A DNA stretch of 64,000 nt from positions 1 to 64,000 of the forward strand of contig JADQCB010000002.1 in NCBI GenBank assembly GCA_016278325.1, given 5' to 3'. A model generated the notes under the pieces. The model was not told where the DNA came from and searched no databases. It worked only from the letters and a program-made list of their open reading frames with translations. Origin of the DNA: Actibacterium sp. GTDB lineage: Bacteria > Pseudomonadota > Alphaproteobacteria > Rhodobacterales > Rhodobacteraceae. The translations under genes were made by a program, and so were the position numbers. Shown here in pieces: positions 1-64,000 of the stretch. How positions within the stretch are numbered: position 1 is the first letter of the stretch; the number at the start of each line of letters is the position of its first letter.

Positions 1-195
1 CAGATCTTGCCATGAAAAGGGCTGATCGCCGAGGGCTTATGTGATCATCCGGGATAGAACAGGTAGGCTCGATCTGATCGCCCGCCGCGATCCTCGCAAT
101 ATCTTTACACAAAAGAACCGGCATTCCGCCGGTCTCGGGAAAATCCCGCAGCCCGGCCCGGCGAGCTTGTCAAATACGATTTGCAAAGATTTCTG

Positions 196-210
196 AATTG
201 ATTATCAATT
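196..210. promoter_or_regulatory. Perfect 7-bp-arm palindrome ahead of the H-NS-like gene
   Basis: AATTGAT-T-ATCAATT is a perfect inverted repeat 25 bp before the ATG of the H-NS-like gene, just upstream of its AAGGAGG ribosome binding site. Its place suggests an operator or an element near the transcription start. I cannot name the regulator. The rest of positions 1-234 holds no gene that I can support; a short CGGGA/TCCCG hairpin lies at about 136-148. Confidence 0.3.
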
Positions 211-234
211 GACGAAACTCAAAAGGAGGCCGCA

Positions 235-573
235 ATGCAATTCGATCTCGAAAACATGAATCGCAAGGAGCTGGAAAAACTTCGCAGCGATATAGACAAG
301 GCGCTGGAACGGCTTGCGGCACGCGATCGCAAGAACGCATTGGCGGCGGCGGACAGGGCCGCGCGTGAATACGGGTTTTCGCTGGCCGAGTTGAAAGACG
401 ATGTTTTGTCCGCGCGATCCCGCGGCCGGTCGCGCACCCCGGTGCCGGCGAAATATCGCAGTCCCGATGACCCGACGAAAACCTGGTCGGGCCGCGGCCG
501 CAGGCCGGAATGGATTAAGCGAGCGTTGGAAAACGGAAAATCGCTGGAGGATATGGAGATCCGGGGCAGCTGA
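235..573 (+). CDS. H-NS family DNA-binding protein (HvrA-like)
   Basis: A 112-residue protein of the H-NS/HvrA type. The N-terminal 45 residues form a charged, coiled-coil-like oligomerisation segment (Asp-Leu-Glu then Lys/Arg/Glu repeats). The C-terminus carries the family's DNA-binding signature, KYRSPDDPTKTWSGRGRRPE followed by W-I-K-x-A-L, which enters the minor groove of AT-rich DNA. Members are nucleoid-associated silencers; HvrA of Rhodobacter affects photosynthesis and nitrogen-fixation genes. The start is supported by an AAGGAGG site 5 bp upstream. The stop codon directly abuts the ATG of the next gene (no gap), so the two are probably translationally coupled. The family is clear; the target genes are not. 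Confidence 0.9.
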   Translation: MQFDLENMNRKELEKLRSDIDKALERLAARDRKNALAAADRAAREYGFSLAELKDDVLSARSRGRSRTPVPAKYRSPDDPTKTWSGRGRRPEWIKRALENGKSLEDMEIRGS

Positions 574-1278
574 ATGACCATCCATATCGGCGCAAGGCCC
601 GGGGAAATTGCCGAAACCGTGCTTTTGCCAGGTGATCCGTTGCGCGCGAAATGGGCGGCGGAAACCTTTCTCGACAACGCGGTTTGCGTGAATCGGGTTC
701 GCGGGATGCTGGGTTTCACGGGGTCTTGGAAAGGACATCGCGTCACGATCCAGGGCTCGGGCATGGGAATGCCCTCGCTTTCGATCTACGCCAATGAACT
801 GATCCGCGATTACGATGCGAAAACGCTGATCCGGATCGGCTCTTGCGGGGCTATGCAGGAACGGATCCGGCCGCGTGACATCATCCTTGCAATGACCTGT
901 TCCGCGATTTCGACTCCGTCGCAGGGCATTTTCAGGGAATTGCGTTTTTCTCCCTGCGCCGACTGGTCGCTTCTTCATGCGGCATGGCAGGCCGCACAGG
1001 ACGCGGGAACGCGCGCGCATGTCGGCGGCATCTATTCCTCCGACGCATTTTACGATGAGCGCCCGGACCTGGAAGAACAGATGATCCGCCACGGTATCCT
1101 TGGCGTGGAAATGGAGGCGGCGGAACTTTACAATCTCGCCGCCCGCCACGGGCGCCGCGCGCTGGCGGTGTTGACGGTCTCCGATCACCTGCTCACGCGG
1201 GAAGCCTTGTCCAGCGCGGAGCGCGAAAGCGGTTTTCGCGAGATGGTCGAGATCGCACTTGCGGCCGCTTTTGCCTGA
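574..1278 (+). CDS. deoD: Purine nucleoside phosphorylase, hexameric DeoD type
   Basis: At 234 residues this matches the family length (about 235-240). It cleaves purine (deoxy)nucleosides with phosphate to the base and (deoxy)ribose-1-phosphate in cytoplasmic purine salvage. Visible signatures are the phosphate-loop-like [11 protein letters not shown] near residue 17, the GSGMGMPS segment near 62, R-I-G-S-C-G near 89, the nucleoside-binding VEMEAAELY near 178, and the catalytic SDHL near 203. It begins at the base after the H-NS stop codon, an unusual partner for a salvage enzyme, and has no independent ribosome binding site that I can see. No other deo or nucleoside transport genes are nearby. 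Confidence 0.92.
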
Positions 1279-1365
1279 AACGCGGCCCTGCGCGACAACG
1301 CATCCCCGATCTCAACAATGTGCAGGCGGTTCGACCGGCTGCCGCATGGCCGCGAAAGCCGGGCC

Positions 1366-2229
1366 TCACCCCGCGCCGTGATCGCGTGAATAGTCGCTGG
1401 GCGCGGGCGGCTGCCACCCGGCCAACGCCCCCTCTTCCGGCGTGAAGACCTCGACCAGCAGCGGGTGGCATTGCGCCGCGTCGCTGGAATGTTCCGCCCC
1501 GCAATCGCCGCCCGGACAGGCGGAAAGGGCGCCAAGCAGGTCGATCTCGGCGAAGAATTCCAGGTAATCGCCGGCGCGCGCCGGGCTGGCCTTCATGAAA
1601 TACCGCCCGTCATCGCGGGTGAACCCGGTGCACATGAACACGTTCAGCACGTCATGCACATGCGCCTCGGCCTGCGCCAGCGGCAGGCCGGTCTCGGCGG
1701 CCAGCGCCCGGGTCAGGTTCGAATGGCAGCAATGATGATACACGTCCCCGCTCAGCAGCCTGTTGGTATAAGGGTCGCATCGGGTGCCGATCACGTCATG
1801 CACCCCGCCGCCATATTGGTCGATCCCGTACCATTCCAGCGTGTCCTCGACGATGGTCGCCATCGGCCGAAGAAACGGAAAGGCCGACCACATCCGGTCG
1901 CCGGTTCCCAGGTGGGTGCCGTGCAATGCGCGCGTCTTGCCCGAAAAGAACCGTTCCTCCAGCTTCTGCGCGTGCCACAGGTTCAGGTCGCCCACCTGGC
2001 TGCCCTCGGGACAGGAGATGCGAAAGAACTGCCCGGCGGACACCCGGAAACAGCGCGCATCGCGCGGCGGCACGGTGATCTCAGCGCTCTTGCGGGCCGT
2101 GGCGCGTGCGCCGCGATAAAGGCCCGGATCGGGTGCTGGCAGGGTGTCGGCGGGATAGCAGATCACCGGGGCCACTGCGCGGCGCGCGGCGGCGTCGGAC
2201 GGCACTGGATGTTGGCGGGCACTGTCCAT
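1366..2229 (-). CDS. DUF1989 (urea carboxylase-associated family) protein
   Basis: A 287-residue protein of the DUF1989 family, whose members often accompany urea carboxylase or allophanate hydrolase and aminomethyl-transferase-like proteins. The core includes G-D-L-N-L-W near residue 90, the GTHLGTGDRMWS segment, and a Cys/His-rich stretch (GTRCDPYTNRLL, then Y-H-H-C-C-H) that looks like a metal site. I chose the ATG at 2229 because AGGAGG lies 4 bp upstream; a GTG 24 bp further out is less well placed. It lies 30 bp behind ychF on the same strand. No urea carboxylase or allophanate hydrolase is in the window, so it is an orphan here and its biochemical role is unknown. Confidence 0.8.
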   Translation of the reverse strand: MDSARQHPVPSDAAARRAVAPVICYPADTLPAPDPGLYRGARATARKSAEITVPPRDARCFRVSAGQFFRISCPEGSQVGDLNLWHAQKLEERFFSGKTRALHGTHLGTGDRMWSAFPFLRPMATIVEDTLEWYGIDQYGGGVHDVIGTRCDPYTNRLLSGDVYHHCCHSNLTRALAAETGLPLAQAEAHVHDVLNVFMCTGFTRDDGRYFMKASPARAGDYLEFFAEIDLLGALSACPGGDCGAEHSSDAAQCHPLLVEVFTPEEGALAGWQPPAPSDYSRDHGAG

Positions 2230-2259
2230 CTGTCCTCCTGTCGGATTCGGCACGCGGGC

Positions 2260-3357
2260 TCAGGCGTTGAACAGGAAATGCAGAACGTCGCCATCCTTGA
2301 CGATATAGGCCTTTCCCTCGACCCGCATCTTGCCGGCGTCCTTGGCCCCCTGCTCGCCCCCGCATGCGATGAAATCGTCATAGGAAATGGTCTCGGCGCG
2401 AATGAAACCGCGCTCGAAATCGCCGTGGATGACACCGGCGGCCTGCGGTGCCGGCGTGCCCTCGGGGATCGTCCAGGCGCGGGCCTCCTTGGGACCGACG
2501 GTGAAATATGTCACCAGCCCCAGAAGCCCGTATCCGGCCTTGATCAGCCGGTCGAGCCCGGCCTCTGCCAGCCCCAGTTCCGACAGGAACATCTCGGCCT
2601 CTTCGGCATCCAGCTGGCTGATCTCTTCCTCGATGCGGGCCGAGATCACGACGCTGGCCGCGCCCTGCTCTGCCGCCATCTTCTCGACGGCGCGCGAATG
2701 GGCGTTGCCGGTGGCGGCCTCGTCCTCGGCGACATTGCAGACGTAAAGCACCGGCTTGGCCGTCAGCAGCTGGAGCATGTTCCATGCCTTGGCGTCCTCG
2801 GCATCCACCTGCACGCTGCGCGCCGGGCGGCCCGCTTCCAGCGCGGCCTCGGCCTGCTTGAGAAGCCGTTTCTGCTGCGCCGCCTCGTTGTCGCCGCCCT
2901 TGATCTTGCGGGCCAGGTTCTGCAACCGCCGGTCGATGCTTTCCAGATCGGCCAGCATCAGCTCTGTCTCGATCGTGTCGGCATCGGCGACGGGGTCCAC
3001 CCGCCCCTCGACATGGGTCACGTCATCCTCGTCGAAACAGCGCAGCACATGGGCGATGGCGTCGCATTCGCGGATATTGGCCAGGAACTGGTTGCCCAGG
3101 CCCTCGCCCTTGCTGGCGCCCTTCACCAGGCCGGCGATATCGACAAAGGTCATGCGGGTCGGGATGATCTGTTTCGACCCCGCGATTTCGGCCAGTTTCT
3201 CCAGCCGGGGGTCGGGCACGGCGACCTCGCCGACATTGGGCTCGATGGTGCAGAATGGAAAGTTCGCCGCCTGTGCCGCGGCCGTCCGCGTCAGCGCGTT
3301 GAACAGGGTGGACTTGCCCACGTTCGGCAGCCCGACGATCCCGGTCTTGAAGCCCAT
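2260..3357 (-). CDS. ychF: Ribosome-associated ATPase/GTPase YchF
   Basis: A 365-residue Obg-family P-loop protein. It binds ribosomes and the 70S surface, hydrolyses ATP rather than GTP, and is linked to stress and redox responses. The P-loop GLPNVGKST lies at residues 8-16. The usual NKxD specificity motif is replaced by N-V-A-E in YVCNVAEDE, as is typical of YchF. A coiled-coil helical domain follows the switch regions, and the C-terminus is a TGS domain. The start at 3357 has AGGAG about 7 bp upstream; an upstream in-frame codon at 3378 lacks this. It is divergent from trpA, with about 120 bp between the two starts. Confidence 0.95.
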
Positions 3358-3479
3358 GCCATTCTCCTGTGCCTGCAACCCGGCGCATGTAGGGTGTGGC
3401 GGGGGCGAAGGTCAAGCAGGGCATTGATTTTCCCCCGGCGATGACGCAAACCGCCTGAAACGCGCCAACGAGGACACGC

Positions 3480-4271
3480 ATGACCCGCATCGACCGCAAG
3501 TTCGCCGCCCTGAAGGCAGAGGGCAAGAAGGCCTTCGTCGCCTATGTCATGGCCGGCGATCCCGACGCCGAAACCTCGCTGGAGATCATCAGGGGCCTGC
3601 CGGGCGCGGGTGTGGACGTGATCGAGATGGGCATGCCCTTCACCGATCCGATGGCCGATGGTCCGACGATTCAGCTGGCCGGGCAGCGTGCGCTGGCGGG
3701 CGGGCAGACATTGCAGAAGACACTGGACATGGTCCTCGCGTTCCGCGAGACCGATGACGAGACGCCGATCGTCATGATGGGCTATTACAACCCGATCTAC
3801 AATCGCGGGGTTGACAGGTTTCTTGCCGACGCCCGGGAAGCCGGCATCGACGGGTTGATCGTGGTGGACCTGCCCCCCGAAGAAGACGCCGAGCTTTGCA
3901 TCCCGGCACAGGCGGCAGGGCTGAATTTCATCCGTCTGGCGACCCCCACCACAGACGACAAGCGCCTGCCGAAAGTGCTGACCAATACCAGCGGTTTCGT
4001 CTATTACGTCTCGATCACCGGGATCACCGGCGCGGCCGAGGCACAGGCCGCCGATGTCGGCCCCGAGGTCGCGCGGATCAAGGCAAAGACCGATCTGCCG
4101 GTCATCGTGGGCTTCGGGATCAGGACACCAGAGGCCGCAGAGGCCATCGCCAGCGTGGCCGATGGCGCCGTTGTCGGCTCGGCCATCGTCAAGCTGATCG
4201 AACAAGAGCGCCCGGTCCCCGAGATCCTGGCTTATGTCAGATCCCTGGCCGACGGCGCCCACCGCGCCTGA
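3480..4271 (+). CDS. trpA: Tryptophan synthase alpha chain
   Basis: A 263-residue TIM barrel that cleaves indole-3-glycerol phosphate to indole and glyceraldehyde-3-phosphate for channelling to TrpB. Signatures include the catalytic Glu in [18 protein letters not shown] near residue 47, the catalytic Asp in [11 protein letters not shown] near 127, [11 protein letters not shown] near 175, and the phosphate-binding [11 protein letters not shown] near 212. A GAGGA site precedes the ATG. It is isolated from trpB and trpF, which are not in the window, so it is probably transcribed alone or as the last part of a split trp system. It converges with cueR, with 9 bp between the stop codons. Confidence 0.96.
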
Positions 4272-4280
4272 CGCCGACGC

Positions 4281-4703
4281 TCAGGATCGACGCTGCGCTC
4301 CGGGCTGGGGCGCGGCGTCGGATTCGGCCAGATCGGACAGGATCGGGCAATCGGGACGGGCGTCGCCGGCGCAGGCCGCCACAAGGTGCGACAGGGTGCC
4401 ATGCATCGTCTGAAGCTCCTCGATCTTGGCCTCGATCCTGTGCAGATGCTCCTGCGCGATGCGTTTCACATCGGCGCTGGCGCGGCTGTCATCCTCGTAG
4501 AGCTTGAGAAGGCCGCGGCAATCCTCGATGCTGAACCCGAGCGATCGGGCTCGCCCGAGAAATGCCAGCTTGTGCAGGTCGCTGTCGCGGAAACTGCGAT
4601 AGCCATTGGCGCCGCGCAGCGGCGAGATCAGGCCGATCTCTTCATAGTAACGGATGGTCTTGGCGGGCAGGCCCGAGCGGCGGGCGACATCTCCGATATT
4701 CAT
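4281..4703 (-). CDS. cueR: Cu(I)-responsive MerR-family regulator CueR/HmrR
   Basis: A 140-residue MerR-type activator. It has the N-terminal winged helix (MNIGDVARRSGLPAKTIRYY), a long dimerisation helix, and the metal loop C-A-G-D-A-R-P-D-C-P near residues 112-121, whose two cysteines separated by seven residues are the Cu(I)/Ag(I) ligands of CueR. It untwists 19-bp-spacer promoters when copper binds. The gene starts 10 bp after the copA stop on the same strand, so it should be cotranscribed from the CueR-type copA promoter and thus autoactivated. Two such promoters are visible in the copA-copZ divergent region. Confidence 0.93.
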   Translation of the reverse strand: MNIGDVARRSGLPAKTIRYYEEIGLISPLRGANGYRSFRDSDLHKLAFLGRARSLGFSIEDCRGLLKLYEDDSRASADVKRIAQEHLHRIEAKIEELQTMHGTLSHLVAACAGDARPDCPILSDLAESDAAPQPGAQRRS

Positions 4704-4713
4704 CCCTTGTCTC

Positions 4714-7242
4714 CTATCGTGCCGGCGCCGGGGCGATCGCGGCGTTGGCCCGGTCGGATCGGGGGGCGGACGGTGGCGCCGCGCCCTCGTCCATCGCAGG
4801 GGCTACCCGGCGCAGGCGCAGCGCGTTGCTCAGCACGAAAACCGAGGACAGCGCCATCGCCCCGGCCGCCAGGATCGGTGACAGCAGAACCCCGAGCGCG
4901 GGATAGAGAACACCGGCCGCCACCGGGATCAGCGCTGTGTTGTAGCCGAAAGCCCAGAACAGGTTCTGGCGAATGTTGCGCATCGTGCGCGCCGAGATCT
5001 CGAAGGCATTGACCACGCCACGCAGGTCGCCCGACATCAGAACGACGTCGGCGGCCTCGATCGCCACGTCGGTTCCGGTGCCGATGGCGATGCCCACATC
5101 GGCATGGGCCAGCGCCGGGGCGTCATTGATGCCGTCGCCCACGAAGGCCAGCCGCCGGCCGCCCTTGCGCAGATCGTCCAGCGCGGCGACCTTGCCCTCG
5201 GGCAGGACATCGGCAATCACATGGTCGATCCCGGCCTCGCGCGCGATCGCCTCGGCGGTTTCGCGTTTGTCGCCGGTGATCATCGCCACTTTCAGCCCCT
5301 GCCGGTGCAGCGCCGCGATCGCGGCGCGGCTGGCCGGCTTGATCGGGTCCGCAACGGCCAGCACCGCAGCCAGTTGCCCGTCCACCGCCGCGTAAAGCGC
5401 GGTGCGCCCGCGATGCGCCAGCCGGTCCGCGTCTTGTGCCAGCCCCTCGGTCGGGAGTCCTTCACGCTCCATCAGGCGGCCGGCGCCCACCAGAACGTCA
5501 TGGCCGCCGACAGTGGCGCGCACACCGTAGCCGGTGATCGAGGCGAAATCCGTGACCGCGGGGATCTGCACCTTTTCGGCGCGCGCCGCGCGCAGGATCG
5601 CCGCGGCCACCGGATGTTCCGATTGCGCCTCGACCGCCGCGACAAGCCCCAGCACCTGCACCCGGTCGAAACCGTCGGCCAGCACCATGTCGGTCAGTTC
5701 GGGTCGCCCCTCGGTCAATGTGCCGGTCTTGTCCAGCGCGACCACATCGACCGAGGACAGGGCCTGAAGCGCGTCGCCCTTGCGAAACAGGACCCCCATC
5801 TCGGCAGCGCGGCCGGTGCCCACCATGATCGAGGTCGGCGTGGCCAGCCCCATGGCACAGGGACAGGCGATGATCAGCACCGATACCCCCGCGACCAGTG
5901 CCATGGTCAGCGCCGGCGCCGGCCCGAAGAGAAGCCAGGCCAGCACCGTCACCCCGGCCGCAGCCATCACCGCGGGCACGAACCACAGGGTGATGCGATC
6001 CACCAACCCCTGGATCGGCAGTTTCGCGCCCTGCGCCTGCTCGACCATCCGGATGATCTGCGCCAGCGTGGTATCGGCGCCGACCCGGGTCGCGCGGAAG
6101 CGGAAACTGCCCGCCCCGTTCACGGTGCCGCCGGTGACCGCGTCGCCGGCCCGTTTGGTCACCGGCACGGGTTCGCCGGTGATCATGCTTTCATCGACAT
6201 GGCTCTCGCCCGCGATCACCTGGCCATCCACGGCCAGCCGTTCGCCCGGACGCACGACGAGGATATCGCCGGCCACGATCTGCTCGATCGGCAATTCGAC
6301 GATGTCGCCGTCGCGCTCCAGCCGGGCGGTTTTCGCCTGGAGCCCCAGCAGCTTGCGGATCGCCGCGCCGGTGCGCCCCTTGGCGCGGGCCTCCAGGAAG
6401 CGGCCCAGCAGGATCAGCACGACGATGACCGCCGCCGCTTCGTAATAGACCGCCCGCATTCCTTCGGGCAACAGCGCCGGGGCGAAGGTCGCCACCACCG
6501 AATACAGATAGGCCGCGCTGGTGCCCACCGCGACAAGGCTGTTCATGTCGGGCGCGCCGTGCAGCAGCGCGGGAAAGCCGCGGGTATAGAATTTCCGCCC
6601 CGGTCCGGCCAGCACCAGCGTCGTCAACAGGAACTGGATCATCCAGCTTGCCTGATGGCCGATGCTGCGCCCGATCAGATCGTGCAGCCCCGGGATCAGA
6701 TGGCCGCCCATTTCGATCAGAAAGACCGGCAGGGCCAGCGCCGCCGCCCAGGCCATGCGCCGCATCAGGTCCTGCGCCTCGGCTTGCTTGCGGGTGACGC
6801 GGTCGGCATCCTCAGCGCGGTCGGACAGCATCGCCGGATAGCCTGCGCGGGTCGCGGCCGCGATCAGTGTCTCCGGGTTGACCGCCCCTTCGAGATAGGT
6901 GACCGTCGCGGTTTCCGAGGCCAGGTTCACGTTGACATCCAGCACCCCCGGAACCGCCGCCAATGCCCGGTCCACCCGGCCGACGCAGCTGGCACAGGAC
7001 ATCGACGCCACGTTCAGCGTCACGCTGGCGCGGCGGGCCGGGTATCCGGCCTTGTCCAGCGCCGCGGCGACGCCGGCTGTATCGGCGCCCTCGCCCAGTG
7101 TCATCTGCGCCGATTCGCTGGCCAGGTTGACCGACACGTCATGCACATCCGGCACCGCACGCAGCGCCTTTTCGACCCGGCCGACGCAACTGGCGCAGGA
7201 CATGCCATCGACGGTTAGGCGCAGCTCGCTTTGTTCGGGCAT
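4714..7242 (-). CDS. copA: Cu(I)-exporting P1B-type ATPase CopA
   Basis: An 842-residue inner-membrane copper pump. It has two N-terminal heavy-metal-associated domains, each with MSCASC, then a pair of membrane helices, the actuator TGEPVPVTK, the membrane CPC motif in [13 protein letters not shown], the phosphorylation site [12 protein letters not shown], the P1B SEHP motif in [10 protein letters not shown], and [18 protein letters not shown]. The start is placed at 7242, where GGAG precedes the ATG; a longer reading frame extends upstream but would overlap the CueR-type promoter. It exports cytoplasmic Cu(I) delivered by CopZ. cueR follows at 10 bp, and copZ is divergent. Confidence 0.96.
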
Positions 7243-7280
7243 GGTTTCGCTCCGCTTCGATCGGGTTTCCTCTGGATCGT

Positions 7281-7311
7281 CAGATAAGGATTCCACTTGC
7301 TGGAAGGTCAA
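7281..7311 (-). promoter_or_regulatory. CueR-type promoter of copA-cueR (19-bp spacer)
   Basis: Read on the minus strand: TTGACC (-35, 7306-7311), a 19-bp spacer holding TTCCAGCAAGTGGAA (TTCCA/TGGAA arms), then TATCTG (-10, 7281-7286). The overlong 19-bp spacer and the ACCTTCC...GGAA dyad are the hallmarks of CueR/MerR-activated promoters. It lies about 40 bp before the copA ATG. Confidence 0.88.
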
Positions 7312-7346
7312 GAGGCGCCGCGAAAACATTCCAATGGCGGCAAGGC

Positions 7347-7377
7347 TTGACCTTCCAGCGCTGGAGGCCCCCACTTG
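7347..7377 (+). promoter_or_regulatory. Second CueR-type box, towards copZ
   Basis: TTGACC at 7347-7352 is followed by TTCCAGCGCTGGAGG, with a perfect CCAGCGCTGG core palindrome, facing copZ. It resembles the copA box at TTGACCTTCCAGC. The -10 position (about 7372-7377, CACTTG) is poor, so the element may be a weak promoter that depends fully on activator. Confidence 0.65.
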
Positions 7378-7403
7378 TGACCAGTGATGCAAAGGAGGCC
7401 CGA

Positions 7404-7601
7404 ATGACCCGCTTCAAAGTTCCCGACATGAGCTGCGACCATTGCACCGCCGCCATCGAACGCGCAATCAAGGCCGTCGACCCGGTCGCCACGGTCGAAT
7501 GCGACCTGGACAAACGCATGGTAAAGGTCGACAGCGCGACCGACACCGACACCCTTATCGCCGCTTTGCACAGCGCCGATTACCCAGCAACCCCGGCCTG
7601 A
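7404..7601 (+). CDS. copZ: Copper chaperone CopZ (HMA domain)
   Basis: A 65-residue stand-alone heavy-metal-associated domain: [20 protein letters not shown] with the Cu(I)-binding C-x-x-C at residues 11-14, then the beta-alpha-beta-beta-alpha-beta pattern of the fold. It should carry Cu(I) to the CopA metal-binding domains and to CueR. AAAGGAGG at 7391-7398 sets the start. It is divergent from copA and followed 14 bp later by a DUF302 gene. A further in-frame start at 7347 would lie inside the CueR box and is rejected. Confidence 0.92.
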
Positions 7602-7615
7602 AGGCAGAATTGAAC

Positions 7616-8002
7616 ATGGCCTATACCTATGACCGGATCATCGCGGACGCGGATTTCGACGCGGTCGATGATCGCCTGCGCAACGCCCTGGCCGAGAACG
7701 GCTTTGGCGTTCTTACCGAGATCGACGTCGCGGCGACGATGAAGAAGAAACTCGATGCCGACATGCCGCCCTATCGCATTCTCGGGGCCTGCAATCCGCA
7801 GATGGCCTACAAGGCGATCGGGATCGAGCCGCGGGTTGGCGCGATGCTGCCATGCAATGTTATCCTGCGACAGGTCGGCAAGGATGTGGAGATCAGCGCG
7901 ATCGACCCCGAGGCGTCGATGCAGGCGATCGACAACGCCGATCTGAAGGCGGTGGCGGCGCAGGTGCGCGACATGCTGAAAACAGCCGTGGACGCGGCCT
8001 GA
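7616..8002 (+). CDS. DUF302 domain protein of the copper module
   Basis: A 128-residue cytoplasmic protein without signal peptide or membrane segment. It carries the DUF302 hallmarks: the helical start YDRIIADADFDAVDDRLRN, G-F-G-V-L-T-E-I-D, and the conserved LGACNPQMAYKA...EPRVGAMLPCNVILRQ region with two cysteines. DUF302 proteins are often found beside metal and redox genes, but their reaction is not known to me. It starts 14 bp behind copZ and should be cotranscribed from the CueR-type box, which suggests a role in copper handling or copper stress. This link is inferred from position. Confidence 0.85.
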   Translation: MAYTYDRIIADADFDAVDDRLRNALAENGFGVLTEIDVAATMKKKLDADMPPYRILGACNPQMAYKAIGIEPRVGAMLPCNVILRQVGKDVEISAIDPEASMQAIDNADLKAVAAQVRDMLKTAVDAA

Positions 8003-8012
8003 CAGGCAGAGC

Positions 8013-8031
8013 GCGGCCCGGCCCGGGCCGC
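8013..8031. terminator. Hairpin between convergent genes
   Basis: GCGGCCCG-GCC-CGGGCCGC is a perfect 8-bp stem with a 3-nt loop in the 30-bp gap between the converging DUF302 and ynfA genes. There is no T-run on either side, so it may act as a bidirectional stem or as a weak or Rho-assisted terminator. Confidence 0.5.
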
Positions 8032-8032
8032 C

Positions 8033-8359
8033 TCAGCCCCCGCGCGGGACCAACAGGATCACCGCCGCACCGGTCAGGCACAATGCCAGCCCGGCGGCAT
8101 CCCAGCGATCCGGGCGCTGGCCCTCGATCATCCACATCCATATCAGCGACGATGCGATATAAACCCCGCCATAAGCGGCATATGCGCGCCCGGCGAAGGC
8201 CGAATCCGCAAGGCTGAGCAGCCAGGCGAAGGCGATCAGGCCGGCCAGGCCCGGCACCAGCCACAGGGCGCCGGCGCCAAGGCGCCACCAGGCCCAGAAC
8301 GCGAAACAGCCGGCGATTTCCGCCAATGCCGCGACAAGGTAGATGAATGCCGTCGTCAT
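8033..8359 (-). CDS. ynfA: YnfA family small membrane protein (UPF0060)
   Basis: A 108-residue protein with four hydrophobic helices. The family signature is clear: [15 protein letters not shown] at the N-terminus, then [20 protein letters not shown] and [15 protein letters not shown]. YnfA is a drug/metabolite-superfamily inner-membrane protein close to the small multidrug-resistance exporters, and some homologues export quaternary ammonium compounds. It sits 52 bp downstream of the CoA-transferase gene on the same strand, so it could be the tail of that operon, although it has no obvious metabolic link to it. Confidence 0.88.
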
Positions 8360-8411
8360 GCCCCCTCCGCGCGTCAACTTCGCACGGGGGCATGTCCATG
8401 ACCAGCCCGGC

Positions 8412-9518
8412 TCAGGATTTCGGCAGCACCGGGGCCGAGCGATCGAGCGCAAGCTCGGCATCCGAGAACACCCAGGGCCCGCGCAGGCCCGGCACACCCT
8501 CGGGCGCGATCCGCAGCCCGCGCGCCACAACCTGCGGATCGGCGAAAACCTGGTCCAGCGTGTTGATCGGACCGGCGGGAACGGTCGCCGCCTCAAGCGC
8601 GCGCAGAAGATCGGCCGAGCCTTGCTGCGCGATCCGGGCCGACAGCAAAGGCTCCAGCGCGGCGCGATTGGCAACCCGGTCGGCATTGGTGGCAAAACGC
8701 GGATCATCGGCCAGGGCCGGCATTTGCAGAACCCCGCACAGGCGCCGGAACTGGCCGTCATTGCCGACCGCGACGATTACATGCCCGTCGGCGGTGGCGA
8801 AGACCTGATAGGGCACGATATTGGGATGCGCATTGCCCTGGCGCACCGGTGCCTTGCCGGTGGCCATGAAATTCATCGCCTGATTGGCCAGTGTCGCCGT
8901 GGCGCAATCCATCAGCGCCATGTCGATATACTGCCCCCGCCCGGTGGCGTGGCGCTGTTCGATCGCGGCGAGGATCCCGATCGCCCCGTAAAGCCCGGTC
9001 AGGATATCCGTGACCGCCACGCCCAGCTTCTGCGGCGGGCCGTCCGGCTCTCCGGTGATCGACATCAGCCCCGACATGCCCTGGATCAGGAAATCGTAAC
9101 CGGCCCGGTCGGCATAGGGACCGGTCTGCCCGAAACCGGTGATCGAGCAATAGACCAGCCGCGGGTTGGCCGCCGACAGGCTGTCATAATCCAGCCCGTA
9201 TTTCGCCAGCCCGCCGCGCTTGAAATTTTCCACCAGGATATCGGCATCCTGCACCAGCTCGCGCACCCGCGCCTGCCCCTCCGGGGTGCGGAAATCGGCG
9301 ACGACCGAGGTCTTGCCCCGGTTGCAGGCATAGAAATAGGCCGCGCTGCGGTCGCCGTCGCGCTCGATGAAGGGCGGGCCCCAGCGGCGGGTGTCATCGC
9401 CCTCGGGCGCCTCGACCTTGATCACCTCGGCGCCGAGATCGGCCAGGACCTGGCCGATCCATGGCCCGGCCAGGATGCGGGCCAGCTCGACCACCTTGAG
9501 CCCTTGCAGCGGCCGCAT
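8412..9518 (-). CDS. Class III (CaiB/BaiF) CoA transferase, probably glutarate-type
   Basis: A 368-residue family III CoA transferase: [30 protein letters not shown] at the N-terminus, then W-G-P-P-F-I, the catalytic Asp in [14 protein letters not shown] near residue 180, and [11 protein letters not shown]. It moves CoA between acyl-CoA and a free carboxylic acid. Its start overlaps the stop of the glutaryl-CoA dehydrogenase gene by one base (TGATG), so the likely reaction is succinyl-CoA + glutarate (or a close dicarboxylate) to glutaryl-CoA. Substrate assignment rests on the neighbour. It is the fourth gene of a sigma-54-type operon starting at 12474. Confidence 0.88.
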
Positions 9519-10738
9519 CAGAAGAACGCTTGCAGCCCGGTCTGGGCGCGGCCCAGGATCAGGGCGTGAACGTCATGCGTGCCTTCATAGGTGTTCACCG
9601 TCTCGAGATTGATCATGTGGCGGATCACCTGGTATTCCTCGGAAATGCCATTGCCGCCATGCATGTCGCGGGCCGCACGCGCGATATCCAGCGCCTTGCC
9701 GCAATTGTTGCGCTTGATCAGCGAGATCATTTCCGGCGCCGCGCGCCCCTGATCCATCAACCGCCCGACCTGCAATGCCGCCTGAAGACCCAGCGTTATC
9801 TCGGTCTGCATGTCGGCCAGCTTCTTCTGGAACAGTTGCATCTGTGCCAGCGGCTTGCCGAACTGCTTGCGGTCGAGCCCGTATTGCAGGGCCGCGTGCC
9901 AGCAGAACTCGGCCGCGCCCATCACCCCCCAGGCGATGCCATAGCGCGCCCGGTTGAGGCATCCGAACGGCCCTTTCAGCCCCTCGACACCGGGCAGCAG
10001 CGCATCTTCGCCCACCTCGACACCATCCATCACGATCTCGCCGGTGGTCGAGGCGCGCAGGCTGAGCTTGCCGTCGATCTTCGGCGCGGACAGGCCCTTC
10101 ATGCCCTTTTCCAGCACGAAGCCCCTGATCTTGCCGCCATGCGCCTCGGACCTGGCCCAGATCACGAAGACATCGGCGAAGGGGCTGTTCGAGATCCACA
10201 TCTTGCTGCCGGTCAGGCGATAACCTGTTTCGGTTCGTTCGGCGCGGGTCTTCATCGCGCCCGGGTCGCTGCCGGCATCCGGTTCGGTCAGGCCGAAACA
10301 GCCGATCAATTCGCCCGAGCACAGGCCGGGCAGGAATTTCTTCCGCTGCGCCTCGGTGCCATACGCGTAGATCGGGTAGATCACCAGAGAGCTTTGCACC
10401 GACATCATCGAGCGATAGCCCGAATCGACGCGCTCGATCTCGCGCGCGATCAACCCGTAAGTGACATAGGACGCGCCCAGCCCGCCATATTCCTCGGGCA
10501 GGGTCGCGCCCAGCAGGCCCGCCGCGCCCATCTCGGCGAACAGCGCCGGCTCGGCGCGCTCTTCGCGATAGGCGGCGGTGACACGCGGGGCAAGCTTGTC
10601 ATCGGCGAAGGCCCGCGCCCCGTCGCGCAGCATCCGCTCTTCCTCGCTCAGTTGATCCTCCAGCCGCAGCGCGTCTTCCCAGTCGAAGCGGGACATGTCG
10701 GGCGAATCCTTGGCGGGTGTCACGGTGGCGTCCATCAT
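9518..10738 (-). CDS. gcdH: Glutaryl-CoA dehydrogenase-type acyl-CoA dehydrogenase
   Basis: A 406-residue FAD-dependent acyl-CoA dehydrogenase. It has the helical N-terminus ([19 protein letters not shown]), the middle-domain signature [19 protein letters not shown], and the C-terminal catalytic Glu in [20 protein letters not shown], the arrangement found in glutaryl-CoA dehydrogenase. The family oxidises and decarboxylates glutaryl-CoA to crotonyl-CoA and passes electrons to ETF. It lies between DUF4387 and the CoA transferase; together the last two genes make a glutarate-to-crotonyl-CoA route. A related dicarboxylyl-CoA substrate is possible because the operon starts with AtuA-like and DUF4387 genes, not lysine-degradation genes. 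Confidence 0.9.
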
Positions 10739-10749
10739 GCTGTTGATCC

Positions 10750-11076
10750 TCAGGCAGCGTCGTCGATCTCGATATCCAGTAACGGTGCATATTGCTGCGC
10801 GCCGAAAATGTCACCATCCCCCGCGCTGCCGCTGGGGCGATCGCGCAAAATGGTGAACTTTATCGCATAGGCCGGGTCGTATTCGACGAAATCGGTGATT
10901 CGCGCCGGATCGATCTTCAGCAACCGGCTGATCGATCCGCGCGACAGCGCACCGGACCGCTTGACCAGGTCATAGGCGGCGGCCTCGCGGAAGATCACGT
11001 CGAAGGTGATCTTGTCGGTGCCGGCATTCTTGCTGCGAATGGTCTTGGCCAGATCGCTCAGTTTCTTGACGGACAT
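10750..11076 (-). CDS. DUF4387 domain protein
   Basis: A 108-residue soluble protein of the DUF4387 family: [20 protein letters not shown], then D-V-I-F, and [20 protein letters not shown]. Members are nearly always encoded directly behind an AtuA/DUF1446-like protein, as here (18 bp gap), and probably form a complex or subunit with it. AGGAGG followed by GGCCCCAT precedes the ATG. The family has no established reaction that I know of. In this operon it is followed by glutaryl-CoA dehydrogenase and a CoA transferase, so a role in preparing a carboxylic acid substrate is plausible but inferred. Confidence 0.85.
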
Positions 11077-11094
11077 ATGGGGCCCCTCCTCGGG

Positions 11095-12474
11095 TCAGGC
11101 GTCTGCGAAGGTCTTTTCGCCGACGATTGCGGTTTCGATCGGGAAAAGGTCCAACGGCTTTTCCACGGCCATCGTGTGGTTCAATGTCCAGCGATGCGCC
11201 GGGCTGGCCGGCAGAACCTCGTCGAACACGAAGGAGACGCCGCCTGCGGTGCCTTTCACGTCGGGCAGCCGGGCATAGAAAAGCTGCCGGGTGCCGGTGA
11301 TGGCCACTTCCTCGGCCATCTCGCGGGTCGGCGCGACCCCCTGGACGACGACCAGCACCTCGTGCCCGGGCCTGTCGCGCAGCGGCTCCATCTCGCCCAT
11401 GATCCCGTCGCGGCCGAACACGTTGAAATGAAGTTCCCAACCGTCCGGGCCGAACCGCTCTTCGACCTGGCGGCGGCCCCAGGCCATCACCTCGTCGACA
11501 TTGGCGATGGTATAGGGGTCGCGGATGCCGGCCATGCCGACATAGCGTTCGCCGACCTTGCCCGAACCTTCCAGCTTTACCCGCAATTCTTCGGCCGGGA
11601 CAAAGCGCATCCCCGTCACCCTTGTGGTCTTTTCCGAGACCTGTTCGTAATGGCAATCTGTCATGTCCAGCATGCCGCCGGCGACAAACTCGTGATACGG
11701 GTTGGAGCGTTCATACATCGCGTGCCCGGCGACCGAGGCGATGGTGCAGCGCTGTTCGGGATGCATGGCCGTGACCTCGACCCAGTCCCGGGTAATCTCG
11801 CCCAGGACGGTTTCCTTGGCGCCATAGGGTTCGGCACAGAAGGAGGCGCATTCCAGCACCTTGCCGAGATAGTAGGACTGCGCCTCGGGAAAGCCGTGAT
11901 AGAGCGCGGGCGCGGCGAACACCGCGCTGTCGGAACAGCGCCCGCCGATGATCACGTCGCATTTCTGCTCCAGCAGCGAAACGAACGGGTGAACACCGGC
12001 CATCGCCACGATGCGGGTTGTCGCGTCGAGCTCGTCCTCGCTCAGCTCGTCACGGGCATCGAGCCCCCGGATCGCCGAGCCCGAGCGGATCCGGCCGCGG
12101 ACAAGCTCCTTGTCCAGCTCGGAGTAGAACCAGCCGATGCGGAAGGCCGGAAGGTCATGGCGCCGGGCAATGTCGCGGATCATCTGGACATACATGTCCA
12201 CCCGCGAGTTCGACCCGGTATCCCCGGCCGACCCGATGATCATCGGCACGTCCAGCTCGCGCGCGGCAAGCAGCATCTGTTCCAGGTCGTGTTCCTGCCA
12301 GGACGCGGGGCTGGCACAGGTATCGCTGCCCAGCGGAACCGGGCCGATATCGTCGCTGCCGGAATCGGCGGCGATGTAGTCGGGCTTTTGCGCCACGCCA
12401 AGGCGGAAGCTTTCAACCTTGAGCGGGGCAAATCCCAGGTGGCCATTGGGGCAAATGATCTTGAGCGACTTCAT
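11095..12474 (-). CDS. AtuA-family (DUF1446) protein
   Basis: A 459-residue protein of the AtuA/DUF1446 family, named after acyclic-terpene utilisation. It begins KIICPNGHLGFA, continues with Y-I-A-A-D-S-G-S-D-D-I-G and IIGSAGDTGSNSRVD, and has C-D-V-I-I-G-G-R-C-S-D-S-A-V-F near residue 175. No signal peptide or membrane helix is seen. The reaction of the family is not settled. Paired with DUF4387 it heads an operon with gcdH and a CoA transferase, none of which are terpene genes, so the atu name should not be taken as function. Its promoter is a clear -24/-12 sequence 32 bp upstream. GGAGAG precedes the ATG. Confidence 0.85.
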   Translation of the reverse strand: MKSLKIICPNGHLGFAPLKVESFRLGVAQKPDYIAADSGSDDIGPVPLGSDTCASPASWQEHDLEQMLLAARELDVPMIIGSAGDTGSNSRVDMYVQMIRDIARRHDLPAFRIGWFYSELDKELVRGRIRSGSAIRGLDARDELSEDELDATTRIVAMAGVHPFVSLLEQKCDVIIGGRCSDSAVFAAPALYHGFPEAQSYYLGKVLECASFCAEPYGAKETVLGEITRDWVEVTAMHPEQRCTIASVAGHAMYERSNPYHEFVAGGMLDMTDCHYEQVSEKTTRVTGMRFVPAEELRVKLEGSGKVGERYVGMAGIRDPYTIANVDEVMAWGRRQVEERFGPDGWELHFNVFGRDGIMGEMEPLRDRPGHEVLVVVQGVAPTREMAEEVAITGTRQLFYARLPDVKGTAGGVSFVFDEVLPASPAHRWTLNHTMAVEKPLDLFPIETAIVGEKTFADA

Positions 12475-12506
12475 GAATCTCTCCAGTGTTATGTCGCCTA
12501 TCTATA

Positions 12507-12522
12507 TGCATTTTCCGTGCCA
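12507..12522 (-). promoter_or_regulatory. Sigma-54 (-24/-12) promoter of the atuA-like operon
   Basis: On the minus strand the sequence reads TGGCACGGAAAATGCA: a perfect TGGCAC -24 element, ten bases between GG and GC, and ATGCA at -12 (consensus TTGCA). The predicted start of transcription is about 12496, giving a 22-base leader before the ATG at 12474. The spacing is exactly right and an rpoN and a sigma-54 activator gene lie next door. Confidence 0.85.
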
Positions 12523-12547
12523 ACCGCAGCTGAACGTCAAGTTGCTG

Positions 12548-12562
12548 TTTTACATTGTAAAA
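12548..12562. promoter_or_regulatory. AT-rich perfect palindrome between enhancer sites and promoter
   Basis: TTTTACA-T-TGTAAAA is a perfect inverted repeat with 7-bp arms, 26 bp upstream of the -24 element and 30 bp downstream of the putative enhancer pair. It could be an operator of another factor or a bendable segment in the looping region. No copy is seen at the other sigma-54 promoter near 20350. Confidence 0.45.
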
Positions 12563-12592
12563 ACTAAACGGGTTGCCGACCCGACGGCCCGA

Positions 12593-12632
12593 TTGCGCGC
12601 AGGTCACGCGGCGTGGTGCAAATTTCACGCCT
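12593..12632 (-). promoter_or_regulatory. Putative activator (enhancer) site pair of the atuA-like operon
   Basis: Two related 19-bp sites start 21 bp apart: TTGCGCGCAGGTCACGCGG (12593-12611) and TGGTGCAAATTTCACGCCT (12614-12632). The first shares TTGCGCGCA and TCACGC with the site at 20453 ahead of the other sigma-54 promoter. They lie 84-124 bp upstream of the -12 element, the normal place for a bacterial enhancer, and overlap the 3' end of the activator gene itself. Confidence 0.6.
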
Positions 12633-13626
12633 CGCGCATTTCCAGCTTGATCATCTGGTGGCGCAGGGCATGGCGGCTGATCTTCAGCATTGCCGCCGCA
12701 TCCTGGATATTGTGCCCCGTGGCCGAAAGCGCCTGCGCGATCAGGTCGCGCTGGAAATTCGCGGTGGCATCGTGAAACCCCTTTGCCGGTGCCTCGCCGG
12801 CGGCTTCCTCAACGCTGGGAACCGTGTCGCGCCCGGCACGCACGGTGCGCAGGATCCGGTCGGGCATGTGCCGCGGCAGCACCTCGTCATCATCTTCGAG
12901 AATGAAAATCCGCTCCAGCAGGTTTTCCAGCTCTCGCACATTTCCCGGCCAGGGATAGCGGAGGAAAATCTCGCGCACCTCGGGCGACAGGCCGCTGATG
13001 GTGCGGCCATATTGGCGGTTGAACTTGTCGATGAAATGCCGGGCCAGAATCAGCACATCCTCGCCCCTTTCGCGCAGCGGCGGGATATTCAGCGCGATGA
13101 CCTGCAACCGGTAATAGAGATCCTCGCGGAAATTTCCGGCCTTGACCTCGGACAGCAGCACCTTGTTCGTCGCGGCGATGAAGCGCACGTCCACCGGGGT
13201 CATCCGCACCGCACCGACACGGCGAAACTGATAGCTGTCGAGCAGCGACAGGAGCTTTGCCTGCAACGTCAGGTCCAGCTCGCGGATCTCGTCGAGAAAG
13301 ATCGAGCCCTTGTTGGCGGCCTCGACCAGGCCGATCTTGCGTTCGGTGGCGCCGGTAAAGGCCCCCTTTTCGTGACCGAAAAGCTCGGATTCCATGAGGT
13401 TGGCCGGGATCGCGGCGCAGTTTATGTCGGCGAATTCCTTGCCCGCGCGGGACGACTTGGCGTGGATGATGCGCGCCACCAGCCCCTTGCCGGTGCCGGT
13501 CTCGCCATAGATCAGCACCGTACGGGCCGGGCTTTTCGCCACCCGGTCGATCAGCCCCTGAAGGTTCCGGATCGTTTCGTGCGCGCCAATCAGCTTGTCG
13601 GCATAATCCGCCATTGCCCGTCCCAT
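12625..13626 (-). CDS. Sigma-54-dependent activator lacking a sensor domain
   Basis: A 333-residue bacterial enhancer-binding protein made only of an AAA+ domain and a Fis-type DNA-binding domain. Visible motifs are Walker A GETGTGKG (residues 41-48), the sigma-54 contact loop GAFTGA (88-93), Walker B GSIFLDEI (108-115), the arginine-finger region FREDLYYRL, and a C-terminal helix-turn-helix (NIQDAAAMLKISRHALRHQM). There is no receiver, GAF, PAS or other sensory domain, as in PspF. I chose the ATG at 13626 (GGGGGA 4-5 bp upstream, 11 bp after the previous stop). It is the last gene of the transporter-C45 operon and should activate both nearby -24/-12 promoters. Confidence 0.93.
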   Translation of the reverse strand: MGRAMADYADKLIGAHETIRNLQGLIDRVAKSPARTVLIYGETGTGKGLVARIIHAKSSRAGKEFADINCAAIPANLMESELFGHEKGAFTGATERKIGLVEAANKGSIFLDEIRELDLTLQAKLLSLLDSYQFRRVGAVRMTPVDVRFIAATNKVLLSEVKAGNFREDLYYRLQVIALNIPPLRERGEDVLILARHFIDKFNRQYGRTISGLSPEVREIFLRYPWPGNVRELENLLERIFILEDDDEVLPRHMPDRILRTVRAGRDTVPSVEEAAGEAPAKGFHDATANFQRDLIAQALSATGHNIQDAAAMLKISRHALRHQMIKLEMREA

Positions 13627-13637
13627 CGGTTCCCCCG

Positions 13638-14741
13638 TCAGGACGTAAGCGCGATACTCTGCCATTCGCCCGAACAGGGATTGTCGAGGCAAACATACAT
13701 CACCCGCGTGCGACAGCAATAAGCCACGCTCGACAGGGTGCGCGTGCCCCCTGCGGCGGTGCCATGCTGGCAGACCGGCGCAAGCAGCGGATCGTCGCCG
13801 TCGCGGTGTTGCGCCATGAGGCCGGCGGCATCGCCCACGCCCCAGTCGCGGCCCGGCAGCACCCGGTCGAGGAAGGCGCGCCGGCTGTGCGAGCTGTCCT
13901 CGATCCGGCTGCGCGTATCGACCAGCGTCTGCGGCGCCAGCGCGGTGGTGGTGAAATGGTTGGTTCGGCAGACCACCGGCGCGGTTTCCACCGCCACGCC
14001 GGCCGCACCCAGTTCGACCGCGGCCACCTCGCCGGCCGCATCGGCCAGGACCAGCGTGCCCCCCCCCGCATGGGCGGATCGGCGGATCATCGCCACCGCC
14101 TCGGCCACGCTTGCGGTTTCGGCCAGAAGCCGTGTCATCAGGAAATATCGCAGCCAGCCGACCGCGTGCCGACGCACGCCAACCTGCGTGTCCACCACTG
14201 CCAGGCCGGCCGCATTGAGCCCGCTGGAATAGGCGCCCGGGCTGCCAAGGCTGCCCAGGCAGAGCATCGGCCCGTGCTTCAGGTCGGGCCCGTCATGCCG
14301 GAACACCCGCTGGATGCCGGCATGCCCGCCCGAGAAATCGCGGTTCTTGACGGTAAGCGGCCCGTCCGGCCCGTCCGCCACGGCCCAGGCGCTGCACCCG
14401 TCCGACGCCCCGCCCTGCGCCTGCGCCAGATCGCGCAGCGTGCCCAGGTGCAGATGCTGGAAAAGGCTGTCCTCGGGCAGATCGAAACCCGCGGCGATAC
14501 CCGAAAGCTCGGCCATGTCATCGGGGCATTCGGCCCGGGCAAAGACCTTCTGCTGGTCGAGATAGGCGCGGGCTGTATCGCCCAGAAGCCCCGCCTCGCG
14601 CGCCGCGGCAAGCCGGTCGCGGGTGATCTGGCGCACTTCGGGCCACAGGTCTGCGCCGGCGGAGATCTGGGCCTGGCCGCGCTCGAACGGGTCCCCGACC
14701 AACGACAGCACATCGGCATTTTCCGTCGCCCGCATCGTCAT
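13638..14741 (-). CDS. C45 family self-processing acyltransferase/hydrolase
   Basis: A 367-residue Ntn-fold protein of peptidase family C45 (isopenicillin N acyltransferase/acyl-CoA:6-APA acyltransferase family). The family cleaves itself before a Cys that becomes the N-terminal nucleophile; here Cys116 in SDGCSAW fits, followed by V-K-N-R-D-F. Family members hydrolyse or transfer amide-linked acyl groups. No signal peptide is seen, so it should act in the cytoplasm on imported substrate. Its start overlaps the preceding ATPase stop by ATGA, and it is followed by the activator gene, so it is an integral part of the dipeptide-type transporter operon. The true substrate is unknown. Confidence 0.85.
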   Translation of the reverse strand: MTMRATENADVLSLVGDPFERGQAQISAGADLWPEVRQITRDRLAAAREAGLLGDTARAYLDQQKVFARAECPDDMAELSGIAAGFDLPEDSLFQHLHLGTLRDLAQAQGGASDGCSAWAVADGPDGPLTVKNRDFSGGHAGIQRVFRHDGPDLKHGPMLCLGSLGSPGAYSSGLNAAGLAVVDTQVGVRRHAVGWLRYFLMTRLLAETASVAEAVAMIRRSAHAGGGTLVLADAAGEVAAVELGAAGVAVETAPVVCRTNHFTTTALAPQTLVDTRSRIEDSSHSRRAFLDRVLPGRDWGVGDAAGLMAQHRDGDDPLLAPVCQHGTAAGGTRTLSSVAYCCRTRVMYVCLDNPCSGEWQSIALTS

Positions 14742-15763
14742 TGCACCGGGTCCAGAAGCGACAGGTTCTCGGCCAGCCGGTGACAGGCGGCCTGATGTCC
14801 GTTTCCGACGGGTTCGGTCCGGGGCGCCGTCTTTCGACAGATATCGATCGCCAGCGGGCAACGGGTGTGGAACTTGCAGCCCGCCGGCGGCGACAGCGGC
14901 GACGGCAGATCGCCGGTCAGGCGCACCCGCGCCTTGCGCGCCGAGGTCTCGACCTCGGGCACCGCCGACATCAGGCTTTGGGTATAGGGATGGCGCGGGC
15001 GGGCCAGGATCGACTCCACCGGCCCCATCTCGACGATCTCGCCCAGATACATCACCGCCACCCGGTCGCTGAGATAGCCGATCACCGAGATATCGTGCGA
15101 TATGAAAAGATAGGTCAGCCCCATTTCCTGTTTCAGGTCGGTCAGCAATTCGATGATTTGCGCCTGGATCGACACGTCCAGCGCCGAGACCGGTTCGTCG
15201 CAGACGATGAATTCGGGATTGCTGACCAGCGCCCGCGCGATACCGATGCGCTGGCGCTGCCCGCCCGAGAACTGGTGCGGATAGCGATCCAGATGCGCCG
15301 TCTTCAGGCCCACCTTCTCGACGATCGCGGCCACCTTGTCGCGCATTTCGGCCGGCGTCGGCGCCAGCCCGTGCAGCTTGAGCGGCAGCCCGACGATCTC
15401 GGCCACGGTGCGACGCGGATTGAGCGAGGCATACGGATCCTGGAAGATGATCTGCATCCGCCGGCGCATCGCCTTCATCGCCGCGTCGTCCAGCCCGGTC
15501 ACATCCACCCCGTCAAATGTGACCGTGCCGGTCGTGGGTTCGTGCAGCCGCAGGATCGAGCGCCCCAGGGTGGATTTGCCGCACCCGCTTTCGCCGATCA
15601 GGCCCAGAACCTCGCCCGCGCGGATGTCGAAACTGACATCGCTGACCGCCTGGACCCGCGTCTGCTGGCGCCCCGACAGGCGGTCGGCCAGGTTATGCCG
15701 GCCCAGATAGGTCTTGGACAGGCCGCGAATGTCGAGCAACGGATTGTCTGCCTGCGGATTCAT
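14738..15763 (-). CDS. Peptide-type ABC transporter ATPase (DppF/OppF-like)
   Basis: A 341-residue ATP-binding subunit. It carries Walker A GESGCGKST, the Q-loop at IIFQDPYASLNPRR, the ABC signature FSGGQRQR, Walker B FIVCDEPVSALD, and the switch His in FISHDISV. The C-terminal oligopeptide-ATPase extension includes GCKFHTRCPLA-x5-C with cysteines that in homologues can hold an Fe-S cluster. The ATG at 15763 overlaps the stop of the DppD-like gene by ATGA. It pairs with that protein to drive the permease dimer at 16782-18691. Substrates are probably di- or oligopeptides or amide-like compounds. Confidence 0.92.
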   Translation of the reverse strand: MNPQADNPLLDIRGLSKTYLGRHNLADRLSGRQQTRVQAVSDVSFDIRAGEVLGLIGESGCGKSTLGRSILRLHEPTTGTVTFDGVDVTGLDDAAMKAMRRRMQIIFQDPYASLNPRRTVAEIVGLPLKLHGLAPTPAEMRDKVAAIVEKVGLKTAHLDRYPHQFSGGQRQRIGIARALVSNPEFIVCDEPVSALDVSIQAQIIELLTDLKQEMGLTYLFISHDISVIGYLSDRVAVMYLGEIVEMGPVESILARPRHPYTQSLMSAVPEVETSARKARVRLTGDLPSPLSPPAGCKFHTRCPLAIDICRKTAPRTEPVGNGHQAACHRLAENLSLLDPVQ

Positions 15764-16785
15764 GCCTCGGCCTCCTGACTGGCAATCGCGGTCTCGACCC
15801 GGATGCAGCGCGCCATGCGCCGCGGGCCCGCCGGCTGCATCGCGATGGTCTTCAGGCAATCGTCGCCCGCCAGCGGGCAGCGCGAATAGAACCGGCATTG
15901 CGCCGGCAGGTCGATCAGGTCGGGCACCTGCCCCTGGATCGGGTGTATCCGTTCGCCCCGCAATGCCGGGCGCGGGATCGAGGCCAGAAGGCCCCTTGTA
16001 TAGGGGTGCTGCGGTGCCGCGATGACCTCTTGCGTCGGCCCCTGCTCGACCACCTGGCCGGCATACATCACCATCACGCGGTCGCAATGCTCGGCCACGA
16101 CGCCCAGATCGTGGGTGATCAGCACAACGCTCATGCCAAGCCTGGCGCGGATGTCGCTGATCAGCTCCAGCACCTGCGCCTGGATCGTCACGTCCAGCGC
16201 GGTGGTCGGCTCGTCCGCGATCAGCAGCTTGGGGCGCGAGGCCAGCGCGATGGCGATCATGATGCGCTGGCGCATCCCGCCAGAGAATTCATGCGGATAC
16301 TGGCGCAGCCGTTCCGCCGGAGAGGGGATGCCGACAAGGCCCAGCATCTCGACCGATCGCGCGCGGATCGCCTGGCGCCGCGCGGCACCGCGCGGCGGAA
16401 GTTCCTCGTCATGGGCTTCCAGCATCTCGCGGATCTGCTCGCCCACGGTCAGCGCGGGGTTCAGCGCGGTCAGCGCGTCCTGCATCGTCATCGCGATGTC
16501 GCGGCCCCGGATCGCCCGCATCTGGCGCGGGTCGAGCGCGCGCAGGTCCTGCCCCTCGAACAGGATCGAGCCGGCGTCGATCCGCCCCGGCGGGCGCACC
16601 AGCCCCATCACCGAGCCGAAGGTGACGCTCTTGCCCGAACCGGATTCGCCGACCACGCCCAGGCACTCGCCCCGGCGCACGGTCACGTCCACCCCGTCCA
16701 CCGCACAGACGGCGCCGGCGCGGGTGTCGAAGATCGTCCTCAGGCCGGAAACCTCCAGCAGGGTGCTTTCGTCTCGCTGCATCAT
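15760..16785 (-). CDS. Peptide-type ABC transporter ATPase (DppD/OppD-like)
   Basis: A 341-residue ATP-binding subunit with Walker [11 protein letters not shown]-loop DIAMTMQDALTALNP, signature FSGGMRQR, Walker [13 protein letters not shown], and switch His LITHDLGVV. The C-terminal OppD extension has CRFYSRCPLAGDDC. I used the first of two tandem ATGs (16785) because it overlaps the permease stop by ATGA. It forms the heterodimeric motor with the adjacent DppF-like ATPase. The whole operon (20257 down to 12625) has the order binding protein, permease B, permease C, ATPase D, ATPase F, C45, activator. Confidence 0.92.
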   Translation of the reverse strand: MMQRDESTLLEVSGLRTIFDTRAGAVCAVDGVDVTVRRGECLGVVGESGSGKSVTFGSVMGLVRPPGRIDAGSILFEGQDLRALDPRQMRAIRGRDIAMTMQDALTALNPALTVGEQIREMLEAHDEELPPRGAARRQAIRARSVEMLGLVGIPSPAERLRQYPHEFSGGMRQRIMIAIALASRPKLLIADEPTTALDVTIQAQVLELISDIRARLGMSVVLITHDLGVVAEHCDRVMVMYAGQVVEQGPTQEVIAAPQHPYTRGLLASIPRPALRGERIHPIQGQVPDLIDLPAQCRFYSRCPLAGDDCLKTIAMQPAGPRRMARCIRVETAIASQEAEA

Positions 16786-17687
16786 TCGTGGAACCTCGGA
16801 TCGAAAGCATCGCGCAGGCCCTGGCTTGCCACATTGATCGCCAGAACCAGCAGCAGGATCGCAACGCCCGGGAAGGTGCTGACCCACCAGGATTGCATGA
16901 TGAAGGCGCGGCCATCGGCCACCATCGCACCCCAGGATGCGGTCGGCGGCTGCACCCCCAGCCCGAGGAAGCTCAGGCTTGCCTCAAGGATGATCACATG
17001 CGCCATGCGGATGGTGGACACCACGATCACCGGCGACAGGATGTTGGGCAGGATCTCGCGCGTCATGATATGCCGGCTGGACGCCCCCAGGGCGCGGGCG
17101 GCCTCTACATATTCCAGCTCGCGCGTGGCCAGCGTCTCGCCCCGCACCACGCGGCAGGGAATCACCCACTCCTTGTAGACCAGGGCAAGGATGATGTTGA
17201 TCAGCCCCGGCCCCATCATCGCCATCAGGCCGATCGCGAAGATCAGATAGGGAAAACCGAGCAGGATATCGACGACGCGGGAAATCACCGTGTCCACCCA
17301 GCCGCGCAGGAACCCCGCGGCCAGCCCGGCAATGATCCCGATCGTGGTGGCGACCAGAACCACCGCCGCGCCCACGAAGATCGAGATCCGCGCGCCATAG
17401 ATGATGCGCGAAAGGATGTCGCGCCCCAGCGCATCGCAGCCCAGCACATAGGCCCAGTCGCCGCCTTCCTGCCAGGCCGGCGGCTGCAGGCGTCGGAACA
17501 GATCGGTCGTGTTCGGGTCGTGCGGCGCGATGAAAGGCGCGAAGATCGCCATCAGCACGAACAGCAGCACGACCACGGCGCTGCCCAGGGCAAGCCGGTT
17601 CTCGGCGAAGGTCGCCATGTTGCGACGAAAGATCGAATTCCCGGCCGGGGACGCCACCGCGGCCGAGCCGTTGTCGATGGCGGTCAT
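16782..17687 (-). CDS. Peptide-type ABC transporter permease (DppC-like)
   Basis: A 301-residue inner-membrane permease. A cytoplasmic N-terminus (NSIFRRNMATFAENRLALG) leads into the first helix, then a periplasmic loop with the family segment GCDALGRDILSRIIYGARIS, and four or five more helices. The EAA loop is visible as EYVEAARALGASSRHIMTREILPN. It overlaps the DppB-like gene by ATGA and the DppD-like gene by ATGA, so the four cistrons are tightly coupled. It forms the translocation pore with the DppB-like subunit. Confidence 0.92.
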   Translation of the reverse strand: MTAIDNGSAAVASPAGNSIFRRNMATFAENRLALGSAVVVLLFVLMAIFAPFIAPHDPNTTDLFRRLQPPAWQEGGDWAYVLGCDALGRDILSRIIYGARISIFVGAAVVLVATTIGIIAGLAAGFLRGWVDTVISRVVDILLGFPYLIFAIGLMAMMGPGLINIILALVYKEWVIPCRVVRGETLATRELEYVEAARALGASSRHIMTREILPNILSPVIVVSTIRMAHVIILEASLSFLGLGVQPPTASWGAMVADGRAFIMQSWWVSTFPGVAILLLVLAINVASQGLRDAFDPRFHE

Positions 17688-18691
17688 AGCTTCACCCTCG
17701 GGTTCAGGACGGTATAGAGAATGTCGGCCAGGAAATTCAGCATCACATAGGTCAGCGCGTAGAACAGCACCGCGGCCTGAACCAGCGGGTAGTTGCGCAC
17801 GAAAATGCTCTCGACGACCAGCCGTCCCAGGCCGGGCCAGCCAAAGACCGTCTCGACGATCATGTTGCCGCCCAGCAGAGAGCCGGTCTCGATCGCCGCC
17901 ACCGACACGGTGGGGATCAGCGCGTTCTTCAACGCATGCCGGAACAGGATGCGATTGCGCCGCAGGCCCTTGGCCTCGGCAAAGGTGACATAGTCCTGGC
18001 GCATCACTTCGAGCATGGATGTCCGTGTCACCCGCATCAGGATCGCGGTCATCGGCAGGCCCAGCGTGATCGCCGGCAGAATGATATGCGACAGCGCGTC
18101 GAGAAAGGCGTCGGGACGCCCGCGCAACAGCGTGTCGATCAGCAGGAAATGGGTGATCGGCTCGATCTCGCTGGAAAATCCGATCCGCCCGGACACCGGC
18201 AGGATCTGAAGCTGCACCGCGAACAGCATCAACAGCAGGATACCGAACCAGAACCCGGGCAGGGACACGCCCAGCAAAGAGCCCACGGTGGCCAGCCGGT
18301 CGGTCATGGAATTCTTCTTGATCGCGGCCACGACCCCCAGCGGGATCGCCGTGACCAGCGCGATGATAAGCGCCACGAGGCTGAGCTCGATGGTCGCGGG
18401 CAACCGCTCGGCAATAACGTCGATCACCGGGCGCCGGTGATAGAAGCTTTCGCCGAAATCCCCCTGCACCGCGTTTCCGAGAAACAGGAAAAACCGCTCA
18501 TGCACGGGCCGGTCCAGCCCGAGATCCTCGCGCATCGCGGCTTCCTGCTCGGCGGTGATGTTCTGGTCGCCGATCATGATTTCCACCGGGTCGCCCGGGG
18601 TCAGGGTGATCATCACAAAGACGATCACGCTGACGCCCAGAAGCACCGGAATCAGTTGAAGCAGACGTTCAATCAATCTTGCCAGTGACAT
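17684..18691 (-). CDS. Peptide-type ABC transporter permease (DppB-like)
   Basis: A 335-residue permease: first helix LIPVLLGVSVIVFVMITL followed directly by PGDPVEIMIGD, the classic DppB start, then a periplasmic region containing GDFGESFYHRRPV, and further helices. The EAA loop is YVTFAEAKGLRRNRILFRHALKNA. It is the first permease after the binding protein (27-bp gap) and forms the pore with the DppC-like subunit. Confidence 0.92.
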   Translation of the reverse strand: MSLARLIERLLQLIPVLLGVSVIVFVMITLTPGDPVEIMIGDQNITAEQEAAMREDLGLDRPVHERFFLFLGNAVQGDFGESFYHRRPVIDVIAERLPATIELSLVALIIALVTAIPLGVVAAIKKNSMTDRLATVGSLLGVSLPGFWFGILLLMLFAVQLQILPVSGRIGFSSEIEPITHFLLIDTLLRGRPDAFLDALSHIILPAITLGLPMTAILMRVTRTSMLEVMRQDYVTFAEAKGLRRNRILFRHALKNALIPTVSVAAIETGSLLGGNMIVETVFGWPGLGRLVVESIFVRNYPLVQAAVLFYALTYVMLNFLADILYTVLNPRVKL

Positions 18692-18718
18692 GGCTGGGGC
18701 TCCCCGGTGGAAGGTCGG

Positions 18719-20257
18719 TTACTTCAGGCAGGCATCATGCAGGTTGATGCGGCTGTCGGGGCTGGGCTGCCAGCCGCTCAGGCGCTTCGACACACCGTAA
18801 ATGTCCTGCGGCACCCAAAGATAGGCATAGGGAACATCCGCCGCCGCGATCGCTTCGGCCTTGCGGTACATTTCGGCCCGCTTTTCACGATCGACCTCGG
18901 TCGCGGCCTCTTCCAGCAGCTTGTCGACCTCGGGGTTGGAATACCCCGCCGAATTGCCGCGTGCCGCGGTATGATGTGTCGGCATGAAGATGCCCTGCGG
19001 ATCGAGCGAGCCGTTGCCCCAGGAGGTGAAATACATGTCACCGGTCTTTTCACCGCCCTCGGTGCGCCATTTCTGCGACAGCAGCCCGCTTTCGCCCACC
19101 GCGACCTGGGTCTTGATCCCGGCCTTGGTCAGCAGCGACGCAACCGCCTGCGCGGTATCCTTGTAAGAGCCCTGCACGTCCATCGTCACCTCGATCCCGT
19201 CGGGATAGCCCGCTTCGGCCAGAAGCGCGCGCGCCTTTTCGGGGTCATAGCTGTAGCCATCCAGATCCTTGTTCTTGCCGAACGCATCGGGGCTGAGAAT
19301 GCCGTTGATGGCCTCGGCATTGCCGCCAAGGATCTTGTCGATGATCAGCTTCTTGTCGATGGCATGCGCCACCGCCTGGCGCACGCGGATATCGTCGAAG
19401 ATTTCGCCCTTCACGTTCATCGCGATGAAGAAACTGCGCGTGCCGTTCACCGTCATGACCTCGGCGTTCGGGCTGTTCCTGACCTGCTCGACCGCGAAGG
19501 GCGGCAGTTCATTGATGATATGCACGTCGCCGGCCAGCAGCGCGGCCACGCGCGAAGCGGATTCGGGAATGATCTTGAAGATCGCCCGCTCGACACAGGC
19601 CTTGCCCACCGGCGGGATGCCCGGCGCGCCGCCATAATAGTCCTCGAAACGCTCCATGATGACCGAGTCGCCCTTGCGCCACTCGACCAGCTTGAACGGG
19701 CCGGTTCCGTTCACCTGGGTCGCCAGACCCTCGGTGCCCACCTTCTCGACGAAATCCTTCGATACGACCTCCTGGAAGGGCAGCATCGCGGGCAGCAACG
19801 GCCACGGCTCGGAAAGGGTGACGCGCACGGTGTCGCCATTCACGATCTCGGCCGACTTGAACGGCCCCAGAAGGCTTGCGCGCGGGCTCGTCTGCCCGTC
19901 GCCCGTGCCGCCCTCGCTGGTCAGCCGGTCGAGCGTGAATTTCACGTCCTCGGGGGTCAGCTCGGTGCCATCGTGAAACAGGATGCCCTTGCGGATCTTG
20001 AAATCATAGACCGTGGGCGAGACCTGGGTGTAGGATTCCGCGATCTGCGGCAGGATGTTCATCCCGGAATCGCGGGTCAGGATCCCGTCATACATGTTCC
20101 GGATAATGGTTTCCGTCTCGCGGTTGCGGTGATTGCCCGGATCCAGCGTGTTCGCGTCGGCGGTGAAGCCGACGACCAGATCCTCGGCGATTGCCGCCGG
20201 CGCCATGCTTCCCAGCGCCATTGCCGAGGCCAGCATGATCCGTGTGAGATGTTTCAT
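18719..20257 (-). CDS. Dipeptide/oligopeptide-type ABC substrate-binding protein
   Basis: A 512-residue periplasmic SBP family 5 protein. The N-terminus MKHLTRIMLASAMALGSMAP with A-A-I-A/E is a Sec signal peptide, with mature start near residue 25 (EDLVVGFTADANTLDPGNH). Family features are YTQVSPTVYDFKIRKGILFHDG with the downstream L-T-P-E-D-V-K-F-T-L-D-R, and the carboxy-terminal lobe with YAYLWVPQDIYGV. It is the first gene of the seven-gene operon and lies behind the sigma-54 promoter at 20344-20359. It determines ligand choice, but the ligand cannot be read from the sequence; peptide, glutathione-like and nickel-type family members share this fold. Confidence 0.92.
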   Translation of the reverse strand: MKHLTRIMLASAMALGSMAPAAIAEDLVVGFTADANTLDPGNHRNRETETIIRNMYDGILTRDSGMNILPQIAESYTQVSPTVYDFKIRKGILFHDGTELTPEDVKFTLDRLTSEGGTGDGQTSPRASLLGPFKSAEIVNGDTVRVTLSEPWPLLPAMLPFQEVVSKDFVEKVGTEGLATQVNGTGPFKLVEWRKGDSVIMERFEDYYGGAPGIPPVGKACVERAIFKIIPESASRVAALLAGDVHIINELPPFAVEQVRNSPNAEVMTVNGTRSFFIAMNVKGEIFDDIRVRQAVAHAIDKKLIIDKILGGNAEAINGILSPDAFGKNKDLDGYSYDPEKARALLAEAGYPDGIEVTMDVQGSYKDTAQAVASLLTKAGIKTQVAVGESGLLSQKWRTEGGEKTGDMYFTSWGNGSLDPQGIFMPTHHTAARGNSAGYSNPEVDKLLEEAATEVDREKRAEMYRKAEAIAAADVPYAYLWVPQDIYGVSKRLSGWQPSPDSRINLHDACLK

Positions 20258-20343
20258 CAGTCAAGTCTCCCATCATTGGTTGAACCGTTTTTGGCTTTTT
20301 GGGTGCGCGCCTGTCTTCGCCAGGGCGCCGCCACCTTCTTGTA

Positions 20344-20359
20344 TGCAATCCCCATGCCA
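20344..20359 (-). promoter_or_regulatory. Sigma-54 (-24/-12) promoter of the transporter-C45-activator operon
   Basis: Minus strand reads TGGCATGGGGATTGCA: TGGCAT at -24 (consensus TGGCAC), ten bases between GG and GC, and a perfect TTGCA at -12. Predicted transcription start is about 20333, with a leader of about 76 bases before the ATG at 20257. It lies in the 235-bp gap between the rpoN stop and the binding-protein gene. Confidence 0.85.
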
Positions 20360-20452
20360 AGGCTGCAAAAGAACCAAATCCTCGAAAAACGTTAATGAAA
20401 ACCGCGACAAACGAAAGTGACCGAATTCATCGTGGGTCGTATTTCGGTCAGG

Positions 20453-20492
20453 TTGCGCGCATTTCACGCAAGGGCGCGAGTTTTTCGCGCGA
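20453..20492 (-). promoter_or_regulatory. Putative activator (enhancer) site pair of the transporter operon
   Basis: Two 19-bp sites again 21 bp apart: TTGCGCGCATTTCACGCAA (20453-20471, an inverted repeat TTGCG/CGCAA) and GCGCGAGTTTTTCGCGCGA (20474-20492, GCGCGA/TCGCGC arms). The first matches 15 of 19 bases of the site at 12593. They lie about 107-147 bp upstream of the -12 element and end exactly at the rpoN stop codon. Confidence 0.6.
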
Positions 20493-21857
20493 TCAGCCGG
20501 CCCTACCGGCGGCCCCCTTGCGCCGCCGCGCGGCAGAGCCCGGGATGTTCATAAGCGTGCGATACTTGGCAACCGTGCGGCGCTGGATCTGCACCCCGCC
20601 GCTGCGCAATGTCTCGGTGATGCGCGCATCGCTCAGCGGGGCGTGGGCGGGTTCCTCGGCGATCATCCTGCGAATGCGCTGCTTGATTGCGCCAGTGGAC
20701 ACGTTGTCGGCGGCGTCATCCGAACCCGCGCGCGGAAGGCCGCGGGAAAAGAAGCTGCGCAGATCCAGCACCCCGCGCGGCGTGTCGATCGTCATCCCGC
20801 GCGTGATCCGGCTGACGGTGCTGGCATGCAGCTTTACCGCGCCGGCCACGTCCTGCAACTTCAACGGTGCGGGATGTTCGCTCGCGCCGTCAAGATAGGC
20901 CGACTGACGCCGCGCGATTTCCGCCGCGACGGCCAAGGTGCTGGCGTTGCGCTGTTCGACCGCGCGCTTCAGCCCCCGCGCCCCGGCCAGGGCCTCGGCC
21001 ACGAAGGCCTCGCGCTTCTCGTCGGCGGGCACGAGATCGTCGCGGATGACGACACCCGGCAGGGTCGAGCCGTTCAGCTCGACCGCCCATTGCCCGCCCT
21101 GTTCGACCAGCAGCAGATCCGGCGCGCGGATCGGGCCGTCGCCCTGGCCAAAGGCCAGCCCCGGCTTGGGGTCGAACTGGCGCAAGGTTGCAAGGCAATC
21201 GTGCAGCCGCGCCATGTCGCAGCCGCAGATTTCGGCCAGTGCCTGCATCCGGCCGTCGGCGACCATGTCCAGATGGTCCAGCAGGCGATCGAGCTCCGGG
21301 CTCAGCAATCCACGGTCGGCGGCCTGAAGCCGCAGGCATTCGGCCAGCGACCGCGCGAACAGGCCGGCCGGTTCGAACTGTTGCAGGACCGCCAGGACCG
21401 CCTGCGCCTCGGCCATGGACACCCCGGCATCGGCGGCAACCGCCTCGACACTGTCGCCAAGCCACCCGAACGGTTCCAGCACCTGCAGGAAAGCAAGGGC
21501 GATCCGTTTCTGCCCGGGATCGGAAATCGCCAGGCCGACCTGACGTTCCACATGATCGATCAGCCCGCCCGGCGGCGCGGCGATCGTGTCGGCCAGGCCC
21601 GCCTGTGCCTGCTCGGCGGCTTGCCGCCGCGCGGTATCGCTGGGCGCGGCGGGAATGGAAGGCCGCCCTGCCCCGTCGCGCAGGCCGTCGCCGGGCGCCT
21701 GGCGAAGCTCCAGGAACGGGTTCTGCCGGACCTTCTCGACAAGGAAGCCCTGCAACTCGGCATTGTTGAACCGCAACAGGGAAATCGCCTGTCGCAATTG
21801 CGCCGTCATCGCGAGCGTGCGTTTCTGTCGAAGGTTGAGTGACGATGTCAGCTGCAT
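20493..21857 (-). CDS. rpoN: RNA polymerase sigma-54 factor, accessory copy
   Basis: A 454-residue sigma-54. Region I begins MQLTSSLNLRQKRTLAMTAQ and continues through the Leu/Gln-rich segment to FLVEKVRQNPFLEL. The core-binding domain, the helix-turn-helix (LKLHASTVSRITRG) and the carboxy-terminal RpoN box RRTVAKYRTLMNIP are all present, so the gene looks intact. I chose the ATG at 21857; an upstream TTG is poorer. Housekeeping rpoN is usually beside lptB, hpf and ptsN, which are absent, so this is probably an extra copy like those known in Rhodobacter. It follows a transporter operon by 90 bp and faces two -24/-12 promoters downstream. Confidence 0.93.
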   Translation of the reverse strand: MQLTSSLNLRQKRTLAMTAQLRQAISLLRFNNAELQGFLVEKVRQNPFLELRQAPGDGLRDGAGRPSIPAAPSDTARRQAAEQAQAGLADTIAAPPGGLIDHVERQVGLAISDPGQKRIALAFLQVLEPFGWLGDSVEAVAADAGVSMAEAQAVLAVLQQFEPAGLFARSLAECLRLQAADRGLLSPELDRLLDHLDMVADGRMQALAEICGCDMARLHDCLATLRQFDPKPGLAFGQGDGPIRAPDLLLVEQGGQWAVELNGSTLPGVVIRDDLVPADEKREAFVAEALAGARGLKRAVEQRNASTLAVAAEIARRQSAYLDGASEHPAPLKLQDVAGAVKLHASTVSRITRGMTIDTPRGVLDLRSFFSRGLPRAGSDDAADNVSTGAIKQRIRRMIAEEPAHAPLSDARITETLRSGGVQIQRRTVAKYRTLMNIPGSAARRRKGAAGRAG

Positions 21858-21947
21858 GGCATGCGTTTCCGTCAAGGATCATGCCCCGGCCCGGGATCGG
21901 AGTAAAGCCGCATCGCGCGCGCCCCGGACCGGTCGCACCGCCGGGGT

Positions 21948-23564
21948 TCAGGCAGCGCCGTCACCCTGCGCGGCCAGCGTGCGGTCCAGCCAGCCGACCT
22001 CCATCTCGGGGACCGAGGACAGCAAGAGCGCGGTATAGTCGGCATGCGGCGGTGACAGGATATCCTCTTTCATGCCCTTTTCGACCACGCGGCCCTGATA
22101 CATCACCACGATCTCGTCCGAGATGGCGCGCACCGTGGCGATGTCATGAGTGATGAAGATATAGCTGACGCCCAGATCCTTCTGCAACCGCATCAGCAGC
22201 TTGAGAATGCCGTCCTGCACGATCTGGTCCAGCGCCGAGGTCACCTCGTCGCAAATGATCACCTCGGGATCGGCGGCCAGCGCACGGGCAATGCAGATCC
22301 GCTGTTTCTGGCCCCCCGAAAGCTCCCCCGGCAGGCGATCGAGAAAACTGTCGTCGAGCTCGATCATTTGCAGAAGCTCGGAAACCCGGGCATCGACCTC
22401 GGCGCCGGTCTTTGCGAAATAGAACTGCACCGGGCGGCCGATGATCTCGCGCACCGTCTGGCGCGGGTTCATCGCGGTGTCGGCCATCTGATAGATCATC
22501 TGGATCCGGCGCAGATCCTCCTTGCTGCGGCCCGCCAGATCGGGGGCCAGATCCTGACCGTTGAACCGCACGCCCCCGTCGGTCGGCGGCAAAAGCCCGG
22601 TGATCACCCGCGCCGCGGTCGATTTGCCCGAACCGGATTCGCCCACGACCGCGACCGTCCGCCCGCGCGGCACGTCAAAGCTGACATCCTCCAGCACCGG
22701 CCGGGTGCCATAGGCGGCCGTCACCCCGCGCACTTCCAGCACCTTGTCGGCGCTGCCCTCGCCCGGCTTGCGGATCGAGCGCACGGCCCAGAGCGACCGG
22801 GTATAGGGCTGTTTCGGTGCGCGCAGCATGGTTTCGGTGTCGGCTTCCTCGATCTCCTCGCCGTGGCGCAAGACCTTGATACGGTCGGCCATCTGCGCCA
22901 CCACCGCCAGATCGTGGGTGATATAGATCGCCGCGGTATCGAACCGCTTCACCGCGCCGCGCATTGCCGCCAGCACATTGACCTGCGTGGTCACGTCCAG
23001 CGCGGTCGTGGGTTCGTCGAACACGATCAGGTCGGGGCGGCAGGCCATCGCCATTGCCGTCATCGCACGCTGCAACTGCCCGCCCGACACCTGGTGCGGA
23101 AAGCGGTCGCCGAAATGCTCCGGGTCGGGCAGATCCATCGCGCGATACAGCTCCACCGCCGTTTCGCGGGCATTGTCCGGGCGCAGCACCCCGTGGCGGA
23201 TCCCGGATTCGACCGTCTGATCGAGCAGTCGATGCGCCGGGTTGAACGCCGCTGCCGCGGATTGCGCGACATAGGCGATCCGCGCACCGCGCAAGCGTTG
23301 CTTCTGGCGCTCCGACGCCCGCATCAGGTCGACCCCGTCGAACAGGATCTCGCCGCCGGTCAGCCGGCAGCCGGGCCGGGCGAACCCCATCGCCGCCAGA
23401 CCGAGGGTCGATTTCCCCGCCCCGGATTCGCCGATCAGGCCGAGAACCTCGCCCTTGCGCAGGGTCAGATCCACACCCTTGATGATCTCGTGCCACTGCT
23501 CGTCGGCGAAACCGTCGATCCGGACATCGCGCATTCGCAGCAGGATATCGGCCTCAGAACTCAT
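21948..23564 (-). CDS. Fused double-domain peptide-type ABC ATPase (DppD-DppF)
   Basis: A 538-residue protein with two complete ABC domains in tandem, as in YejF. The first half has Walker [10 protein letters not shown], signature VSGGQLQR and Walker [13 protein letters not shown]; the second has Walker [10 protein letters not shown], signature LSGGQKQR and Walker [15 protein letters not shown]. It supplies both motors of the second peptide-type transporter. Its start overlaps the preceding permease by 11 bp. rpoN lies 90 bp downstream on the same strand and could be cotranscribed, though the gap leaves room for its own promoter. Confidence 0.92.
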
Positions 23565-24474
23565 CGCGCAGCCCGCTTGTCTTCATCAGGAACCAGTCGA
23601 CGACGAAATTCACCGCCACCGTCAGCAGCGCGATCGCCGCGGCGGGCAGTAGCGGGGTAAGCCCCGCCTTCAGGTCATATTGCGCGAACTGGATCAGCGC
23701 CGCGTTCTCGCGCACCATCGAGCCCCAGTCCGCGGTCGGCGGCTGGATGCCGACCCCAAGAAAGCTGAGCGCGGCGATGGTCAGGAAGACGAAGCAGAAT
23801 CGCAGCCCGAACTCGGCCACCAGGGGCGGCATGATATTGGGCAGGATCTCGCGCCGCATCACCCAGCCCAGCCTTTCGCCGCGCAGGCGGGCCGCCTCGA
23901 CATAATCCATCACCACCACGTTCATCGCCACCGCCCGGGCCAGCCGGAACACCCGGGTCGAATCCAGCACGGCGATGATCGCGATCAGCGAAACCGCCGA
24001 GGCGCCGAAGATCGACAACAGCATCAGCGCGAAGATCAGGCTGGGGATGGCCATCAGGACATCGACCAGACGCGACAGGACCTGGTCGACCCAGCCCCGG
24101 CTGATCGCCGCCATCAACCCCATGCCGCCACCGATCAGGAAGGCCAGGAAGGTGGTCGCCAGTGCGATGCCGATCGTGTTGCGCGCCCCGTAGATCAGCC
24201 GCGACAGCACGTCGCGCCCGATCTGGTCGGTGCCGAAGGGAAATTGCGCGCTCCACGGGGCATAGGGCGTGTCGAAGATCTCGGCCTCGCCATGCGGTGC
24301 GATCCAGGGCGCGAACAGCGCGACAAGCAGGTAGCACAGGATCACGAACATCCCGAACCACGCGGTCCAGGGCGCCTTGCGCAGTTCGATCAGCGTCCGC
24401 TCGCGCCAGCCGCGGCGCGTGTGCACGATCGCCGCTTCCTGCCGGGCCGAATATGTCTGGTCGGTCTCGCTCAT
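23554..24474 (-). CDS. Peptide-type ABC transporter permease (DppC-like), second system
   Basis: A 306-residue membrane protein. A long cytoplasmic N-terminus precedes [26 protein letters not shown], then [21 protein letters not shown], and the EAA loop [23 protein letters not shown]. It overlaps the DppB-like gene (ATGA) and the fused ATPase gene (11 bp). With 24471-25451 it forms the pore of the second transporter, whose binding protein is encoded divergently at 25703. Confidence 0.92.
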
Positions 24475-25451
24475 CGCGGGTGCAGCAACCTCGGGTTGGT
24501 GACGATGGATATGATATCGGCCAGCAGGTTCAGCAGAATGTAGGTCGCCGCGAAGATCAGCGCGCAGGCCTGCACCACCGGGATGTCGCGCGCCGTCACC
24601 GCATCGACCATGAGCTGCCCGATTCCGGGATAGACGAAGACGACCTCGACCACGACCACCCCGACGACCAGATAGGCCAGGTTGAAGGCGATCACGTTGA
24701 CGATCGGGGCCCAGGCATTGGGCAGGGCGTGATGCAGGATCACCCGCCGGCCGGAAAGCCCCTTCAGCCGGGCCATCTCGATATAGGGGCTGGCCAGCAG
24801 GTTTATGATCGCCGCCCGGGTCATGCGCATCATGTGCGCGACGATCACCAGCGTCAGCGTCATCGACGGCAGCGCGGTAAGGTATATGCGTTCAAGCAGC
24901 GGCGTGCGGGGCGTGACCGCGGCCAGGGTCGGAAAGACCGGGACCAGCGTCGAAAGCAGCAGGATCAGGATGTAGGCGACGAAGAATTCCGGCATGGAAA
25001 TCGTGCTCAGCGTGCCGGCATTCACGATCCGGTCATAAAGCGAGTTGCGATAGAGCGCCGCCGTCACCCCCAGGAACAGCGCCAGCGGCACCGCGATGAT
25101 CGCGGTCATCGCGGCCAGGAACAGCGTGTTCATCAACCGCGGCGCGATCAGATCGACCACCTCGCGCGAGCGGTCGACCCCCGATGACGCCCGCCCCGAG
25201 AAGGAGGTGCCGAAATCGCCCTGAAGGACCGATCCGATCCAGTCGAAATACCGGATCCAGGCCGGTTGATCGAGGCCGAGCTCATGTCGGAAGGCCGCGA
25301 CCGTTTCCCTGGTGGCGGCCTGCCCCAGCACGGCTTCGGTGAAATCCCCCGGCAGGAACTCTATGGCGCTGAAGATGACGATCGAAACCAGGAACAGCGT
25401 GAAAAGACCAAGGCCCAGACGCTGCAGAATGGTCCGGATGATCGGATGCAC
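24471..25451 (-). CDS. Peptide-type ABC transporter permease (DppB-like), second system
   Basis: A 326-residue permease beginning with a GTG codon and the helix LGLFTLFLVSIVIFSAIEFL, then PGDFTEAVLGQAATRE, GDFGTSFSGRASSGVDRSRE, and the EAA loop YIEMARLKGLSGRRVILHHALPNA. GGGAGG lies upstream of the start. It is the first gene of the operon that continues through the DppC-like and fused ATPase genes to rpoN. The 251-bp region to the divergent binding-protein gene should hold two promoters; I found no convincing -24/-12 element there. Confidence 0.9.
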   Translation of the reverse strand: MHPIIRTILQRLGLGLFTLFLVSIVIFSAIEFLPGDFTEAVLGQAATRETVAAFRHELGLDQPAWIRYFDWIGSVLQGDFGTSFSGRASSGVDRSREVVDLIAPRLMNTLFLAAMTAIIAVPLALFLGVTAALYRNSLYDRIVNAGTLSTISMPEFFVAYILILLLSTLVPVFPTLAAVTPRTPLLERIYLTALPSMTLTLVIVAHMMRMTRAAIINLLASPYIEMARLKGLSGRRVILHHALPNAWAPIVNVIAFNLAYLVVGVVVVEVVFVYPGIGQLMVDAVTARDIPVVQACALIFAATYILLNLLADIISIVTNPRLLHPR

Positions 25452-25702
25452 AGGCCCTGCCCCCTCCCGTTTCTTGTTGGATCCGGCCGCATGTGGCGGT
25501 GGCCGTTTTGTTAGTGACGCTAACCTTATGTCAGGGCATCATTGCTTGGCAACCGGCTTTGTGTCTGGCCTGCGGCGCGAAGAATTGTATAGTTGCCGGG
25601 CGACCGATCGCTTCCCCCACATCGCGACGCCACGGCGGTCCGGGGCGGGGATGTGCGACACGGACCCAAGAACGATGAATGACACAGCAGGAGGATCGAA
25701 AG

Positions 25703-27319
25703 ATGATTGACCGAAAGAAAAGATTCATTCGCGAACAGGAAACCCGCTTCGGCGCCGGACAGATCGACCGGCGTTCGTTCATCACCGCGCTCGCCGCCGC
25801 CGGGGTCGCGATTCCCGCCGCCATGTCGATGGCCACGCGGGTCGAGGCCGCCACCCCCAGGCGCGGCGGCAGCTTCAAGATGGGCATGGGCCATGGTTCG
25901 ACCACCGACAGCCTCGATCCTTCGACCTACGAGAACGGGTTCATGACGGCGACCGGGTTCGCATTCGGCAACTGCCTGACCGAGATCGGCCCAGACAACG
26001 CGCTGCGCCCCGAGCTTGCCGAAAGCTATGAACCGATCGACGGCGGCAAATCCTGGGCGTTCACCCTGCGCAAGGGCGTCGAATTTCATAACGGCAAGAC
26101 GTTGACGGCCGACGACGTGATCGCCTCGATCAATTATCACCGCGGCGCGGATTCGACCTCGGCGGCCAAGGGCGTGATCGCGCCGGTCACCGATATCCGC
26201 AAGGACGGCGACAATGTAGTGATCTTCGACCTGGAAAGCCCCAATGCCGACTTCCCGTTCCTCGTGTCGGATTACCACCTGATCATCCTGCCCTCGGAGA
26301 ATGGCGAGATCGACCCGACCGCGGGCATCGGCACCGGCGGCTATGTGGTGCAGAACTTCGAGCCGGGCGTGCGGATGCAGGCCACGCGCAACCCGAATTA
26401 CTTCAAGGAGGGCGCGGCCTGGTTCGACGACATCGAACTGATGTCGATCATCAACGTGACCGCCCGCCAGAACGCCCTGCTCAATGGCGAGGTCGGCATG
26501 ATCGACCGGGTCGATCCGAAGACGGTCGCGCTGTTGTCGCGCGCGCCGCAGGTCGAGATCCTCGATCTGGTCGGATCGCTGCATTACACCTTCCCGATGC
26601 GGCTCGACACGCCGCCCTTCGGCGATTTCGACCTGCGCATGGCGCTCAAGCTGGCGATCAACCGCCAGGAGATCGTCGACAAGATCCTGCTGGGCTATGG
26701 CACGGTCGGCAATGACCACCCGATCTCGCCCATCGTGCCGTTCTATGCCGAGGCCCTGCCGCAACGCGAATTCGACCCCGAGCAGGCCGCCGCGCATTAC
26801 CGCAAGTCGGGCCATTCCGGGCCGATCCAGCTGTCCACGTCGGAAGCAGCGTTCGCCGGGGCGGTCGATGCCGCGCTGCTTATCCAGGCCTCGGCCAAGC
26901 AGGCGGGCATCGAGATCGAGATCGTGCGCGAACCCAAGGATGGCTACTGGTCCAACGTGTGGAACAAGAAGGGATGGTGCGCCTGCTACTGGAATGGCCG
27001 CCCGACCGCCGACTGGATGTTCGCCTCGGCCTATGTCGAGGGCACCGAGTGGAACGATACCGCCTGGCGCAACACCGAGGCGGCCGACAAGTTCAACAAG
27101 CTGGTGGTCGAGGCGCGCGCCGAGCTGGACAGCGCCAAGCGGCGCGAGATGTATTTCGAATGCCAGCGCCTGATCAACGAGGACGGCGGCGCCATCGTGC
27201 CGATGTTCGCCAATTACATCATGGGCATCGGTCCGGGCGTCGCGCATGGCGAAAACGTCGCCTCGAACCTGGAGAACGACGGCAACCGCGCGACGGAACG
27301 CTGGTGGGCCGCGTCCTGA
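25703..27319 (+). CDS. Tat-exported peptide-type ABC substrate-binding protein
   Basis: A 538-residue SBP family 5 protein divergent from its permease and ATPase genes. The N-terminus has a twin-arginine motif, DRRSFITALAAAGVAIPAAM, ending near A-T-R-V-E-A-A, so export in folded form by Tat is likely. The mature part has GGSFKMGMGHGSTTDSLDPS and SYEPIDGGKSWAFTLRKGVE with F-H-N-G-K-T-L. The start is set by CAGGAGG ahead of the ATG at 25703. An intrinsic terminator follows. The Cys-rich WCACYWNGRPTADWMF segment in the ligand lobe is unusual to my eye. The ligand is unknown. Confidence 0.92.
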   Translation: MIDRKKRFIREQETRFGAGQIDRRSFITALAAAGVAIPAAMSMATRVEAATPRRGGSFKMGMGHGSTTDSLDPSTYENGFMTATGFAFGNCLTEIGPDNALRPELAESYEPIDGGKSWAFTLRKGVEFHNGKTLTADDVIASINYHRGADSTSAAKGVIAPVTDIRKDGDNVVIFDLESPNADFPFLVSDYHLIILPSENGEIDPTAGIGTGGYVVQNFEPGVRMQATRNPNYFKEGAAWFDDIELMSIINVTARQNALLNGEVGMIDRVDPKTVALLSRAPQVEILDLVGSLHYTFPMRLDTPPFGDFDLRMALKLAINRQEIVDKILLGYGTVGNDHPISPIVPFYAEALPQREFDPEQAAAHYRKSGHSGPIQLSTSEAAFAGAVDAALLIQASAKQAGIEIEIVREPKDGYWSNVWNKKGWCACYWNGRPTADWMFASAYVEGTEWNDTAWRNTEAADKFNKLVVEARAELDSAKRREMYFECQRLINEDGGAIVPMFANYIMGIGPGVAHGENVASNLENDGNRATERWWAAS

Positions 27320-27344
27320 TCTCCTGAGGCAACGGCACTCAACG

Positions 27345-27372
27345 CGGCGGCGGGGTAATCCGCCGCCGTTTT
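27345..27372 (+). terminator. Intrinsic terminator behind the Tat-type binding protein
   Basis: CGGCGGCGG-GGTAAT-CCGCCGCCG is a perfect 9-bp stem with a 6-nt loop followed by TTTT, in the gap between this gene and the converging MFS gene. Confidence 0.85.
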
Positions 27373-27381
27373 CCCGGCCGC

Positions 27382-28605
27382 TCAGCCGGCCAGGGCGGCG
27401 CGCCCGCGGTCCCGGCGCCCGCGCAGCAGCAACATCGCCACGATCCCCATGTTCATCAGGTTCCAGCCGATCCCGTTCAGGAAGGCGGCCTGGTAGGATC
27501 CGGTCAGATCGAAGATCCAGCCCGACATCCAGCCTCCCAGGGCCATGCCGAAGATCGTCGCCATGATCACGAAGCCGACCCGCGCCCCGGCCTCGCGCGC
27601 CGGCAGGAACTCGCGCACGATGATGGCATAGCTCGGCACGATGCCGCCCTGCGCAAGACCGAACACCAGGCTGATCAGGTAAAGCGACGCCATCCCGTCG
27701 AAGGGCAGGTAGAGAAACAGCGCGAGGCATTGCAGGGTCGAGCCGATCAGCAGCGTCCTGACCCCGCCCAGCCGGTCCGCCAGCGCCCCGGATACCAGTC
27801 GCGACACGACCCCGCCCATCAGCATCAGCGACAGCATCTCGGCCCCCGCTGCCGGACCATAGCCCAGATCGACGGAGAGCGAGACGATATGCACCTGCGG
27901 CATCGCCATCGCCACGCAGCAGCCCACACCGGCCAGCCCCAGCATCATCTGCAACCTGCGCGGCGATATGTCGACCGCGCGCGCGCGCAGGGTCGCACCG
28001 GTTTCGGCCTGCATCGCCAGCCCGGGCGGCACCCGCCGGCGCAGCAGCAGCGACAGCGGGATGACCAGCAGCACGGTCAGCACCGCCAGCGCGCCATAGA
28101 CCGCGCGCCAGCCGAAATCGTCCAGTATCCCGCTCAGCGCCATCGGCCAGATCGCGCCGGAAAGATAGTTGCCACTGGCCGCCACCGCCACCGCGATCCC
28201 GCGCCGGCGGGAAAACCAGTGCGAGATATCGGCGATCAGCGGCCCGAAGCTGGCCGCGGTTCCGAAGCCGACCAGCAGTTGCAGCATCGACAGCATCAGC
28301 ACCGAACCGCTGGTTGCCGCGGCACCGAAACCCGCGGCGATCAGCAGGGCCGCCGCGCTCAGCGCGGCGGTGACCCCGAACCGATCCACCGCGCGCCCGA
28401 TGACCAGGTTGCCCAGGCCGAAGCCGATCATCGTCATGGTATAGGGCAGCGCTGCTTCGGCCCGCGGAATCGCGAATTCCGCCTGCACCGCCGGCATGAT
28501 GACCACGATCGCCCACATGCCGACATTGCCGATCGTGGCAATCGCCAGCGTCACGCCAAGGCGCAGCCAGGAATAGCGTCCGTCGAGATGGCCGGGGTCA
28601 CTCAT
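27382..28605 (-). CDS. Major facilitator superfamily transporter
   Basis: A 407-residue protein with about 12 hydrophobic helices and the MFS loop 2-3 motif as GRAVDRFGVTAALSAAA and its repeat SGALADRLGGVRTLLIGS in the second half. It resembles the monocarboxylate/oxalate-formate antiporter-like group by its alternating halves and central loop (RRRVPPGLAMQAETGA). The ATG at 28605 follows the shorter reading; a longer frame upstream has no supporting site and would run into the divergent EamA gene. The substrate is not evident. It could export or import an organic acid linked to the nearby catabolic genes, but this is speculation. Confidence 0.85.
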   Translation of the reverse strand: MSDPGHLDGRYSWLRLGVTLAIATIGNVGMWAIVVIMPAVQAEFAIPRAEAALPYTMTMIGFGLGNLVIGRAVDRFGVTAALSAAALLIAAGFGAAATSGSVLMLSMLQLLVGFGTAASFGPLIADISHWFSRRRGIAVAVAASGNYLSGAIWPMALSGILDDFGWRAVYGALAVLTVLLVIPLSLLLRRRVPPGLAMQAETGATLRARAVDISPRRLQMMLGLAGVGCCVAMAMPQVHIVSLSVDLGYGPAAGAEMLSLMLMGGVVSRLVSGALADRLGGVRTLLIGSTLQCLALFLYLPFDGMASLYLISLVFGLAQGGIVPSYAIIVREFLPAREAGARVGFVIMATIFGMALGGWMSGWIFDLTGSYQAAFLNGIGWNLMNMGIVAMLLLRGRRDRGRAALAG

Positions 28606-28726
28606 GCACCGGACGTTAGGCCGCTTGGCCGGGGCTGTATAGCCGCGAAAGCAAGCGCGGGCATTGGAACCCCGGACGCTTTGCCATAAGACGCCGGCAA
28701 CGCCACCCGACGGAGCCGCCCGCAGA

Positions 28727-29611
28727 ATGACACGCCACCCGATGTTCGGTCTCGCCCTCGCCGCCTTCGGTGCGCTGGTGCTGACGCCCGACACCCTCTT
28801 GATGCGCCTGTCGGGGATGGGCGGGATCCAGATGATGGCCTGGCGCGGGTTGCTGATGGGGGCGGTGCTGCTGGCGCTCTGGCTGATCATCGCCGGCCCG
28901 GCCAGGCGGTCGCAGGCGCGCGCGCTGCGCTCGGGGGCCGGCCTGGCGATCATCGGCTGCCAGTTCTTCAACGCGGCGCTCTTCGCCTTGGGGATCGGGA
29001 ATGCCCCGGTCGCGGTGGTTCTGCTGGGGGTGGCGACGGTGCCGGTCTGGTCGGCGCTGTTCAGCCGGCTGCTGCTGGGCGAGACGACCAGCCGCGCCAC
29101 ATGGGTTACGATCGCGGCGGTTCTGGCGGGCATCGCGATCGCCGTTTTCGGCAAGGATTCCAGCGGCGTCGGGATCAACGCGGCCTCGGCGCTCGGCGGG
29201 CTGGCCGGGCTGGGCGTGGCGATCGTGATGGCGTTGAGTTTCGTTGTCCTGCGGCGCCATCGCGCGGTGCCCATCGTGCCGGCCATCGGGCTGGGCGCGT
29301 TCCTGTCCGGCGTTCTGGGGCTGGCGATCACCGGCACCGCGGCGATGACCGACGGCGCCGTCTGGGCGATCGCCCTGTCCGGGGCTGTGATCCTGCCGAT
29401 CTCTTTCGGAACGCTGTCGGCCGCGTCGCGCCATGCGCCGGCCTCGGGCGTCAGCCTGTTGCTGTTGCTCGAAACCGTGCTGGGCCCGGCCTGGGTCTGG
29501 CTGGGGGTGGGCGAAACGCCGACCCCGCCGATGCTGCTGGGCGGTGCCGTGGTCGTGGTCAGCCTGGCGCTCTATCTGCAGCACAGCCGCCGGCGCGTGA
29601 TCCCGGTCTGA
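28727..29611 (+). CDS. EamA/DMT-superfamily transporter
   Basis: A 294-residue inner-membrane protein with about ten helices in two EamA-like halves. The start reads MTRHPMFGLALAAFGALVLT and the halves meet near GKDSSGVGINAASALGGLAG. Family members move amino acids, nucleotides or metabolites. The second half has ASGVSLLLLLETVLGPAWVW, a typical EamA pattern. GGAG lies 11 bp before the ATG. It is divergent from the MFS gene and converges with nadC at a 21-bp gap. No substrate can be assigned. Confidence 0.85.
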   Translation: MTRHPMFGLALAAFGALVLTPDTLLMRLSGMGGIQMMAWRGLLMGAVLLALWLIIAGPARRSQARALRSGAGLAIIGCQFFNAALFALGIGNAPVAVVLLGVATVPVWSALFSRLLLGETTSRATWVTIAAVLAGIAIAVFGKDSSGVGINAASALGGLAGLGVAIVMALSFVVLRRHRAVPIVPAIGLGAFLSGVLGLAITGTAAMTDGAVWAIALSGAVILPISFGTLSAASRHAPASGVSLLLLLETVLGPAWVWLGVGETPTPPMLLGGAVVVVSLALYLQHSRRRVIPV

Positions 29612-29632
29612 CACCGCGCGGCACGAAGAGCG

Positions 29633-30481
29633 CTAGAAATCGAGCCCCAGGTCCAGCGTCGGTGCCGAATGCGTAAGCGCGCCGGACGAGATGTAATCGA
29701 CACCGGTCGCAGCCACCTCGGCGATGCGCTCCAGCGCCATGTTGCCCGAGGCTTCGGTCACGAGCCGGCCCGCGACCATCGCCACGGCCTCGCGCAGTGT
29801 CGCGGTCGCCATGTTGTCCAGCAGCACGACATCGGCGCCACCAAGCGCAAGCACCTCGGCCAGCTGGTCCAGCCGATCGACCTCTATCTCGACGCGCGTC
29901 ATGTGCGACGCACGCGCCCTGACCGCCGCCAGCACCGGGCCGATTCCACCTGCCGCCGCGATATGGTTGTCCTTGATCAGGATCGCATCCGACAGGGAAA
30001 AGCGGTGGTTGAACCCGCCGCCATGCAACACCGCCTGCTTTTCGGCGATGCGCAGGCCCGGCGTGGTCTTGCGGGTGCAGGTGATGCGCGTCGCGGTGCC
30101 CGCGGTCCGGGCCACGAAACGCGCGGTCAGCGTGGCGATGCCCGACAGCCGCCCGGCAAAATTCAGCGCCACCCGTTCCGCCGACAGGATCGAGGCGGCA
30201 TCGCCGGCGATCTCCATCAGCATCGTGCCGGCGGCGCAGGGGCTGCCGTCGGGAACGCGCATGTCCACCGTCAGCGTGGGATCTAGCAGGCGGAACGCCA
30301 GCCGCGCGATCCCGAGCCCCGAGACGACCCCCTCTTCGCGCGCGTTCAGGCGCGCGCGATAGCTCGTTCCGGCGGGGACGACGAGGCGCGTGGTGATGTC
30401 GCCCTGGGCACCCAGATCCTCCAGCAGCGCGGCGCGAACCATCGGTTCCAGCACCAGGTCGGGCAGTGTGGATTCGGTCAT
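29633..30481 (-). CDS. nadC: Quinolinate phosphoribosyltransferase (carboxylating)
   Basis: A 282-residue enzyme joining quinolinate and PRPP to nicotinate mononucleotide with loss of CO2, in de novo NAD synthesis. Conserved features are the N-terminal [69 protein letters not shown], and [10 protein letters not shown]. Its start overlaps the nadB stop by ATGA, so it is the last gene of nadABC. Confidence 0.96.
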
Positions 30482-32043
30482 TTCAGTTCCTCGCAGACAG
30501 CGTCGCGGACCGCCAGCGCCCGCTTCAGGGTGATCCGGGTCCGCGCCGCCATCGCATCCGTCTGCGGAAAATCCGCGCGGGAATGGGCGCCGCGGCTTTC
30601 CTCGCGCAGCAGCGCGGCGGCGGCGATCAGCGTGGCGGTGGCGGTCATGTCGGCAAAACTCTCGGCGCCGGCCTGGGTGCGCTCGAGACGGGCAATCTCG
30701 GCCAGCGCGATCTTCAGCCCCCTTGCATCGCGGATCACCCCGACATGCTCGGTCATCACCTGGCGCAGGGTCCGGATCACGGCGGCATCGGGCCAGCGGT
30801 CGCCGGGCGGAAAACCGATCTTCGGCGCGGGGTCCGGCGCAGGCGGATCGCCCAATGCGGCGCCGATATCCAGCGCGCAGAACCGGGCATAGACCAGCGC
30901 CTCCAGCAGCCCGTTCGAGGCCAGCCGGTTGGCCCCGTGCAGCCCGGTCGACGAAGCCTCGCCGCAGACCCAGAGCCCGTCGAGACTGGCCCGACCATGG
31001 ATGTCGGTATCGATCCCGCCCATGTGGTAATGCGCCGCGGCGGCGACCGGGATCGGCTGGGTCACGGGGTCGATGCCGTTGCGCGCACAGGCCGCGGCCA
31101 CCGCGGGAAACTGCGTGACGATCCGCGCGCCGATGGCCTGGCGGGTGTCCAGCATCGGCCGCAACCCCGCGCGTGTCTGGGCAAAGATCGCGCGCGCCAC
31201 CACGTCGCGCGGGGCCAGTTCCGCATCGGGATGGATCGCGGTCATGAAACGTTCGCCCCGCCGGTTGACCAGAACCGCGCCCTCGCCGCGAAGCGCCTCG
31301 GTCGCCAGCGGCGCCGGATCCTCGCCCACGTCGATGGCGGTGGGGTGGAACTGCACGAATTCCGGGTCGGCGATGACCGCGCCGGCGCGGGCGGCCATGC
31401 CGATCACCTGCCCGCGGATGCGTGGCGGATTCGTGGTCAGCGCGTAAAGCCCGCCGGACCCGCCGCCGGCCAGCAGAACCGCCGGGCCGCGCAGCAGCAC
31501 CGGCCCCGAGGCGGCGCGCGCCGATTCCACCCGCACCCCGGTCACGCGGCCGCCGGACAGCTCCAGCGCGGTGGCCATCACGCCTTCCAGCACCTCGATC
31601 GACGGGGCGGCGCGCACCTGCGCCACCAGCGCCTTCATGATCTCGGCGCCGGCCTGATCGCCGCGCACCCGGACCACGCGCGAAAAGCTGTGCGCGGCTT
31701 CGCGCGACAGCACATAGCCGCCGTCGGGCCTGCGGTCGAACGGGGTGCCCAGCCCGGTCAGTTGCACGATGTGATCGCGGGCCGCGCGGGTGACAGTTTC
31801 CGCAACCGCCCGATCCACGGTGCCGGCCCCGGCGCGCATTGTGTCCGCGGCATGGGCTGCCGGGCTGTCGGCGGCATCCATCGCGGCGGCCACCCCGCCC
31901 TGCGCCCAGGCCGAGCTGGCCCCTTCGCCCAGCGTCTCGGGCGAGATCATCACGACCGGGCGCGGTGCCATCTGAAGCGCGGCATAGAGGGCGCCGAGCC
32001 CCGCGCCCACGATGATGACGCGGCTGGTCGCAATCTCCTGCAT
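30478..32043 (-). CDS. nadB: L-aspartate oxidase
   Basis: A 521-residue flavoprotein that oxidises L-aspartate to iminoaspartate for NadA. The FAD-binding start is [15 protein letters not shown]; then [16 protein letters not shown] with the downstream H-A-A-D-T, the active-site region [20 protein letters not shown], a middle glycine-rich segment [18 protein letters not shown], and the carboxy-terminal [20 protein letters not shown]. It lies between nadA and nadC on the same strand (10-bp gap and ATGA overlap). Confidence 0.96.
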
Positions 32044-32053
32044 GGCGGGCGCC

Positions 32054-33103
32054 TCAGATGCCCAGCTTGCGCGACAGATCTATCATCCGCTGGACGGCCA
32101 GGCGGGCCTTGTCGGCCACGGCGTCATCGACCTCGACCTTCGTGGTCATGCTGTGCAGCGACCAGAGCACCTTCTCCAGCGTGATCTTCTTCATGTAGGG
32201 GCACATGTTGCAGGGCTTGGCGAACTCCACCTCCGGCAATTCGTCGGCGATATTCGCGGCCATCGAGCATTCGGTGACCAGCATCGCCCGTTTCGGGTGG
32301 TGCTGGTGAACCCAGTCCACGATACCGCTGGTCGATCCGGTGAAATCCGCCTCGGCGACCACATCCGGCGTGCATTCGGGATGCGCGATGATCGCCAGGT
32401 CCGGATCCTGTTCGCGATAGGCGCGGATATCCTGCGCGGTATAGAGTTCATGCACGATGCACGAGCCCGGCCAGAACACGATCTTTTTCTTCGACTGCCG
32501 CGCCACGTTCTGCGCAAGGTATTGATCGGGCGTCATGATCACGGTGTCGCCCTCGATCGCGTCGACGATCTGCAAGGCGTTGGACGAGGTGCAGCATATA
32601 TCCGACGCGGCCTTCACCTCGGCGGTGGTATTGACGTAGGAGACGACCGGCGCGCCGGGATATTTCGCGCGCATCTCGGCCACGCCGGCGGCGGTGATCG
32701 ACTCGGCCAGCGAACAGCCTGCCTCCATGTCCGGGATCAGCACCGTCTTGGCCGGATTGAGGATCTTCGATGTCTCGGCCATGAAATGCACGCCGCACTG
32801 CACGATCACGTCGGCCTCGACCTCGGTGGCCTTGATCGCCAGTTGCAGGCTGTCGCCCACGAAATCGGCGATGCCGTGATAGATCTCGGGCGTCATGTAG
32901 TTATGCGCCAGGATGACCGCCCCGCGCTCTTTCTTGAGCTTGTTGATCGCCGCGACATAGGGGGCAAACACGGCCCAATCGGGCGGCGGCACCACGCGGT
33001 CCATGGTTTCATAGATCTCGCGCATCTCCTCGGCCCGTTCGGTCGAGGGGGCCAGATCATAGCATTCGGCCAGGTCTTGGCGTATCGAGGACATATCCAG
33101 CAC
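32054..33103 (-). CDS. nadA: Quinolinate synthase
   Basis: A 349-residue [4Fe-4S] enzyme condensing iminoaspartate with dihydroxyacetone phosphate to quinolinate. The three cluster cysteines are visible in [24 protein letters not shown] and [23 protein letters not shown] and [20 protein letters not shown] are further family signatures. I placed the start at a GTG (33103) because GGGGGA is 7 bp upstream of it; the ATG nine bases downstream (33094) is the alternative. It heads nadABC. The 190 bp upstream, up to the DUF2783 stop, hold a GGCCGC/GCGGCC hairpin at 33224-33242 but no operator that I recognise. Confidence 0.95.
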
Positions 33104-33293
33104 GTGCAGTTCCCCCGGGCTAAGCAGTCATCGGCTGGTTACACCCTAGCGGCGCGGCGTTCCAGCAGGTTGTCGGCCCCGCTTCTCATATATGATGCCA
33201 GGGCCACGCCGGAAAGGGTCAGAGGCCGCAAGTTTCGCGGCCGGGCCAGGCATCGGGATCCCCTGACGCGGCCACGACGGCCCGGTGATCGCG

Positions 33294-33470
33294 TCATTCC
33301 AGATCGGCCTGGCACGCCTCGATCAACGCCAGGGCACGTTCATGTGCGCCCAACTCATGCGCCAGGGCAAGCGCGAGCTTGGCCAGGAACAACTCGGCCC
33401 GGTACGGCCCGACCCGATCGATTCCCCTGGCGATGACCTCGTACACGTCTTCGATACTCGCCTCGCTCAT
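33294..33470 (-). CDS. DUF2783 small protein
   Basis: A 58-residue soluble protein of the DUF2783 family (MSEASIEDVYEVIARGIDRV, then G-P-Y-R-A-E-L-F-L-A-K-L-A-L-A-L-A). It is helical, acidic and without cysteines that could bind metal besides one near the C-terminus. The ATG overlaps the monooxygenase stop by four bases. Members are usually found beside this type of FAD monooxygenase and may be a partner subunit or stabiliser. No function is established to my knowledge. Confidence 0.8.
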   Translation of the reverse strand: MSEASIEDVYEVIARGIDRVGPYRAELFLAKLALALAHELGAHERALALIEACQADLE

Positions 33471-35083
33471 GCGGCGTCTCCTTCCCTGCCCAGCAATCTC
33501 TCGATCGCGGCGCCGACCCGGTTCGCGTCGGCCCGGTACCAGCGCGCGGCGACATGCATGTCCGGGCGGACCAGATAGGCACTGTCGGCGCCGGCGCCGT
33601 ATGCGGCGGCCACCGGCCCCTCGGCCGGCAGGCGGACCGGTCTCGCGCCCAACGCCTGCGCCGGCGCGACAAGATCGGGCCGATCGCCGAAAACCAGCAG
33701 TGTCAGCCCGCCCAGCCGGTCGGACAGGTGCCCCCCATCCAGTATCGGATCGGCCGCCACCGCACCGGGAACCGGCCCCGCGGCGAAGGCCGGATCGTCG
33801 GGCATCGTGACCGGGCTGTTCGCATAGGTGTAGGGCGTCATCTGCCGCGGGTTGGCAAACGCGCCGGCCCATCCGAAACGCAGCGCCAGTGACAGGGCCG
33901 CATCGCGCATCAGCCGCCATCCATGGCTGGGCGGGGTCATGAAGCGCGTGCTTTTCGAGGCATTGGCGAACACGTCCAGCGTGGCGCCGCGCCGTTCGGG
34001 GGTGTAACTGTCCAGCAGCCGCGGCCCGGCGCGCCCGGTCAGCACCCAGCCAAGCTTCCAGCCGATATTCTGCGCATCGGCCAGACCGTTGTTGAGCCCG
34101 CGCACACCGAAGATCGGCACGATATGCGCGCTGTCACCGACAAAGAAGATCCGCCCGTCGCGGTAATCGTCCAGTGCCAGGGTGTTGGCGGAATAGACGC
34201 TCCACCATTCCAGGTCGTAATCCCCGTCATGGCCGATATCGCGCAGCACCGCGTCGACGCTGCGCCGCACCTCATCTTCCCGCGTGGCCTGTTCCGGCGT
34301 TTCGCCGTCCTGCAGCTGGTAATCGATCCGCCAGATGTCATCGGGCTGGCGGTGCACCAGAACGGTGCCACCGGGCCGCCCGGGCGAATCGAACAGCGCG
34401 CGGCGGATCGTCGGGTAATCGTGCTTCATCCTGACATCGGCGATGACGTATCGACCCTCGTAATTCTCGCCCTTCAGGCGCAGCCCGCGCATCCGGCGCA
34501 CCGCGCTGCGCGCGCCGTCGGCGGCCAGCACCCAGTCGGCCGGCAGGTCGTATTCGCCCGACGGATCGCGCACCGACACGACGGCCCCGTCGTCCTGCGC
34601 CTTCAGCGCCACCACCTCGCTTTGCCAGCGCATGTCGATCAGGGGCGACTCGGCCACACGTTCCCACAGGAACTTCTCGATATATTGCTGCTGCAAGTTG
34701 TACATCGGCCGGAATTTCTGCTCCGGCCCGTCGGGCATTTCGAATTCCAGAACCTGGCGGCCGCGATAGAAGCTGCGCCCCGTGGTCCAGCCCAGGGCCT
34801 TGTCCAGGAAGCGATCCGCCGCGCCGAGGCTTTCCAGGATATGGAAACTCTGCCGCGCAAGGCAGATCGCGCGACTGCCGTCGTTGAAGGTCGGGCGCGC
34901 CTCCAGCAGCACGCTGGCCACTCCTTCGGCGGCCAGCGCCAGCGCAGCGGTCATGCCCACGGGCCCGGCGCCGACAATGGCCACCGGCGTGGGGTGGTCC
35001 AGCCCGTCGCGCGTTTCGGGCGGCTCGAAATGGGGATAGTCGAAATAGAGCGACTCCAGCGCGCCCCGTCCCTTCGGTCGCAT
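33467..35083 (-). CDS. FAD-dependent aromatic monooxygenase (MhpA/PheA-like)
   Basis: A 538-residue class A flavoprotein hydroxylase. It has the Rossmann motif PVAIVGAGPVGMTAALALAA (about residue 33), the DG motif VLAADGARSAVRR, the GD motif IFFVGDSAHIVPIFGVRGLN, and a thioredoxin-like C-terminal domain (residues about 420-538). Relatives such as MhpA hydroxylate phenolic acids using NAD(P)H and O2. I chose the ATG at 35083 (AAGGA 8 bp upstream) over a TTG at 35101. It is followed by an ATGA-linked DUF2783 gene. No ring-cleavage genes are next to it, so the substrate is open. Confidence 0.88.
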   Translation of the reverse strand: MRPKGRGALESLYFDYPHFEPPETRDGLDHPTPVAIVGAGPVGMTAALALAAEGVASVLLEARPTFNDGSRAICLARQSFHILESLGAADRFLDKALGWTTGRSFYRGRQVLEFEMPDGPEQKFRPMYNLQQQYIEKFLWERVAESPLIDMRWQSEVVALKAQDDGAVVSVRDPSGEYDLPADWVLAADGARSAVRRMRGLRLKGENYEGRYVIADVRMKHDYPTIRRALFDSPGRPGGTVLVHRQPDDIWRIDYQLQDGETPEQATREDEVRRSVDAVLRDIGHDGDYDLEWWSVYSANTLALDDYRDGRIFFVGDSAHIVPIFGVRGLNNGLADAQNIGWKLGWVLTGRAGPRLLDSYTPERRGATLDVFANASKSTRFMTPPSHGWRLMRDAALSLALRFGWAGAFANPRQMTPYTYANSPVTMPDDPAFAAGPVPGAVAADPILDGGHLSDRLGGLTLLVFGDRPDLVAPAQALGARPVRLPAEGPVAAAYGAGADSAYLVRPDMHVAARWYRADANRVGAAIERLLGREGDAA

Positions 35084-35217
35084 GTCTCGATCCTTCTGCA
35101 ATCACCGCCAGTGCCTTCTACACCCGCTTGGCGCGGGGGGAAACGGCGCATCCGCACGTCTTGCGCGATCGGATGGTCGCGCATGCGGCAGGGCGAAAAA
35201 CCTTGGCGGCGATTTCA

Positions 35218-35231
35218 TTGATCAAAGTCAA
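35218..35231 (+). promoter_or_regulatory. FNR/FnrL-type box ahead of the glucose-type ABC operon
   Basis: TTGAT-CAAA-GTCAA fits the FnrL consensus TTGAY-N4-RTCAA at every conserved position. If it acts as a class II site (centre at -41.5), transcription of the plus-strand operon would start near 35266, 70 bases ahead of the binding-protein ATG. It lies in the 254-bp divergent gap, so the monooxygenase gene could also be affected. Confidence 0.55.
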
Positions 35232-35337
35232 TTCCGCTGGCGCGCCCCGCGTGTTAGCGTTCGCTCATCTCGCAGCCCGGCGCGCCGCGAAAGCGGCGTG
35301 CAATCGGCCGAGCGAGCCTTTCGGGAGGAAATTGGAA

Positions 35338-36591
35338 ATGATCAGAATTGATAAAGTGATGCTCGCCGCGGCGGTGAGTTGCGCCGCCCTGGCCGGGGCC
35401 GCGCGCGCCGACGGCACGGTCGAGGTGTTGCACTGGTGGACATCGGGCGGCGAGGCCAAGGCCGTCGGAGAGTTGAAGAAGGCCTTCGAGGCCGAAGGGG
35501 GAACCTGGGTCGATTCCCCGATTGCCGGCGGCGGCGGCGATGCCGCGATGACCGCGCTGCGCGCCCGCGTCATGGCCGGCAACCCGCCCACCGCCGTCCA
35601 GTTGAAGGGCCCCGGCATCCAGGAATGGGCCGAACAGGGCGCCCTGAACAACGTGCAGGACGTGGCAGAGGCCGGCAACTGGGACAAGGTTCTGCCGCCG
35701 GCCCTGGCCAGCATCATGAAATACGAGGGGAAATATGTTGCCGCCCCGGTCAACATCCACCGCGTCGACTGGATCTGGGGCAGCCCCGAGGCCCTGAAGA
35801 AAGCCGGGGTCGAGGCGATGCCGACCACCTGGGAAGAATTCAACGCCGCGGCCGACAAGCTGGAGGCCGCCGGGCTGATCGCCCTGGCGCATGGCGGCCA
35901 GCCCTGGCAGGACGCCACCCTGTTCGAGACCGTGGTGCTGGGTGTCGGGGGCGCGGATTTCTATCGCAAGGCGCTGGTGGAGCTGGACGACGCGGCGCTG
36001 CGCAGCGACACGATGGTCGCGTCCTTCGACCAGCTTCGCAAGCTGCGTGGCTATGTCGACCCCAACTTCTCGGGGCGCGACTGGAACCTGGCCACCGGCA
36101 TGGTGATGCGCGGCGAGGCAGGCTTCCAGATCATGGGCGACTGGGCCAAGGGCGAATTCCTGGCCGCAGGCAAGGTGCCGGGCGAGGATTTCCTTTGCGC
36201 GCCGACACCGGGCAAGGGGTTCATCCTGAACTCGGACAGCTTCACCTTCTTCAAGGTGTCGGGCGATGACAATATCAAGGGTCAGAAGGTGCTGGCGCGT
36301 CTGATCATGTCGCCCGAGTTCCAGAAGGTGTTCAACATGGCCAAGGGCTCGATCCCGGCGCGCACCGACGTGCCGCTGGACGATTTCGACAGCTGTGCCA
36401 AACGCTCGCACGAGGATCTGCTGGCCGCGATCGAGAACGACACGCTGGTCCCGTCGATGGCGCATGAGATGGCCGTGCCACGCTCGGTCCGGGGCGAATT
36501 CCTGGATCTCGTGACGCAGTTCTTCAACTCGGACATGAGCTCGCAGGACGCGACCACGCGCCTGGCCGACGCCGTCCAGCGCGCTATGTGA
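35338..36591 (+). CDS. Glucose-type ABC transporter substrate-binding protein
   Basis: A 417-residue extracellular sugar-binding protein (SBP family 1). A Sec signal MIRIDKVMLAAAVSCAALAG ends near A-R-A/D. The mature start T-V-E-V-L-HWWTSGGEAKAVGELKK and QLKGPGIQEWAEQGAL are typical of the glucose/mannose binding proteins of Pseudomonas GtsA and Rhodobacteraceae. GGGAGG precedes the ATG. It is followed by a strong hairpin and two permease genes and an ATPase. The ligand is likely glucose or a related aldose. Confidence 0.9.
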   Translation: MIRIDKVMLAAAVSCAALAGAARADGTVEVLHWWTSGGEAKAVGELKKAFEAEGGTWVDSPIAGGGGDAAMTALRARVMAGNPPTAVQLKGPGIQEWAEQGALNNVQDVAEAGNWDKVLPPALASIMKYEGKYVAAPVNIHRVDWIWGSPEALKKAGVEAMPTTWEEFNAAADKLEAAGLIALAHGGQPWQDATLFETVVLGVGGADFYRKALVELDDAALRSDTMVASFDQLRKLRGYVDPNFSGRDWNLATGMVMRGEAGFQIMGDWAKGEFLAAGKVPGEDFLCAPTPGKGFILNSDSFTFFKVSGDDNIKGQKVLARLIMSPEFQKVFNMAKGSIPARTDVPLDDFDSCAKRSHEDLLAAIENDTLVPSMAHEMAVPRSVRGEFLDLVTQFFNSDMSSQDATTRLADAVQRAM

Positions 36592-36597
36592 CAAGTC

Positions 36598-36622
36598 GGG
36601 CCGGGGCCACGCGCCCCGGCCC
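36598..36622 (+). terminator. Intercistronic hairpin behind the sugar-binding protein gene
   Basis: GGGCCGGGGC-CACGC-GCCCCGGCCC is a perfect 10-bp stem with a 5-nt loop followed by TCTT, 6 bp after the stop. It would partly terminate or stabilise the upstream mRNA, raising binding protein over permease. Confidence 0.75.
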
Positions 36623-36644
36623 TCTTGCGTGAGGGGCAGGAGCG

Positions 36645-37535
36645 ATGCAGTCAGCCAACAGGTTCGGTGCGCGGCTGGAACGACGGCTTCCGCAACTGGT
36701 GGTCTCGCCGCTGTTCGCGGTCAGCCTTTTCTTCGTCTACGGTTTCATCCTGTGGACCGCCTATATCTCCTTCACCAAGTCCGGGGTGATGCCGAACTAT
36801 ACCTTCGACGGCCTGGCGCAATATCAGCGCCTGTGGGCCACCCCGCGCTGGTATGTGGCCATCCGCAACCTGTTCATCTTCACCGCCCTGTTCATCGCGA
36901 TCAGCCTGGCCATCGGCATTCTTCTGGCGGTGCTGCTGGACCAGCGGGTGCGGATCGAGGGCGTGATCCGCACGATCTATCTCTATCCCATGGCGCTGAG
37001 CTTCATCGTCACCGGCACGGTCTGGAAATGGATCCTGAACCCGGGCCTGGGGGTCGAACGGCTGGTCCACCAGATGGGGTTCGAAAGCTTTTCCTTCGAC
37101 TGGCTGGTGAACCCCGATTACGCGATCTACACCGTCGTCATGGCCGCGGTCTGGCAAAGCTCGGGTTACGCGATGGCGCTGTTCCTGGCCGGGCTTCGCT
37201 CGGTCGATGACGAGGTGCTGAAGGCCGCGGCGATCGACGGCGCCGGCCCGTGGCGCACCTATACCGGGATCGTTCTGCCGATGCTGCGCCCGGTCTTCCT
37301 GTCCACCGTGATCATCCTGGCCCATCTGGCGATCAAGAGCTTCGATCTGGTGATCGCGCTGACCGGCGGCGGGCCCGGATACGCGACCGACATGCCCGCC
37401 ACCTTCATGTATGCCTTTGCCTTCCAGCGCAGCGAGCTTGGCGTCGCCGCGGCCAGCGCCACGATGATGCTGATGACCGTGATCGCGATCATCGTGCCCT
37501 ATCTTTATTCAGAACTCAGAAAGACCGCCGAATGA
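36645..37535 (+). CDS. Sugar ABC transporter permease (MalF/GtsB-like)
   Basis: A 296-residue six-helix permease of carbohydrate-uptake transporter family 1. A short cytoplasmic N-terminus precedes the first helix (VVSPLFAVSLFFVYGFILWT). The EAA loop is EVLKAAAIDGAGPWRTYTGIVLPM. GGGGCAGGAG precedes the ATG. Its stop overlaps the start of the second permease by ATGA. It forms the translocation pore with 37532-38425. Confidence 0.9.
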   Translation: MQSANRFGARLERRLPQLVVSPLFAVSLFFVYGFILWTAYISFTKSGVMPNYTFDGLAQYQRLWATPRWYVAIRNLFIFTALFIAISLAIGILLAVLLDQRVRIEGVIRTIYLYPMALSFIVTGTVWKWILNPGLGVERLVHQMGFESFSFDWLVNPDYAIYTVVMAAVWQSSGYAMALFLAGLRSVDDEVLKAAAIDGAGPWRTYTGIVLPMLRPVFLSTVIILAHLAIKSFDLVIALTGGGPGYATDMPATFMYAFAFQRSELGVAAASATMMLMTVIAIIVPYLYSELRKTAE

Positions 37536-38425
37536 GGCAACGCAGGATCAGTGGAATCGTTCATCGCCGGGGGCCGCGGCATGTGCTGATGCGCGGCCTG
37601 CTCTTCGCGATCCTGCTGCTCTTCTGCGCCTATTACCTGGTGCCCCTGGTGGTGATGATCTCGACCTCGCTCAAGTCGCTGGCCGAGATACGCGAAGGGT
37701 CGCTGCTAAGCCTGCCGCAAGGGCTGGATTTTTCCGCCTGGGCCACCGCCTGGGGCTCGGCCTGCGTGGGCGTGCGCTGCGACGGGCTGGAACCCTATGT
37801 CTGGAACTCGGTTCTGATGACGGTGCCCGCGGTGGCGATATCGACCTTCCTGGGCGCCCTGAACGGCTATGCACTGACGAAATGGCGGTTCCGGGGCGCC
37901 GACTGGATCTTCGCGCTGGTCCTGTTCGGCGCATTCATCCCGTTCCAGGTGGTGCTGTTGCCGATGGCCCGGACGCTGGGCTTTCTGGGACTGGCCGGAA
38001 CGGTGCCGGGACTGATCCTGGTGCACACGGTCTATGGTCTGGCCTTTACCACCCTGTTTTTCAGGAACTTCTTCATCGGCGTGTCGAACGGAATCGTCCA
38101 GGCGGCGATGGTGGACGGCGCCGGGTTCTTCGGCATCTTCTTCCGCGTGGTGCTGCCCATGTCGATACCGGCAATCGTGGTCACGGTGATCTGGCAGTTC
38201 ACCCAGATCTGGAACGACTTCCTGTTCGGCGTCGCCTTCACCATCGGCGATTCCAACCCCGTGACGGTGGCGCTGAACAACGTGGTCAACACCTCGACCG
38301 GGGTGAAACAATACAATGTCGACATGGCCGCGGCGATCATCGCCGGGCTGCCCACATTGGCGGTCTATGTGATCGCCGGGGCATATTTCGTGCGTGGACT
38401 CTCGGCCGGGGCGATCAAGGGATAA
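37532..38425 (+). CDS. Sugar ABC transporter permease (MalG/GtsC-like)
   Basis: A 297-residue permease with six helices. After the first helix it has ISTSLKSLAEIREGS and the inserted periplasmic loop WGSACVGVRCDGLEPYVWNS, with a Cys pair, which is characteristic of GtsC-type glucose permeases. The EAA loop is GIVQAAMVDGAGFFGIFFRV with V-L-P-M. It is coupled to the GtsB-like gene by ATGA and followed 4 bp later by the ATPase gene. Confidence 0.9.
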   Translation: MRQRRISGIVHRRGPRHVLMRGLLFAILLLFCAYYLVPLVVMISTSLKSLAEIREGSLLSLPQGLDFSAWATAWGSACVGVRCDGLEPYVWNSVLMTVPAVAISTFLGALNGYALTKWRFRGADWIFALVLFGAFIPFQVVLLPMARTLGFLGLAGTVPGLILVHTVYGLAFTTLFFRNFFIGVSNGIVQAAMVDGAGFFGIFFRVVLPMSIPAIVVTVIWQFTQIWNDFLFGVAFTIGDSNPVTVALNNVVNTSTGVKQYNVDMAAAIIAGLPTLAVYVIAGAYFVRGLSAGAIKG

Positions 38426-38429
38426 CTGA

Positions 38430-39548
38430 ATGGTATCGGGCATCAGACTGGAAAACCTCCGCAAATCCTTCGGCGGGAACGAGGTCATAAAAGGCATCGA
38501 CCTGGAAATCGAACCCGGCGAATTCGTGGTGCTGGTCGGGCCCTCCGGCTGTGGCAAGTCGACCCTTCTGAACATGATCGCCGGGCTGGAAACCCTGGGT
38601 GGCGGGCATATCCATATCGGCGACAAGGTGGTCGATGACGTTCCGCCGCGCGACCGCGACATTGCGATGGTATTCCAGTCCTACGCGCTCTACCCCACCA
38701 AGACCGTGCGCGAGAACATCACCTTCGGGATGCAAACCAGGAGGATTCCAAAGGAATTGCAGAAATCGGCGGTCGAGGAGTTCAGCGCACTGCTGCAAAT
38801 TCATGCCTATCTGGACCGCAAGCCGGGGCAGTTGTCCGGTGGCCAGCGGCAACGCGTGGCGATGGGGCGGGCCCTGGTGCGCAAGCCCGAAGTGTTCCTG
38901 TTCGACGAGCCGCTTTCGAATCTCGACGCCAAGCTGCGGATCGAGATGCGCACCGAGATCAAGAAGCTGCACCAACGCCTTGGAAAGACGATCGTCTATG
39001 TGACCCATGACCAGATCGAGGCGATGACGCTGGCCTCGCGCATCGCGGTGATGGATAACGGCCATGTCCGGCAATTCGCCGATCCCACCACGATCTATGA
39101 ACACCCGGTTGACCTGTTCGTCGCGGGTTTCATGGGCTCGCCGCCGATGAACATGCTTCCCGGCCATCTGCGCCGCCGCGACGGCCGGACCGTGGTCACG
39201 GCCCCGAGTGATGACAGCCCGGATGCGCTGCACTTTCCGCTGCCCGATCGTCTTGCCAACCGGCTGGACCAACCCGACGGGCACGAGGTCGTGCTGGGTC
39301 TGCGCCCCGAGACCATTTTCCGGGCCGGGTCCGAATTGCCCGGCGACGAACGGTTCACCTTCAAGCGGCCGGTCAGCGTCGTCGAGCCCACGGGCCCCGA
39401 CACAATGATCGTTTTCGAGATCGGCGCGACCGAGCTTATCGCCCGCGTCCGCCCCGAGGATGCCAGCAAGCCGGGCACCCCTTTCGATTTCGAGGTGGAC
39501 ATGGCCAAGGCCAAGATCTTCGACGCGAAGACCGGTCTGCATCTCTGA
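38430..39548 (+). CDS. Sugar ABC transporter ATPase (UgpC/MalK type)
   Basis: A 372-residue ATPase: Walker [10 protein letters not shown] (about residue 37), Q-loop VFQSYALYP, signature [10 protein letters not shown], Walker [13 protein letters not shown], switch His VTHDQIEA, and a C-terminal TOBE/OB domain (from about residue 240). One such ATPase can serve several sugar transporters. It is the last gene of the operon, followed by a hairpin at 39609-39631. Confidence 0.92.
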
Positions 39549-39608
39549 TCCGGCGGCCGGACACTTCGCGCAAAAGATGAAGACAGGCGCTTAACTCATT
39601 GCGCACAA

Positions 39609-39631
39609 AGGCCCCCGCGGGACGGGGGCCT
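39609..39631. terminator. Terminator hairpin between the sugar operon and coxM
   Basis: AGGCCCCCG-CGGGA-CGGGGGCCT is a perfect 9-bp stem with a 5-nt loop in the 105-bp gap between converging operons. On the minus strand it is followed by CTTTG, on the plus strand by CTGG, so termination may be bidirectional but is not T-rich. Confidence 0.65.
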
Positions 39632-39653
39632 CTGGAGTCCGGGGCGAGATGGC

Positions 39654-40442
39654 TCAGCCCGCGGCCTTGACCGCGCGTCCCGTCATCACCTTGACCAGAT
39701 GCGCGCGGTATTCCGGGCTGCCATGCAGGTCGCCGATCATCGCGTTTCCGGGAACGTCGAGCCCGGCGATCGCGCCGGCCGAGAAATCCGACGCCAAGGC
39801 CGCTTCGGCCTCGGCCCAGCGGAACACGCCATCCTCGGCCGCGCCGGTGACTGCCACCCGCACGCCGTCGGGATACCTGGCCACGAAGACGCCCACCAGC
39901 GCAAAGCGCGAGGCCGGCTGCTCGAACTTCTGGTAATTCGCCGCCTGCGGGATCGGAAAGTGCACTTCGACGATGATCTCGCCCTCTTCGAGCGCGGTGG
40001 TGAACATGCCGTCGAAAAATTCATCCGCCGGGATCCGGCGGCTGTTCGTGACGATCGTCGCCCCCGAGGCCAGCGCGGCGGCCGGATAGCATGCCGATGG
40101 GTCGTTATTGGCCAGAGATCCGCCGATCGTGCCACGGTTCCGCACCGCCGGATCGCCGATGTTTCCGGCCAGCGCGGCCAGCGCGGGATAGGCGCCGGCC
40201 CCGGCCGCGACCTCGGCATGGGTGGTCGCGGCGCCGATGCAAAGCGTGCCGTCATCGCCGGTCGAAATGCCCTTCAGTTCGGGGATCGCGGTCAGGCTCA
40301 CCAGCTTCGAGGGGCTGGCCAGCCGGCTTTTCAGCGTCGGGATCAGGGTTTGCCCGCCGCCGAGCGCCTGCGCGTCCTCGGCGCCCAGCGCCTTCAGCGC
40401 GTCGTCGATGGTGGCGGGCCTTTCGAAATCGAATGCATACAT
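39654..40442 (-). CDS. coxM: CO dehydrogenase-type molybdenum hydroxylase, FAD subunit
   Basis: A 262-residue FAD subunit of a xanthine-oxidase-family hydroxylase: the FAD-binding [20 protein letters not shown] near the start and then [16 protein letters not shown] and [17 protein letters not shown] precedes the ATG. It is the last gene of the cox-type operon (S-L-M order on the minus strand) and passes electrons from the 2Fe-2S subunit to the acceptor. It lies behind a strong hairpin downstream of coxL. Confidence 0.9.
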
Positions 40443-40512
40443 CTTCGCTTCCTCCTGCGAAGGGCCGGCGCGCAGCGCGTCCCTGCCCTTTCATCTTGTT
40501 CCATGTTGTCAT

Positions 40513-40537
40513 GGCCCGGCGGCACCGCCGCCGGGCC
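40513..40537 (-). terminator. Intercistronic hairpin between coxL and coxM
   Basis: GGCCCGGCGGC-ACC-GCCGCCGGGCC is a perfect 11-bp stem with a 3-nt loop in the 100-bp gap. No T-run follows on the minus strand, so it may stabilise the upstream message or slow the polymerase rather than end transcription. Confidence 0.6.
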
Positions 40538-40542
40538 GGGGC

Positions 40543-42909
40543 TCAGCCCTGCATCGCGCTCCAGACACGCGACGGCGACAGCGGCATGTCGATATGCGTC
40601 ACGCCGGTATGGCCCGCGCGTTGCAGCGCGTCCACCACCGCGTTCACTACCGCCGGCGGGCTGCCGATGGCGCCGGCCTCGCCACAGCCCTTCACCCCCA
40701 GCGGGTTGTGCGTGCACGGGGTCTGGCAGGAATGATCCACCGAATAGAACGGCACGTCAGCGGCCCGCGGCATCGCGTAATCCATGTAGGAGCCGGTCAG
40801 AAGCTGGCCGTTCTCGTCATAGACGCAGCCCTCCAGCAGGGCCTGGCCGATCCCCTGCGCCAGGCCGCCATGGACCTGGCCGGAAACGATCATCGGGTTG
40901 ACGATATTGCCGAAATCGTCGGCCGCCGCGAAGCTCTCGATCGTCACCTTCCCGGTTTCCGGGTCGACTTCGACCTCGCAGGCATAGGCCCCCGCCGGAT
41001 AGGTGAAGTTGCTGGGATCGTAAAACGCTGTTTCCTCCAGCCCCGGTTCAAGCTCTTCCAGCGGGTAGTTATGCGGCACATAGGCGGCCAGGGTCACGTC
41101 GCCCCAGGCAAGGCTCTTGTCGGTTCCGGCCACGGTGAAGCGCCCATCCTTCAGCTCGATATCGTCCGCGCTGGCCTCCATGATATGGGCGGCGATCTTC
41201 TTGGCCTTGGCAATGATCTTTTCGGTTGCCCGCACGATGGCCGAGCCACCCACGGCGAGGCTGCGCGAACCATAGGTGCCCATGCCCATCGGCGCCTTGT
41301 CGGTATCGCCATGCTCGATCTCGACCATGTTTGCGTCGATGCCGATCATGTCCGCCACGACCTGGGGGAACGAGGTTTCATGCCCCTGACCGTGGCTGTG
41401 GCTGCCGGTCATGACCACCAGGCCCCCCGTCGCGTTGACCCGCACGGTGGCCGATTCGTAAAGGCCGGCCCGCGCGCCAAGCTGCCCGACCAGGTTCGAC
41501 GGCGCGATGCCGCAGGCCTCGATATAGCAATTCACGCCCAGCCCGCGCAGCTTGCCGCGCGCCTTGCTTTCGGCCAGCCGCTTCTCGAACCCCGCCAGGT
41601 CGGCGATCTGTTCCAGCTTGTCCATCGTGGCGACATAATCGCCTGTGTCGTATTCCACCGCCACCGGCGTGGCATAGGGAAACTCGGTGACGAAGTTCTG
41701 CCGGCGCAGCGCGATCGGATCGACCCCCAGTTCGCGCGCCGCCTTGTCGATCACCCGTTCGAGCTGATAGGTCGCCTCGGGCCGGCCGGCGCCGCGATAG
41801 GCATCGACCGGCACCGTGTTGGTGAACACCGCCTTGACGTTCACATAGATCAACGGCGTCTTGTAATTGCCGGCCATCAATGTCCCGTGCAGCCAGGTCG
41901 GCACCGAGGGCGCGAAGGTGGACAGATAGGCGCCCATGTTGGCATGGGTCTCGGTCCGCAGCGCGGTAAAGTTGTTCTCGGCATCCAGCGCCAGTTCGAT
42001 CTTCGTCACATGGTCGCGGCCATGCGCGTCGGACATGAAGGCCTCGGCCCGCGACGATGTCCATTTCACCGGGCGCTTCAACTGCTTGGCCGCGAAGGTG
42101 CAGAACGCCTCTTCGGCGTAATGGAAGATCTTCGAGCCGAAACCGCCCCCCACATCCGGGGCCACGACACGCAGCTTGTGCTCGGGGATTCCCAGCACGA
42201 ATGCGCCCATCAGCAGGCGGATCACATGCGGGTTCTGGCTGGTGGTGTAAAGCGTCGAATCGCCGGAATGCGGGGCGAAGTCCCCCACGGCGACGCGCGG
42301 TTCCATCGGGTTGGCGATCAGCCGGTTGTTCACCAATTCCAGCGTGGTCACATGCGCGGCCTTGGCGAAAGCCTCTTCCACGGCGGCCTTGTTTTCCTCG
42401 ACAAAGCCCCAGTCATAGCAAAGGTTGCTGCTCAGGTCGTCATGCACCTTCGGCGCGCCCTCGGCCAGTGCGGCCTTCATGTCGACCACCGCGGGCAGTT
42501 CCTCGATATCCACCTCGATCGCCTCGACCGCATCGCGCGCCTGTTCGCGTGTCTCCGCGACCACCGCCGCAATCGGATCGCCGACATGGCGCACCTTGCC
42601 CTGGGCCAGCACCGGGTGACCCGGTTCCTGCATCGGATTGCCCTGGCGGTCGGTCACCTGCCAGCCGCAGGGCAAACCGCCGATCCCCTCGAAATCGGCG
42701 CCGGTGAAGATCCGCACCACGCCGGGCATTGCCGCGGCCGCCTGCGTGTCGATCCCCTTGATGCGGCCATGCGCGACATCCGAGCGCAGGAAGGCGACAT
42801 GCGCCTGCCCCCGAAGATTGATGTCATCGGTATATTGCCCGGTCCCGGTCAGGAACCGGATATCCTCTCGGCGCTTGGTCGATGCGCCAATTCCTCCGTC
42901 CTTCGGCAT
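40543..42909 (-). CDS. coxL: CO dehydrogenase-type molybdenum hydroxylase, large subunit (form II)
   Basis: A 788-residue molybdopterin-binding subunit. The active-site loop is AYRGAGR (residues 370-376), the form II (BMS) motif; form I CO dehydrogenase has AYxCSFR with a Cys for the Mo-Cu centre. GGFGSK, T-Y-Q-L-E, and [14 protein letters not shown] with the catalytic Glu are present. Form II enzymes often do not oxidise CO well, and other heterocyclic or aldehyde substrates are possible. I used the ATG at 42909 because the GGGAGG then stands at normal distance; an upstream ATG at 42918 directly abuts it. Confidence 0.9.
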
Positions 42910-42961
42910 TTTCCTCATCCTCCCTGAAATCGGCCGGGCGCTGCCCGCCGTGTCGCACTCG

Positions 42962-43444
42962 TCACTCTGCCGCGATGGCGCTCACGTCCTGGCCGCTGGC
43001 GGCCAGGATCGCCTTGACGATGTTATGATACCCCGTGCAGCGGCAGATATTGCCTTCGAGATATTCGCGGATCTCGTGCTCGCTGGGCCTGGGGTTTTCC
43101 TTGAGCAGCGCGGCGGCGGACATCACCATGCCCGGCGTGCAGAAGCCGCATTGCAACCCGTGGTGATCCTGGAATGCCTGCTGGATCGCGTTCAGCGAGC
43201 CATCGGGATTGGCCTGCCCCTCGATCGTGGCGACCTCGGCGCCCTCGGCCTCGGCGGCGAATATCGAGCAGGACTTGACCGCCTTGCCGTCGACATGCAC
43301 CACGCAGGCGCCGCACTGGCTGGTGTCGCATCCCACATGGGTGCCGGTCAGGCCCGCCCCGCGCAGGAAATCGACCAGCAGGGTGCGCCCCTCGACCGGT
43401 CCCGATACGGACTTTCCATTGACCTTGATCGTGATCTCGTTCAT
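42962..43444 (-). CDS. coxS: CO dehydrogenase-type hydroxylase, 2Fe-2S subunit
   Basis: A 160-residue small subunit with two [2Fe-2S] sites: the N-terminal plant-ferredoxin type cluster in [20 protein letters not shown] with the downstream Cys in S-C-S-I-F, and the C-terminal [11 protein letters not shown]...CRCTGY cluster. It relays electrons from the Mo site to FAD. GGGAGG precedes the ATG. It lies between coxG and coxL. Confidence 0.93.
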
Positions 43445-43475
43445 TCGATCCTCCCTTGAACCCAGTCGCACGGGA

Positions 43476-44000
43476 TCAGCGCGAAAACAGGCGCTTTCCC
43501 CATGATTTCGTTTCACTTTCCGCATCTTCCGATGGCTCCGCCCCGGCGTCGTCCGGCGCCGGTCCCTCGACCACCTGCTTGAACCTGTCGAAGAACTGGT
43601 CCGACATCTTGCGCGCGAAACCGTCGATGATCCGGCTTCCCAGCTGCGCGAGCTTGCCGCCCACCTTGGCCTCGACGTCGTAATCCAGCAAGGTGCCCTC
43701 GGGCGCGTCGGACAGCCTGATCGCGGCCGATCCCTTGGCAAAGCCCGCGGCGCCGCCCTTGCCCTCGCCGGTGATGGTGCAGCTTTCGCCCGCGACGATA
43801 TCCGACAGGGTGACGCCCCCCTTGAAGGTGGCTTTCACCGGTCCGACCTTCTGCACGACCGTGGCCTCGAACCCGTCCTCGGGCGAGCCGGTCAGTTCCT
43901 GGCACCCCGGAACGCATTGCTGCAACACCTCGGCGGACATCAACGCCTGCCACACCGTATCGCGATCGGCGGCGATGACACGCTTGTCGGTCAGTTTCAT
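43476..44000 (-). CDS. coxG: CoxG-like SRPBCC protein
   Basis: A 174-residue protein with a START/SRPBCC fold of the CoxG family ([20 protein letters not shown], then [26 protein letters not shown]). CoxG anchors CO dehydrogenase to the cytoplasmic membrane in Oligotropha. The C-terminus is acidic then basic ([12 protein letters not shown]). The ATG at 44000 has GGGAG 10 bp upstream; a TTG at 44015 is possible but less likely. It is located between the MocA-like fusion and coxS. Confidence 0.88.
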
Positions 44001-44081
44001 GTCGGAGACTCCCAATGGATTGGCGACACCCTAGGCCGGGCGCGAGAATTCTTCAACAACCTCAAGGATGGTACGACGGTG

Positions 44082-45689
44082 CTATCTGTCAAGATTGCGT
44101 TCCCATTCGGCCCAGTCGGCGGGCGTATCCAGATCGGTCACCGCGCCCCGCCCCGGGGTCGGCACAAGGGTCATGTGCTCGGGCGCGGATGCGATGATGT
44201 CCCGCGCCCCGCGATCGCCGGCAAGATCGCTCAGCAGCTCGAAGAAACGCTGGCCGAACAGCACCGGGTGGCCGGGGGTGCCATCGGCGCTTACCGCGCG
44301 GCAGATCTCGCGGTCCTCGGACGGGTCATGCGCCGCGATCAGCCGGTCGATATGGGCCGGGGTGATGTCGGGCATGTCGGCCGGCATCACCACAACCGCG
44401 GCGGTGCCCGGACTCACCGCGCGCACCCCGGCGCGGATCGCGGCGGCCATGCCCTCGTCGCGATCGGGCACTTCGGTGATCTCGACATCCAGCCCGTCCA
44501 GCGCAGCGCGGCGCGCGTCCGAATCGAGGGGCAGCAACACGCGGACCCGCGCGACGCCCGAGGCCAGTGCCGTCCGTGCCGACCTGCGCAGGAGCGGCAC
44601 CCCGTCGATCGGGCGCAACAGCTTGTCCGCGCCCCCCATGCGGCGCGAGGCCCCCGCGGCCAGCAACAGCAACTCGACGCGCATTCCCGATGCCGGCCGC
44701 GCGATGCGGGGCTGGCGGCGCTGCGGGATTTCCTTGAGCAACCCGCCCACGCCCATCGCCGCGATATCGGCGCTGCCTACCCGCTGACCGCTGACCAGCC
44801 GTTCGATCACCCAGTCCGCGCCGTTCAATGCCGGCGAACGGGCGCAGCCCGGCAACCCGACCACGGGCCTGGCGTTCAACTCTCCGAGGCACAAGAGGTT
44901 GCCGGGATCGACGGGCATTCCGAACCGGTCCACCCGTCCGCCGGCGGCAATCAGGCCCGCAGGCACCACGTCGGCCCGGTCCGACGTGGCCGACCCGCCG
45001 AAGACCAGGACCAGCCCGGAGCGGCAGCGCCGCAGCGTATCGGCCACCGCCTGATGCTCATGCGCAACGACCGCAACCGAGGCAAGCCGCACCCCCAGCG
45101 CGCGCAACCGGGCCTCGGTCACCGCCTCGGCCTTCTCGATCAGGCTGTCCTTCATCCCCGCCGTCCGGGTCAGAACCAGATCGGCCGATTTCACGACCGC
45201 CGGGTGCAATCGGAACCCGCACCCGCCCCGGGCCAGCGTCTCGGCCCGCGCGACCAGCGCGCCGGGCACGGCATAGGGGATGATCTTGATCGTGGCGACC
45301 AGCGTGCCTTCGCCGACCCAGGCCTGGTTGGCAAGCGTCGCCAGGGTGATCCCCTCGTCGATCGCGTTCAGCGCGGCGATCGCGTCGGCATCCAGGGTGA
45401 AGGCCCCCGCACGTTGCGCGACCAGGTTCACCCGGCCGGCAAAGGGGGCCGTCGCCTCCAGCCCGGCAACGACCAGCGGCGCGGCGATCCGCGCCGCGGC
45501 GGCATTCTCGTCCACATCGCCGGGTTCGATCCGGGCGACGGTCACCGCGTCGATGCCCGCCGCGACCAGCGCCGCGACATCCCCTGCGGACAACACCGTG
45601 CCCTTCCTGATCACCCGGTCGGACAGCCGCAGCGCGTGGGCCAGCAGGGCACCTTCGGCGCGGGAAGACGGAACCGGCCCGAATTTCAT
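44082..45689 (-). CDS. Molybdopterin-binding/molybdenum cofactor cytidylyltransferase fusion
   Basis: A 535-residue two-domain protein. Residues 1-335 resemble MoeA/MogA-type molybdopterin-binding proteins (RVIRKGTVLSAGDVAALVAAG, L-V-F-G-G-S-A-T-S-D-R). Residues about 340-535 are an NTP transferase with LLLAAGASRRMGGADKLL and VVVMPADMPDITPAHID, as in MocA, which attaches CMP to make the molybdopterin cytosine dinucleotide used by xanthine-oxidase-family enzymes. It overlaps coxE by ATGA, consistent with dedicated cofactor supply for CoxL. The fused arrangement is known in cox-type clusters. Confidence 0.88.
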   Translation of the reverse strand: MKFGPVPSSRAEGALLAHALRLSDRVIRKGTVLSAGDVAALVAAGIDAVTVARIEPGDVDENAAAARIAAPLVVAGLEATAPFAGRVNLVAQRAGAFTLDADAIAALNAIDEGITLATLANQAWVGEGTLVATIKIIPYAVPGALVARAETLARGGCGFRLHPAVVKSADLVLTRTAGMKDSLIEKAEAVTEARLRALGVRLASVAVVAHEHQAVADTLRRCRSGLVLVFGGSATSDRADVVPAGLIAAGGRVDRFGMPVDPGNLLCLGELNARPVVGLPGCARSPALNGADWVIERLVSGQRVGSADIAAMGVGGLLKEIPQRRQPRIARPASGMRVELLLLAAGASRRMGGADKLLRPIDGVPLLRRSARTALASGVARVRVLLPLDSDARRAALDGLDVEITEVPDRDEGMAAAIRAGVRAVSPGTAAVVVMPADMPDITPAHIDRLIAAHDPSEDREICRAVSADGTPGHPVLFGQRFFELLSDLAGDRGARDIIASAPEHMTLVPTPGRGAVTDLDTPADWAEWERNLDR

Positions 45690-46945
45690 CGCATCGCCTC
45701 CATCAGGCGCGGCTTTTCGCCCTGGTCCGTCGCGGTCGAAATCGCCTGCGCCAACCCTTCCAGCGACACGATGTTATGGCCGGCGCGGAAACAGTCCACA
45801 TGCGGCAGCATGGCGCGGATCCCGGCGGCTTTCGGGGCGAACCCGTCCCAGCGCAGCAGCGGGTTGATCCAGATCAGGCGCCGCGCCGACAGGTGAAGCC
45901 GCTCCATCTCGGCCGAGAGCTGTTCGCCATCGCCCCGGTCCAGCCCGTCGGTGATCAGCAGAATCACCGCGCCCGTTCCCAGCACGCGCCGCGACCAGTC
46001 GCGGTTGAATTCGTGCAGCGCGGCGCCGATACGGGTGCCGCCCTCCCAATCGCGGGCCTCGGTCCCGGCGGCGTCCAGCGCGGCATCCACGTCGCGCGTG
46101 GCCAGCTGACGGGTGATATTGGTCAGCCGGGTCCCGAAGGTGAAGGCATGAACCCGCGCCCAGCCCGCGCCTTGCGTGTTGGCCACGGCGTGCAGAAAAT
46201 GCAGCGCCATCCGGCTGTATTGCGACATCGACCCGGAAATGTCGCAGATCACCACCAGGTTCGGCCAGCGCAGGCGCCGGTTCTGGCGCGCGAATTCGCG
46301 GATCTCGCCGCCGCCGCGCAGCGCGTCGCGCATGGTGCGGCGCCAGTCGGGCAATCGCCCGCGGGCCTCGGCGCGGGTCCGGCGGGACCGCAAGGGGCTG
46401 ACCGGCAGCGAAAGCTGCGCCAGCATCCGCCGAGCCTGCGCCATCTCGTCATTGCTCATCTGCTCGAAATCCAGCGTCTTCAGCCGTTCCTTCGCCGACA
46501 TGGTGCGGCTGGCGTCGATCTCGATCTGCGATTCGTCCTCGTCCCCGGTTTCGGGCAGATCGGGCAGGTCACGCTCGACCCCGTCCAGCAGCGCCTCGGC
46601 AGCACGCTTCTCAGCGGCGCGGGCCTTGCGCTCTTCCTGCGCGCCGCGCACCGAGGGCAGCAGCATGCTCATCATGTGTTCCAGATAACGTGGATCGCGC
46701 CAGTAGAGGCGGAAAACCTGGGCGAAGACCGCACGCTGATCCGGGCGCGAGACGAAACAGGCGTGCAAGGTCCAGTAGAAATCGGTGCGATCGGAGAAGC
46801 CCGCCGCCTCGACCGCGCGGATGGCGTCGATCACCCGCCCGGGCCCGACCGGAAGCCCGGCCTTGCGAAGCGCGCGGGCGAAATGGACGATGTTGCGGAC
46901 CAGCTTGCCATCGTCCGGAATGTCGAGCGCGCGCGGATCAGCCAT
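45686..46945 (-). CDS. coxE: CoxE-like VWA-domain protein
   Basis: A 419-residue protein with a C-terminal von Willebrand A domain (VVICDISGSMSQYSRMALHF, MIDAS D-x-S-x-S) and a long N-terminal helical part. It pairs with a MoxR-type ATPase, as CoxE with CoxD, to install sulfide and copper or otherwise mature the Mo centre. Two possible starts exist: the ATG at 46945, which I use, and a GTG at 46951. It lies 57 bp behind coxD. Confidence 0.9.
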   Translation of the reverse strand: MADPRALDIPDDGKLVRNIVHFARALRKAGLPVGPGRVIDAIRAVEAAGFSDRTDFYWTLHACFVSRPDQRAVFAQVFRLYWRDPRYLEHMMSMLLPSVRGAQEERKARAAEKRAAEALLDGVERDLPDLPETGDEDESQIEIDASRTMSAKERLKTLDFEQMSNDEMAQARRMLAQLSLPVSPLRSRRTRAEARGRLPDWRRTMRDALRGGGEIREFARQNRRLRWPNLVVICDISGSMSQYSRMALHFLHAVANTQGAGWARVHAFTFGTRLTNITRQLATRDVDAALDAAGTEARDWEGGTRIGAALHEFNRDWSRRVLGTGAVILLITDGLDRGDGEQLSAEMERLHLSARRLIWINPLLRWDGFAPKAAGIRAMLPHVDCFRAGHNIVSLEGLAQAISTATDQGEKPRLMEAMR

Positions 46946-47002
46946 CGGCACGCATTCCGCGCCGTTCGCCTCCGGCGGGAGTATTTGGACCGAGAAGAAG
47001 CA

Positions 47003-47914
47003 TCACGGTGTCGCCGATTCCGCCCGCACCTCATCCAGCAGCCGGCGGGCCTCGGCCCCCTGGACGCGCTGGATGTCGTCCTGGTATTTCAGGATCGCGC
47101 CGATCGTGTCGGCGATGACCTCGGGCGACAGGTCGATCACGTCGAGCGCAAGCAGGCATTTCGCCCAATCGATGGTCTCGGCAACCCCGGGTTTCTTGAA
47201 CAGATCCTCGCCGCGCAGTTTCTGGACGAAACCGACGATCTGGCGGCTGAGCGTTTCGGAGGCTTCCGGGGCGCGGGCGTGCAGGATTTCAAGCTCGCGT
47301 TCGAGCGACGGGTAATTGACCCAGTGATAGAGACAACGGCGTTTGAGCGCATCATGCACCTCGCGGGTGCGGTTGGAGGTCAGGATGACGATCGGCGGCT
47401 CGGGCGCGCGGATCGTGCCGAGCTCCGGGATCGTCACCTGGAAATCCGACAGCGCCTCCAGCAGGAAGGCCTCGAACGGCTCGTCGGTGCGATCGATCTC
47501 GTCGACGAGCAGCACCGGCGGGCCGCCGGATTGCGGGCTCATCGCCTCCAGCAGCGGGCGGCGAATCAGGTAGCGTTCCGAGAACATCTCGTCGACCAGC
47601 GCATCGCGGTCGGTGCCCTCGACCGCCTCGGCGGTGCGGATGCCGACCATCTGCGCGGCGAAATTCCATTCGTAGACCGCCGAAGCGGCATCCAGCCCTT
47701 CGTAGCATTGCAGCCGGATCAGGCGGCGCCCCAGCGCCGCCGAAAGCGCCTTGGCGATCTCGGTCTTGCCGGTGCCGGCCTCGCCTTCGAGAAACAGCGG
47801 CCGGCCCAGTTTGAGCGCCAGGAAGACCACCGTCGCCAGCGCCCTGCCGCAGATGTAATCTTCCTCGGCTAGCAGGCTTTGCACCGCTGCGATATTTTCC
47901 AGATTCGTCGTCAT
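47003..47914 (-). CDS. coxD: CoxD-like MoxR-family AAA+ ATPase
   Basis: A 303-residue AAA+ ATPase: Walker A GEAGTGKTE near residue 44, Walker B VLLVDEIDR near 133, sensor 1 VILTSNRTREVHDALKRRC. MoxR proteins with VWA partners act as metal-centre chaperones; CoxD of Oligotropha is needed for the [CuSMoO2] site. It is the first gene of the minus-strand operon coxD-coxE-mocA fusion-coxG-coxS-coxL-coxM. The 134-bp gap to the divergent BKACE gene should contain its promoter; I see no clear element. Confidence 0.9.
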   Translation of the reverse strand: MTTNLENIAAVQSLLAEEDYICGRALATVVFLALKLGRPLFLEGEAGTGKTEIAKALSAALGRRLIRLQCYEGLDAASAVYEWNFAAQMVGIRTAEAVEGTDRDALVDEMFSERYLIRRPLLEAMSPQSGGPPVLLVDEIDRTDEPFEAFLLEALSDFQVTIPELGTIRAPEPPIVILTSNRTREVHDALKRRCLYHWVNYPSLERELEILHARAPEASETLSRQIVGFVQKLRGEDLFKKPGVAETIDWAKCLLALDVIDLSPEVIADTIGAILKYQDDIQRVQGAEARRLLDEVRAESATP

Positions 47915-48048
47915 TCCGCCCCCGACCCGATACGCTTGCCGTCACCATGGCCGATCCGACGCCGCAGGGAAAGGGATCGCGGCATTTGCCGTGGCGTCGG
48001 CGTAAAGGTCAGCTAGGGTCGTGCCGAAACGAGACAAGGGAGAAATCC

Positions 48049-48957
48049 ATGCCGCTGCAGATCAACGACGAGGTCTTCATCACCTGCGCGGTGACCGGAT
48101 CGGGCGCAACGCAGGATCGCAGCCCGCATGTGCCCCGCAGCCCCGCACAGATCGCCGAAAGCGCCATTGCCGCGGCGCGCGCCGGGGCGGCGGTGGTGCA
48201 TTGCCATGTACGCGACCCGCAAACCGGATCCCCCTCGCGCGACCGGGCGCTTTATCGCGAAGTGACCGAGCGTATTCGCGACAGCGAAACCGACATGGTG
48301 CTGAACCTGACCGCCGGCATGGGGGGCGATCTGGGTTTCGGCCCGCCCGAGGCGCCGTTGCCGCTGGCGGCGGGGACTGACATGATCGGCGCGCAGGCGC
48401 GGGTGGCCCACCTGGCCGAATGCCGCCCCGAGATCTGCACCCTCGATTGCGGAACGATGAATTTCGCCGAGGCCGATTACGTGATGACCAACACGCCGGG
48501 CATGTTGCGGGCGATGGGACGGCTGGTCGCCGAAATGGGCATTCGCCCCGAGATCGAAGCCTTCGACACGGGCCACCTTTGGCTTGCGAAACGGCTTGTC
48601 GAGGAGGGTGTGCTGCCCGCGCCGGCGCTGGTGCAGCTGTGCATGGGGATTCCCTGGGGGGCGCCGAACGACCTGAACACCTTTCTGGCGATGGCCGGCC
48701 AGATCCCGCCGGACTGGACATGGTCGGCCTTTTCCATCGGGCGCCACCAGATGCCCTATGTCGCGGCGGCGGTGCTGGCGGGCGGCAATGTGCGCGTCGG
48801 CCTGGAGGACAATCTCTGGCTGGCAAAGGGACAGCTGGCCGACAATGCCCAGCTGGTCCGGCGCGCCGTCGGGATCGTCGAGGGGTTGGGCGCCAGGGTG
48901 ATCGGCCCGGACGCGGTGCGCGCGCGGCTGGGGTTGACCAAGCGCCCGCCGCTGTGA
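48049..48957 (+). CDS. Beta-keto acid cleavage enzyme (BKACE, DUF849)
   Basis: A 302-residue Zn-dependent TIM-barrel protein of the BKACE family. It has the two Zn-ligand His in VVHCHVRDPQTGSP, the acetyl-CoA-type loop NLTAGMGGDLGFGPPEA and the third ligand region VRVGLEDNLWLAKG. The family condenses a beta-keto acid with acetyl-CoA to give an acetoacetyl-CoA-like product and a CoA ester, with substrates such as 3-keto-5-aminohexanoate and dehydrocarnitine. AAGGGAG precedes the ATG. It is the only enzyme between the cox cluster and the betaine genes; dehydrocarnitine would fit that setting but is unproven. Confidence 0.88.
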   Translation: MPLQINDEVFITCAVTGSGATQDRSPHVPRSPAQIAESAIAAARAGAAVVHCHVRDPQTGSPSRDRALYREVTERIRDSETDMVLNLTAGMGGDLGFGPPEAPLPLAAGTDMIGAQARVAHLAECRPEICTLDCGTMNFAEADYVMTNTPGMLRAMGRLVAEMGIRPEIEAFDTGHLWLAKRLVEEGVLPAPALVQLCMGIPWGAPNDLNTFLAMAGQIPPDWTWSAFSIGRHQMPYVAAAVLAGGNVRVGLEDNLWLAKGQLADNAQLVRRAVGIVEGLGARVIGPDAVRARLGLTKRPPL

Positions 48958-49012
48958 GCGGAGCGACCATCCGCCCGTATTGCGCCGGGCCGGATCTCGG
49001 GGTCGCGCGCGC

Positions 49013-50668
49013 CTATCTCTGCCGGGTCTCCCAATCGGGATTTATCCAGGGCCGGGCATTTTCCGGTGGCAGGCGCCGCCCGAGCAGGTGATCGGCGATC
49101 TTTTCGCCGACCATGATCGAGGGGGCGTTCAGGTTTCCGTTGGTGATACGCGGAAAAATGGAACTGTCGGCCACCCGAAGCCGTTCGACACCGATCACCG
49201 CGCCGTCGGGGTCCACCACAGCCTGCGGGTCGTCCCGCCGGCCCATCCGGCAGGTTCCGCAGGGGTGATAGGCGCTTTCCGCATGCGCGCGGATGAAATC
49301 GTCCAGTTGTGCATCCGATGTGACCGCCGGCCCGGGCAGGATCTCGTGCCGGACGAAGGGCTTGAACGCGTCCTGCGCGAAGATCTCCCGGGTCAGGCGA
49401 ATGCAGCGCCGGAAATCCTGCCAATCCTGTTCCGTGGACATGTAACTGAACCGGATGGCCGGGGCGCTTGCCGGGTCGGCGGATCTGAGCGTGACCGTGC
49501 CCCGGCTTTGCGATCGCATCGGCCCTACATGCGCCTGAAAACCGTGCCCGGCCGCCGCGGCCCTGCCATCATAACGCACCGCGAGGGGCAGGAAATGATA
49601 CTGGATATCGGGATATCGCACGCCGGCGCGCGAGCGGATGAAAGCGGCCGATTCGAACTGGTTGGAGGCGCCCGGCCCATCGCCGAACAATAGCCACCGC
49701 GCGCCGACATAGGCTTTGCCCAGAAGGTTCCAGTAGCGAAACAGCGTGATCGGCTGGCTGGCAGCCATCTGGATGTAAAGCTCCAGGTGATCCTGAAGGT
49801 TTCGGCCTACGCCCGGGCGGTTTGCCACGACCTCGATTCCGTGGTCTGCCAATGCGCGCGCGTCGCCGATACCCGAAAGCATCAGCAGCTTCGGCGAGTT
49901 GATCGCACTGGCCGCCAGGATCACCTCGCGCCGGGCATCGATGACCTCGGTCCGGCCGCGGCGCAGCACCTCGACCCCGGTCGCGCGGCCCTGGTCGATC
50001 ACGACCTTCTGCACCAGGGCGCGCACCAGGGTGCAGTTGTCGCGCTTTAGCGCCGGGCGCAGATACGCATCCGCGGCCGACCAGCGCCGGCCGCGATGCA
50101 CCGTCTGGTCCATCGCGCCGAACCCTTCCTGCCGCTCGCCGTTGTAATCCGCCGTAAGCGGGTATCCGGCCTGCCGCCCGGCTTCGACGAAAGCGCGGAA
50201 CAGCGGGTTTTCGCGCCGCCCGCGCGTCACATGAAGCGGCCCGTCGCGACCGCGCCAGGCGGGATCGCCGCCATGCCCGCCGGAGTCCCAGCTCTCCATC
50301 CGTTTGAAATAGGGCAGCACATCGGCAAAGCCCCAGCCATTGGCGCCCTGCGCGGCCCAATGGTCGAAGTCGCAGGCATGGCCGCGCACATAGACCATGC
50401 CGTTGATCGAGCTGGACCCGCCGATCACCTTGCCGCGCGGGCAGGCCAACCGCCGCCCGCCCAGATGCGGCTCGGGCTCGGTGCGATAGCCCCAGTCATA
50501 CCGCGCCATGTTCATCGGATAGGACAGCGCCCCGGGCATCCGGATGAACGGCCCGGCATCGGTGCCGCCATGTTCCACGACGATCACCGAGGCCCCGCTT
50601 TCGGCCAGGCGATAGGCCATTGCGCAGCCCGCCGACCCGGCGCCGACGATCACGAAATCCGCTTGCAT
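49013..50668 (-). CDS. betA: Choline dehydrogenase (GMC oxidoreductase)
   Basis: A 551-residue membrane-associated flavoprotein that oxidises choline to betaine aldehyde, and often on to betaine. The FAD motif [23 protein letters not shown] signature 1 in [20 protein letters not shown], signature 2 [16 protein letters not shown]-type ([20 protein letters not shown]), and the catalytic His region in [14 protein letters not shown] are visible. It is 12 bp behind betB, the last gene of betI-betB-betA. Confidence 0.94.
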
Positions 50669-50680
50669 TCGATCGTCCTG

Positions 50681-52129
50681 TCAGAAAGGCGCGTCCACCG
50701 GGCCCATGCCCACATAGACGGTCTTGAGTTGTGAATAATGCTCGATCGCGGCCTTGCCGTTCTCGCGCCCGATCCCCGAATGCTTGACGCCGCCGAACGG
50801 GGCTTCGACCGGGGTCAGGTTGTAGCTGTTGATCCAGCAGGTTCCGGCCTCCAGCCGGGCGATCACGCGATGGCCGCGGCGCAGGTCATTGGTGAACACG
50901 CCCGCGGACAGGCCATAGGGCGTTGCATTGGCGCGGGCGATGACCTCGGCCTCGTCCTCGAAATCCAGCACCGACAGCACCGGGCCGAAGATCTCTTCGC
51001 GGGCGATGGTCATCTCGTCGGTGACCTCGGCGAACACCGTCGGCGCGAGGAAATAGCCCGGCCGGTCCAGCCGCTTGCCCCCGGTGATCAGGCGCGCGCC
51101 CTCTTCGATGCCGCTGGCGATGTAGCCCAGCACGATGTTCAACTGCGCCTCGGACACCATCGGGCCGAAGCTGACAGTCTCGTCCAGCGGATCGCCGATC
51201 TTCGCCTTTGCCAGGCGCGCGGTCAGGCGCTCCAGGAACGCGGCCTTGATGCGCTTGTGCACGAAGACCCGCGTGCCGTTGGAACAGATCTGACCGGTGG
51301 AATAGAAATTGCCCAGGATCGCGCCGCTGACGGCATCCTCCAGATCCGCGTCGTCGAAGACGATCATCGGGGACTTGCCGCCCAGTTCCAGTGTCGCGTG
51401 CTTCAGCCCCGCCGCGGCGGCGCCATAGACCTTGCGCCCGGTCGGCACCGACCCGGTGAGCGACACCTTGGCCACGCGATCATCCCCGATCAGCGCCGCC
51501 CCCACCGCGCCCGCGCCCTGGACCACGTTGAAAACGCCCGGCGGCGCCCCGGCCTCGTGCAGGATCTCGGCCAGTTTCAGGGCACAGAGCGGCGTGGTTT
51601 CGGACGGCTTGAAGACCATGGTATTGCCGCAGGCAAGGGCCGGCGCGGCCTTCCAGCAGGCGATCTGCGTGGGATAGTTCCACGCGCCGATCCCGACGCA
51701 GACCCCCAGCGGCTCGCGCTTGGTATAGACGAAATCCGCGCCAAGCTGAAGATGCTCGCCGCCCAGGCTGGCCGCGATCCCGCCGAAATATTCCAGCGCG
51801 TCGGCGCCCGAGGTCGCATCGGCCACCAGCGTTTCCTGCAACGGCTTTCCCGTATCCATGGTTTCCAGGATGCTGAGCTCGCGGTTGCGCTGACGGATGA
51901 GGTCGGCCGCGCGGCGCAGGATGCGGCCGCGTTCGGTGCCGGTCAGCGCCGCCCATGCCGGCTGTGCCGCATCGGCCGCCGCCAGCGCCGCCTCGATGAC
52001 CGCTTGCGTGGCCGAATGGACGCGCGCCACCGGCGCCCCGGTGGCCGGAAAGATCGAATCGATGGCAGCGCCCTGCCCGTCTTCCAGATAGGCACCGTTC
52101 ACGAAATGGCTGGCTGTCGGCTGGGTCAC
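50681..52129 (-). CDS. betB: Betaine aldehyde dehydrogenase
   Basis: A 482-residue NAD(P)-dependent aldehyde dehydrogenase giving glycine betaine from betaine aldehyde. It has [20 protein letters not shown], the catalytic Glu in [17 protein letters not shown] and the catalytic Cys in [16 protein letters not shown]. The start is a GTG (52129) overlapping the betI stop as GTGA; no better in-frame ATG exists. Product betaine is an osmoprotectant and carbon/nitrogen source. Confidence 0.94.
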
Positions 52130-52716
52130 GGCTGTCCGGTCTCCGTCAATTGGCGGCATGTATAGTCGCGCAGGATGTCGATGATATCGTCGCGGTCGGG
52201 GGCCTGATCCTGAAGCGCGTGGCGGATATAGAACCCGTCGATCAGCGCCGAAAGCGCCTGGGCCATCCGCGCGGCGCGGGCCGGGTCGGTCAGCTGCTTC
52301 AACTCGTGCAGGAGGTTCGAATGCAGCCGCAGCGCGTAAACGCGCAACAGCCGCCGTGCCTCGGGGGATTGCTGCGCCTGAACGTAGAAGGCAAGCCAGG
52401 CCGCCACCGTCTCGGGTTCGAAATGCCGCCGGTCCATGCTGGCGTCGAGAATCGCGTTCAGCCGCTGCATCGGCGTCTCGACGCGCGCGAGCTCTTCGCG
52501 CACAAGCGCGCCGAATGTCGACAGGATGTGCCGCATCGCCGCCAGCAGGATCCGCTCCTTGTTGCCGAAATAATGATGCGCCAAGGCGGTGGACATGCCG
52601 GCGCGGCGGGCGATCTGGCCCACGGTCACGTCCATCCCGCCGCGCGCGCCGACCTCGTGGATGGTCGCGTCGATCAATGCGCGGCGGCGCGGTTCCTCCA
52701 TTCCGATCTTGGGCAT
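52126..52716 (-). CDS. betI: Choline-responsive repressor BetI (TetR family)
   Basis: A 196-residue TetR-type repressor: [21 protein letters not shown], and a helix-turn-helix [20 protein letters not shown] with the following N-K-E, as in BetI. It should bind the palindrome at 52771-52784 and release it when choline is present, controlling betIBA on the minus strand and choXWV on the plus strand. Confidence 0.93.
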
Positions 52717-52770
52717 TGAAAGCCTGCGCGTTAGGGTTTCTACTTGCGGCGGTGAAGATGATCGTTTTTA

Positions 52771-52784
52771 ATTGACTAGTCAAT
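52771..52784. promoter_or_regulatory. BetI operator between betI and choX
   Basis: ATTGACTAGTCAAT is a perfect 14-bp palindrome in the 101-bp divergent gap, and fits the ATTGA...TCAAT half-sites of BetI operators. It lies 34 bp ahead of the choX ATG and 55 bp ahead of betI. Confidence 0.78.
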
Positions 52785-52817
52785 CAACAAAACGCCACCC
52801 ACAACAGGAGCCATCAC

Positions 52818-53747
52818 ATGACTTTCAAAGCGACTGCGACCGGCCTGCTTCTTGCAGCCTTCACGGGCGGCATGGCACAGGCCAATTGCACCGAAGTGCG
52901 GTTTTCCGACGTCGGCTGGACCGACATCACGGCCACCACGGCCGTGACCACGACCATTCTCGACTCCCTCGGCTACGAGACCGATGTGAAGGTGCTTGCG
53001 GTCCCCGTCACCTATGCGTCGATGGCCAAGGGCGATATCGACGTCTTCCTGGGCAACTGGATGCCGACGATGGAGGGCGACATCGCCCCCTACCGCGAGG
53101 CCGGCACCGTCGAAACGGTGCGCGCGAATCTCGAAGGCGCGAAATACACCCTGGCCACCAACGCGGTGGGCGCCGAACTGGGGATCGCCGATTTCGCCGA
53201 TATCGCGGATCATGCCGAGGCGCTGGACAGCAAGATCTACGGGATCGAGCCGGGCAATGACGGCAACCGCCTGATCCGCTCAATGATCGAAAAGGATGCG
53301 TTCGGCCTGTCGGATTTCGAGATCGTCGAAAGCTCGGAACAGGGGATGCTGGCGCAGGTCGCCTCTGCCAACCGAAGTGGCGACCCGATCGTGTTCCTCG
53401 GCTGGGAACCGCACCCGATGAACGCCAATTTCGATCTGACCTACCTGACCGGCGGCGACGACTATTTCGGGCCCAACCTGGGCGGGGCAACGGTCTATAC
53501 CAACACCCGCGCCGGATTTGTAGAGGACTGCCCCAATGTCGGCGCGCTGCTGAAGAACCTGGAATTCTCGCTGGCCATGGAAAACGAGATCATGGGCGCG
53601 ATCCTGGATGACGGCATGAAGCCGGAGGCCGCGGCCGCGGCCTGGCTGAAGGAAAATCCGGGCGTGCTGGAGGCCTGGCTCGACGGTGTCACCACGCAGG
53701 ACGGCGGCGACGCGATGGCGGCTGTCAAATCCTCTCTCGGGCTCTAG
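52818..53747 (+). CDS. choX: Choline/betaine ABC transporter substrate-binding protein
   Basis: A 309-residue OpuAC-type periplasmic protein. The signal peptide MTFKATATGLLLAAFTGGMA ends near Q-A-N, and the mature part starts C-T-E-V-R-F-S-D-VGWTDITATTAVTTTIL. It has VFLGNWMPTMEGDIAPYREA, aromatic cage residues in GWEPHPMN and D-L-T-Y-L-T-GGDDYFGPN. ACAGGAG is upstream of the ATG. The family binds choline with aromatic residues. It is followed by a terminator, then choW. Confidence 0.92.
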   Translation: MTFKATATGLLLAAFTGGMAQANCTEVRFSDVGWTDITATTAVTTTILDSLGYETDVKVLAVPVTYASMAKGDIDVFLGNWMPTMEGDIAPYREAGTVETVRANLEGAKYTLATNAVGAELGIADFADIADHAEALDSKIYGIEPGNDGNRLIRSMIEKDAFGLSDFEIVESSEQGMLAQVASANRSGDPIVFLGWEPHPMNANFDLTYLTGGDDYFGPNLGGATVYTNTRAGFVEDCPNVGALLKNLEFSLAMENEIMGAILDDGMKPEAAAAAWLKENPGVLEAWLDGVTTQDGGDAMAAVKSSLGL

Positions 53748-53755
53748 GCCCCCCC

Positions 53756-53784
53756 GGGGGGCCGCCGCGGCGACCCCCTTTTTT
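53756..53784 (+). terminator. Intrinsic terminator between choX and choW
   Basis: A GGGGG/CCCCC stem (53757-53761 with 53774-53778) continues past one C·A mismatch into a CGC/GCG stem with a CGCG loop and is followed at once by six T. Read-through should supply choW and choV at lower level than the binding protein. Confidence 0.85.
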
Positions 53785-53809
53785 CCCGGTCTTTCAACAG
53801 GGTTGACGG

Positions 53810-54646
53810 ATGAACTGGTTGACGGAGTTCAAGATCCCGGTCGGGCAGACCGCAAAGGCCATCTTCGACTGGCTGCAAAACAACGCCGCGTGGTTCTTCG
53901 ATGCGCTGGCCACGGGGCTTGAAAACCTGATCGACGGGATCTTGTGGCTGCTCCAGGGTCCGCATCCCCTCATCGTGATCGCGATATTCGCGGCCCTGAC
54001 CTGGGCCCTCCAGCGCGGCTGGAAAACCCCGCTGATGGTCGTGCTGGGCTTCCTGTTCATCGTCAACCAGGGCTATTGGGAGGCAACCACCGAAAGCCTG
54101 ACACTGGTGCTGAGCGCCTGCCTGGTATGCATGGCCGTGGGGGTTCCGGTGGGCATCGCCGCGGCGCATCGGCCCCGGCTTTACGCGGTGATGCGCCCGG
54201 TGCTCGACCTGATGCAGACGCTGCCCACCTTCGTCTACCTGATCCCGGCGATCGTGTTCTTCGGTATCGGCATGGTGCCGGGGTTGATGGCCACGGTGAT
54301 CTTCGTGATGCCGGCGCCGATCAGGCTGACCCAGCTTGGCGTCGCCTCGACCCCCAGGCCGCTGCTGGAGGCCGCCCAGGCCTTCGGCGCCACACCGTCG
54401 CAGACGCTGTGGAAGGTCGAGCTGCCCTATGCCCTGCCGCAGATCATGGCCGGGCTGAACCAGACGATCATGCTGTCGCTGTCGATGGTGGTGATCGCGG
54501 CGCTGGTCGGCGCCGACGGGCTGGGGGTGCCGGTGGTCCGGGCCCTGAACTCGGTCAACACGGCACTGGGGTTCGAAAGCGGTTTCGTGATCGTCGTCGT
54601 GGCGATCCTGCTGGACCGGATGCTGCGGCTGGAGAAGCGCAAATGA
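53810..54646 (+). CDS. choW: Choline ABC transporter permease
   Basis: A 278-residue OpuAB/ProW-type permease. After an amphipathic N-terminus (TEFKIPVGQTAKAIFDWLQN) it has about six helices, and the loop GVASTPRPLLEAAQAFGATP then V-E-L-P-Y-A-L is the EAA region. The stop overlaps the choV start by ATGA. It belongs to the choXWV uptake system for choline or betaine. Confidence 0.92.
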   Translation: MNWLTEFKIPVGQTAKAIFDWLQNNAAWFFDALATGLENLIDGILWLLQGPHPLIVIAIFAALTWALQRGWKTPLMVVLGFLFIVNQGYWEATTESLTLVLSACLVCMAVGVPVGIAAAHRPRLYAVMRPVLDLMQTLPTFVYLIPAIVFFGIGMVPGLMATVIFVMPAPIRLTQLGVASTPRPLLEAAQAFGATPSQTLWKVELPYALPQIMAGLNQTIMLSLSMVVIAALVGADGLGVPVVRALNSVNTALGFESGFVIVVVAILLDRMLRLEKRK

Positions 54647-55656
54647 GAACGATGCTCGAATTCGACCGGGTCTCGATCGTGTTCGGCGACGCCCCGGAAA
54701 CGGCGCTGCCGCTGATGGATGCGGGGCGAGAACGGCCCGATATCCAGGTCGAGACAGGCCAGGTGCTGGGCGTGCATGACTGCACCCTTGCGATCCGCGA
54801 GGGCGAGATCGTCGTGCTGATGGGCCTGTCCGGCTCGGGCAAGTCGACCTTGCTGCGCGCGGTCAACGGGCTGAACCCGGTGGTGCGCGGCGAGGTGCGG
54901 CTGCATGACGGTGGCGGGCTGATCAGCGTCACCCATGCCACCCCCGCCACCCTGCGTCGCATAAGGCAGGAACGGGTGGCGATGGTGTTCCAGCAATTCG
55001 GCCTGCTGCCCTGGCGCACGGTGCGCGAAAACGTCGGCCTCGGGCTGGAACTGCGCGGCATGAAACCGGCCGAGCGGCGTGACAAGGTCGATTTCCAGCT
55101 GGATCTGGTCGGCCTGTCGGACTGGGCCGATCGCCGCATCGGCGACCTGTCGGGCGGGATGCAACAGCGCGTCGGGCTGGCCCGTGCCTTTGCCACCGAG
55201 GCGCCGATCCTGCTGATGGACGAGCCGTTTTCGGCCCTCGATCCGCTGATCCGCAACCATCTTCAGGATGAACTGGCGGACTTGCAGCAAAAGCTGAAGA
55301 AGACCATCGTCTTCGTCAGCCACGACCTTGACGAGGCGTTCAAGCTGGGCGACCGGATCGCGATCATGGAGGGCGGGCGCATCGTGCAATGCGGCACCCC
55401 GCGCGACATCTTCTCGACCCCGCACAACGATTACGTCGCCGAGTTCGTGGCGCATATGAACCCGCTGGGGGTGCTGACTGCGCGCGACGTGATGGGCGAG
55501 CCGCTGGAACAGACCGCGGGCAGCATCGACGCCGAGGCCCCGATCGCCGAGCTGATGCGACAGGTGGTCGAAAGCCGCCAGCCGGTCGCGGTGACCGAAC
55601 AGGGCCGCGTGATCGGCGCGGTGTCCGAGCATTCGATCCTCAGCCGGCTGATGTGA
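54643..55656 (+). CDS. choV: Choline ABC transporter ATPase
   Basis: A 337-residue ATPase of the OpuAA/ProV type: Walker A GLSGSGKST, signature LSGGMQQRVG, Walker B ILLMDEPFSALD, switch His VSHDLDEA. It is shorter than ProV (about 400) and has a short C-terminal region (from about residue 280: MGEPLEQTAGSIDAEAPIAE) that looks like a single CBS-like domain rather than two. It converges with the metallo-hydrolase gene at a 9-bp gap. Confidence 0.92.
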   Translation: MRTMLEFDRVSIVFGDAPETALPLMDAGRERPDIQVETGQVLGVHDCTLAIREGEIVVLMGLSGSGKSTLLRAVNGLNPVVRGEVRLHDGGGLISVTHATPATLRRIRQERVAMVFQQFGLLPWRTVRENVGLGLELRGMKPAERRDKVDFQLDLVGLSDWADRRIGDLSGGMQQRVGLARAFATEAPILLMDEPFSALDPLIRNHLQDELADLQQKLKKTIVFVSHDLDEAFKLGDRIAIMEGGRIVQCGTPRDIFSTPHNDYVAEFVAHMNPLGVLTARDVMGEPLEQTAGSIDAEAPIAELMRQVVESRQPVAVTEQGRVIGAVSEHSILSRLM

Positions 55657-55665
55657 CGGTCCCGC

Positions 55666-57039
55666 TCAGATCGTGAAGCGCTGGTGCGGCGCGGGAATCG
55701 TGACCTCGGTGCCTTTCAGCGCCTGGCCGAATTTCCGCGCGGCCTCCGGTTCGCCATGGACAAGGAAGGTTTTCGCGGGCGTTCCGGTCGCGCGATGCCA
55801 GCCAAGCAATTCGTCCCGGTCGGCATGGGCCGAGAACCCGTTGATCGTGTGGATCCGCGCGCGCACCGGGACCCAGCCGCCGAAAAGGTTTACCTTCTGC
55901 GCGCCGTCGATCAGGATGCGCGCCAGCGTGCCCTCGGCGGCGAACCCCACGAAGATCACGCTGGATTCGGCATGGGCCAGGTTGTGGCGCAGGTGGTGGC
56001 GCACCCGCCCGCCGGTGCACATGCCCGAGCCGGCCATAAGCACCGCGCCGGCGCGGATCTCGTTCAGCTTCATCGATTCCGATGCCTCGCGCACCATGTG
56101 CAACCCCGGCAGCTTGAACGGGTCGCGCCCCTTGCCAAACAGCGCGGTCACCTCCGGCCGATAGGCTTCGGGATGGTGGCGAAAGATCTCGGTCGCCGAA
56201 ATCGCCATCGGCGAATCCAGGAACACCTGCAGATCCGGCGCGATCACCTTCCGCGCCACGCCCTCGCGCAGGTAGAACAGCAATTCCTGGGCCCGCTCCA
56301 GAGCGAAGGTCGGAATGACGACATTGCCGCCGCGTTTCAGCGCGTCGTCGACCGCATCGTGGAACTCGGCGACCGAGTCCTTCAGCGACCGGTGATCGCG
56401 ATCGCCATAGGTGGTTTCCATCACCACCACGTCGGCCCGGTCGGGGATCTGCGGATCGCGCAGCAGCGGCCGGCCGGCATTGCCGATGTCGCCGGAAAAG
56501 ACGATCCGCTTGCCCCCCTCCGCGGCCGGCGTCTCCACCAGCACGCTGGCCGAGCCCAGAATGTGCCCCGCATCGTGGAACGTCGCGCGGATGCCGCGGC
56601 CCAGGTCGATCGGGGCGCCGTATTTCGCGATACGCCCGAACTGGTCGAAGGAATTGAGCGCGTCCAGCGTGTCGTAAAGCGGCCTTGTCTCGGGCTTGCC
56701 GTGGCGCCTGCGGCGGCGTGCCTCCTCCTCGTGCAGATGCGCGGAATCGAGCAGCACCAGCCGGGCCAGTTCGCGCGAGGCGGCGGTGGTAATGATCTCG
56801 CCGCGAAACCCCTGCCGCACCAGCAGCGGGATGCGGCCGCAATGATCCAGATGGGCATGGGTCAACAACAGGATGTCGATGCTGTCCGGCTCGAACCCGA
56901 AGGGGGCGTCGTTGTCCTCGTCCAGCTCATGGCCGCCCTGGAACAGGCCGCAATCGACCAGGATGCGGCGCCCGGCGCATTCCAGCAGATGGCAAGACCC
57001 CGTGACCCCCTGCGCCGCGCCGTGAAATGAAAGTTCCAT
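55666..57039 (-). CDS. Beta-CASP metallo-beta-lactamase-fold hydrolase
   Basis: A 457-residue protein of the MBL/beta-CASP RNA-processing superfamily. Metal motifs are HAHLDHCGRIP, FSGDIGNAG and DAGHILGSAS; beta-CASP motifs include PTFALERAQELLFYL, MCTGGRVRHHL and the final NGFSAHADRDELL and LVHGEPEA. AGGAAG precedes the ATG at 57039. Homologues are 3'-5' RNA exonucleases or endonucleases. It is divergent from the N-ATPase operon, with which such genes are sometimes associated, and may share the FNR-like site in between. It could regulate messenger stability under low oxygen, which is inference. Confidence 0.88.
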   Translation of the reverse strand: MELSFHGAAQGVTGSCHLLECAGRRILVDCGLFQGGHELDEDNDAPFGFEPDSIDILLLTHAHLDHCGRIPLLVRQGFRGEIITTAASRELARLVLLDSAHLHEEEARRRRRHGKPETRPLYDTLDALNSFDQFGRIAKYGAPIDLGRGIRATFHDAGHILGSASVLVETPAAEGGKRIVFSGDIGNAGRPLLRDPQIPDRADVVVMETTYGDRDHRSLKDSVAEFHDAVDDALKRGGNVVIPTFALERAQELLFYLREGVARKVIAPDLQVFLDSPMAISATEIFRHHPEAYRPEVTALFGKGRDPFKLPGLHMVREASESMKLNEIRAGAVLMAGSGMCTGGRVRHHLRHNLAHAESSVIFVGFAAEGTLARILIDGAQKVNLFGGWVPVRARIHTINGFSAHADRDELLGWHRATGTPAKTFLVHGEPEAARKFGQALKGTEVTIPAPHQRFTI

Positions 57040-57095
57040 GCCCGCTTCCTGTCCCTTGCTCCGCCGGATGCTGTCATGCCGCCCCTGCCCTTGCA

Positions 57096-57109
57096 TTGAC
57101 CTGTATCAT
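57096..57109. promoter_or_regulatory. FNR-like box between the metallo-hydrolase and atpD
   Basis: TTGAC-CTGT-ATCAT matches the FnrL consensus TTGAY-N4-RTCAA with one mismatch at the last base. It lies 57 bp ahead of the hydrolase ATG and 101 bp ahead of the atpD ATG, so it could serve either. Confidence 0.35.
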
Positions 57110-57134
57110 GGTGCGCCCGGGGCTGGCGGCATAA

Positions 57135-59067
<1,933 letters not shown>

Positions 59068-59071
<4 letters not shown>

Positions 59072-59358
59072 CCGAACCCGATCCGGAAGACGAACACGAC
59101 GCCATGGAAAAGGCAATCCGCCTGCGGCGCGAACGACGCGCGCGATGGGAGCATGAGGGCGAACGCCCGCTGTGGGAAAACCTGTCGATGGTGGGCGCGC
59201 TCGGCTGGCTGATCGTGGTGCCGATGCTGCTGGGCGTGGCCCTGGGGCGATGGCTGGACAATGTGCTGGGCAGCGGCATCTTCTGGACCGGCGCCGGCAT
59301 CGCGGCGGGCGCGGGCCTGGGATTCTTCATGGCGTGGAAAAGGATGAACCGGCGATGA
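59068..59358 (+). CDS. atpQ: N-ATPase AtpQ (AtpI-like membrane protein)
   Basis: A 96-residue protein with a highly charged N-terminus (about 40 residues) followed by two hydrophobic helices (LGWLIVVPMLLGVALGRWLD and IFWTGAGIAAGAGLGFFMAW). This position and two-helix layout fit AtpQ/AtpI-like protein of N-ATPases. It overlaps atpC by ATGA. A role in c-ring assembly or in Mg/Na handling has been proposed for relatives. Confidence 0.82.
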
Positions 59359-59621
59359 ACGGCCTGTTGCCCCTTGCCGGCTGGCTGATCGGCGGACTCG
59401 CCCTGGGCGCGGCCTATCTGCTGCTGCTGCGGCAAAGCGTGCGCGCGCTGCGCAAGGGACGTGGCCGGGTGGCGGCCTGGGGCGCGCTGGCGCTGCGCCT
59501 GGCGCTGGCAGTGGCGCTGTTCGGATTGGCCGCGCGGCAGGGTGCCGGCCCGCTGCTGGTCGCGCTGGCCGGTTTCATGCTTGCGCGGACGGTCCTGATG
59601 AAGCGGATCACGGTTTCATGA
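59355..59621 (+). CDS. atpR: N-ATPase AtpR membrane protein
   Basis: An 88-residue hydrophobic protein with three predicted helices (LAGWLIGGLALGAAYLLLL, ALALRLALAVALFGLA, LLVALAGFMLARTVLM). Its length, place between atpQ and atpB and helix count match AtpR, found only in N-ATPase operons. It overlaps both neighbours by ATGA. The function of AtpR is not known; it may help assemble the rotor or protect the ion site. Confidence 0.85.
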   Translation: MNGLLPLAGWLIGGLALGAAYLLLLRQSVRALRKGRGRVAAWGALALRLALAVALFGLAARQGAGPLLVALAGFMLARTVLMKRITVS

Positions 59622-60289
59622 TGGCGCAGAACCCGCTTCTGCCGGATATCCTGTTTCGCATCGGCCCGGTGCCGATCGACCGCGCCGTGGTCACCACCTG
59701 GGCGATCATGGCGCTGCTTTGCGCCTTGCTGGCGCTGGTCCTGCGCCGGCGCAGGGTGCAAGCAGGCGCGGCGCAGAGCATCCTCGAGATCCTGGTCGAG
59801 ACCATCGAAAGCCAGCTGCGCGACGTGCTGGGCCGCGATCCCTGGCCGTTCATGCCGCTGCTGGGGGGAATGTTCATCTTTCTTTGCCTGGCGAACCTGG
59901 TGGCCATCGTGCCGGGCGGCAAGCCGCCCACGGGTCATGTCGAGACCCCGGCGGCATTGGCGCTGATCGTGTTCTTCTCGGTTCATTACTACGGCATGCG
60001 CGCCCGCGGGCCGGGCGCCTATCTGCGCAAGTATATCCGGCCCAACCCGATCCTGCTGCCGCTCAACCTGCTGTCAGAGCTGACCCGCACCTTCTCGTTG
60101 ATGGTGCGCCTGTTCGGCAACATGATGAGCCACGAATTCGTCATCGCGATCGTGCTGATGCTGGCCGGGCTTTTGCTGCCGGTTCCCTTCATGGCGCTCG
60201 GGATCCTGATCGGGCTGATCCAGGCCTATATCTTCACCATCCTCGCAGCGGTCTATATCGGCGCCGCGATCAGCGGCTCCGAGGCATGA
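59618..60289 (+). CDS. atpB: N-ATPase a subunit
   Basis: A 223-residue a subunit with five or six helices. The essential half-channel Arg lies in FSLMVRLFGNMMSHEFVIAI, and the carboxy-terminal LIGLIQAYIFTILAAVYIGA is the classic AtpB ending. It overlaps atpR by ATGA. It forms the ion path with the c-ring. Confidence 0.93.
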   Translation: MMAQNPLLPDILFRIGPVPIDRAVVTTWAIMALLCALLALVLRRRRVQAGAAQSILEILVETIESQLRDVLGRDPWPFMPLLGGMFIFLCLANLVAIVPGGKPPTGHVETPAALALIVFFSVHYYGMRARGPGAYLRKYIRPNPILLPLNLLSELTRTFSLMVRLFGNMMSHEFVIAIVLMLAGLLLPVPFMALGILIGLIQAYIFTILAAVYIGAAISGSEA

Positions 60290-60308
60290 GAAAAGGAGTT
60301 TTCGAGCA

Positions 60309-60548
60309 ATGATAGAAATCGTCAGCATCATCGGCGCCGTTGTCGCCGTGTCCTTCGGGGCGATCATGCCCGCCTATTCCGAGGGCCGGGCCATCGCCGC
60401 GGCGATGGAGGCCATCGCCCGCCAGCCCGAAGCGGCCGGAACGCTCAGCCGGACGTTGTTCGTGGGGCTCGCGATGATCGAGACGATGGCGATCTATTGC
60501 CTGGTGATCGCGCTGCTGGTGCTCTACGCCAACCCGTTCACCGGCTGA
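60309..60548 (+). CDS. atpE: N-ATPase c subunit with two-carboxylate ion site
   Basis: A 79-residue hairpin of two helices with the polar loop A-R-Q-P at residues 37-40. Helix 1 carries Glu25 (AIMPAYSEGRA) and helix 2 carries Glu58-Thr59 (GLAMIETMAIYCLV). The ET pair with a second carboxylate on helix 1 resembles sodium-coupled rotors; H+-coupled c subunits normally lack this set. N-ATPases are thought to pump Na+ outward. AAAAGGAG lies 10 bp before the ATG. Confidence 0.9.
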   Translation: MIEIVSIIGAVVAVSFGAIMPAYSEGRAIAAAMEAIARQPEAAGTLSRTLFVGLAMIETMAIYCLVIALLVLYANPFTG

Positions 60549-60551
60549 TCC

Positions 60552-61310
60552 ATGCAGCTCGACCTCTGGACCCTGGCCATTCAGGCAGTCAATTTCCTGG
60601 TGCTGGTCTGGCTTCTGTCACGGCTTCTGTTCCGGCCGGTCCGCCAGATCCTGCAAAAGCGCCAGGCGCTTTACCAGGAGCATATGCAGCAGGCCGAAAA
60701 GAAGGCGGAGCAGGCCGAGGCGGCGAAGGCGGATTACGACGCCAGAACCGCCGCGCTGGAGGCCGAGCGCAACCGAAAGGCCGCCGAAACGCACAAGGCG
60801 CTTCAGGCCGAGCGTGACGAGATCCTGCAGGAGGCCCGCGCCGCGGCCGATGAAATGCGCGACGAGGCCCGCAAGCAGATCGCCGAGGAACGCGAGCGCG
60901 CATTGGCGGCCGCAAAGGACCAGATTGCCGGGCTGGTCAGCGACCTGACCCGCAGGATACTGGCCGATGCGGCCCTCGACAGCACCGGTCCGGCGCTGCT
61001 GGCACGGCTGCGCGCGGTGCTGGACGATCTGCCACCGGACCGCGCCGCAACCCTGCGCGCCGATCTGGCCCCGGCGGATGCGCAGTGGCGCGTGATCACC
61101 GCGGCCCCGATCCCCGATGATCGCCGCCGGACATGGGCCGACACCCTGCGCCGGCAGCTGGGCACCGAGACCGATCCGCAGTTCGATGTCGATTCCGACC
61201 TGCTGGGCGGGGTCGTGCTGCACCTTCCGCATCAGGTTCTGGACCTGTCCTGGGCCCGCAAACTGGAGCTTGCCATCGAACGGATCCGTGAGGCCGGCGA
61301 TGAGCCTTGA
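60552..61310 (+). CDS. atpF: N-ATPase b subunit with delta-like C-terminal domain
   Basis: A 252-residue stator subunit, longer than the usual 155-165 of b. One N-terminal helix (AIQAVNFLVLVWLLSRLLF) is followed by a long charged coiled coil to about residue 125. The remaining 110 residues end in FDVDSDLLGGVVLHLPHQVL and the following D-L-S-W-A-R-K-L, which resembles the C-terminus of the delta (OSCP) subunit. No separate atpH gene is in the operon, so this fused part probably replaces delta in holding the catalytic head. It overlaps atpA by 11 bp. Confidence 0.88.
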   Translation: MQLDLWTLAIQAVNFLVLVWLLSRLLFRPVRQILQKRQALYQEHMQQAEKKAEQAEAAKADYDARTAALEAERNRKAAETHKALQAERDEILQEARAAADEMRDEARKQIAEERERALAAAKDQIAGLVSDLTRRILADAALDSTGPALLARLRAVLDDLPPDRAATLRADLAPADAQWRVITAAPIPDDRRRTWADTLRRQLGTETDPQFDVDSDLLGGVVLHLPHQVLDLSWARKLELAIERIREAGDEP

Positions 61311-62820
61311 GCGCGACGTTTCCGCATGGCTGCCGCGGGCGCGCGCCGGGCTGGCGCGGGCCGACCTGGCACCGCAGCTTCGCGCCGTCGGCCGGGTGGA
61401 GCGGATCGGCGACGGGGTCGCGACGATCTCGGGTCTGCCCGACACCCGCCTGGACGAGCTTTTGCGCTTCGAGGATGGCACCCCCGGCATCGCGCTGAAG
61501 ATCGGCGAGGACGGGATCGGTTGCGCCCTTCTCGACCATGGCGCGGCGATCCGCGCGGGCAGCCTCGTACATGGCACCGGCCAGATCATCCGGGTGCCGG
61601 TGGGCGAGGCGCTGCTGGGCCGCGTGGTCGATCCGATGGGGCGCCCGCTGGATGACGGGCCGGCCATTGCAGCCGAACGGATGGACCCGGTCGAACGGCC
61701 GGCCCCCGGCATCGTGGACCGCGACCTGGTGAGCGAGCCGTTGCTGACCGGCCTGACCGTGATCGACGCGATGATCCCTTTGGGCCGGGGACAGCGCGAA
61801 CTGATCATTGGCGATCGCAAGACCGGCAAGACCACCATTGCCATCGACACCATGATCAACCAGCGCGACTCGGGCGTGGTGTGCATCTATGCCGCGATCG
61901 GGCAGAAATCCTCCGGCGTGGCGCGGGTGGTCCGGACGCTGCGCGCGCAAGGCGCCCTGGGCAACTGCATCATCGTCGTGGGGGCCTCGGACGCGCCGCC
62001 CGGCACGCAATGGACAACGCCCTATGCTGCCTGCACTATGGCCGAATATTTCCGCGACCGCGGGCAGGATGCACTGCTGATCCTGGATGACCTGACCAAG
62101 CACGCCATCGTCTATCGCGAAATTTCGCTGCTGCTGCGCAAGCCGCCCGGCCGCGAGGCATATCCCGGTGACGTGTTCTATCTGCACGCGCGGCTGCTGG
62201 AGCGCGCGGCCAGGCTGTCGGCCGCGCAGGGCGGCGGATCGCTGACCGCGCTGCCGATTGCCGAAACCCAGGCCGGCAACCTGACCGCCTATATCCCCAC
62301 CAACCTGATCTCGATCACCGACGGGCAGGTCTATCTTGAGCCCAAGCTGTTCTACGAGGGCCAGAAACCCGCCGTGAATGTCGGCATGAGCGTCAGCCGC
62401 GTCGGCGGGGCCACCCAGGCGCGCGCGATCCGGGAGATCGCGCAATCGCTCAAGCTTGATTACGCGCAGTTCCTGGAGCTTGAGGTGTTTACCCGGTTCG
62501 GCACCATGGTCGATGAGCGCACCGCGAAACGGATTGCGCATGGCCGCCGGATCCGCGCGATATTGGCCCAGCCGGAATACAACCCGCTGCCGCTGGCGTT
62601 GCAGGTCGCGTTGTTGCTCGCGGTGGCCGAACGCAAGCTCGAAACCCTGCCGTTGTCGCGCATCCCGGACCTGCGCGCGCGCCTGGCCGAGGCCATGGAA
62701 ACGCGCTGCCCGCACGCGGTTCACCGGATCGCGCAGACAAACACCGTCTCTGCCGATGACCGCGCCGCCATTGTCACGGTTCTGGACGACTGCATTGCCA
62801 CGCTGACACCCGAAGCCTGA
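61300..62820 (+). CDS. atpA: N-ATPase alpha subunit
   Basis: A 506-residue F1 alpha subunit with Walker A GDRKTGKTTIAI (about residue 170), YAAIGQKSSGVARVVRTL, ALLILDDLTKHAIVYREISLLLRKPPGREAYPGDV (split family segment near 260), and ARAIREIAQSLKLDYAQFLE in the C-terminal helical domain. The ATG at 61300 overlaps the b-subunit stop by 11 bp. It lacks the catalytic Glu of beta, as expected for alpha. Confidence 0.93.
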   Translation: MSLERDVSAWLPRARAGLARADLAPQLRAVGRVERIGDGVATISGLPDTRLDELLRFEDGTPGIALKIGEDGIGCALLDHGAAIRAGSLVHGTGQIIRVPVGEALLGRVVDPMGRPLDDGPAIAAERMDPVERPAPGIVDRDLVSEPLLTGLTVIDAMIPLGRGQRELIIGDRKTGKTTIAIDTMINQRDSGVVCIYAAIGQKSSGVARVVRTLRAQGALGNCIIVVGASDAPPGTQWTTPYAACTMAEYFRDRGQDALLILDDLTKHAIVYREISLLLRKPPGREAYPGDVFYLHARLLERAARLSAAQGGGSLTALPIAETQAGNLTAYIPTNLISITDGQVYLEPKLFYEGQKPAVNVGMSVSRVGGATQARAIREIAQSLKLDYAQFLELEVFTRFGTMVDERTAKRIAHGRRIRAILAQPEYNPLPLALQVALLLAVAERKLETLPLSRIPDLRARLAEAMETRCPHAVHRIAQTNTVSADDRAAIVTVLDDCIATLTPEA

Positions 62821-62821
62821 C

Positions 62822-63643
62822 ATGGGCCAGCTGCCACGCATCAACGAGCGGATCGACAGCATCGCCGGGCTGCACGACCTCGTGGGCGCGTTGCGCGCCA
62901 TGGCCGGCATGCATCTGCGCGAGGCACAGCAGGCATTCACGGGCACCCGGGCCTATGTGGAGACCGTGGAACGCGCGATTTCCGCGGTGGCGCTGCTGGC
63001 GCCGATGCCGGCGGAGGGCGGCGACGGACGCCGCCTGTTGCTGGCCATCGGTTCCGAGCACGGATTCGTCGGCGGGTTCAACAAGGAAATCCTGCAAAAG
63101 GTAAAGGATGTCCTTGCCGCGGACGAGGAATTGCAGATTGTCGGGCAGCGTGGCGCGAGCCGCGCAGCCGAAGCCGGGTTGCGCAGCGCGACGATACACC
63201 CGATGACCTCGCGCGTTGGCGGGATCGCCGCGCTTGCGCGCCGCATCAGCGCCGGGCTTGCCGGTGCCGCGTCGGTGCGTATCGCGCATGCCAGCTATCG
63301 GTCCGGCGCCGGGTTCACCCCCACGCTTCGGGTCATTCTGCCGTTGCACCCCGACGCCTTCGTCAAGACCGACACGCGCCTGCCGCCACTGCATCACCTG
63401 GCGCCCGCCAGGCTGATGGAAGACCTGGCCGCCGAGTATCTCTTTGCCGAAATCGCCAATGCGCTGATGCAAAGCCTGGCCAGCGAGAACGCGGCGCGCC
63501 TGCGCGCGATGGAGGCCGCCGACCGCAATATCGGCGACCGGCTCGACAAGCTGCGCGCCGAGGAACGGGTGATCCGGCAGGCCGACATAACCTCGGACCT
63601 GCTGGATGTCGTCACCGGGGCGCAAGCGGTTTCCGAGCGATAG
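62822..63643 (+). CDS. atpG: N-ATPase gamma subunit
   Basis: A 273-residue rotor-shaft subunit, somewhat shorter than a housekeeping gamma (about 290). Long helices form both ends (RINERIDSIAGLHDLVGALR and LRAMEAADRNIGDRLDKLRA), with the Rossmann-like core between, including LLLAIGSEHGFVGGFNKEIL. It directly follows atpA (1-bp gap) and ends the operon. No delta gene follows, in keeping with the delta-like C-terminus of atpF. Confidence 0.92.
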   Translation: MGQLPRINERIDSIAGLHDLVGALRAMAGMHLREAQQAFTGTRAYVETVERAISAVALLAPMPAEGGDGRRLLLAIGSEHGFVGGFNKEILQKVKDVLAADEELQIVGQRGASRAAEAGLRSATIHPMTSRVGGIAALARRISAGLAGAASVRIAHASYRSGAGFTPTLRVILPLHPDAFVKTDTRLPPLHHLAPARLMEDLAAEYLFAEIANALMQSLASENAARLRAMEAADRNIGDRLDKLRAEERVIRQADITSDLLDVVTGAQAVSER

Positions 63644-63682
63644 CGCCGGGGCGGGGTCAGCGCCGCCGGGGCATGGGCAGGC

Positions 63683-64000
63683 TCAGGGTACCTCGTGCCC
63701 CAATGCGGCCTCGTAAAGCCGGAACCAGGTTTCGCGATCAAGGCGCAGATCCAGCGCATCCGACAACCGGGCGATCCGCGAAAGGGTATTGGTGCCCATC
63801 ACCGGCACGATGCCGGCCGGATGGCTCAGCAGGAACGCCACCGCCACGGCCGCCCTGTCCACGCCGGCGGCCGACGCGACCTCGTCCAGCATCGTGGCCA
63901 GGGGCCCCCGGCCCCGCATCAGCGCGCCGCCGCCCAGCGGCGACCAGGCCATCGGGTGTTGCCCCTGGCGCTGATGAAAGGCCAGGTCCCCGTTGGCGAA
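63683..64000 (-). CDS. Aldo/keto reductase, C-terminal part (cut by window end)
   Basis: The reading frame is open to the window edge. The visible 105 residues include PMAWSPLGGGALMRGRGPLA, then V-A-V-A-F-L-L-S-H-P-A-G-I-V-P-V-M-G-T-N, and D-R-E-T-W-F-R-L-Y, typical of the YdhF-like aldo/keto reductases. The AWSPLGGG and PVMGTN segments are NADPH-binding parts of the barrel. The rest of the gene, including its catalytic Tyr, lies beyond 64000. It converges with atpG at a 39-bp gap. Confidence 0.88.
   Translation of the reverse strand, partial: FANGDLAFHQRQGQHPMAWSPLGGGALMRGRGPLATMLDEVASAAGVDRAAVAVAFLLSHPAGIVPVMGTNTLSRIARLSDALDLRLDRETWFRLYEAALGHEVP

What the first reader, a model, noticed from the sequence alone, without database searches (positions are those of the whole stretch)
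12507..20359. Two matching sigma-54 promoters beside a private rpoN and activator
Two -24/-12 promoters with exact GG-N10-GC spacing lie at 12507-12522 (TGGCACGGAAAATGCA) and 20344-20359 (TGGCATGGGGATTGCA), each directly ahead of an operon. Between and beside them are a sensorless sigma-54 activator (12625-13626) and an intact extra rpoN (20493-21857). All parts of a closed regulon (sigma factor, activator, promoters) are within 13 kb. I know of no description of such a module for this set of target genes.
Basis: partly seen in the sequence, partly recalled or inferred. Interest (0 to 1): 0.85.

Follow-up and report, generated by a model that had tools for sequence, protein, structure and literature searches.

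The report
Peptide-uptake cluster carrying its own sigma-54
A bacterial gene cluster that seems to import and break down an unknown nutrient carries its own sigma factor, activator, enhancer sites and promoters, which may let it work in bacteria that otherwise lack this kind of transcription.

Summary
Two GG-N10-GC promoters lie where stated, each ahead of an operon. Both are conserved, in 19 and 22 other loci, and each lies behind 17-bp palindromes (putative enhancer sites, often paired about 21 bp apart) whose distances step by about one DNA turn. A composite site-plus-promoter pattern matches 3 places in the genome, 2 of them these. The rpoN is not "extra": it is the only sigma-54 gene found in this 99.76% complete genome. 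The unit rpoN - peptide ABC transporter - C45 hydrolase - sensorless activator - AtuA/DUF4387 is shared by 20 genomes. In Neorhizobium and Saccharospirillum, which have rpoN elsewhere, the module has none beside it. In the one sampled family genome with the activator but no rpoN, the activator has lost the GAFTGA threonine and no -24/-12 was found. "Closed regulon" is only partly right here: a second activator with a sigma-54 loop (AprX-like) exists. In 8 relatives the module rpoN is the only one and no AprX-like gene was found. One-to-one RpoN/activator pairs are known in Cereibacter sphaeroides; this is a new pair with new targets. Inducer and chemistry are unknown; AtuA/DUF4387 match a solved "citramalate lyase".

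The parts
20344..20359 (-). -24/-12 promoter TGGCATGGGGATTGCA ahead of the peptide ABC operon
   Evidence: conserved position in orthologous loci
12507..12522 (-). -24/-12 promoter TGGCACGGAAAATGCA ahead of AtuA-DUF4387
   Evidence: conserved position in orthologous loci
20454..20491 (.). pair of 17-bp palindromic putative enhancer (UAS) sites, centres 20462 and 20483, 103 and 124 bp upstream of the promoter's TGG
12594..12631 (.). pair of 17-bp palindromic putative enhancer (UAS) sites, centres 12602 and 12623, 80 and 101 bp upstream; the distal site overlaps the end of the activator gene
20493..21857 (-). rpoN (sigma-54), 454 aa, the only copy found in the genome
18719..20257 (-). ABC2A, solute-binding protein family 5 (dipeptide/GsiB-like)
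17684..18691 (-). ABC2B, permease (function read from sequence, no family search)
16782..17687 (-). ABC2C, permease (function read from sequence, no family search)
15760..16785 (-). ABC2D, ATPase (start chosen by me at an internal ATG; function read from sequence)
14738..15718 (-). ABC2F, ATPase (start chosen by me at an internal ATG; function read from sequence)
13638..14741 (-). C45 family autoproteolytic acyltransferase/hydrolase (AAT; start chosen by me)
12625..13626 (-). sensorless sigma-54 activator (EBP), GAFTGA intact, last gene of the ABC2 operon
11095..12474 (-). AtuA-family protein, related to a solved citramalate lyase subunit A
10750..11076 (-). DUF4387 protein, related to a solved citramalate lyase subunit B
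9518..10738 (-). glutaryl-CoA dehydrogenase-like; downstream, found there only in some relatives
8412..9518 (-). family III CoA-transferase, nearest model succinate--glutarate CoA-transferase (under its cut-off)

Best explanation
This is a largely self-contained sigma-54 regulon. RpoN, encoded just upstream, holds RNA polymerase at two -24/-12 promoters. The sensorless activator binds 17-bp palindromes (about TGCGTGAAATTCACGCA), here 80-124 bp upstream of both promoters, and opens them by ATP hydrolysis through its GAFTGA loop. One promoter drives ABC2A-B-C-D-F, the C45 hydrolase and the activator itself, giving positive feedback; the other drives AtuA-DUF4387 and, here, probably the glutaryl-CoA dehydrogenase and CoA-transferase. 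The products import a peptide-like compound, cleave an amide and act on a hydroxy-acid. Because two thirds of the family lacks sigma-54, the module carries rpoN in cis; in hosts with their own rpoN it need not. Shown by sequence: parts, order, shared palindromes, conservation, one case of co-loss. Inferred: binding, activation, feedback, substrate. With no sensor domain, activity is most likely set by a partner protein or by the activator's own level (guess).
For: Only rpoN in the genome. Colinear module, rpoN in cis in 16 of 18 family genomes with the activator. Strict -24/-12 ahead of ABC2A in 17 of 22 rows (3 more with one deviation) and ahead of AtuA in 19 of 24 (4 more), window included. 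Palindrome matrix trained on one promoter's regions finds a site at the other in 18 of 20 and 19 of 19 regions, against means of 0.7 and 0.8 in 200 shuffles (the starting consensus was typed after viewing both). Distances cluster at 58, 69.5, 80, 91, 102.5 and 114 bp. Four plasmid loci not used in training, in effect two lineages, have promoter and sites in the same phase to within 2.6 bp. Composite pattern: 3 hits genome-wide, 2 of them these, reversed control 1. Two hosts with rpoN elsewhere lack the cis copy. Co-loss in G208.
Against: No transcription, binding or mutant data. In this genome an AprX-like activator could share the RpoN. RpoN is poorly conserved (37-57% identity, against 67-81% for the activator). 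The co-loss case is one genome, and its module lies at a contig end. Monophyly of the module RpoNs is not rejected (p-AU 0.425) but not shown. One of the two palindromes at a promoter is often weak: pairs passed in only 10 of 20 and 12 of 19 regions.
Confidence: 0.85

Rival explanations
1. The rpoN is a general sigma-54 of this organism that happens to lie beside these genes; it also serves the AprX-like activator and possibly other promoters, so the locus is not a closed regulon. (Not exclusive of the best explanation.)
For: An AprX-like activator (GSFTGA) is present. AprX-like genes go with rpoN across the family: 79 of 97 genomes with the gene have rpoN, against 49 of 297 without it. This genome has only one rpoN.
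Against: rpoN is in cis in 20 genomes. Among the 16 family genomes with rpoN in cis, the 6 with 2-3 rpoN all have an AprX-like gene; 8 of the 10 with one rpoN have none at E 1e-110 (Fisher p 0.007; rows share ancestry), which suggests one rpoN per activator. Only G000 and G001 break the pattern.
Confidence: 0.45
2. The activator works with the housekeeping sigma factor, as R. capsulatus NtrC does, and the -24/-12 sequences are relics.
For: Many Rhodobacterales activators have lost the loop (PMC10274813 passages).
Against: GAFTGA or GSFTGA is intact in 22 of 23 orthologs read and in the window protein; the promoters are conserved. The one ortholog without it is in the one genome without rpoN.
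Confidence: 0.04
3. The two promoter-like sequences are chance matches.
For: With 2 mismatches the window count equals chance.
Against: Conservation at both places and upstream palindromes.
Confidence: 0.01

Closest known systems
Cereibacter (Rhodobacter) sphaeroides RpoN1-NifA, RpoN2-FleQ and RpoN3-AprX pairs (PMC11999139: abstract, sections 23 and 24, passages)
   Same: Several rpoN genes in a relative, each studied one working with one activator and its own targets; module RpoNs fall near the four RpoN copies of a four-rpoN genome of the family (G076) in the tree.
   Different: Different activator (no receiver domain), different targets, and sigma factor, activator and both promoters in one cluster; here it is the sole rpoN. 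G076, which I take to be C. sphaeroides or close kin from its four rpoN, was not among the genomes with the activator.
PspF-type sensorless activators
   Same: AAA+ plus HTH without a sensor domain; 176-181 bits to PspF chains.
   Different: 250.8 bits to the PspF model TIGR02974, under its cut-off of 443.55; no psp genes among those I identified in the cluster.
Citramalate lyase CmlA/CmlB (PDB 9erq, 9evf; entry names only)
   Same: AtuA and DUF4387 match subunits A and B, E 6e-69 and 2e-21.
   Different: Activity and substrate not tested; the neighbours here (peptide ABC transporter, C45 hydrolase) point to another starting compound.
Rhodobacterales NtrC without GAFTGA, acting with sigma-70 in R. 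capsulatus (PMC10274813 passages)
   Same: A similar route out of sigma-54 dependence as suggested by G208 (GSFAGA).
   Different: The window activator keeps GAFTGA; NtrC lost the loop by deletion, G208 by substitution.

Membership tests
sigma-54 (RpoN) | AID, core-binding and DNA-binding domains; TIGR02395 cut-off | tested here: met
sigma-54 (RpoN) | directs transcription from -24/-12 promoters | not testable with these tools
   needs mutants or in vitro transcription
bacterial enhancer-binding protein | AAA+ with Walker A/B, GAFTGA loop and HTH | tested here: met
bacterial enhancer-binding protein | shared upstream palindromes at both targets | tested here: met
   sequence only, binding not tested:
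PspF | TIGR02974 cut-off | tested here: not met
   250.8 of 443.55 bits
C. sphaeroides-type dedicated RpoN/activator pair | one rpoN linked to one activator and its targets (my criterion) | tested here: met
   rpoN in cis in 16 of 18 family genomes with the activator
C. sphaeroides-type dedicated RpoN/activator pair | RpoN copies not interchangeable | not testable with these tools
   needs complementation
C. sphaeroides-type dedicated RpoN/activator pair | no second activator that could share this RpoN | tested here: inconclusive
   a second GSFTGA activator in the window genome; none in 7 of 8 relatives with one rpoN and no AprX-like match, among PF00158 matches of 70 bits or more
AtuA/DUF4387 citramalate lyase | both subunits present and adjacent | tested here: met
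AtuA/DUF4387 citramalate lyase | citramalate lyase activity | not testable with these tools
   needs enzyme assay

The most novel reading that the evidence does not exclude
A portable, self-sufficient sigma-54 operon: sigma factor, sensorless activator, enhancers and two promoters travel as one unit into lineages that have lost sigma-54, where the factor serves little or nothing else and evolves fast because it has so few promoters to recognise. The linkage is dropped when the host already has sigma-54, and the activator sheds its sigma-54 loop when rpoN is lost.
Probability: 0.45. Interest if true: 0.75.

Novelty: new variant of a known kind. Interest (0 to 1): 0.62.

Why it matters
About two thirds of the sampled family lacks sigma-54 (130 of 394 genomes have a match over the cut-off). 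This module suggests how a sigma-54 function can persist in such a background, by carrying its sigma factor along, and gives a natural series (rpoN in cis, in trans, lost) with matching changes in the activator and promoters. It offers a small system, one sigma factor, one activator and two promoters, to test how dedicated sigma/activator pairs arise and how an activator leaves sigma-54.

Tried and rejected
"Extra rpoN" rejected: one match in the genome. "Chance promoters" rejected. The idea that the module RpoNs are a separate clade was neither rejected nor shown (p-AU 0.425; in the best tree, RpoNs of G076, G129 and G410 from outside the module fall among them). Earlier trees: 27 rows and 46 rows; the latter held a wrongly cut row, L149; L149 was re-cut and the long row L141 dropped. 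Other genome promoters with the same palindromes: none among the other 14 exact matches nor among the 14 one-mismatch loci scanned (L039, scanned there in the wrong orientation, was re-scanned); only 30 of 695 matches had loci. The composite pattern gave one further hit, C14:34174, not studied. More rpoN-less cases like G208: none in the other 5 genomes of its genus. The DNA around the AprX-like gene showed no clear -24/-12. A search on the word AtuA drowned in Portuguese words. No held paper contains DUF4387. A check of the intergenic position of the 16 exact matches did not re-orient minus-strand loci and is not used.

The UAS matrix was trained on 39 regions, with the window, L086, L124 and L125 left out; its starting consensus was typed after reading the regions of both promoters, so the held-out test is not fully blind. 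The distances were typed by hand and mix the stronger and the nearer site; one search repeats this automatically for the 40 of 42 regions with a site of 12 or more. Genome lists were typed; I counted 128 genomes as rpoN-bearing where the tally says 130 over the cut-off (two marginal ones could not be told apart). L217 and L218 are 99% identical and L216 is 94.5% identical to L217 over 4.6 kb, so the three Cupriavidus rows are one lineage.
Full report
What is there. On the minus strand the order is rpoN (20493-21857), promoter (20344-20359), a peptide ABC transporter (ABC2A-F, 20257-14738), a C45 acyltransferase/hydrolase, the activator (12625-13626), promoter (12507-12522), AtuA, DUF4387, a glutaryl-CoA dehydrogenase-like gene and a family III CoA-transferase. 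Gaps from ABC2A to the activator are at most about 41 bp (with starts chosen by me), so the activator is the last gene of the operon that the first promoter would drive; positive feedback follows if the promoter depends on it (inference).

The genome. It is 3.25 Mb in 62 contigs, 99.76% complete. It has one Sigma54_DBD match, the window rpoN. PF00158 gave 10 matches. They fall in eight proteins, of which I read six: only the window activator (GAFTGA) and a response regulator on contig C35 (GSFTGA) have the sigma-54 loop; an NtrC-like protein (my naming) and three others lack it. The two unread ones are weak (about 26 bits). The C35 gene has receiver, AAA+ and HTH domains and lies next to a gene with HATPase and receiver domains. 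It resembles AprX of C. sphaeroides, described as the partner of RpoN3 (PMC11999139; abstract, sections 23-24 and passages read); the name is my assignment by domain make-up and co-occurrence with rpoN. The family of the genome is given only as a code; I take it to be Rhodobacteraceae in the wide sense from the titles of the nearest named loci.

Conservation. Orthologs of the activator (E at most 1e-90) occur in 18 of 394 family genomes; a scan of named genomes gave 23 loci, 11 of them at 69-90% identity, some being the same genomes. The module is colinear. rpoN is in cis in 16 of the 18: 14 seen (window included), and two (G001, G154) where rpoN lies beside ABC2A on a second, broken contig. 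The other two are G065 (rpoN elsewhere) and G208 (none). Four further named loci (L089, L090, L091, L095) also carry it, making 20 genomes. RpoN identity to the window in 17 loci is 37-57%, against 67-81% for the activator in the same loci, so the sigma factor changes faster than its partner.

Promoters and palindromes. Ahead of ABC2A, 17 of 22 rows have the strict -24/-12, 3 have one deviation and 2 (L124, L125) have none; in those two ABC2A follows DUF4387. Ahead of AtuA, 19 of 24 rows are strict, 4 deviate at one place and 1 (L124) has none. Upstream of both lies a 17-bp palindrome, often two copies about 21 bp apart. Trained on one promoter's regions and tested on the other's, sites are found in 18 of 20 and 19 of 19 regions and pairs in 10 of 20 and 12 of 19, against means of 0.7 and 0.8 sites and 0 to 0.01 pairs in 200 shuffles. 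In random 200-bp stretches of the same loci, some of which may overlap real sites, 28 of 950 had a site and 13 of 950 a pair. In the window the only pairs are these two (50 shuffles: mean 0.02). The strongest-site distances from 40 of 42 regions fall in six clusters about 11 bp apart (58, 69.5, 80, 91, 102.5, 114); the phase coherence of the clusters has p 0.018 at 10.5 bp and 0.0001 at 11 bp, the latter period chosen after the fact, and rows share ancestry. This is what an activator that must face its polymerase on one side of the helix would give.

Out of sample. A plasmid search found the activator on 4 records, megaplasmids of Ciceribacter and three Cupriavidus, the latter three closely alike. 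None had been used for training. All four have a -24/-12 ahead of AtuA and palindromes at 80 bp (Ciceribacter, one site) or 122-123, 101-102 and 69-70 bp (Cupriavidus); Ciceribacter also has both elements ahead of ABC2A, the site at 104 bp. None has an rpoN match in the fetched stretch of 21-23 kb. In Cupriavidus the unit is the activator, AtuA, DUF4387 and a TctC receptor, so the constant core is activator plus AtuA/DUF4387 and the transporter varies.

Cis, trans, lost. Neorhizobium petrolearium and a Saccharospirillum MAG have the module without an rpoN match in about 21 kb around the activator, and one rpoN elsewhere. G208 has the activator (55%) but is not among the 141 genomes with an rpoN match; its loop reads GSFAGA and no -24/-12 was found ahead of AtuA or ABC2A, while two palindrome-like sites about 21 bp apart (scores 8.2 and 14.2) remain ahead of AtuA. 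This recalls the known loss of GAFTGA in Rhodobacterales NtrC, reported to work with sigma-70 in R. capsulatus (PMC10274813, passages). It is one genome, with the module at a contig end.

How closed is it? AprX-like genes (E at most 1e-110) occur in 97 of 394 family genomes, 79 of them with rpoN. Among the 16 genomes with rpoN in cis, 6 have two or three rpoN and all 6 have an AprX-like gene; of the 10 with one rpoN, 8 have none; the two exceptions are the window genome and its congener (p 0.007). In those 8, I read all PF00158 matches of 70 bits or more (34 of 87 matches in all): the module activator is the only GxFTGA protein in 7 of 8, G099 having one more. So the closed reading is good for relatives and open for the window genome.

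Substrate. AtuA and DUF4387 match the two chains of PDB 9erq/9evf, named citramalate lyase subunits A and B (entry names only, no paper read). The best NCBIfam match of the solute-binding protein is the glutathione binder GsiB, and all its matches are under the curated cut-offs. Glutaryl-CoA dehydrogenase and CoA-transferase follow in the window, in G001 and in G099, and the dehydrogenase in L087, where the contig ends; they were not found in the other loci, several of which end early. I take the pathway to be uptake of a peptide-like conjugate, amide cleavage and hydro-lyase action on a released hydroxy-acid; this is a guess.

Known or not. One-to-one RpoN/activator pairs are described in C. 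sphaeroides. I saw no paper on this cluster in the listings of searches, and no held paper contains DUF4387; the library lacks most subscription journals.

Noticed in passing
G000 contig C35, about 149154-150554 (L040:7152-8555, minus): AprX-like response regulator with GSFTGA beside a hybrid kinase-like gene and an acetyl-CoA synthetase-like gene; the paper on C. sphaeroides AprX says no kinase lies near its aprX.
   Followed up: partly
L188, L190, L191, L196 (G013, G304, G139): Several other activators in relatives with a single rpoN read GAFPGA or GAMPGA in the sigma-54 loop, a recurrent threonine-to-proline change.
   Followed up: partly
L200 (G193:C63:82266-82769): An activator with an altered loop (RGFTGQ), possibly an RtcR-like protein (name recalled, not tested).
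   Followed up: no
21948-27319: A second peptide ABC transporter (ABC1) lies upstream of rpoN; beside rpoN it was seen only in the window genome and its congener G001.
   Followed up: partly
19933-19947 and about 30571: Two further palindrome-like matches, one inside ABC2A, one about 90 bp ahead of a nadC-like gene (name read from sequence); the number of single sites is near chance (5 against a mean of 2.6).
   Followed up: no
L216-L218 (Cupriavidus megaplasmids): Activator, AtuA, DUF4387 and a TctC receptor form a smaller version of the unit, near an aconitase-like gene in L217.
   Followed up: partly
4714-7392: P-type metal-transport ATPase with two heavy-metal domains and, at 7347-7601, a small metal-binding protein (names from sequence reading, not searched).
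   Followed up: no

Follow-up and report, generated by a model that had tools for sequence, protein, structure and literature searches.

A probable cluster-bound, specialised sigma-54 factor as the only RpoN detected in an Actibacterium genome

The whole stretch of Actibacterium DNA analysed here, 64,000 nucleotides in length and referred to as the window, carries a complete rpoN gene, predicted to encode a sigma-54 factor, on its minus strand (Table 1). The genes that follow 3' of rpoN all lie on the same strand, in the order SBP2, dppB, dppC, dppD, dppF, C45 hydrolase (AAT), bacterial enhancer-binding protein (bEBP), AtuA, DUF4387, acyl-CoA dehydrogenase and CoA-transferase. Upstream of rpoN, and in the same orientation, is a peptide-type ABC transporter operon made up of the ORFs 24471-25451, 23554-24474 and 21948-23564. 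The first-pass annotation had correctly placed rpoN behind this operon, which adjoins rpoN only in the window's genus.

Table 1. Genes and predicted regulatory sites at the rpoN locus (window coordinates).
Feature	Position	Strand	Remarks
CoA-transferase family III	8412..9518	-	outside conserved core
Acyl-CoA dehydrogenase	9518..10738	-	outside conserved core
DUF4387 protein (PF14330)	10750..11076	-	
AtuA-family protein (PF07287)	11095..12474	-	
-24/-12 promoter of the AtuA operon, TGGCACGGAAAATGCAT	12506..12522	-	
Predicted UAS, GCGTGACCTGCGCGCA	12594..12609	-	~87 bp upstream of the AtuA promoter
bEBP	12625..13626	-	Walker A, GAFTGA, Fis-type HTH; no N-terminal sensor domain
C45 autoproteolytic acyltransferase/hydrolase (AAT, PF03417)	13638..14741	-	
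dppF-like ATPase	14738..16087	-	longest ORF; true start probably further downstream, near the dppD end
dppD-like ATPase	15760..16887	-	longest ORF; true start probably nearer 16785
dppC-like permease	16782..17687	-	
dppB-like permease	17684..18691	-	
SBP2, family 5 peptide-type solute-binding protein	18719..20257	-	
-24/-12 promoter of the SBP2 operon, TGGCATGGGGATTGCAT	20343..20359	-	
Predicted UAS, GCGTGAAATGCGCGCA	20454..20469	-	~110 bp upstream of the SBP2 promoter
rpoN	20493..21857	-	complete sigma-54, 454 aa; sole rpoN detected in the genome
Peptide-type ABC transporter operon upstream of rpoN	21948..25451	-	two permeases, fused ATPase

The limits of the rpoN reading frame were exact, with an ATG at 21857 and a stop at 20493. 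All three sigma-54 domains were found over their Pfam cut-offs: region I (AID, PF00309; 5.8e-13, ORF residues 12-57), the core-binding domain (CBD, PF04963; 4.5e-38) and the DNA-binding domain (DBD, PF04552; 3.3e-46). The NCBIfam model TIGR02395 (rpoN_sigma) scored the protein at 329 bits, over its cut-off of 277; the sequence RRTVAKYR forms the RpoN box, and solved RpoN chains align with the protein. The original description of a complete sigma-54 with region I and an RpoN box is therefore borne out, and the predicted role of the protein is to act with RNA polymerase at -24/-12 promoters.

Sigma-54 is usually described as a single global factor per cell that serves many activators. In the family to which the window belongs, only 93 of the 295 genera sampled carry PF04552 over the cut-off, so that by this model about two thirds are without sigma-54. 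A PF04552 search of the window's genome (3.25 Mb, 62 contigs, 99.76% complete) returned a single rpoN and no second copy in this draft. On contig C46, where the canonical locus lies, the gene order is lptC-lptA-lptB-hpf-ptsN, and no rpoN separates lptB from hpf. The gene thus lies outside the lptB-hpf-ptsN context, as had been proposed, but it is not an accessory gene if that means an extra copy, since it is the only rpoN in the genome by this search. The copy belonging to the cluster (the module copy) was also the sole rpoN in nine of 12 genera (G000, G001, G013, G099, G139, G154, G177, G193 and G304); the other three (G224, G230 and G279) have another rpoN besides it, and certain module-bearing genomes hold two or more. 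Among named relatives, Maritimibacter sp. HL-12 and Thioclava atlantica 13D2W-2 each had the module rpoN as their single copy, and Actibacterium sp. MT2.3-13A had two rpoN genes.

The phylogenetic position of the protein was assessed with two trees. In a tree of 110 RpoNs the canonical copies fell on one side (98 SH-aLRT), and the other side held nif-linked, flagella-linked and other specialised copies together with 12 module copies, which formed one group (94 SH-aLRT). In a 61-row tree with bootstraps, the canonical, nif-linked, flagella-linked and E18 groups were firm, and the window's RpoN again lay outside the canonical clade (99/94). A firm single clade of module RpoNs was unsupported in the latter tree, being kept in 14% of bootstrap trees, and the module RpoNs may be paraphyletic to the specialised clade E18. 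What can safely be said from these alignments is that the window's RpoN is of neither the housekeeping, the nif-linked nor the flagella-linked type. Of the reading given in the first-pass annotation, the specialised character is upheld by this grouping with specialised copies, away from the lptB-rpoN-hpf clade and its housekeeping members, while the picture of an accessory factor working beside a housekeeping copy has to be given up.

These data bear on two other accounts of the gene. That rpoN is decaying or inactive might be suggested by the region I score, which is below those of the other two domains, and by the absence of rpoN from most of the family. Yet the gene is full length, its frame shows no disruption, its three domains exceed their cut-offs and its RpoN box is intact; moreover, the RpoN of a member of the same genus is 78% identical across the full length, and the promoters and the GAFTGA motif of the activator are retained, which makes decay extremely improbable. 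The second account holds that the old housekeeping gene has simply moved from the lptB-hpf-ptsN locus. A canonical locus devoid of rpoN and a single copy elsewhere are what such a move would leave behind, but the separation from the canonical copies in both trees argues against it, as does the presence of both a module copy and a canonical copy in the genomes G224 and G230. We consider relocation very improbable. The protein still resembles housekeeping RpoN from the lptB-rpoN-hpf-ptsN locus in its three-domain family and RpoN box, differing in locus and clade, and the housekeeping copy itself was not found in this genome.

Twelve or more genera of the family share the order rpoN-SBP2-dppBCDF-AAT-bEBP-AtuA-DUF4387, as judged from the neighbourhoods of about 95 rpoN genes, some of which lie on contigs that end early and show part of the neighbourhood only. 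A scan with an SBP2 alignment yielded 80 named loci, where the RpoN sequence alone as query had found nothing. At 42 of the 80, nearly all from Rhodobacterales, rpoN was in the neighbourhood, with the above gene order at about 40; the other 38 (Stappia, Neorhizobium, Ciceribacter, Microvirga, Roseomonas, Saccharospirillum and others) had no neighbouring rpoN. The gene was present in 48 of 50 cluster-bearing genomes checked, and genomes with an unlinked cluster had exactly one rpoN, elsewhere, except for two without any. The clusters of Stappia, Neorhizobium, Ciceribacter and Microvirga have the same genes, order, bEBP and -24/-12 promoters as that of the window; they differ in that no rpoN is linked, one being located elsewhere, and in that their SBP2 promoter never has the sequence GCAT at its -12 element.

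In Oceaniglobus (G351) and Boseongicola (G354) the cluster was kept, but no rpoN was found, the bEBP loop read GSFAGA and no -24/-12 promoter was recognisable; the absence of rpoN rests here on draft genomes and is not proof, although the three losses agree. At the sequence level, the sigma factor, the activator loop and the promoters are thus kept or lost together. Degenerate cluster bEBPs, with GSFAGA or GTLAGA loops, were seen at L242:1395-2363, L245:6985-7992 and L248:3472-4497. Those of L242 and L245 belong to genomes without rpoN and may act with another form of RNA polymerase.

The promoters predicted upstream of the SBP2 and AtuA operons both fit TGGCAY-N6-TGCAT. This strict pattern matched the genome at exactly these two places, and a reversed control pattern gave no match. 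The looser TGGCAYGN5TGCW had four genomic matches, two of them the cluster promoters, and its control also gave four, so that matches beyond the cluster promoters are at chance level. Since almost all rpoN-linked clusters have a -24/-12 promoter in front of each of the two operons, the connection of rpoN to the promoters at 12507 and 20344, raised by the first-pass annotation, is strongly supported. In 14 genomes believed to have only module-type rpoN, the strict pattern occurred two to eight times per genome, one or two of these occurrences being in the cluster; in four of them (the window's genome, G001, G099 and G177) the two cluster promoters were the sole strict matches. Genomes without rpoN had 0 to 6 matches, and the strict pattern by itself is therefore uninformative outside the cluster.

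A palindromic candidate upstream activator site, GCGTGANNTGCGCGCA, was located 5' of both promoters. Exact copies occurred genome-wide only at these two places, and four further places matched with one mismatch. The upstream dyad was recovered at 41 of 43 rpoN-linked loci for SBP2 and at 22 of 34 for AtuA, versus 0.7 in shuffles in either case, and its distances to the promoter grouped near 54, 64, 77, 86 and 109 bp (Rayleigh R 0.67 at period 11); as the rpoN-linked loci are related to one another, these dyad and spacing statistics overstate the case. Distance steps of about 11 bp would be expected if the activator needs to stand on one face of the helix.

It had been suggested that this RpoN might recognise its promoters by, for example, the final base, T or C, of their -24 element. 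This base did not discriminate, because both TGGCAC and TGGCAT were found with and without a linked rpoN, and the -24 elements of linked and unlinked promoters were alike in kind. The bases that differed were those at -11 and -10. Among SBP2 promoters, AT came after the GC of the -12 element (GCAT; -11A, -10T) in 39 of 41 with a linked rpoN and in none of 21 without one. For the AtuA promoters the counts were 32 of 34 linked and eight of 16 unlinked. This pattern may reflect an altered base preference of the window's RpoN. A shift at -11 is plausible because differing recognition of this position reportedly contributes to the distinction between RpoN1 and RpoN2 of Cereibacter (Rhodobacter) sphaeroides (PMC11999139). 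We also looked for module-specific recognition residues that might explain GCAT, defined as present in at least 80% of module and at most 15% of canonical RpoNs, and none in the HTH or the RpoN box passed this filter. The residues differing between module and canonical proteins were mostly in the core-binding domain, and most were common to other specialised RpoNs.

The GCAT signature can, however, be read in another way, namely as a mark of the shared ancestry of the Rhodobacterales clusters that is silent on the preference of RpoN. The mutual relatedness of the linked loci, the AT in half of the unlinked AtuA promoters and the lack of any recognition residue marking the clade all agree with this; the sharp division among SBP2 promoters, and the persistence of the signature across diverged spacers and at two separate promoters, do not. 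We give this explanation about an even chance. We advance only tentatively, and as a rather doubtful proposal, that the cluster is a self-contained module whose sigma factor has shifted its preference to -11A/-10T and would thereby be orthogonal to housekeeping sigma-54, with two promoters as the whole sigma-54 regulon in some members of the family, that of the window included.

The cluster bEBP is a protein of 333 aa with an AAA+ domain, containing Walker A and GAFTGA, and a C-terminal Fis-type HTH. It is similar to PspF-type bEBPs without an N-terminal domain, which share this architecture and a length of about 330 aa, but its score of 250.8 bits fell below the cut-off of 443.55 for assignment to the PspF family. 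Unlike PspF, moreover, it lies with a sigma factor of its own and a catabolic operon, and no PspA-like inhibitor was identified for it. The other NtrC-family regulators of the genome (one NtrC-like, one NtrX-like and two DctD-like) are without GAFTGA, as expected for a lineage that has no housekeeping sigma-54.

One regulator outside the cluster retains a similar motif. This LuxO-like response regulator (L095:6155-7666, minus strand, contig C35) carries GSFTGA and adjoins a hybrid histidine kinase. At 60% identity or more it was found in seven of 10 near relatives with rpoN and in none of 13 without (Fisher ~5e-4), and a search near its gene gave no convincing sigma-54 promoter. Because it tracks rpoN, the regulon may exceed the peptide/AtuA cluster, and the LuxO-like regulator may be a second client of the window's RpoN.

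Taken together, these findings make it very probable that the window's RpoN is a specialised sigma-54, bound to its cluster, and that it came to be the only one in the cell. The cluster carries its own rpoN at its head, its own short PspF-like bEBP in the first operon, and two predicted promoters with their candidate activator sites. A bEBP hexamer would bind the palindrome some 50-115 bp upstream of the SBP2 or AtuA promoter and, with looping of the DNA, would remodel the RNA polymerase that holds the window's RpoN there, by means of ATP and its GAFTGA loop. As the bEBP gene is inside the SBP2 operon, activation would feed back on itself; as the bEBP has no sensor domain, the on/off signal would come from a partner protein or from the amount of bEBP. 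The products are predicted to import a peptide-like or acyl-amide substrate, which the C45 hydrolase would cleave and which would then be degraded via AtuA, DUF4387 and, in the window's genus, the acyl-CoA enzymes. In a family that has largely lost sigma-54, the cluster may have persisted by bringing its own, which in the window's cell would be the sole one.

Against this stands the possibility that the protein is a general sigma-54 for any GAFTGA activator, including the LuxO-like regulator, with a gene order left over from a single transfer. It is, after all, the only sigma-54 found in the genome; the LuxO-like GSFTGA regulator is retained and follows rpoN among relatives; the upstream neighbours of rpoN vary by genus; and the RpoN box and recognition segments hold no module-specific residue. 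That view is difficult to reconcile with the fact that 12 genera, and some 40 of the named loci, preserve the adjacency even though mutual identity of the module RpoNs drops to as low as ~40%. Furthermore, every exact module-type promoter of the genome sits in the cluster, and in genomes that have a housekeeping rpoN the cluster comes without a linked copy. We therefore regard a general role as unlikely and prefer a sigma factor bound to its cluster.

Specialised RpoN-bEBP pairs are already known from C. sphaeroides, in which the paralogues RpoN1, RpoN2 and RpoN3 work with the cognate bEBPs NifA, FleQ and AprX, respectively, on promoter sets of their own (PMC11999139). The window resembles this arrangement in that its RpoN stands apart from the housekeeping clade and has a linked GAFTGA bEBP and its own promoters. 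It differs in that the RpoN is a single copy rather than one of several, that the client is a peptide/AtuA catabolic cluster, and that the bEBP lacks a sensor domain. G076, a genome taken to be Cereibacter-like from its four rpoN genes and their contexts, has no RpoN that groups with that of the window. What appears to be new is a further specialised RpoN lineage, its link to a catabolic cluster and its standing as the sole sigma-54 of a cell; the open-access literature yielded no useful paper on DUF4387 or AtuA in such clusters, and an earlier description is possible.

A catabolic cluster with its own sigma-54 is noteworthy in a family in which so few genera have any. The rpoN-less form of the cluster in other orders, together with the joint loss of GAFTGA and promoters where rpoN is lacking, amounts to a natural experiment on the gain, upkeep and loss of sigma-factor dependence, and a cell with perhaps no more than two sigma-54 promoters would offer a simple setting in which to examine the specificity of sigma-54.

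Several other rpoN genes were noted during the survey. Further specialised clades of the family each lie in a cluster of their own: L111 with nifS/nifV-like genes, L114 with flagellin, FlhB and a bEBP, L129 (a clade of 18 genera) with rhodanese and hydantoinase genes, L176 with a phenol/propane-type hydroxylase, and L191 in a PAS-bEBP cluster. A cluster-bound sigma-54 may thus be the rule in this family. Within the L239/L237 pair, Paenochrobactrum has its sole, housekeeping-like rpoN beside the cluster on the opposite strand, and in Aquamicrobium a second, long-branched rpoN adjoins the cluster; neither has a GCAT promoter. Both cases speak against the cluster-bound reading, as do the additional rpoN copies of certain module-bearing genomes and the loose grouping of the module RpoNs in the 61-row tree. 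A Hoeflea bin (L222) holds a housekeeping-like rpoN plus a module whose RpoN is 82% identical to that of Pseudotabrizicola alkalilacus, reflecting either transfer or a mis-binned contig. Finally, the canonical-locus RpoNs of L150, L185 and L168 have unusual recognition helices (STVGR, ATLGR) and long branches, and look as if they were decaying or changing specificity.
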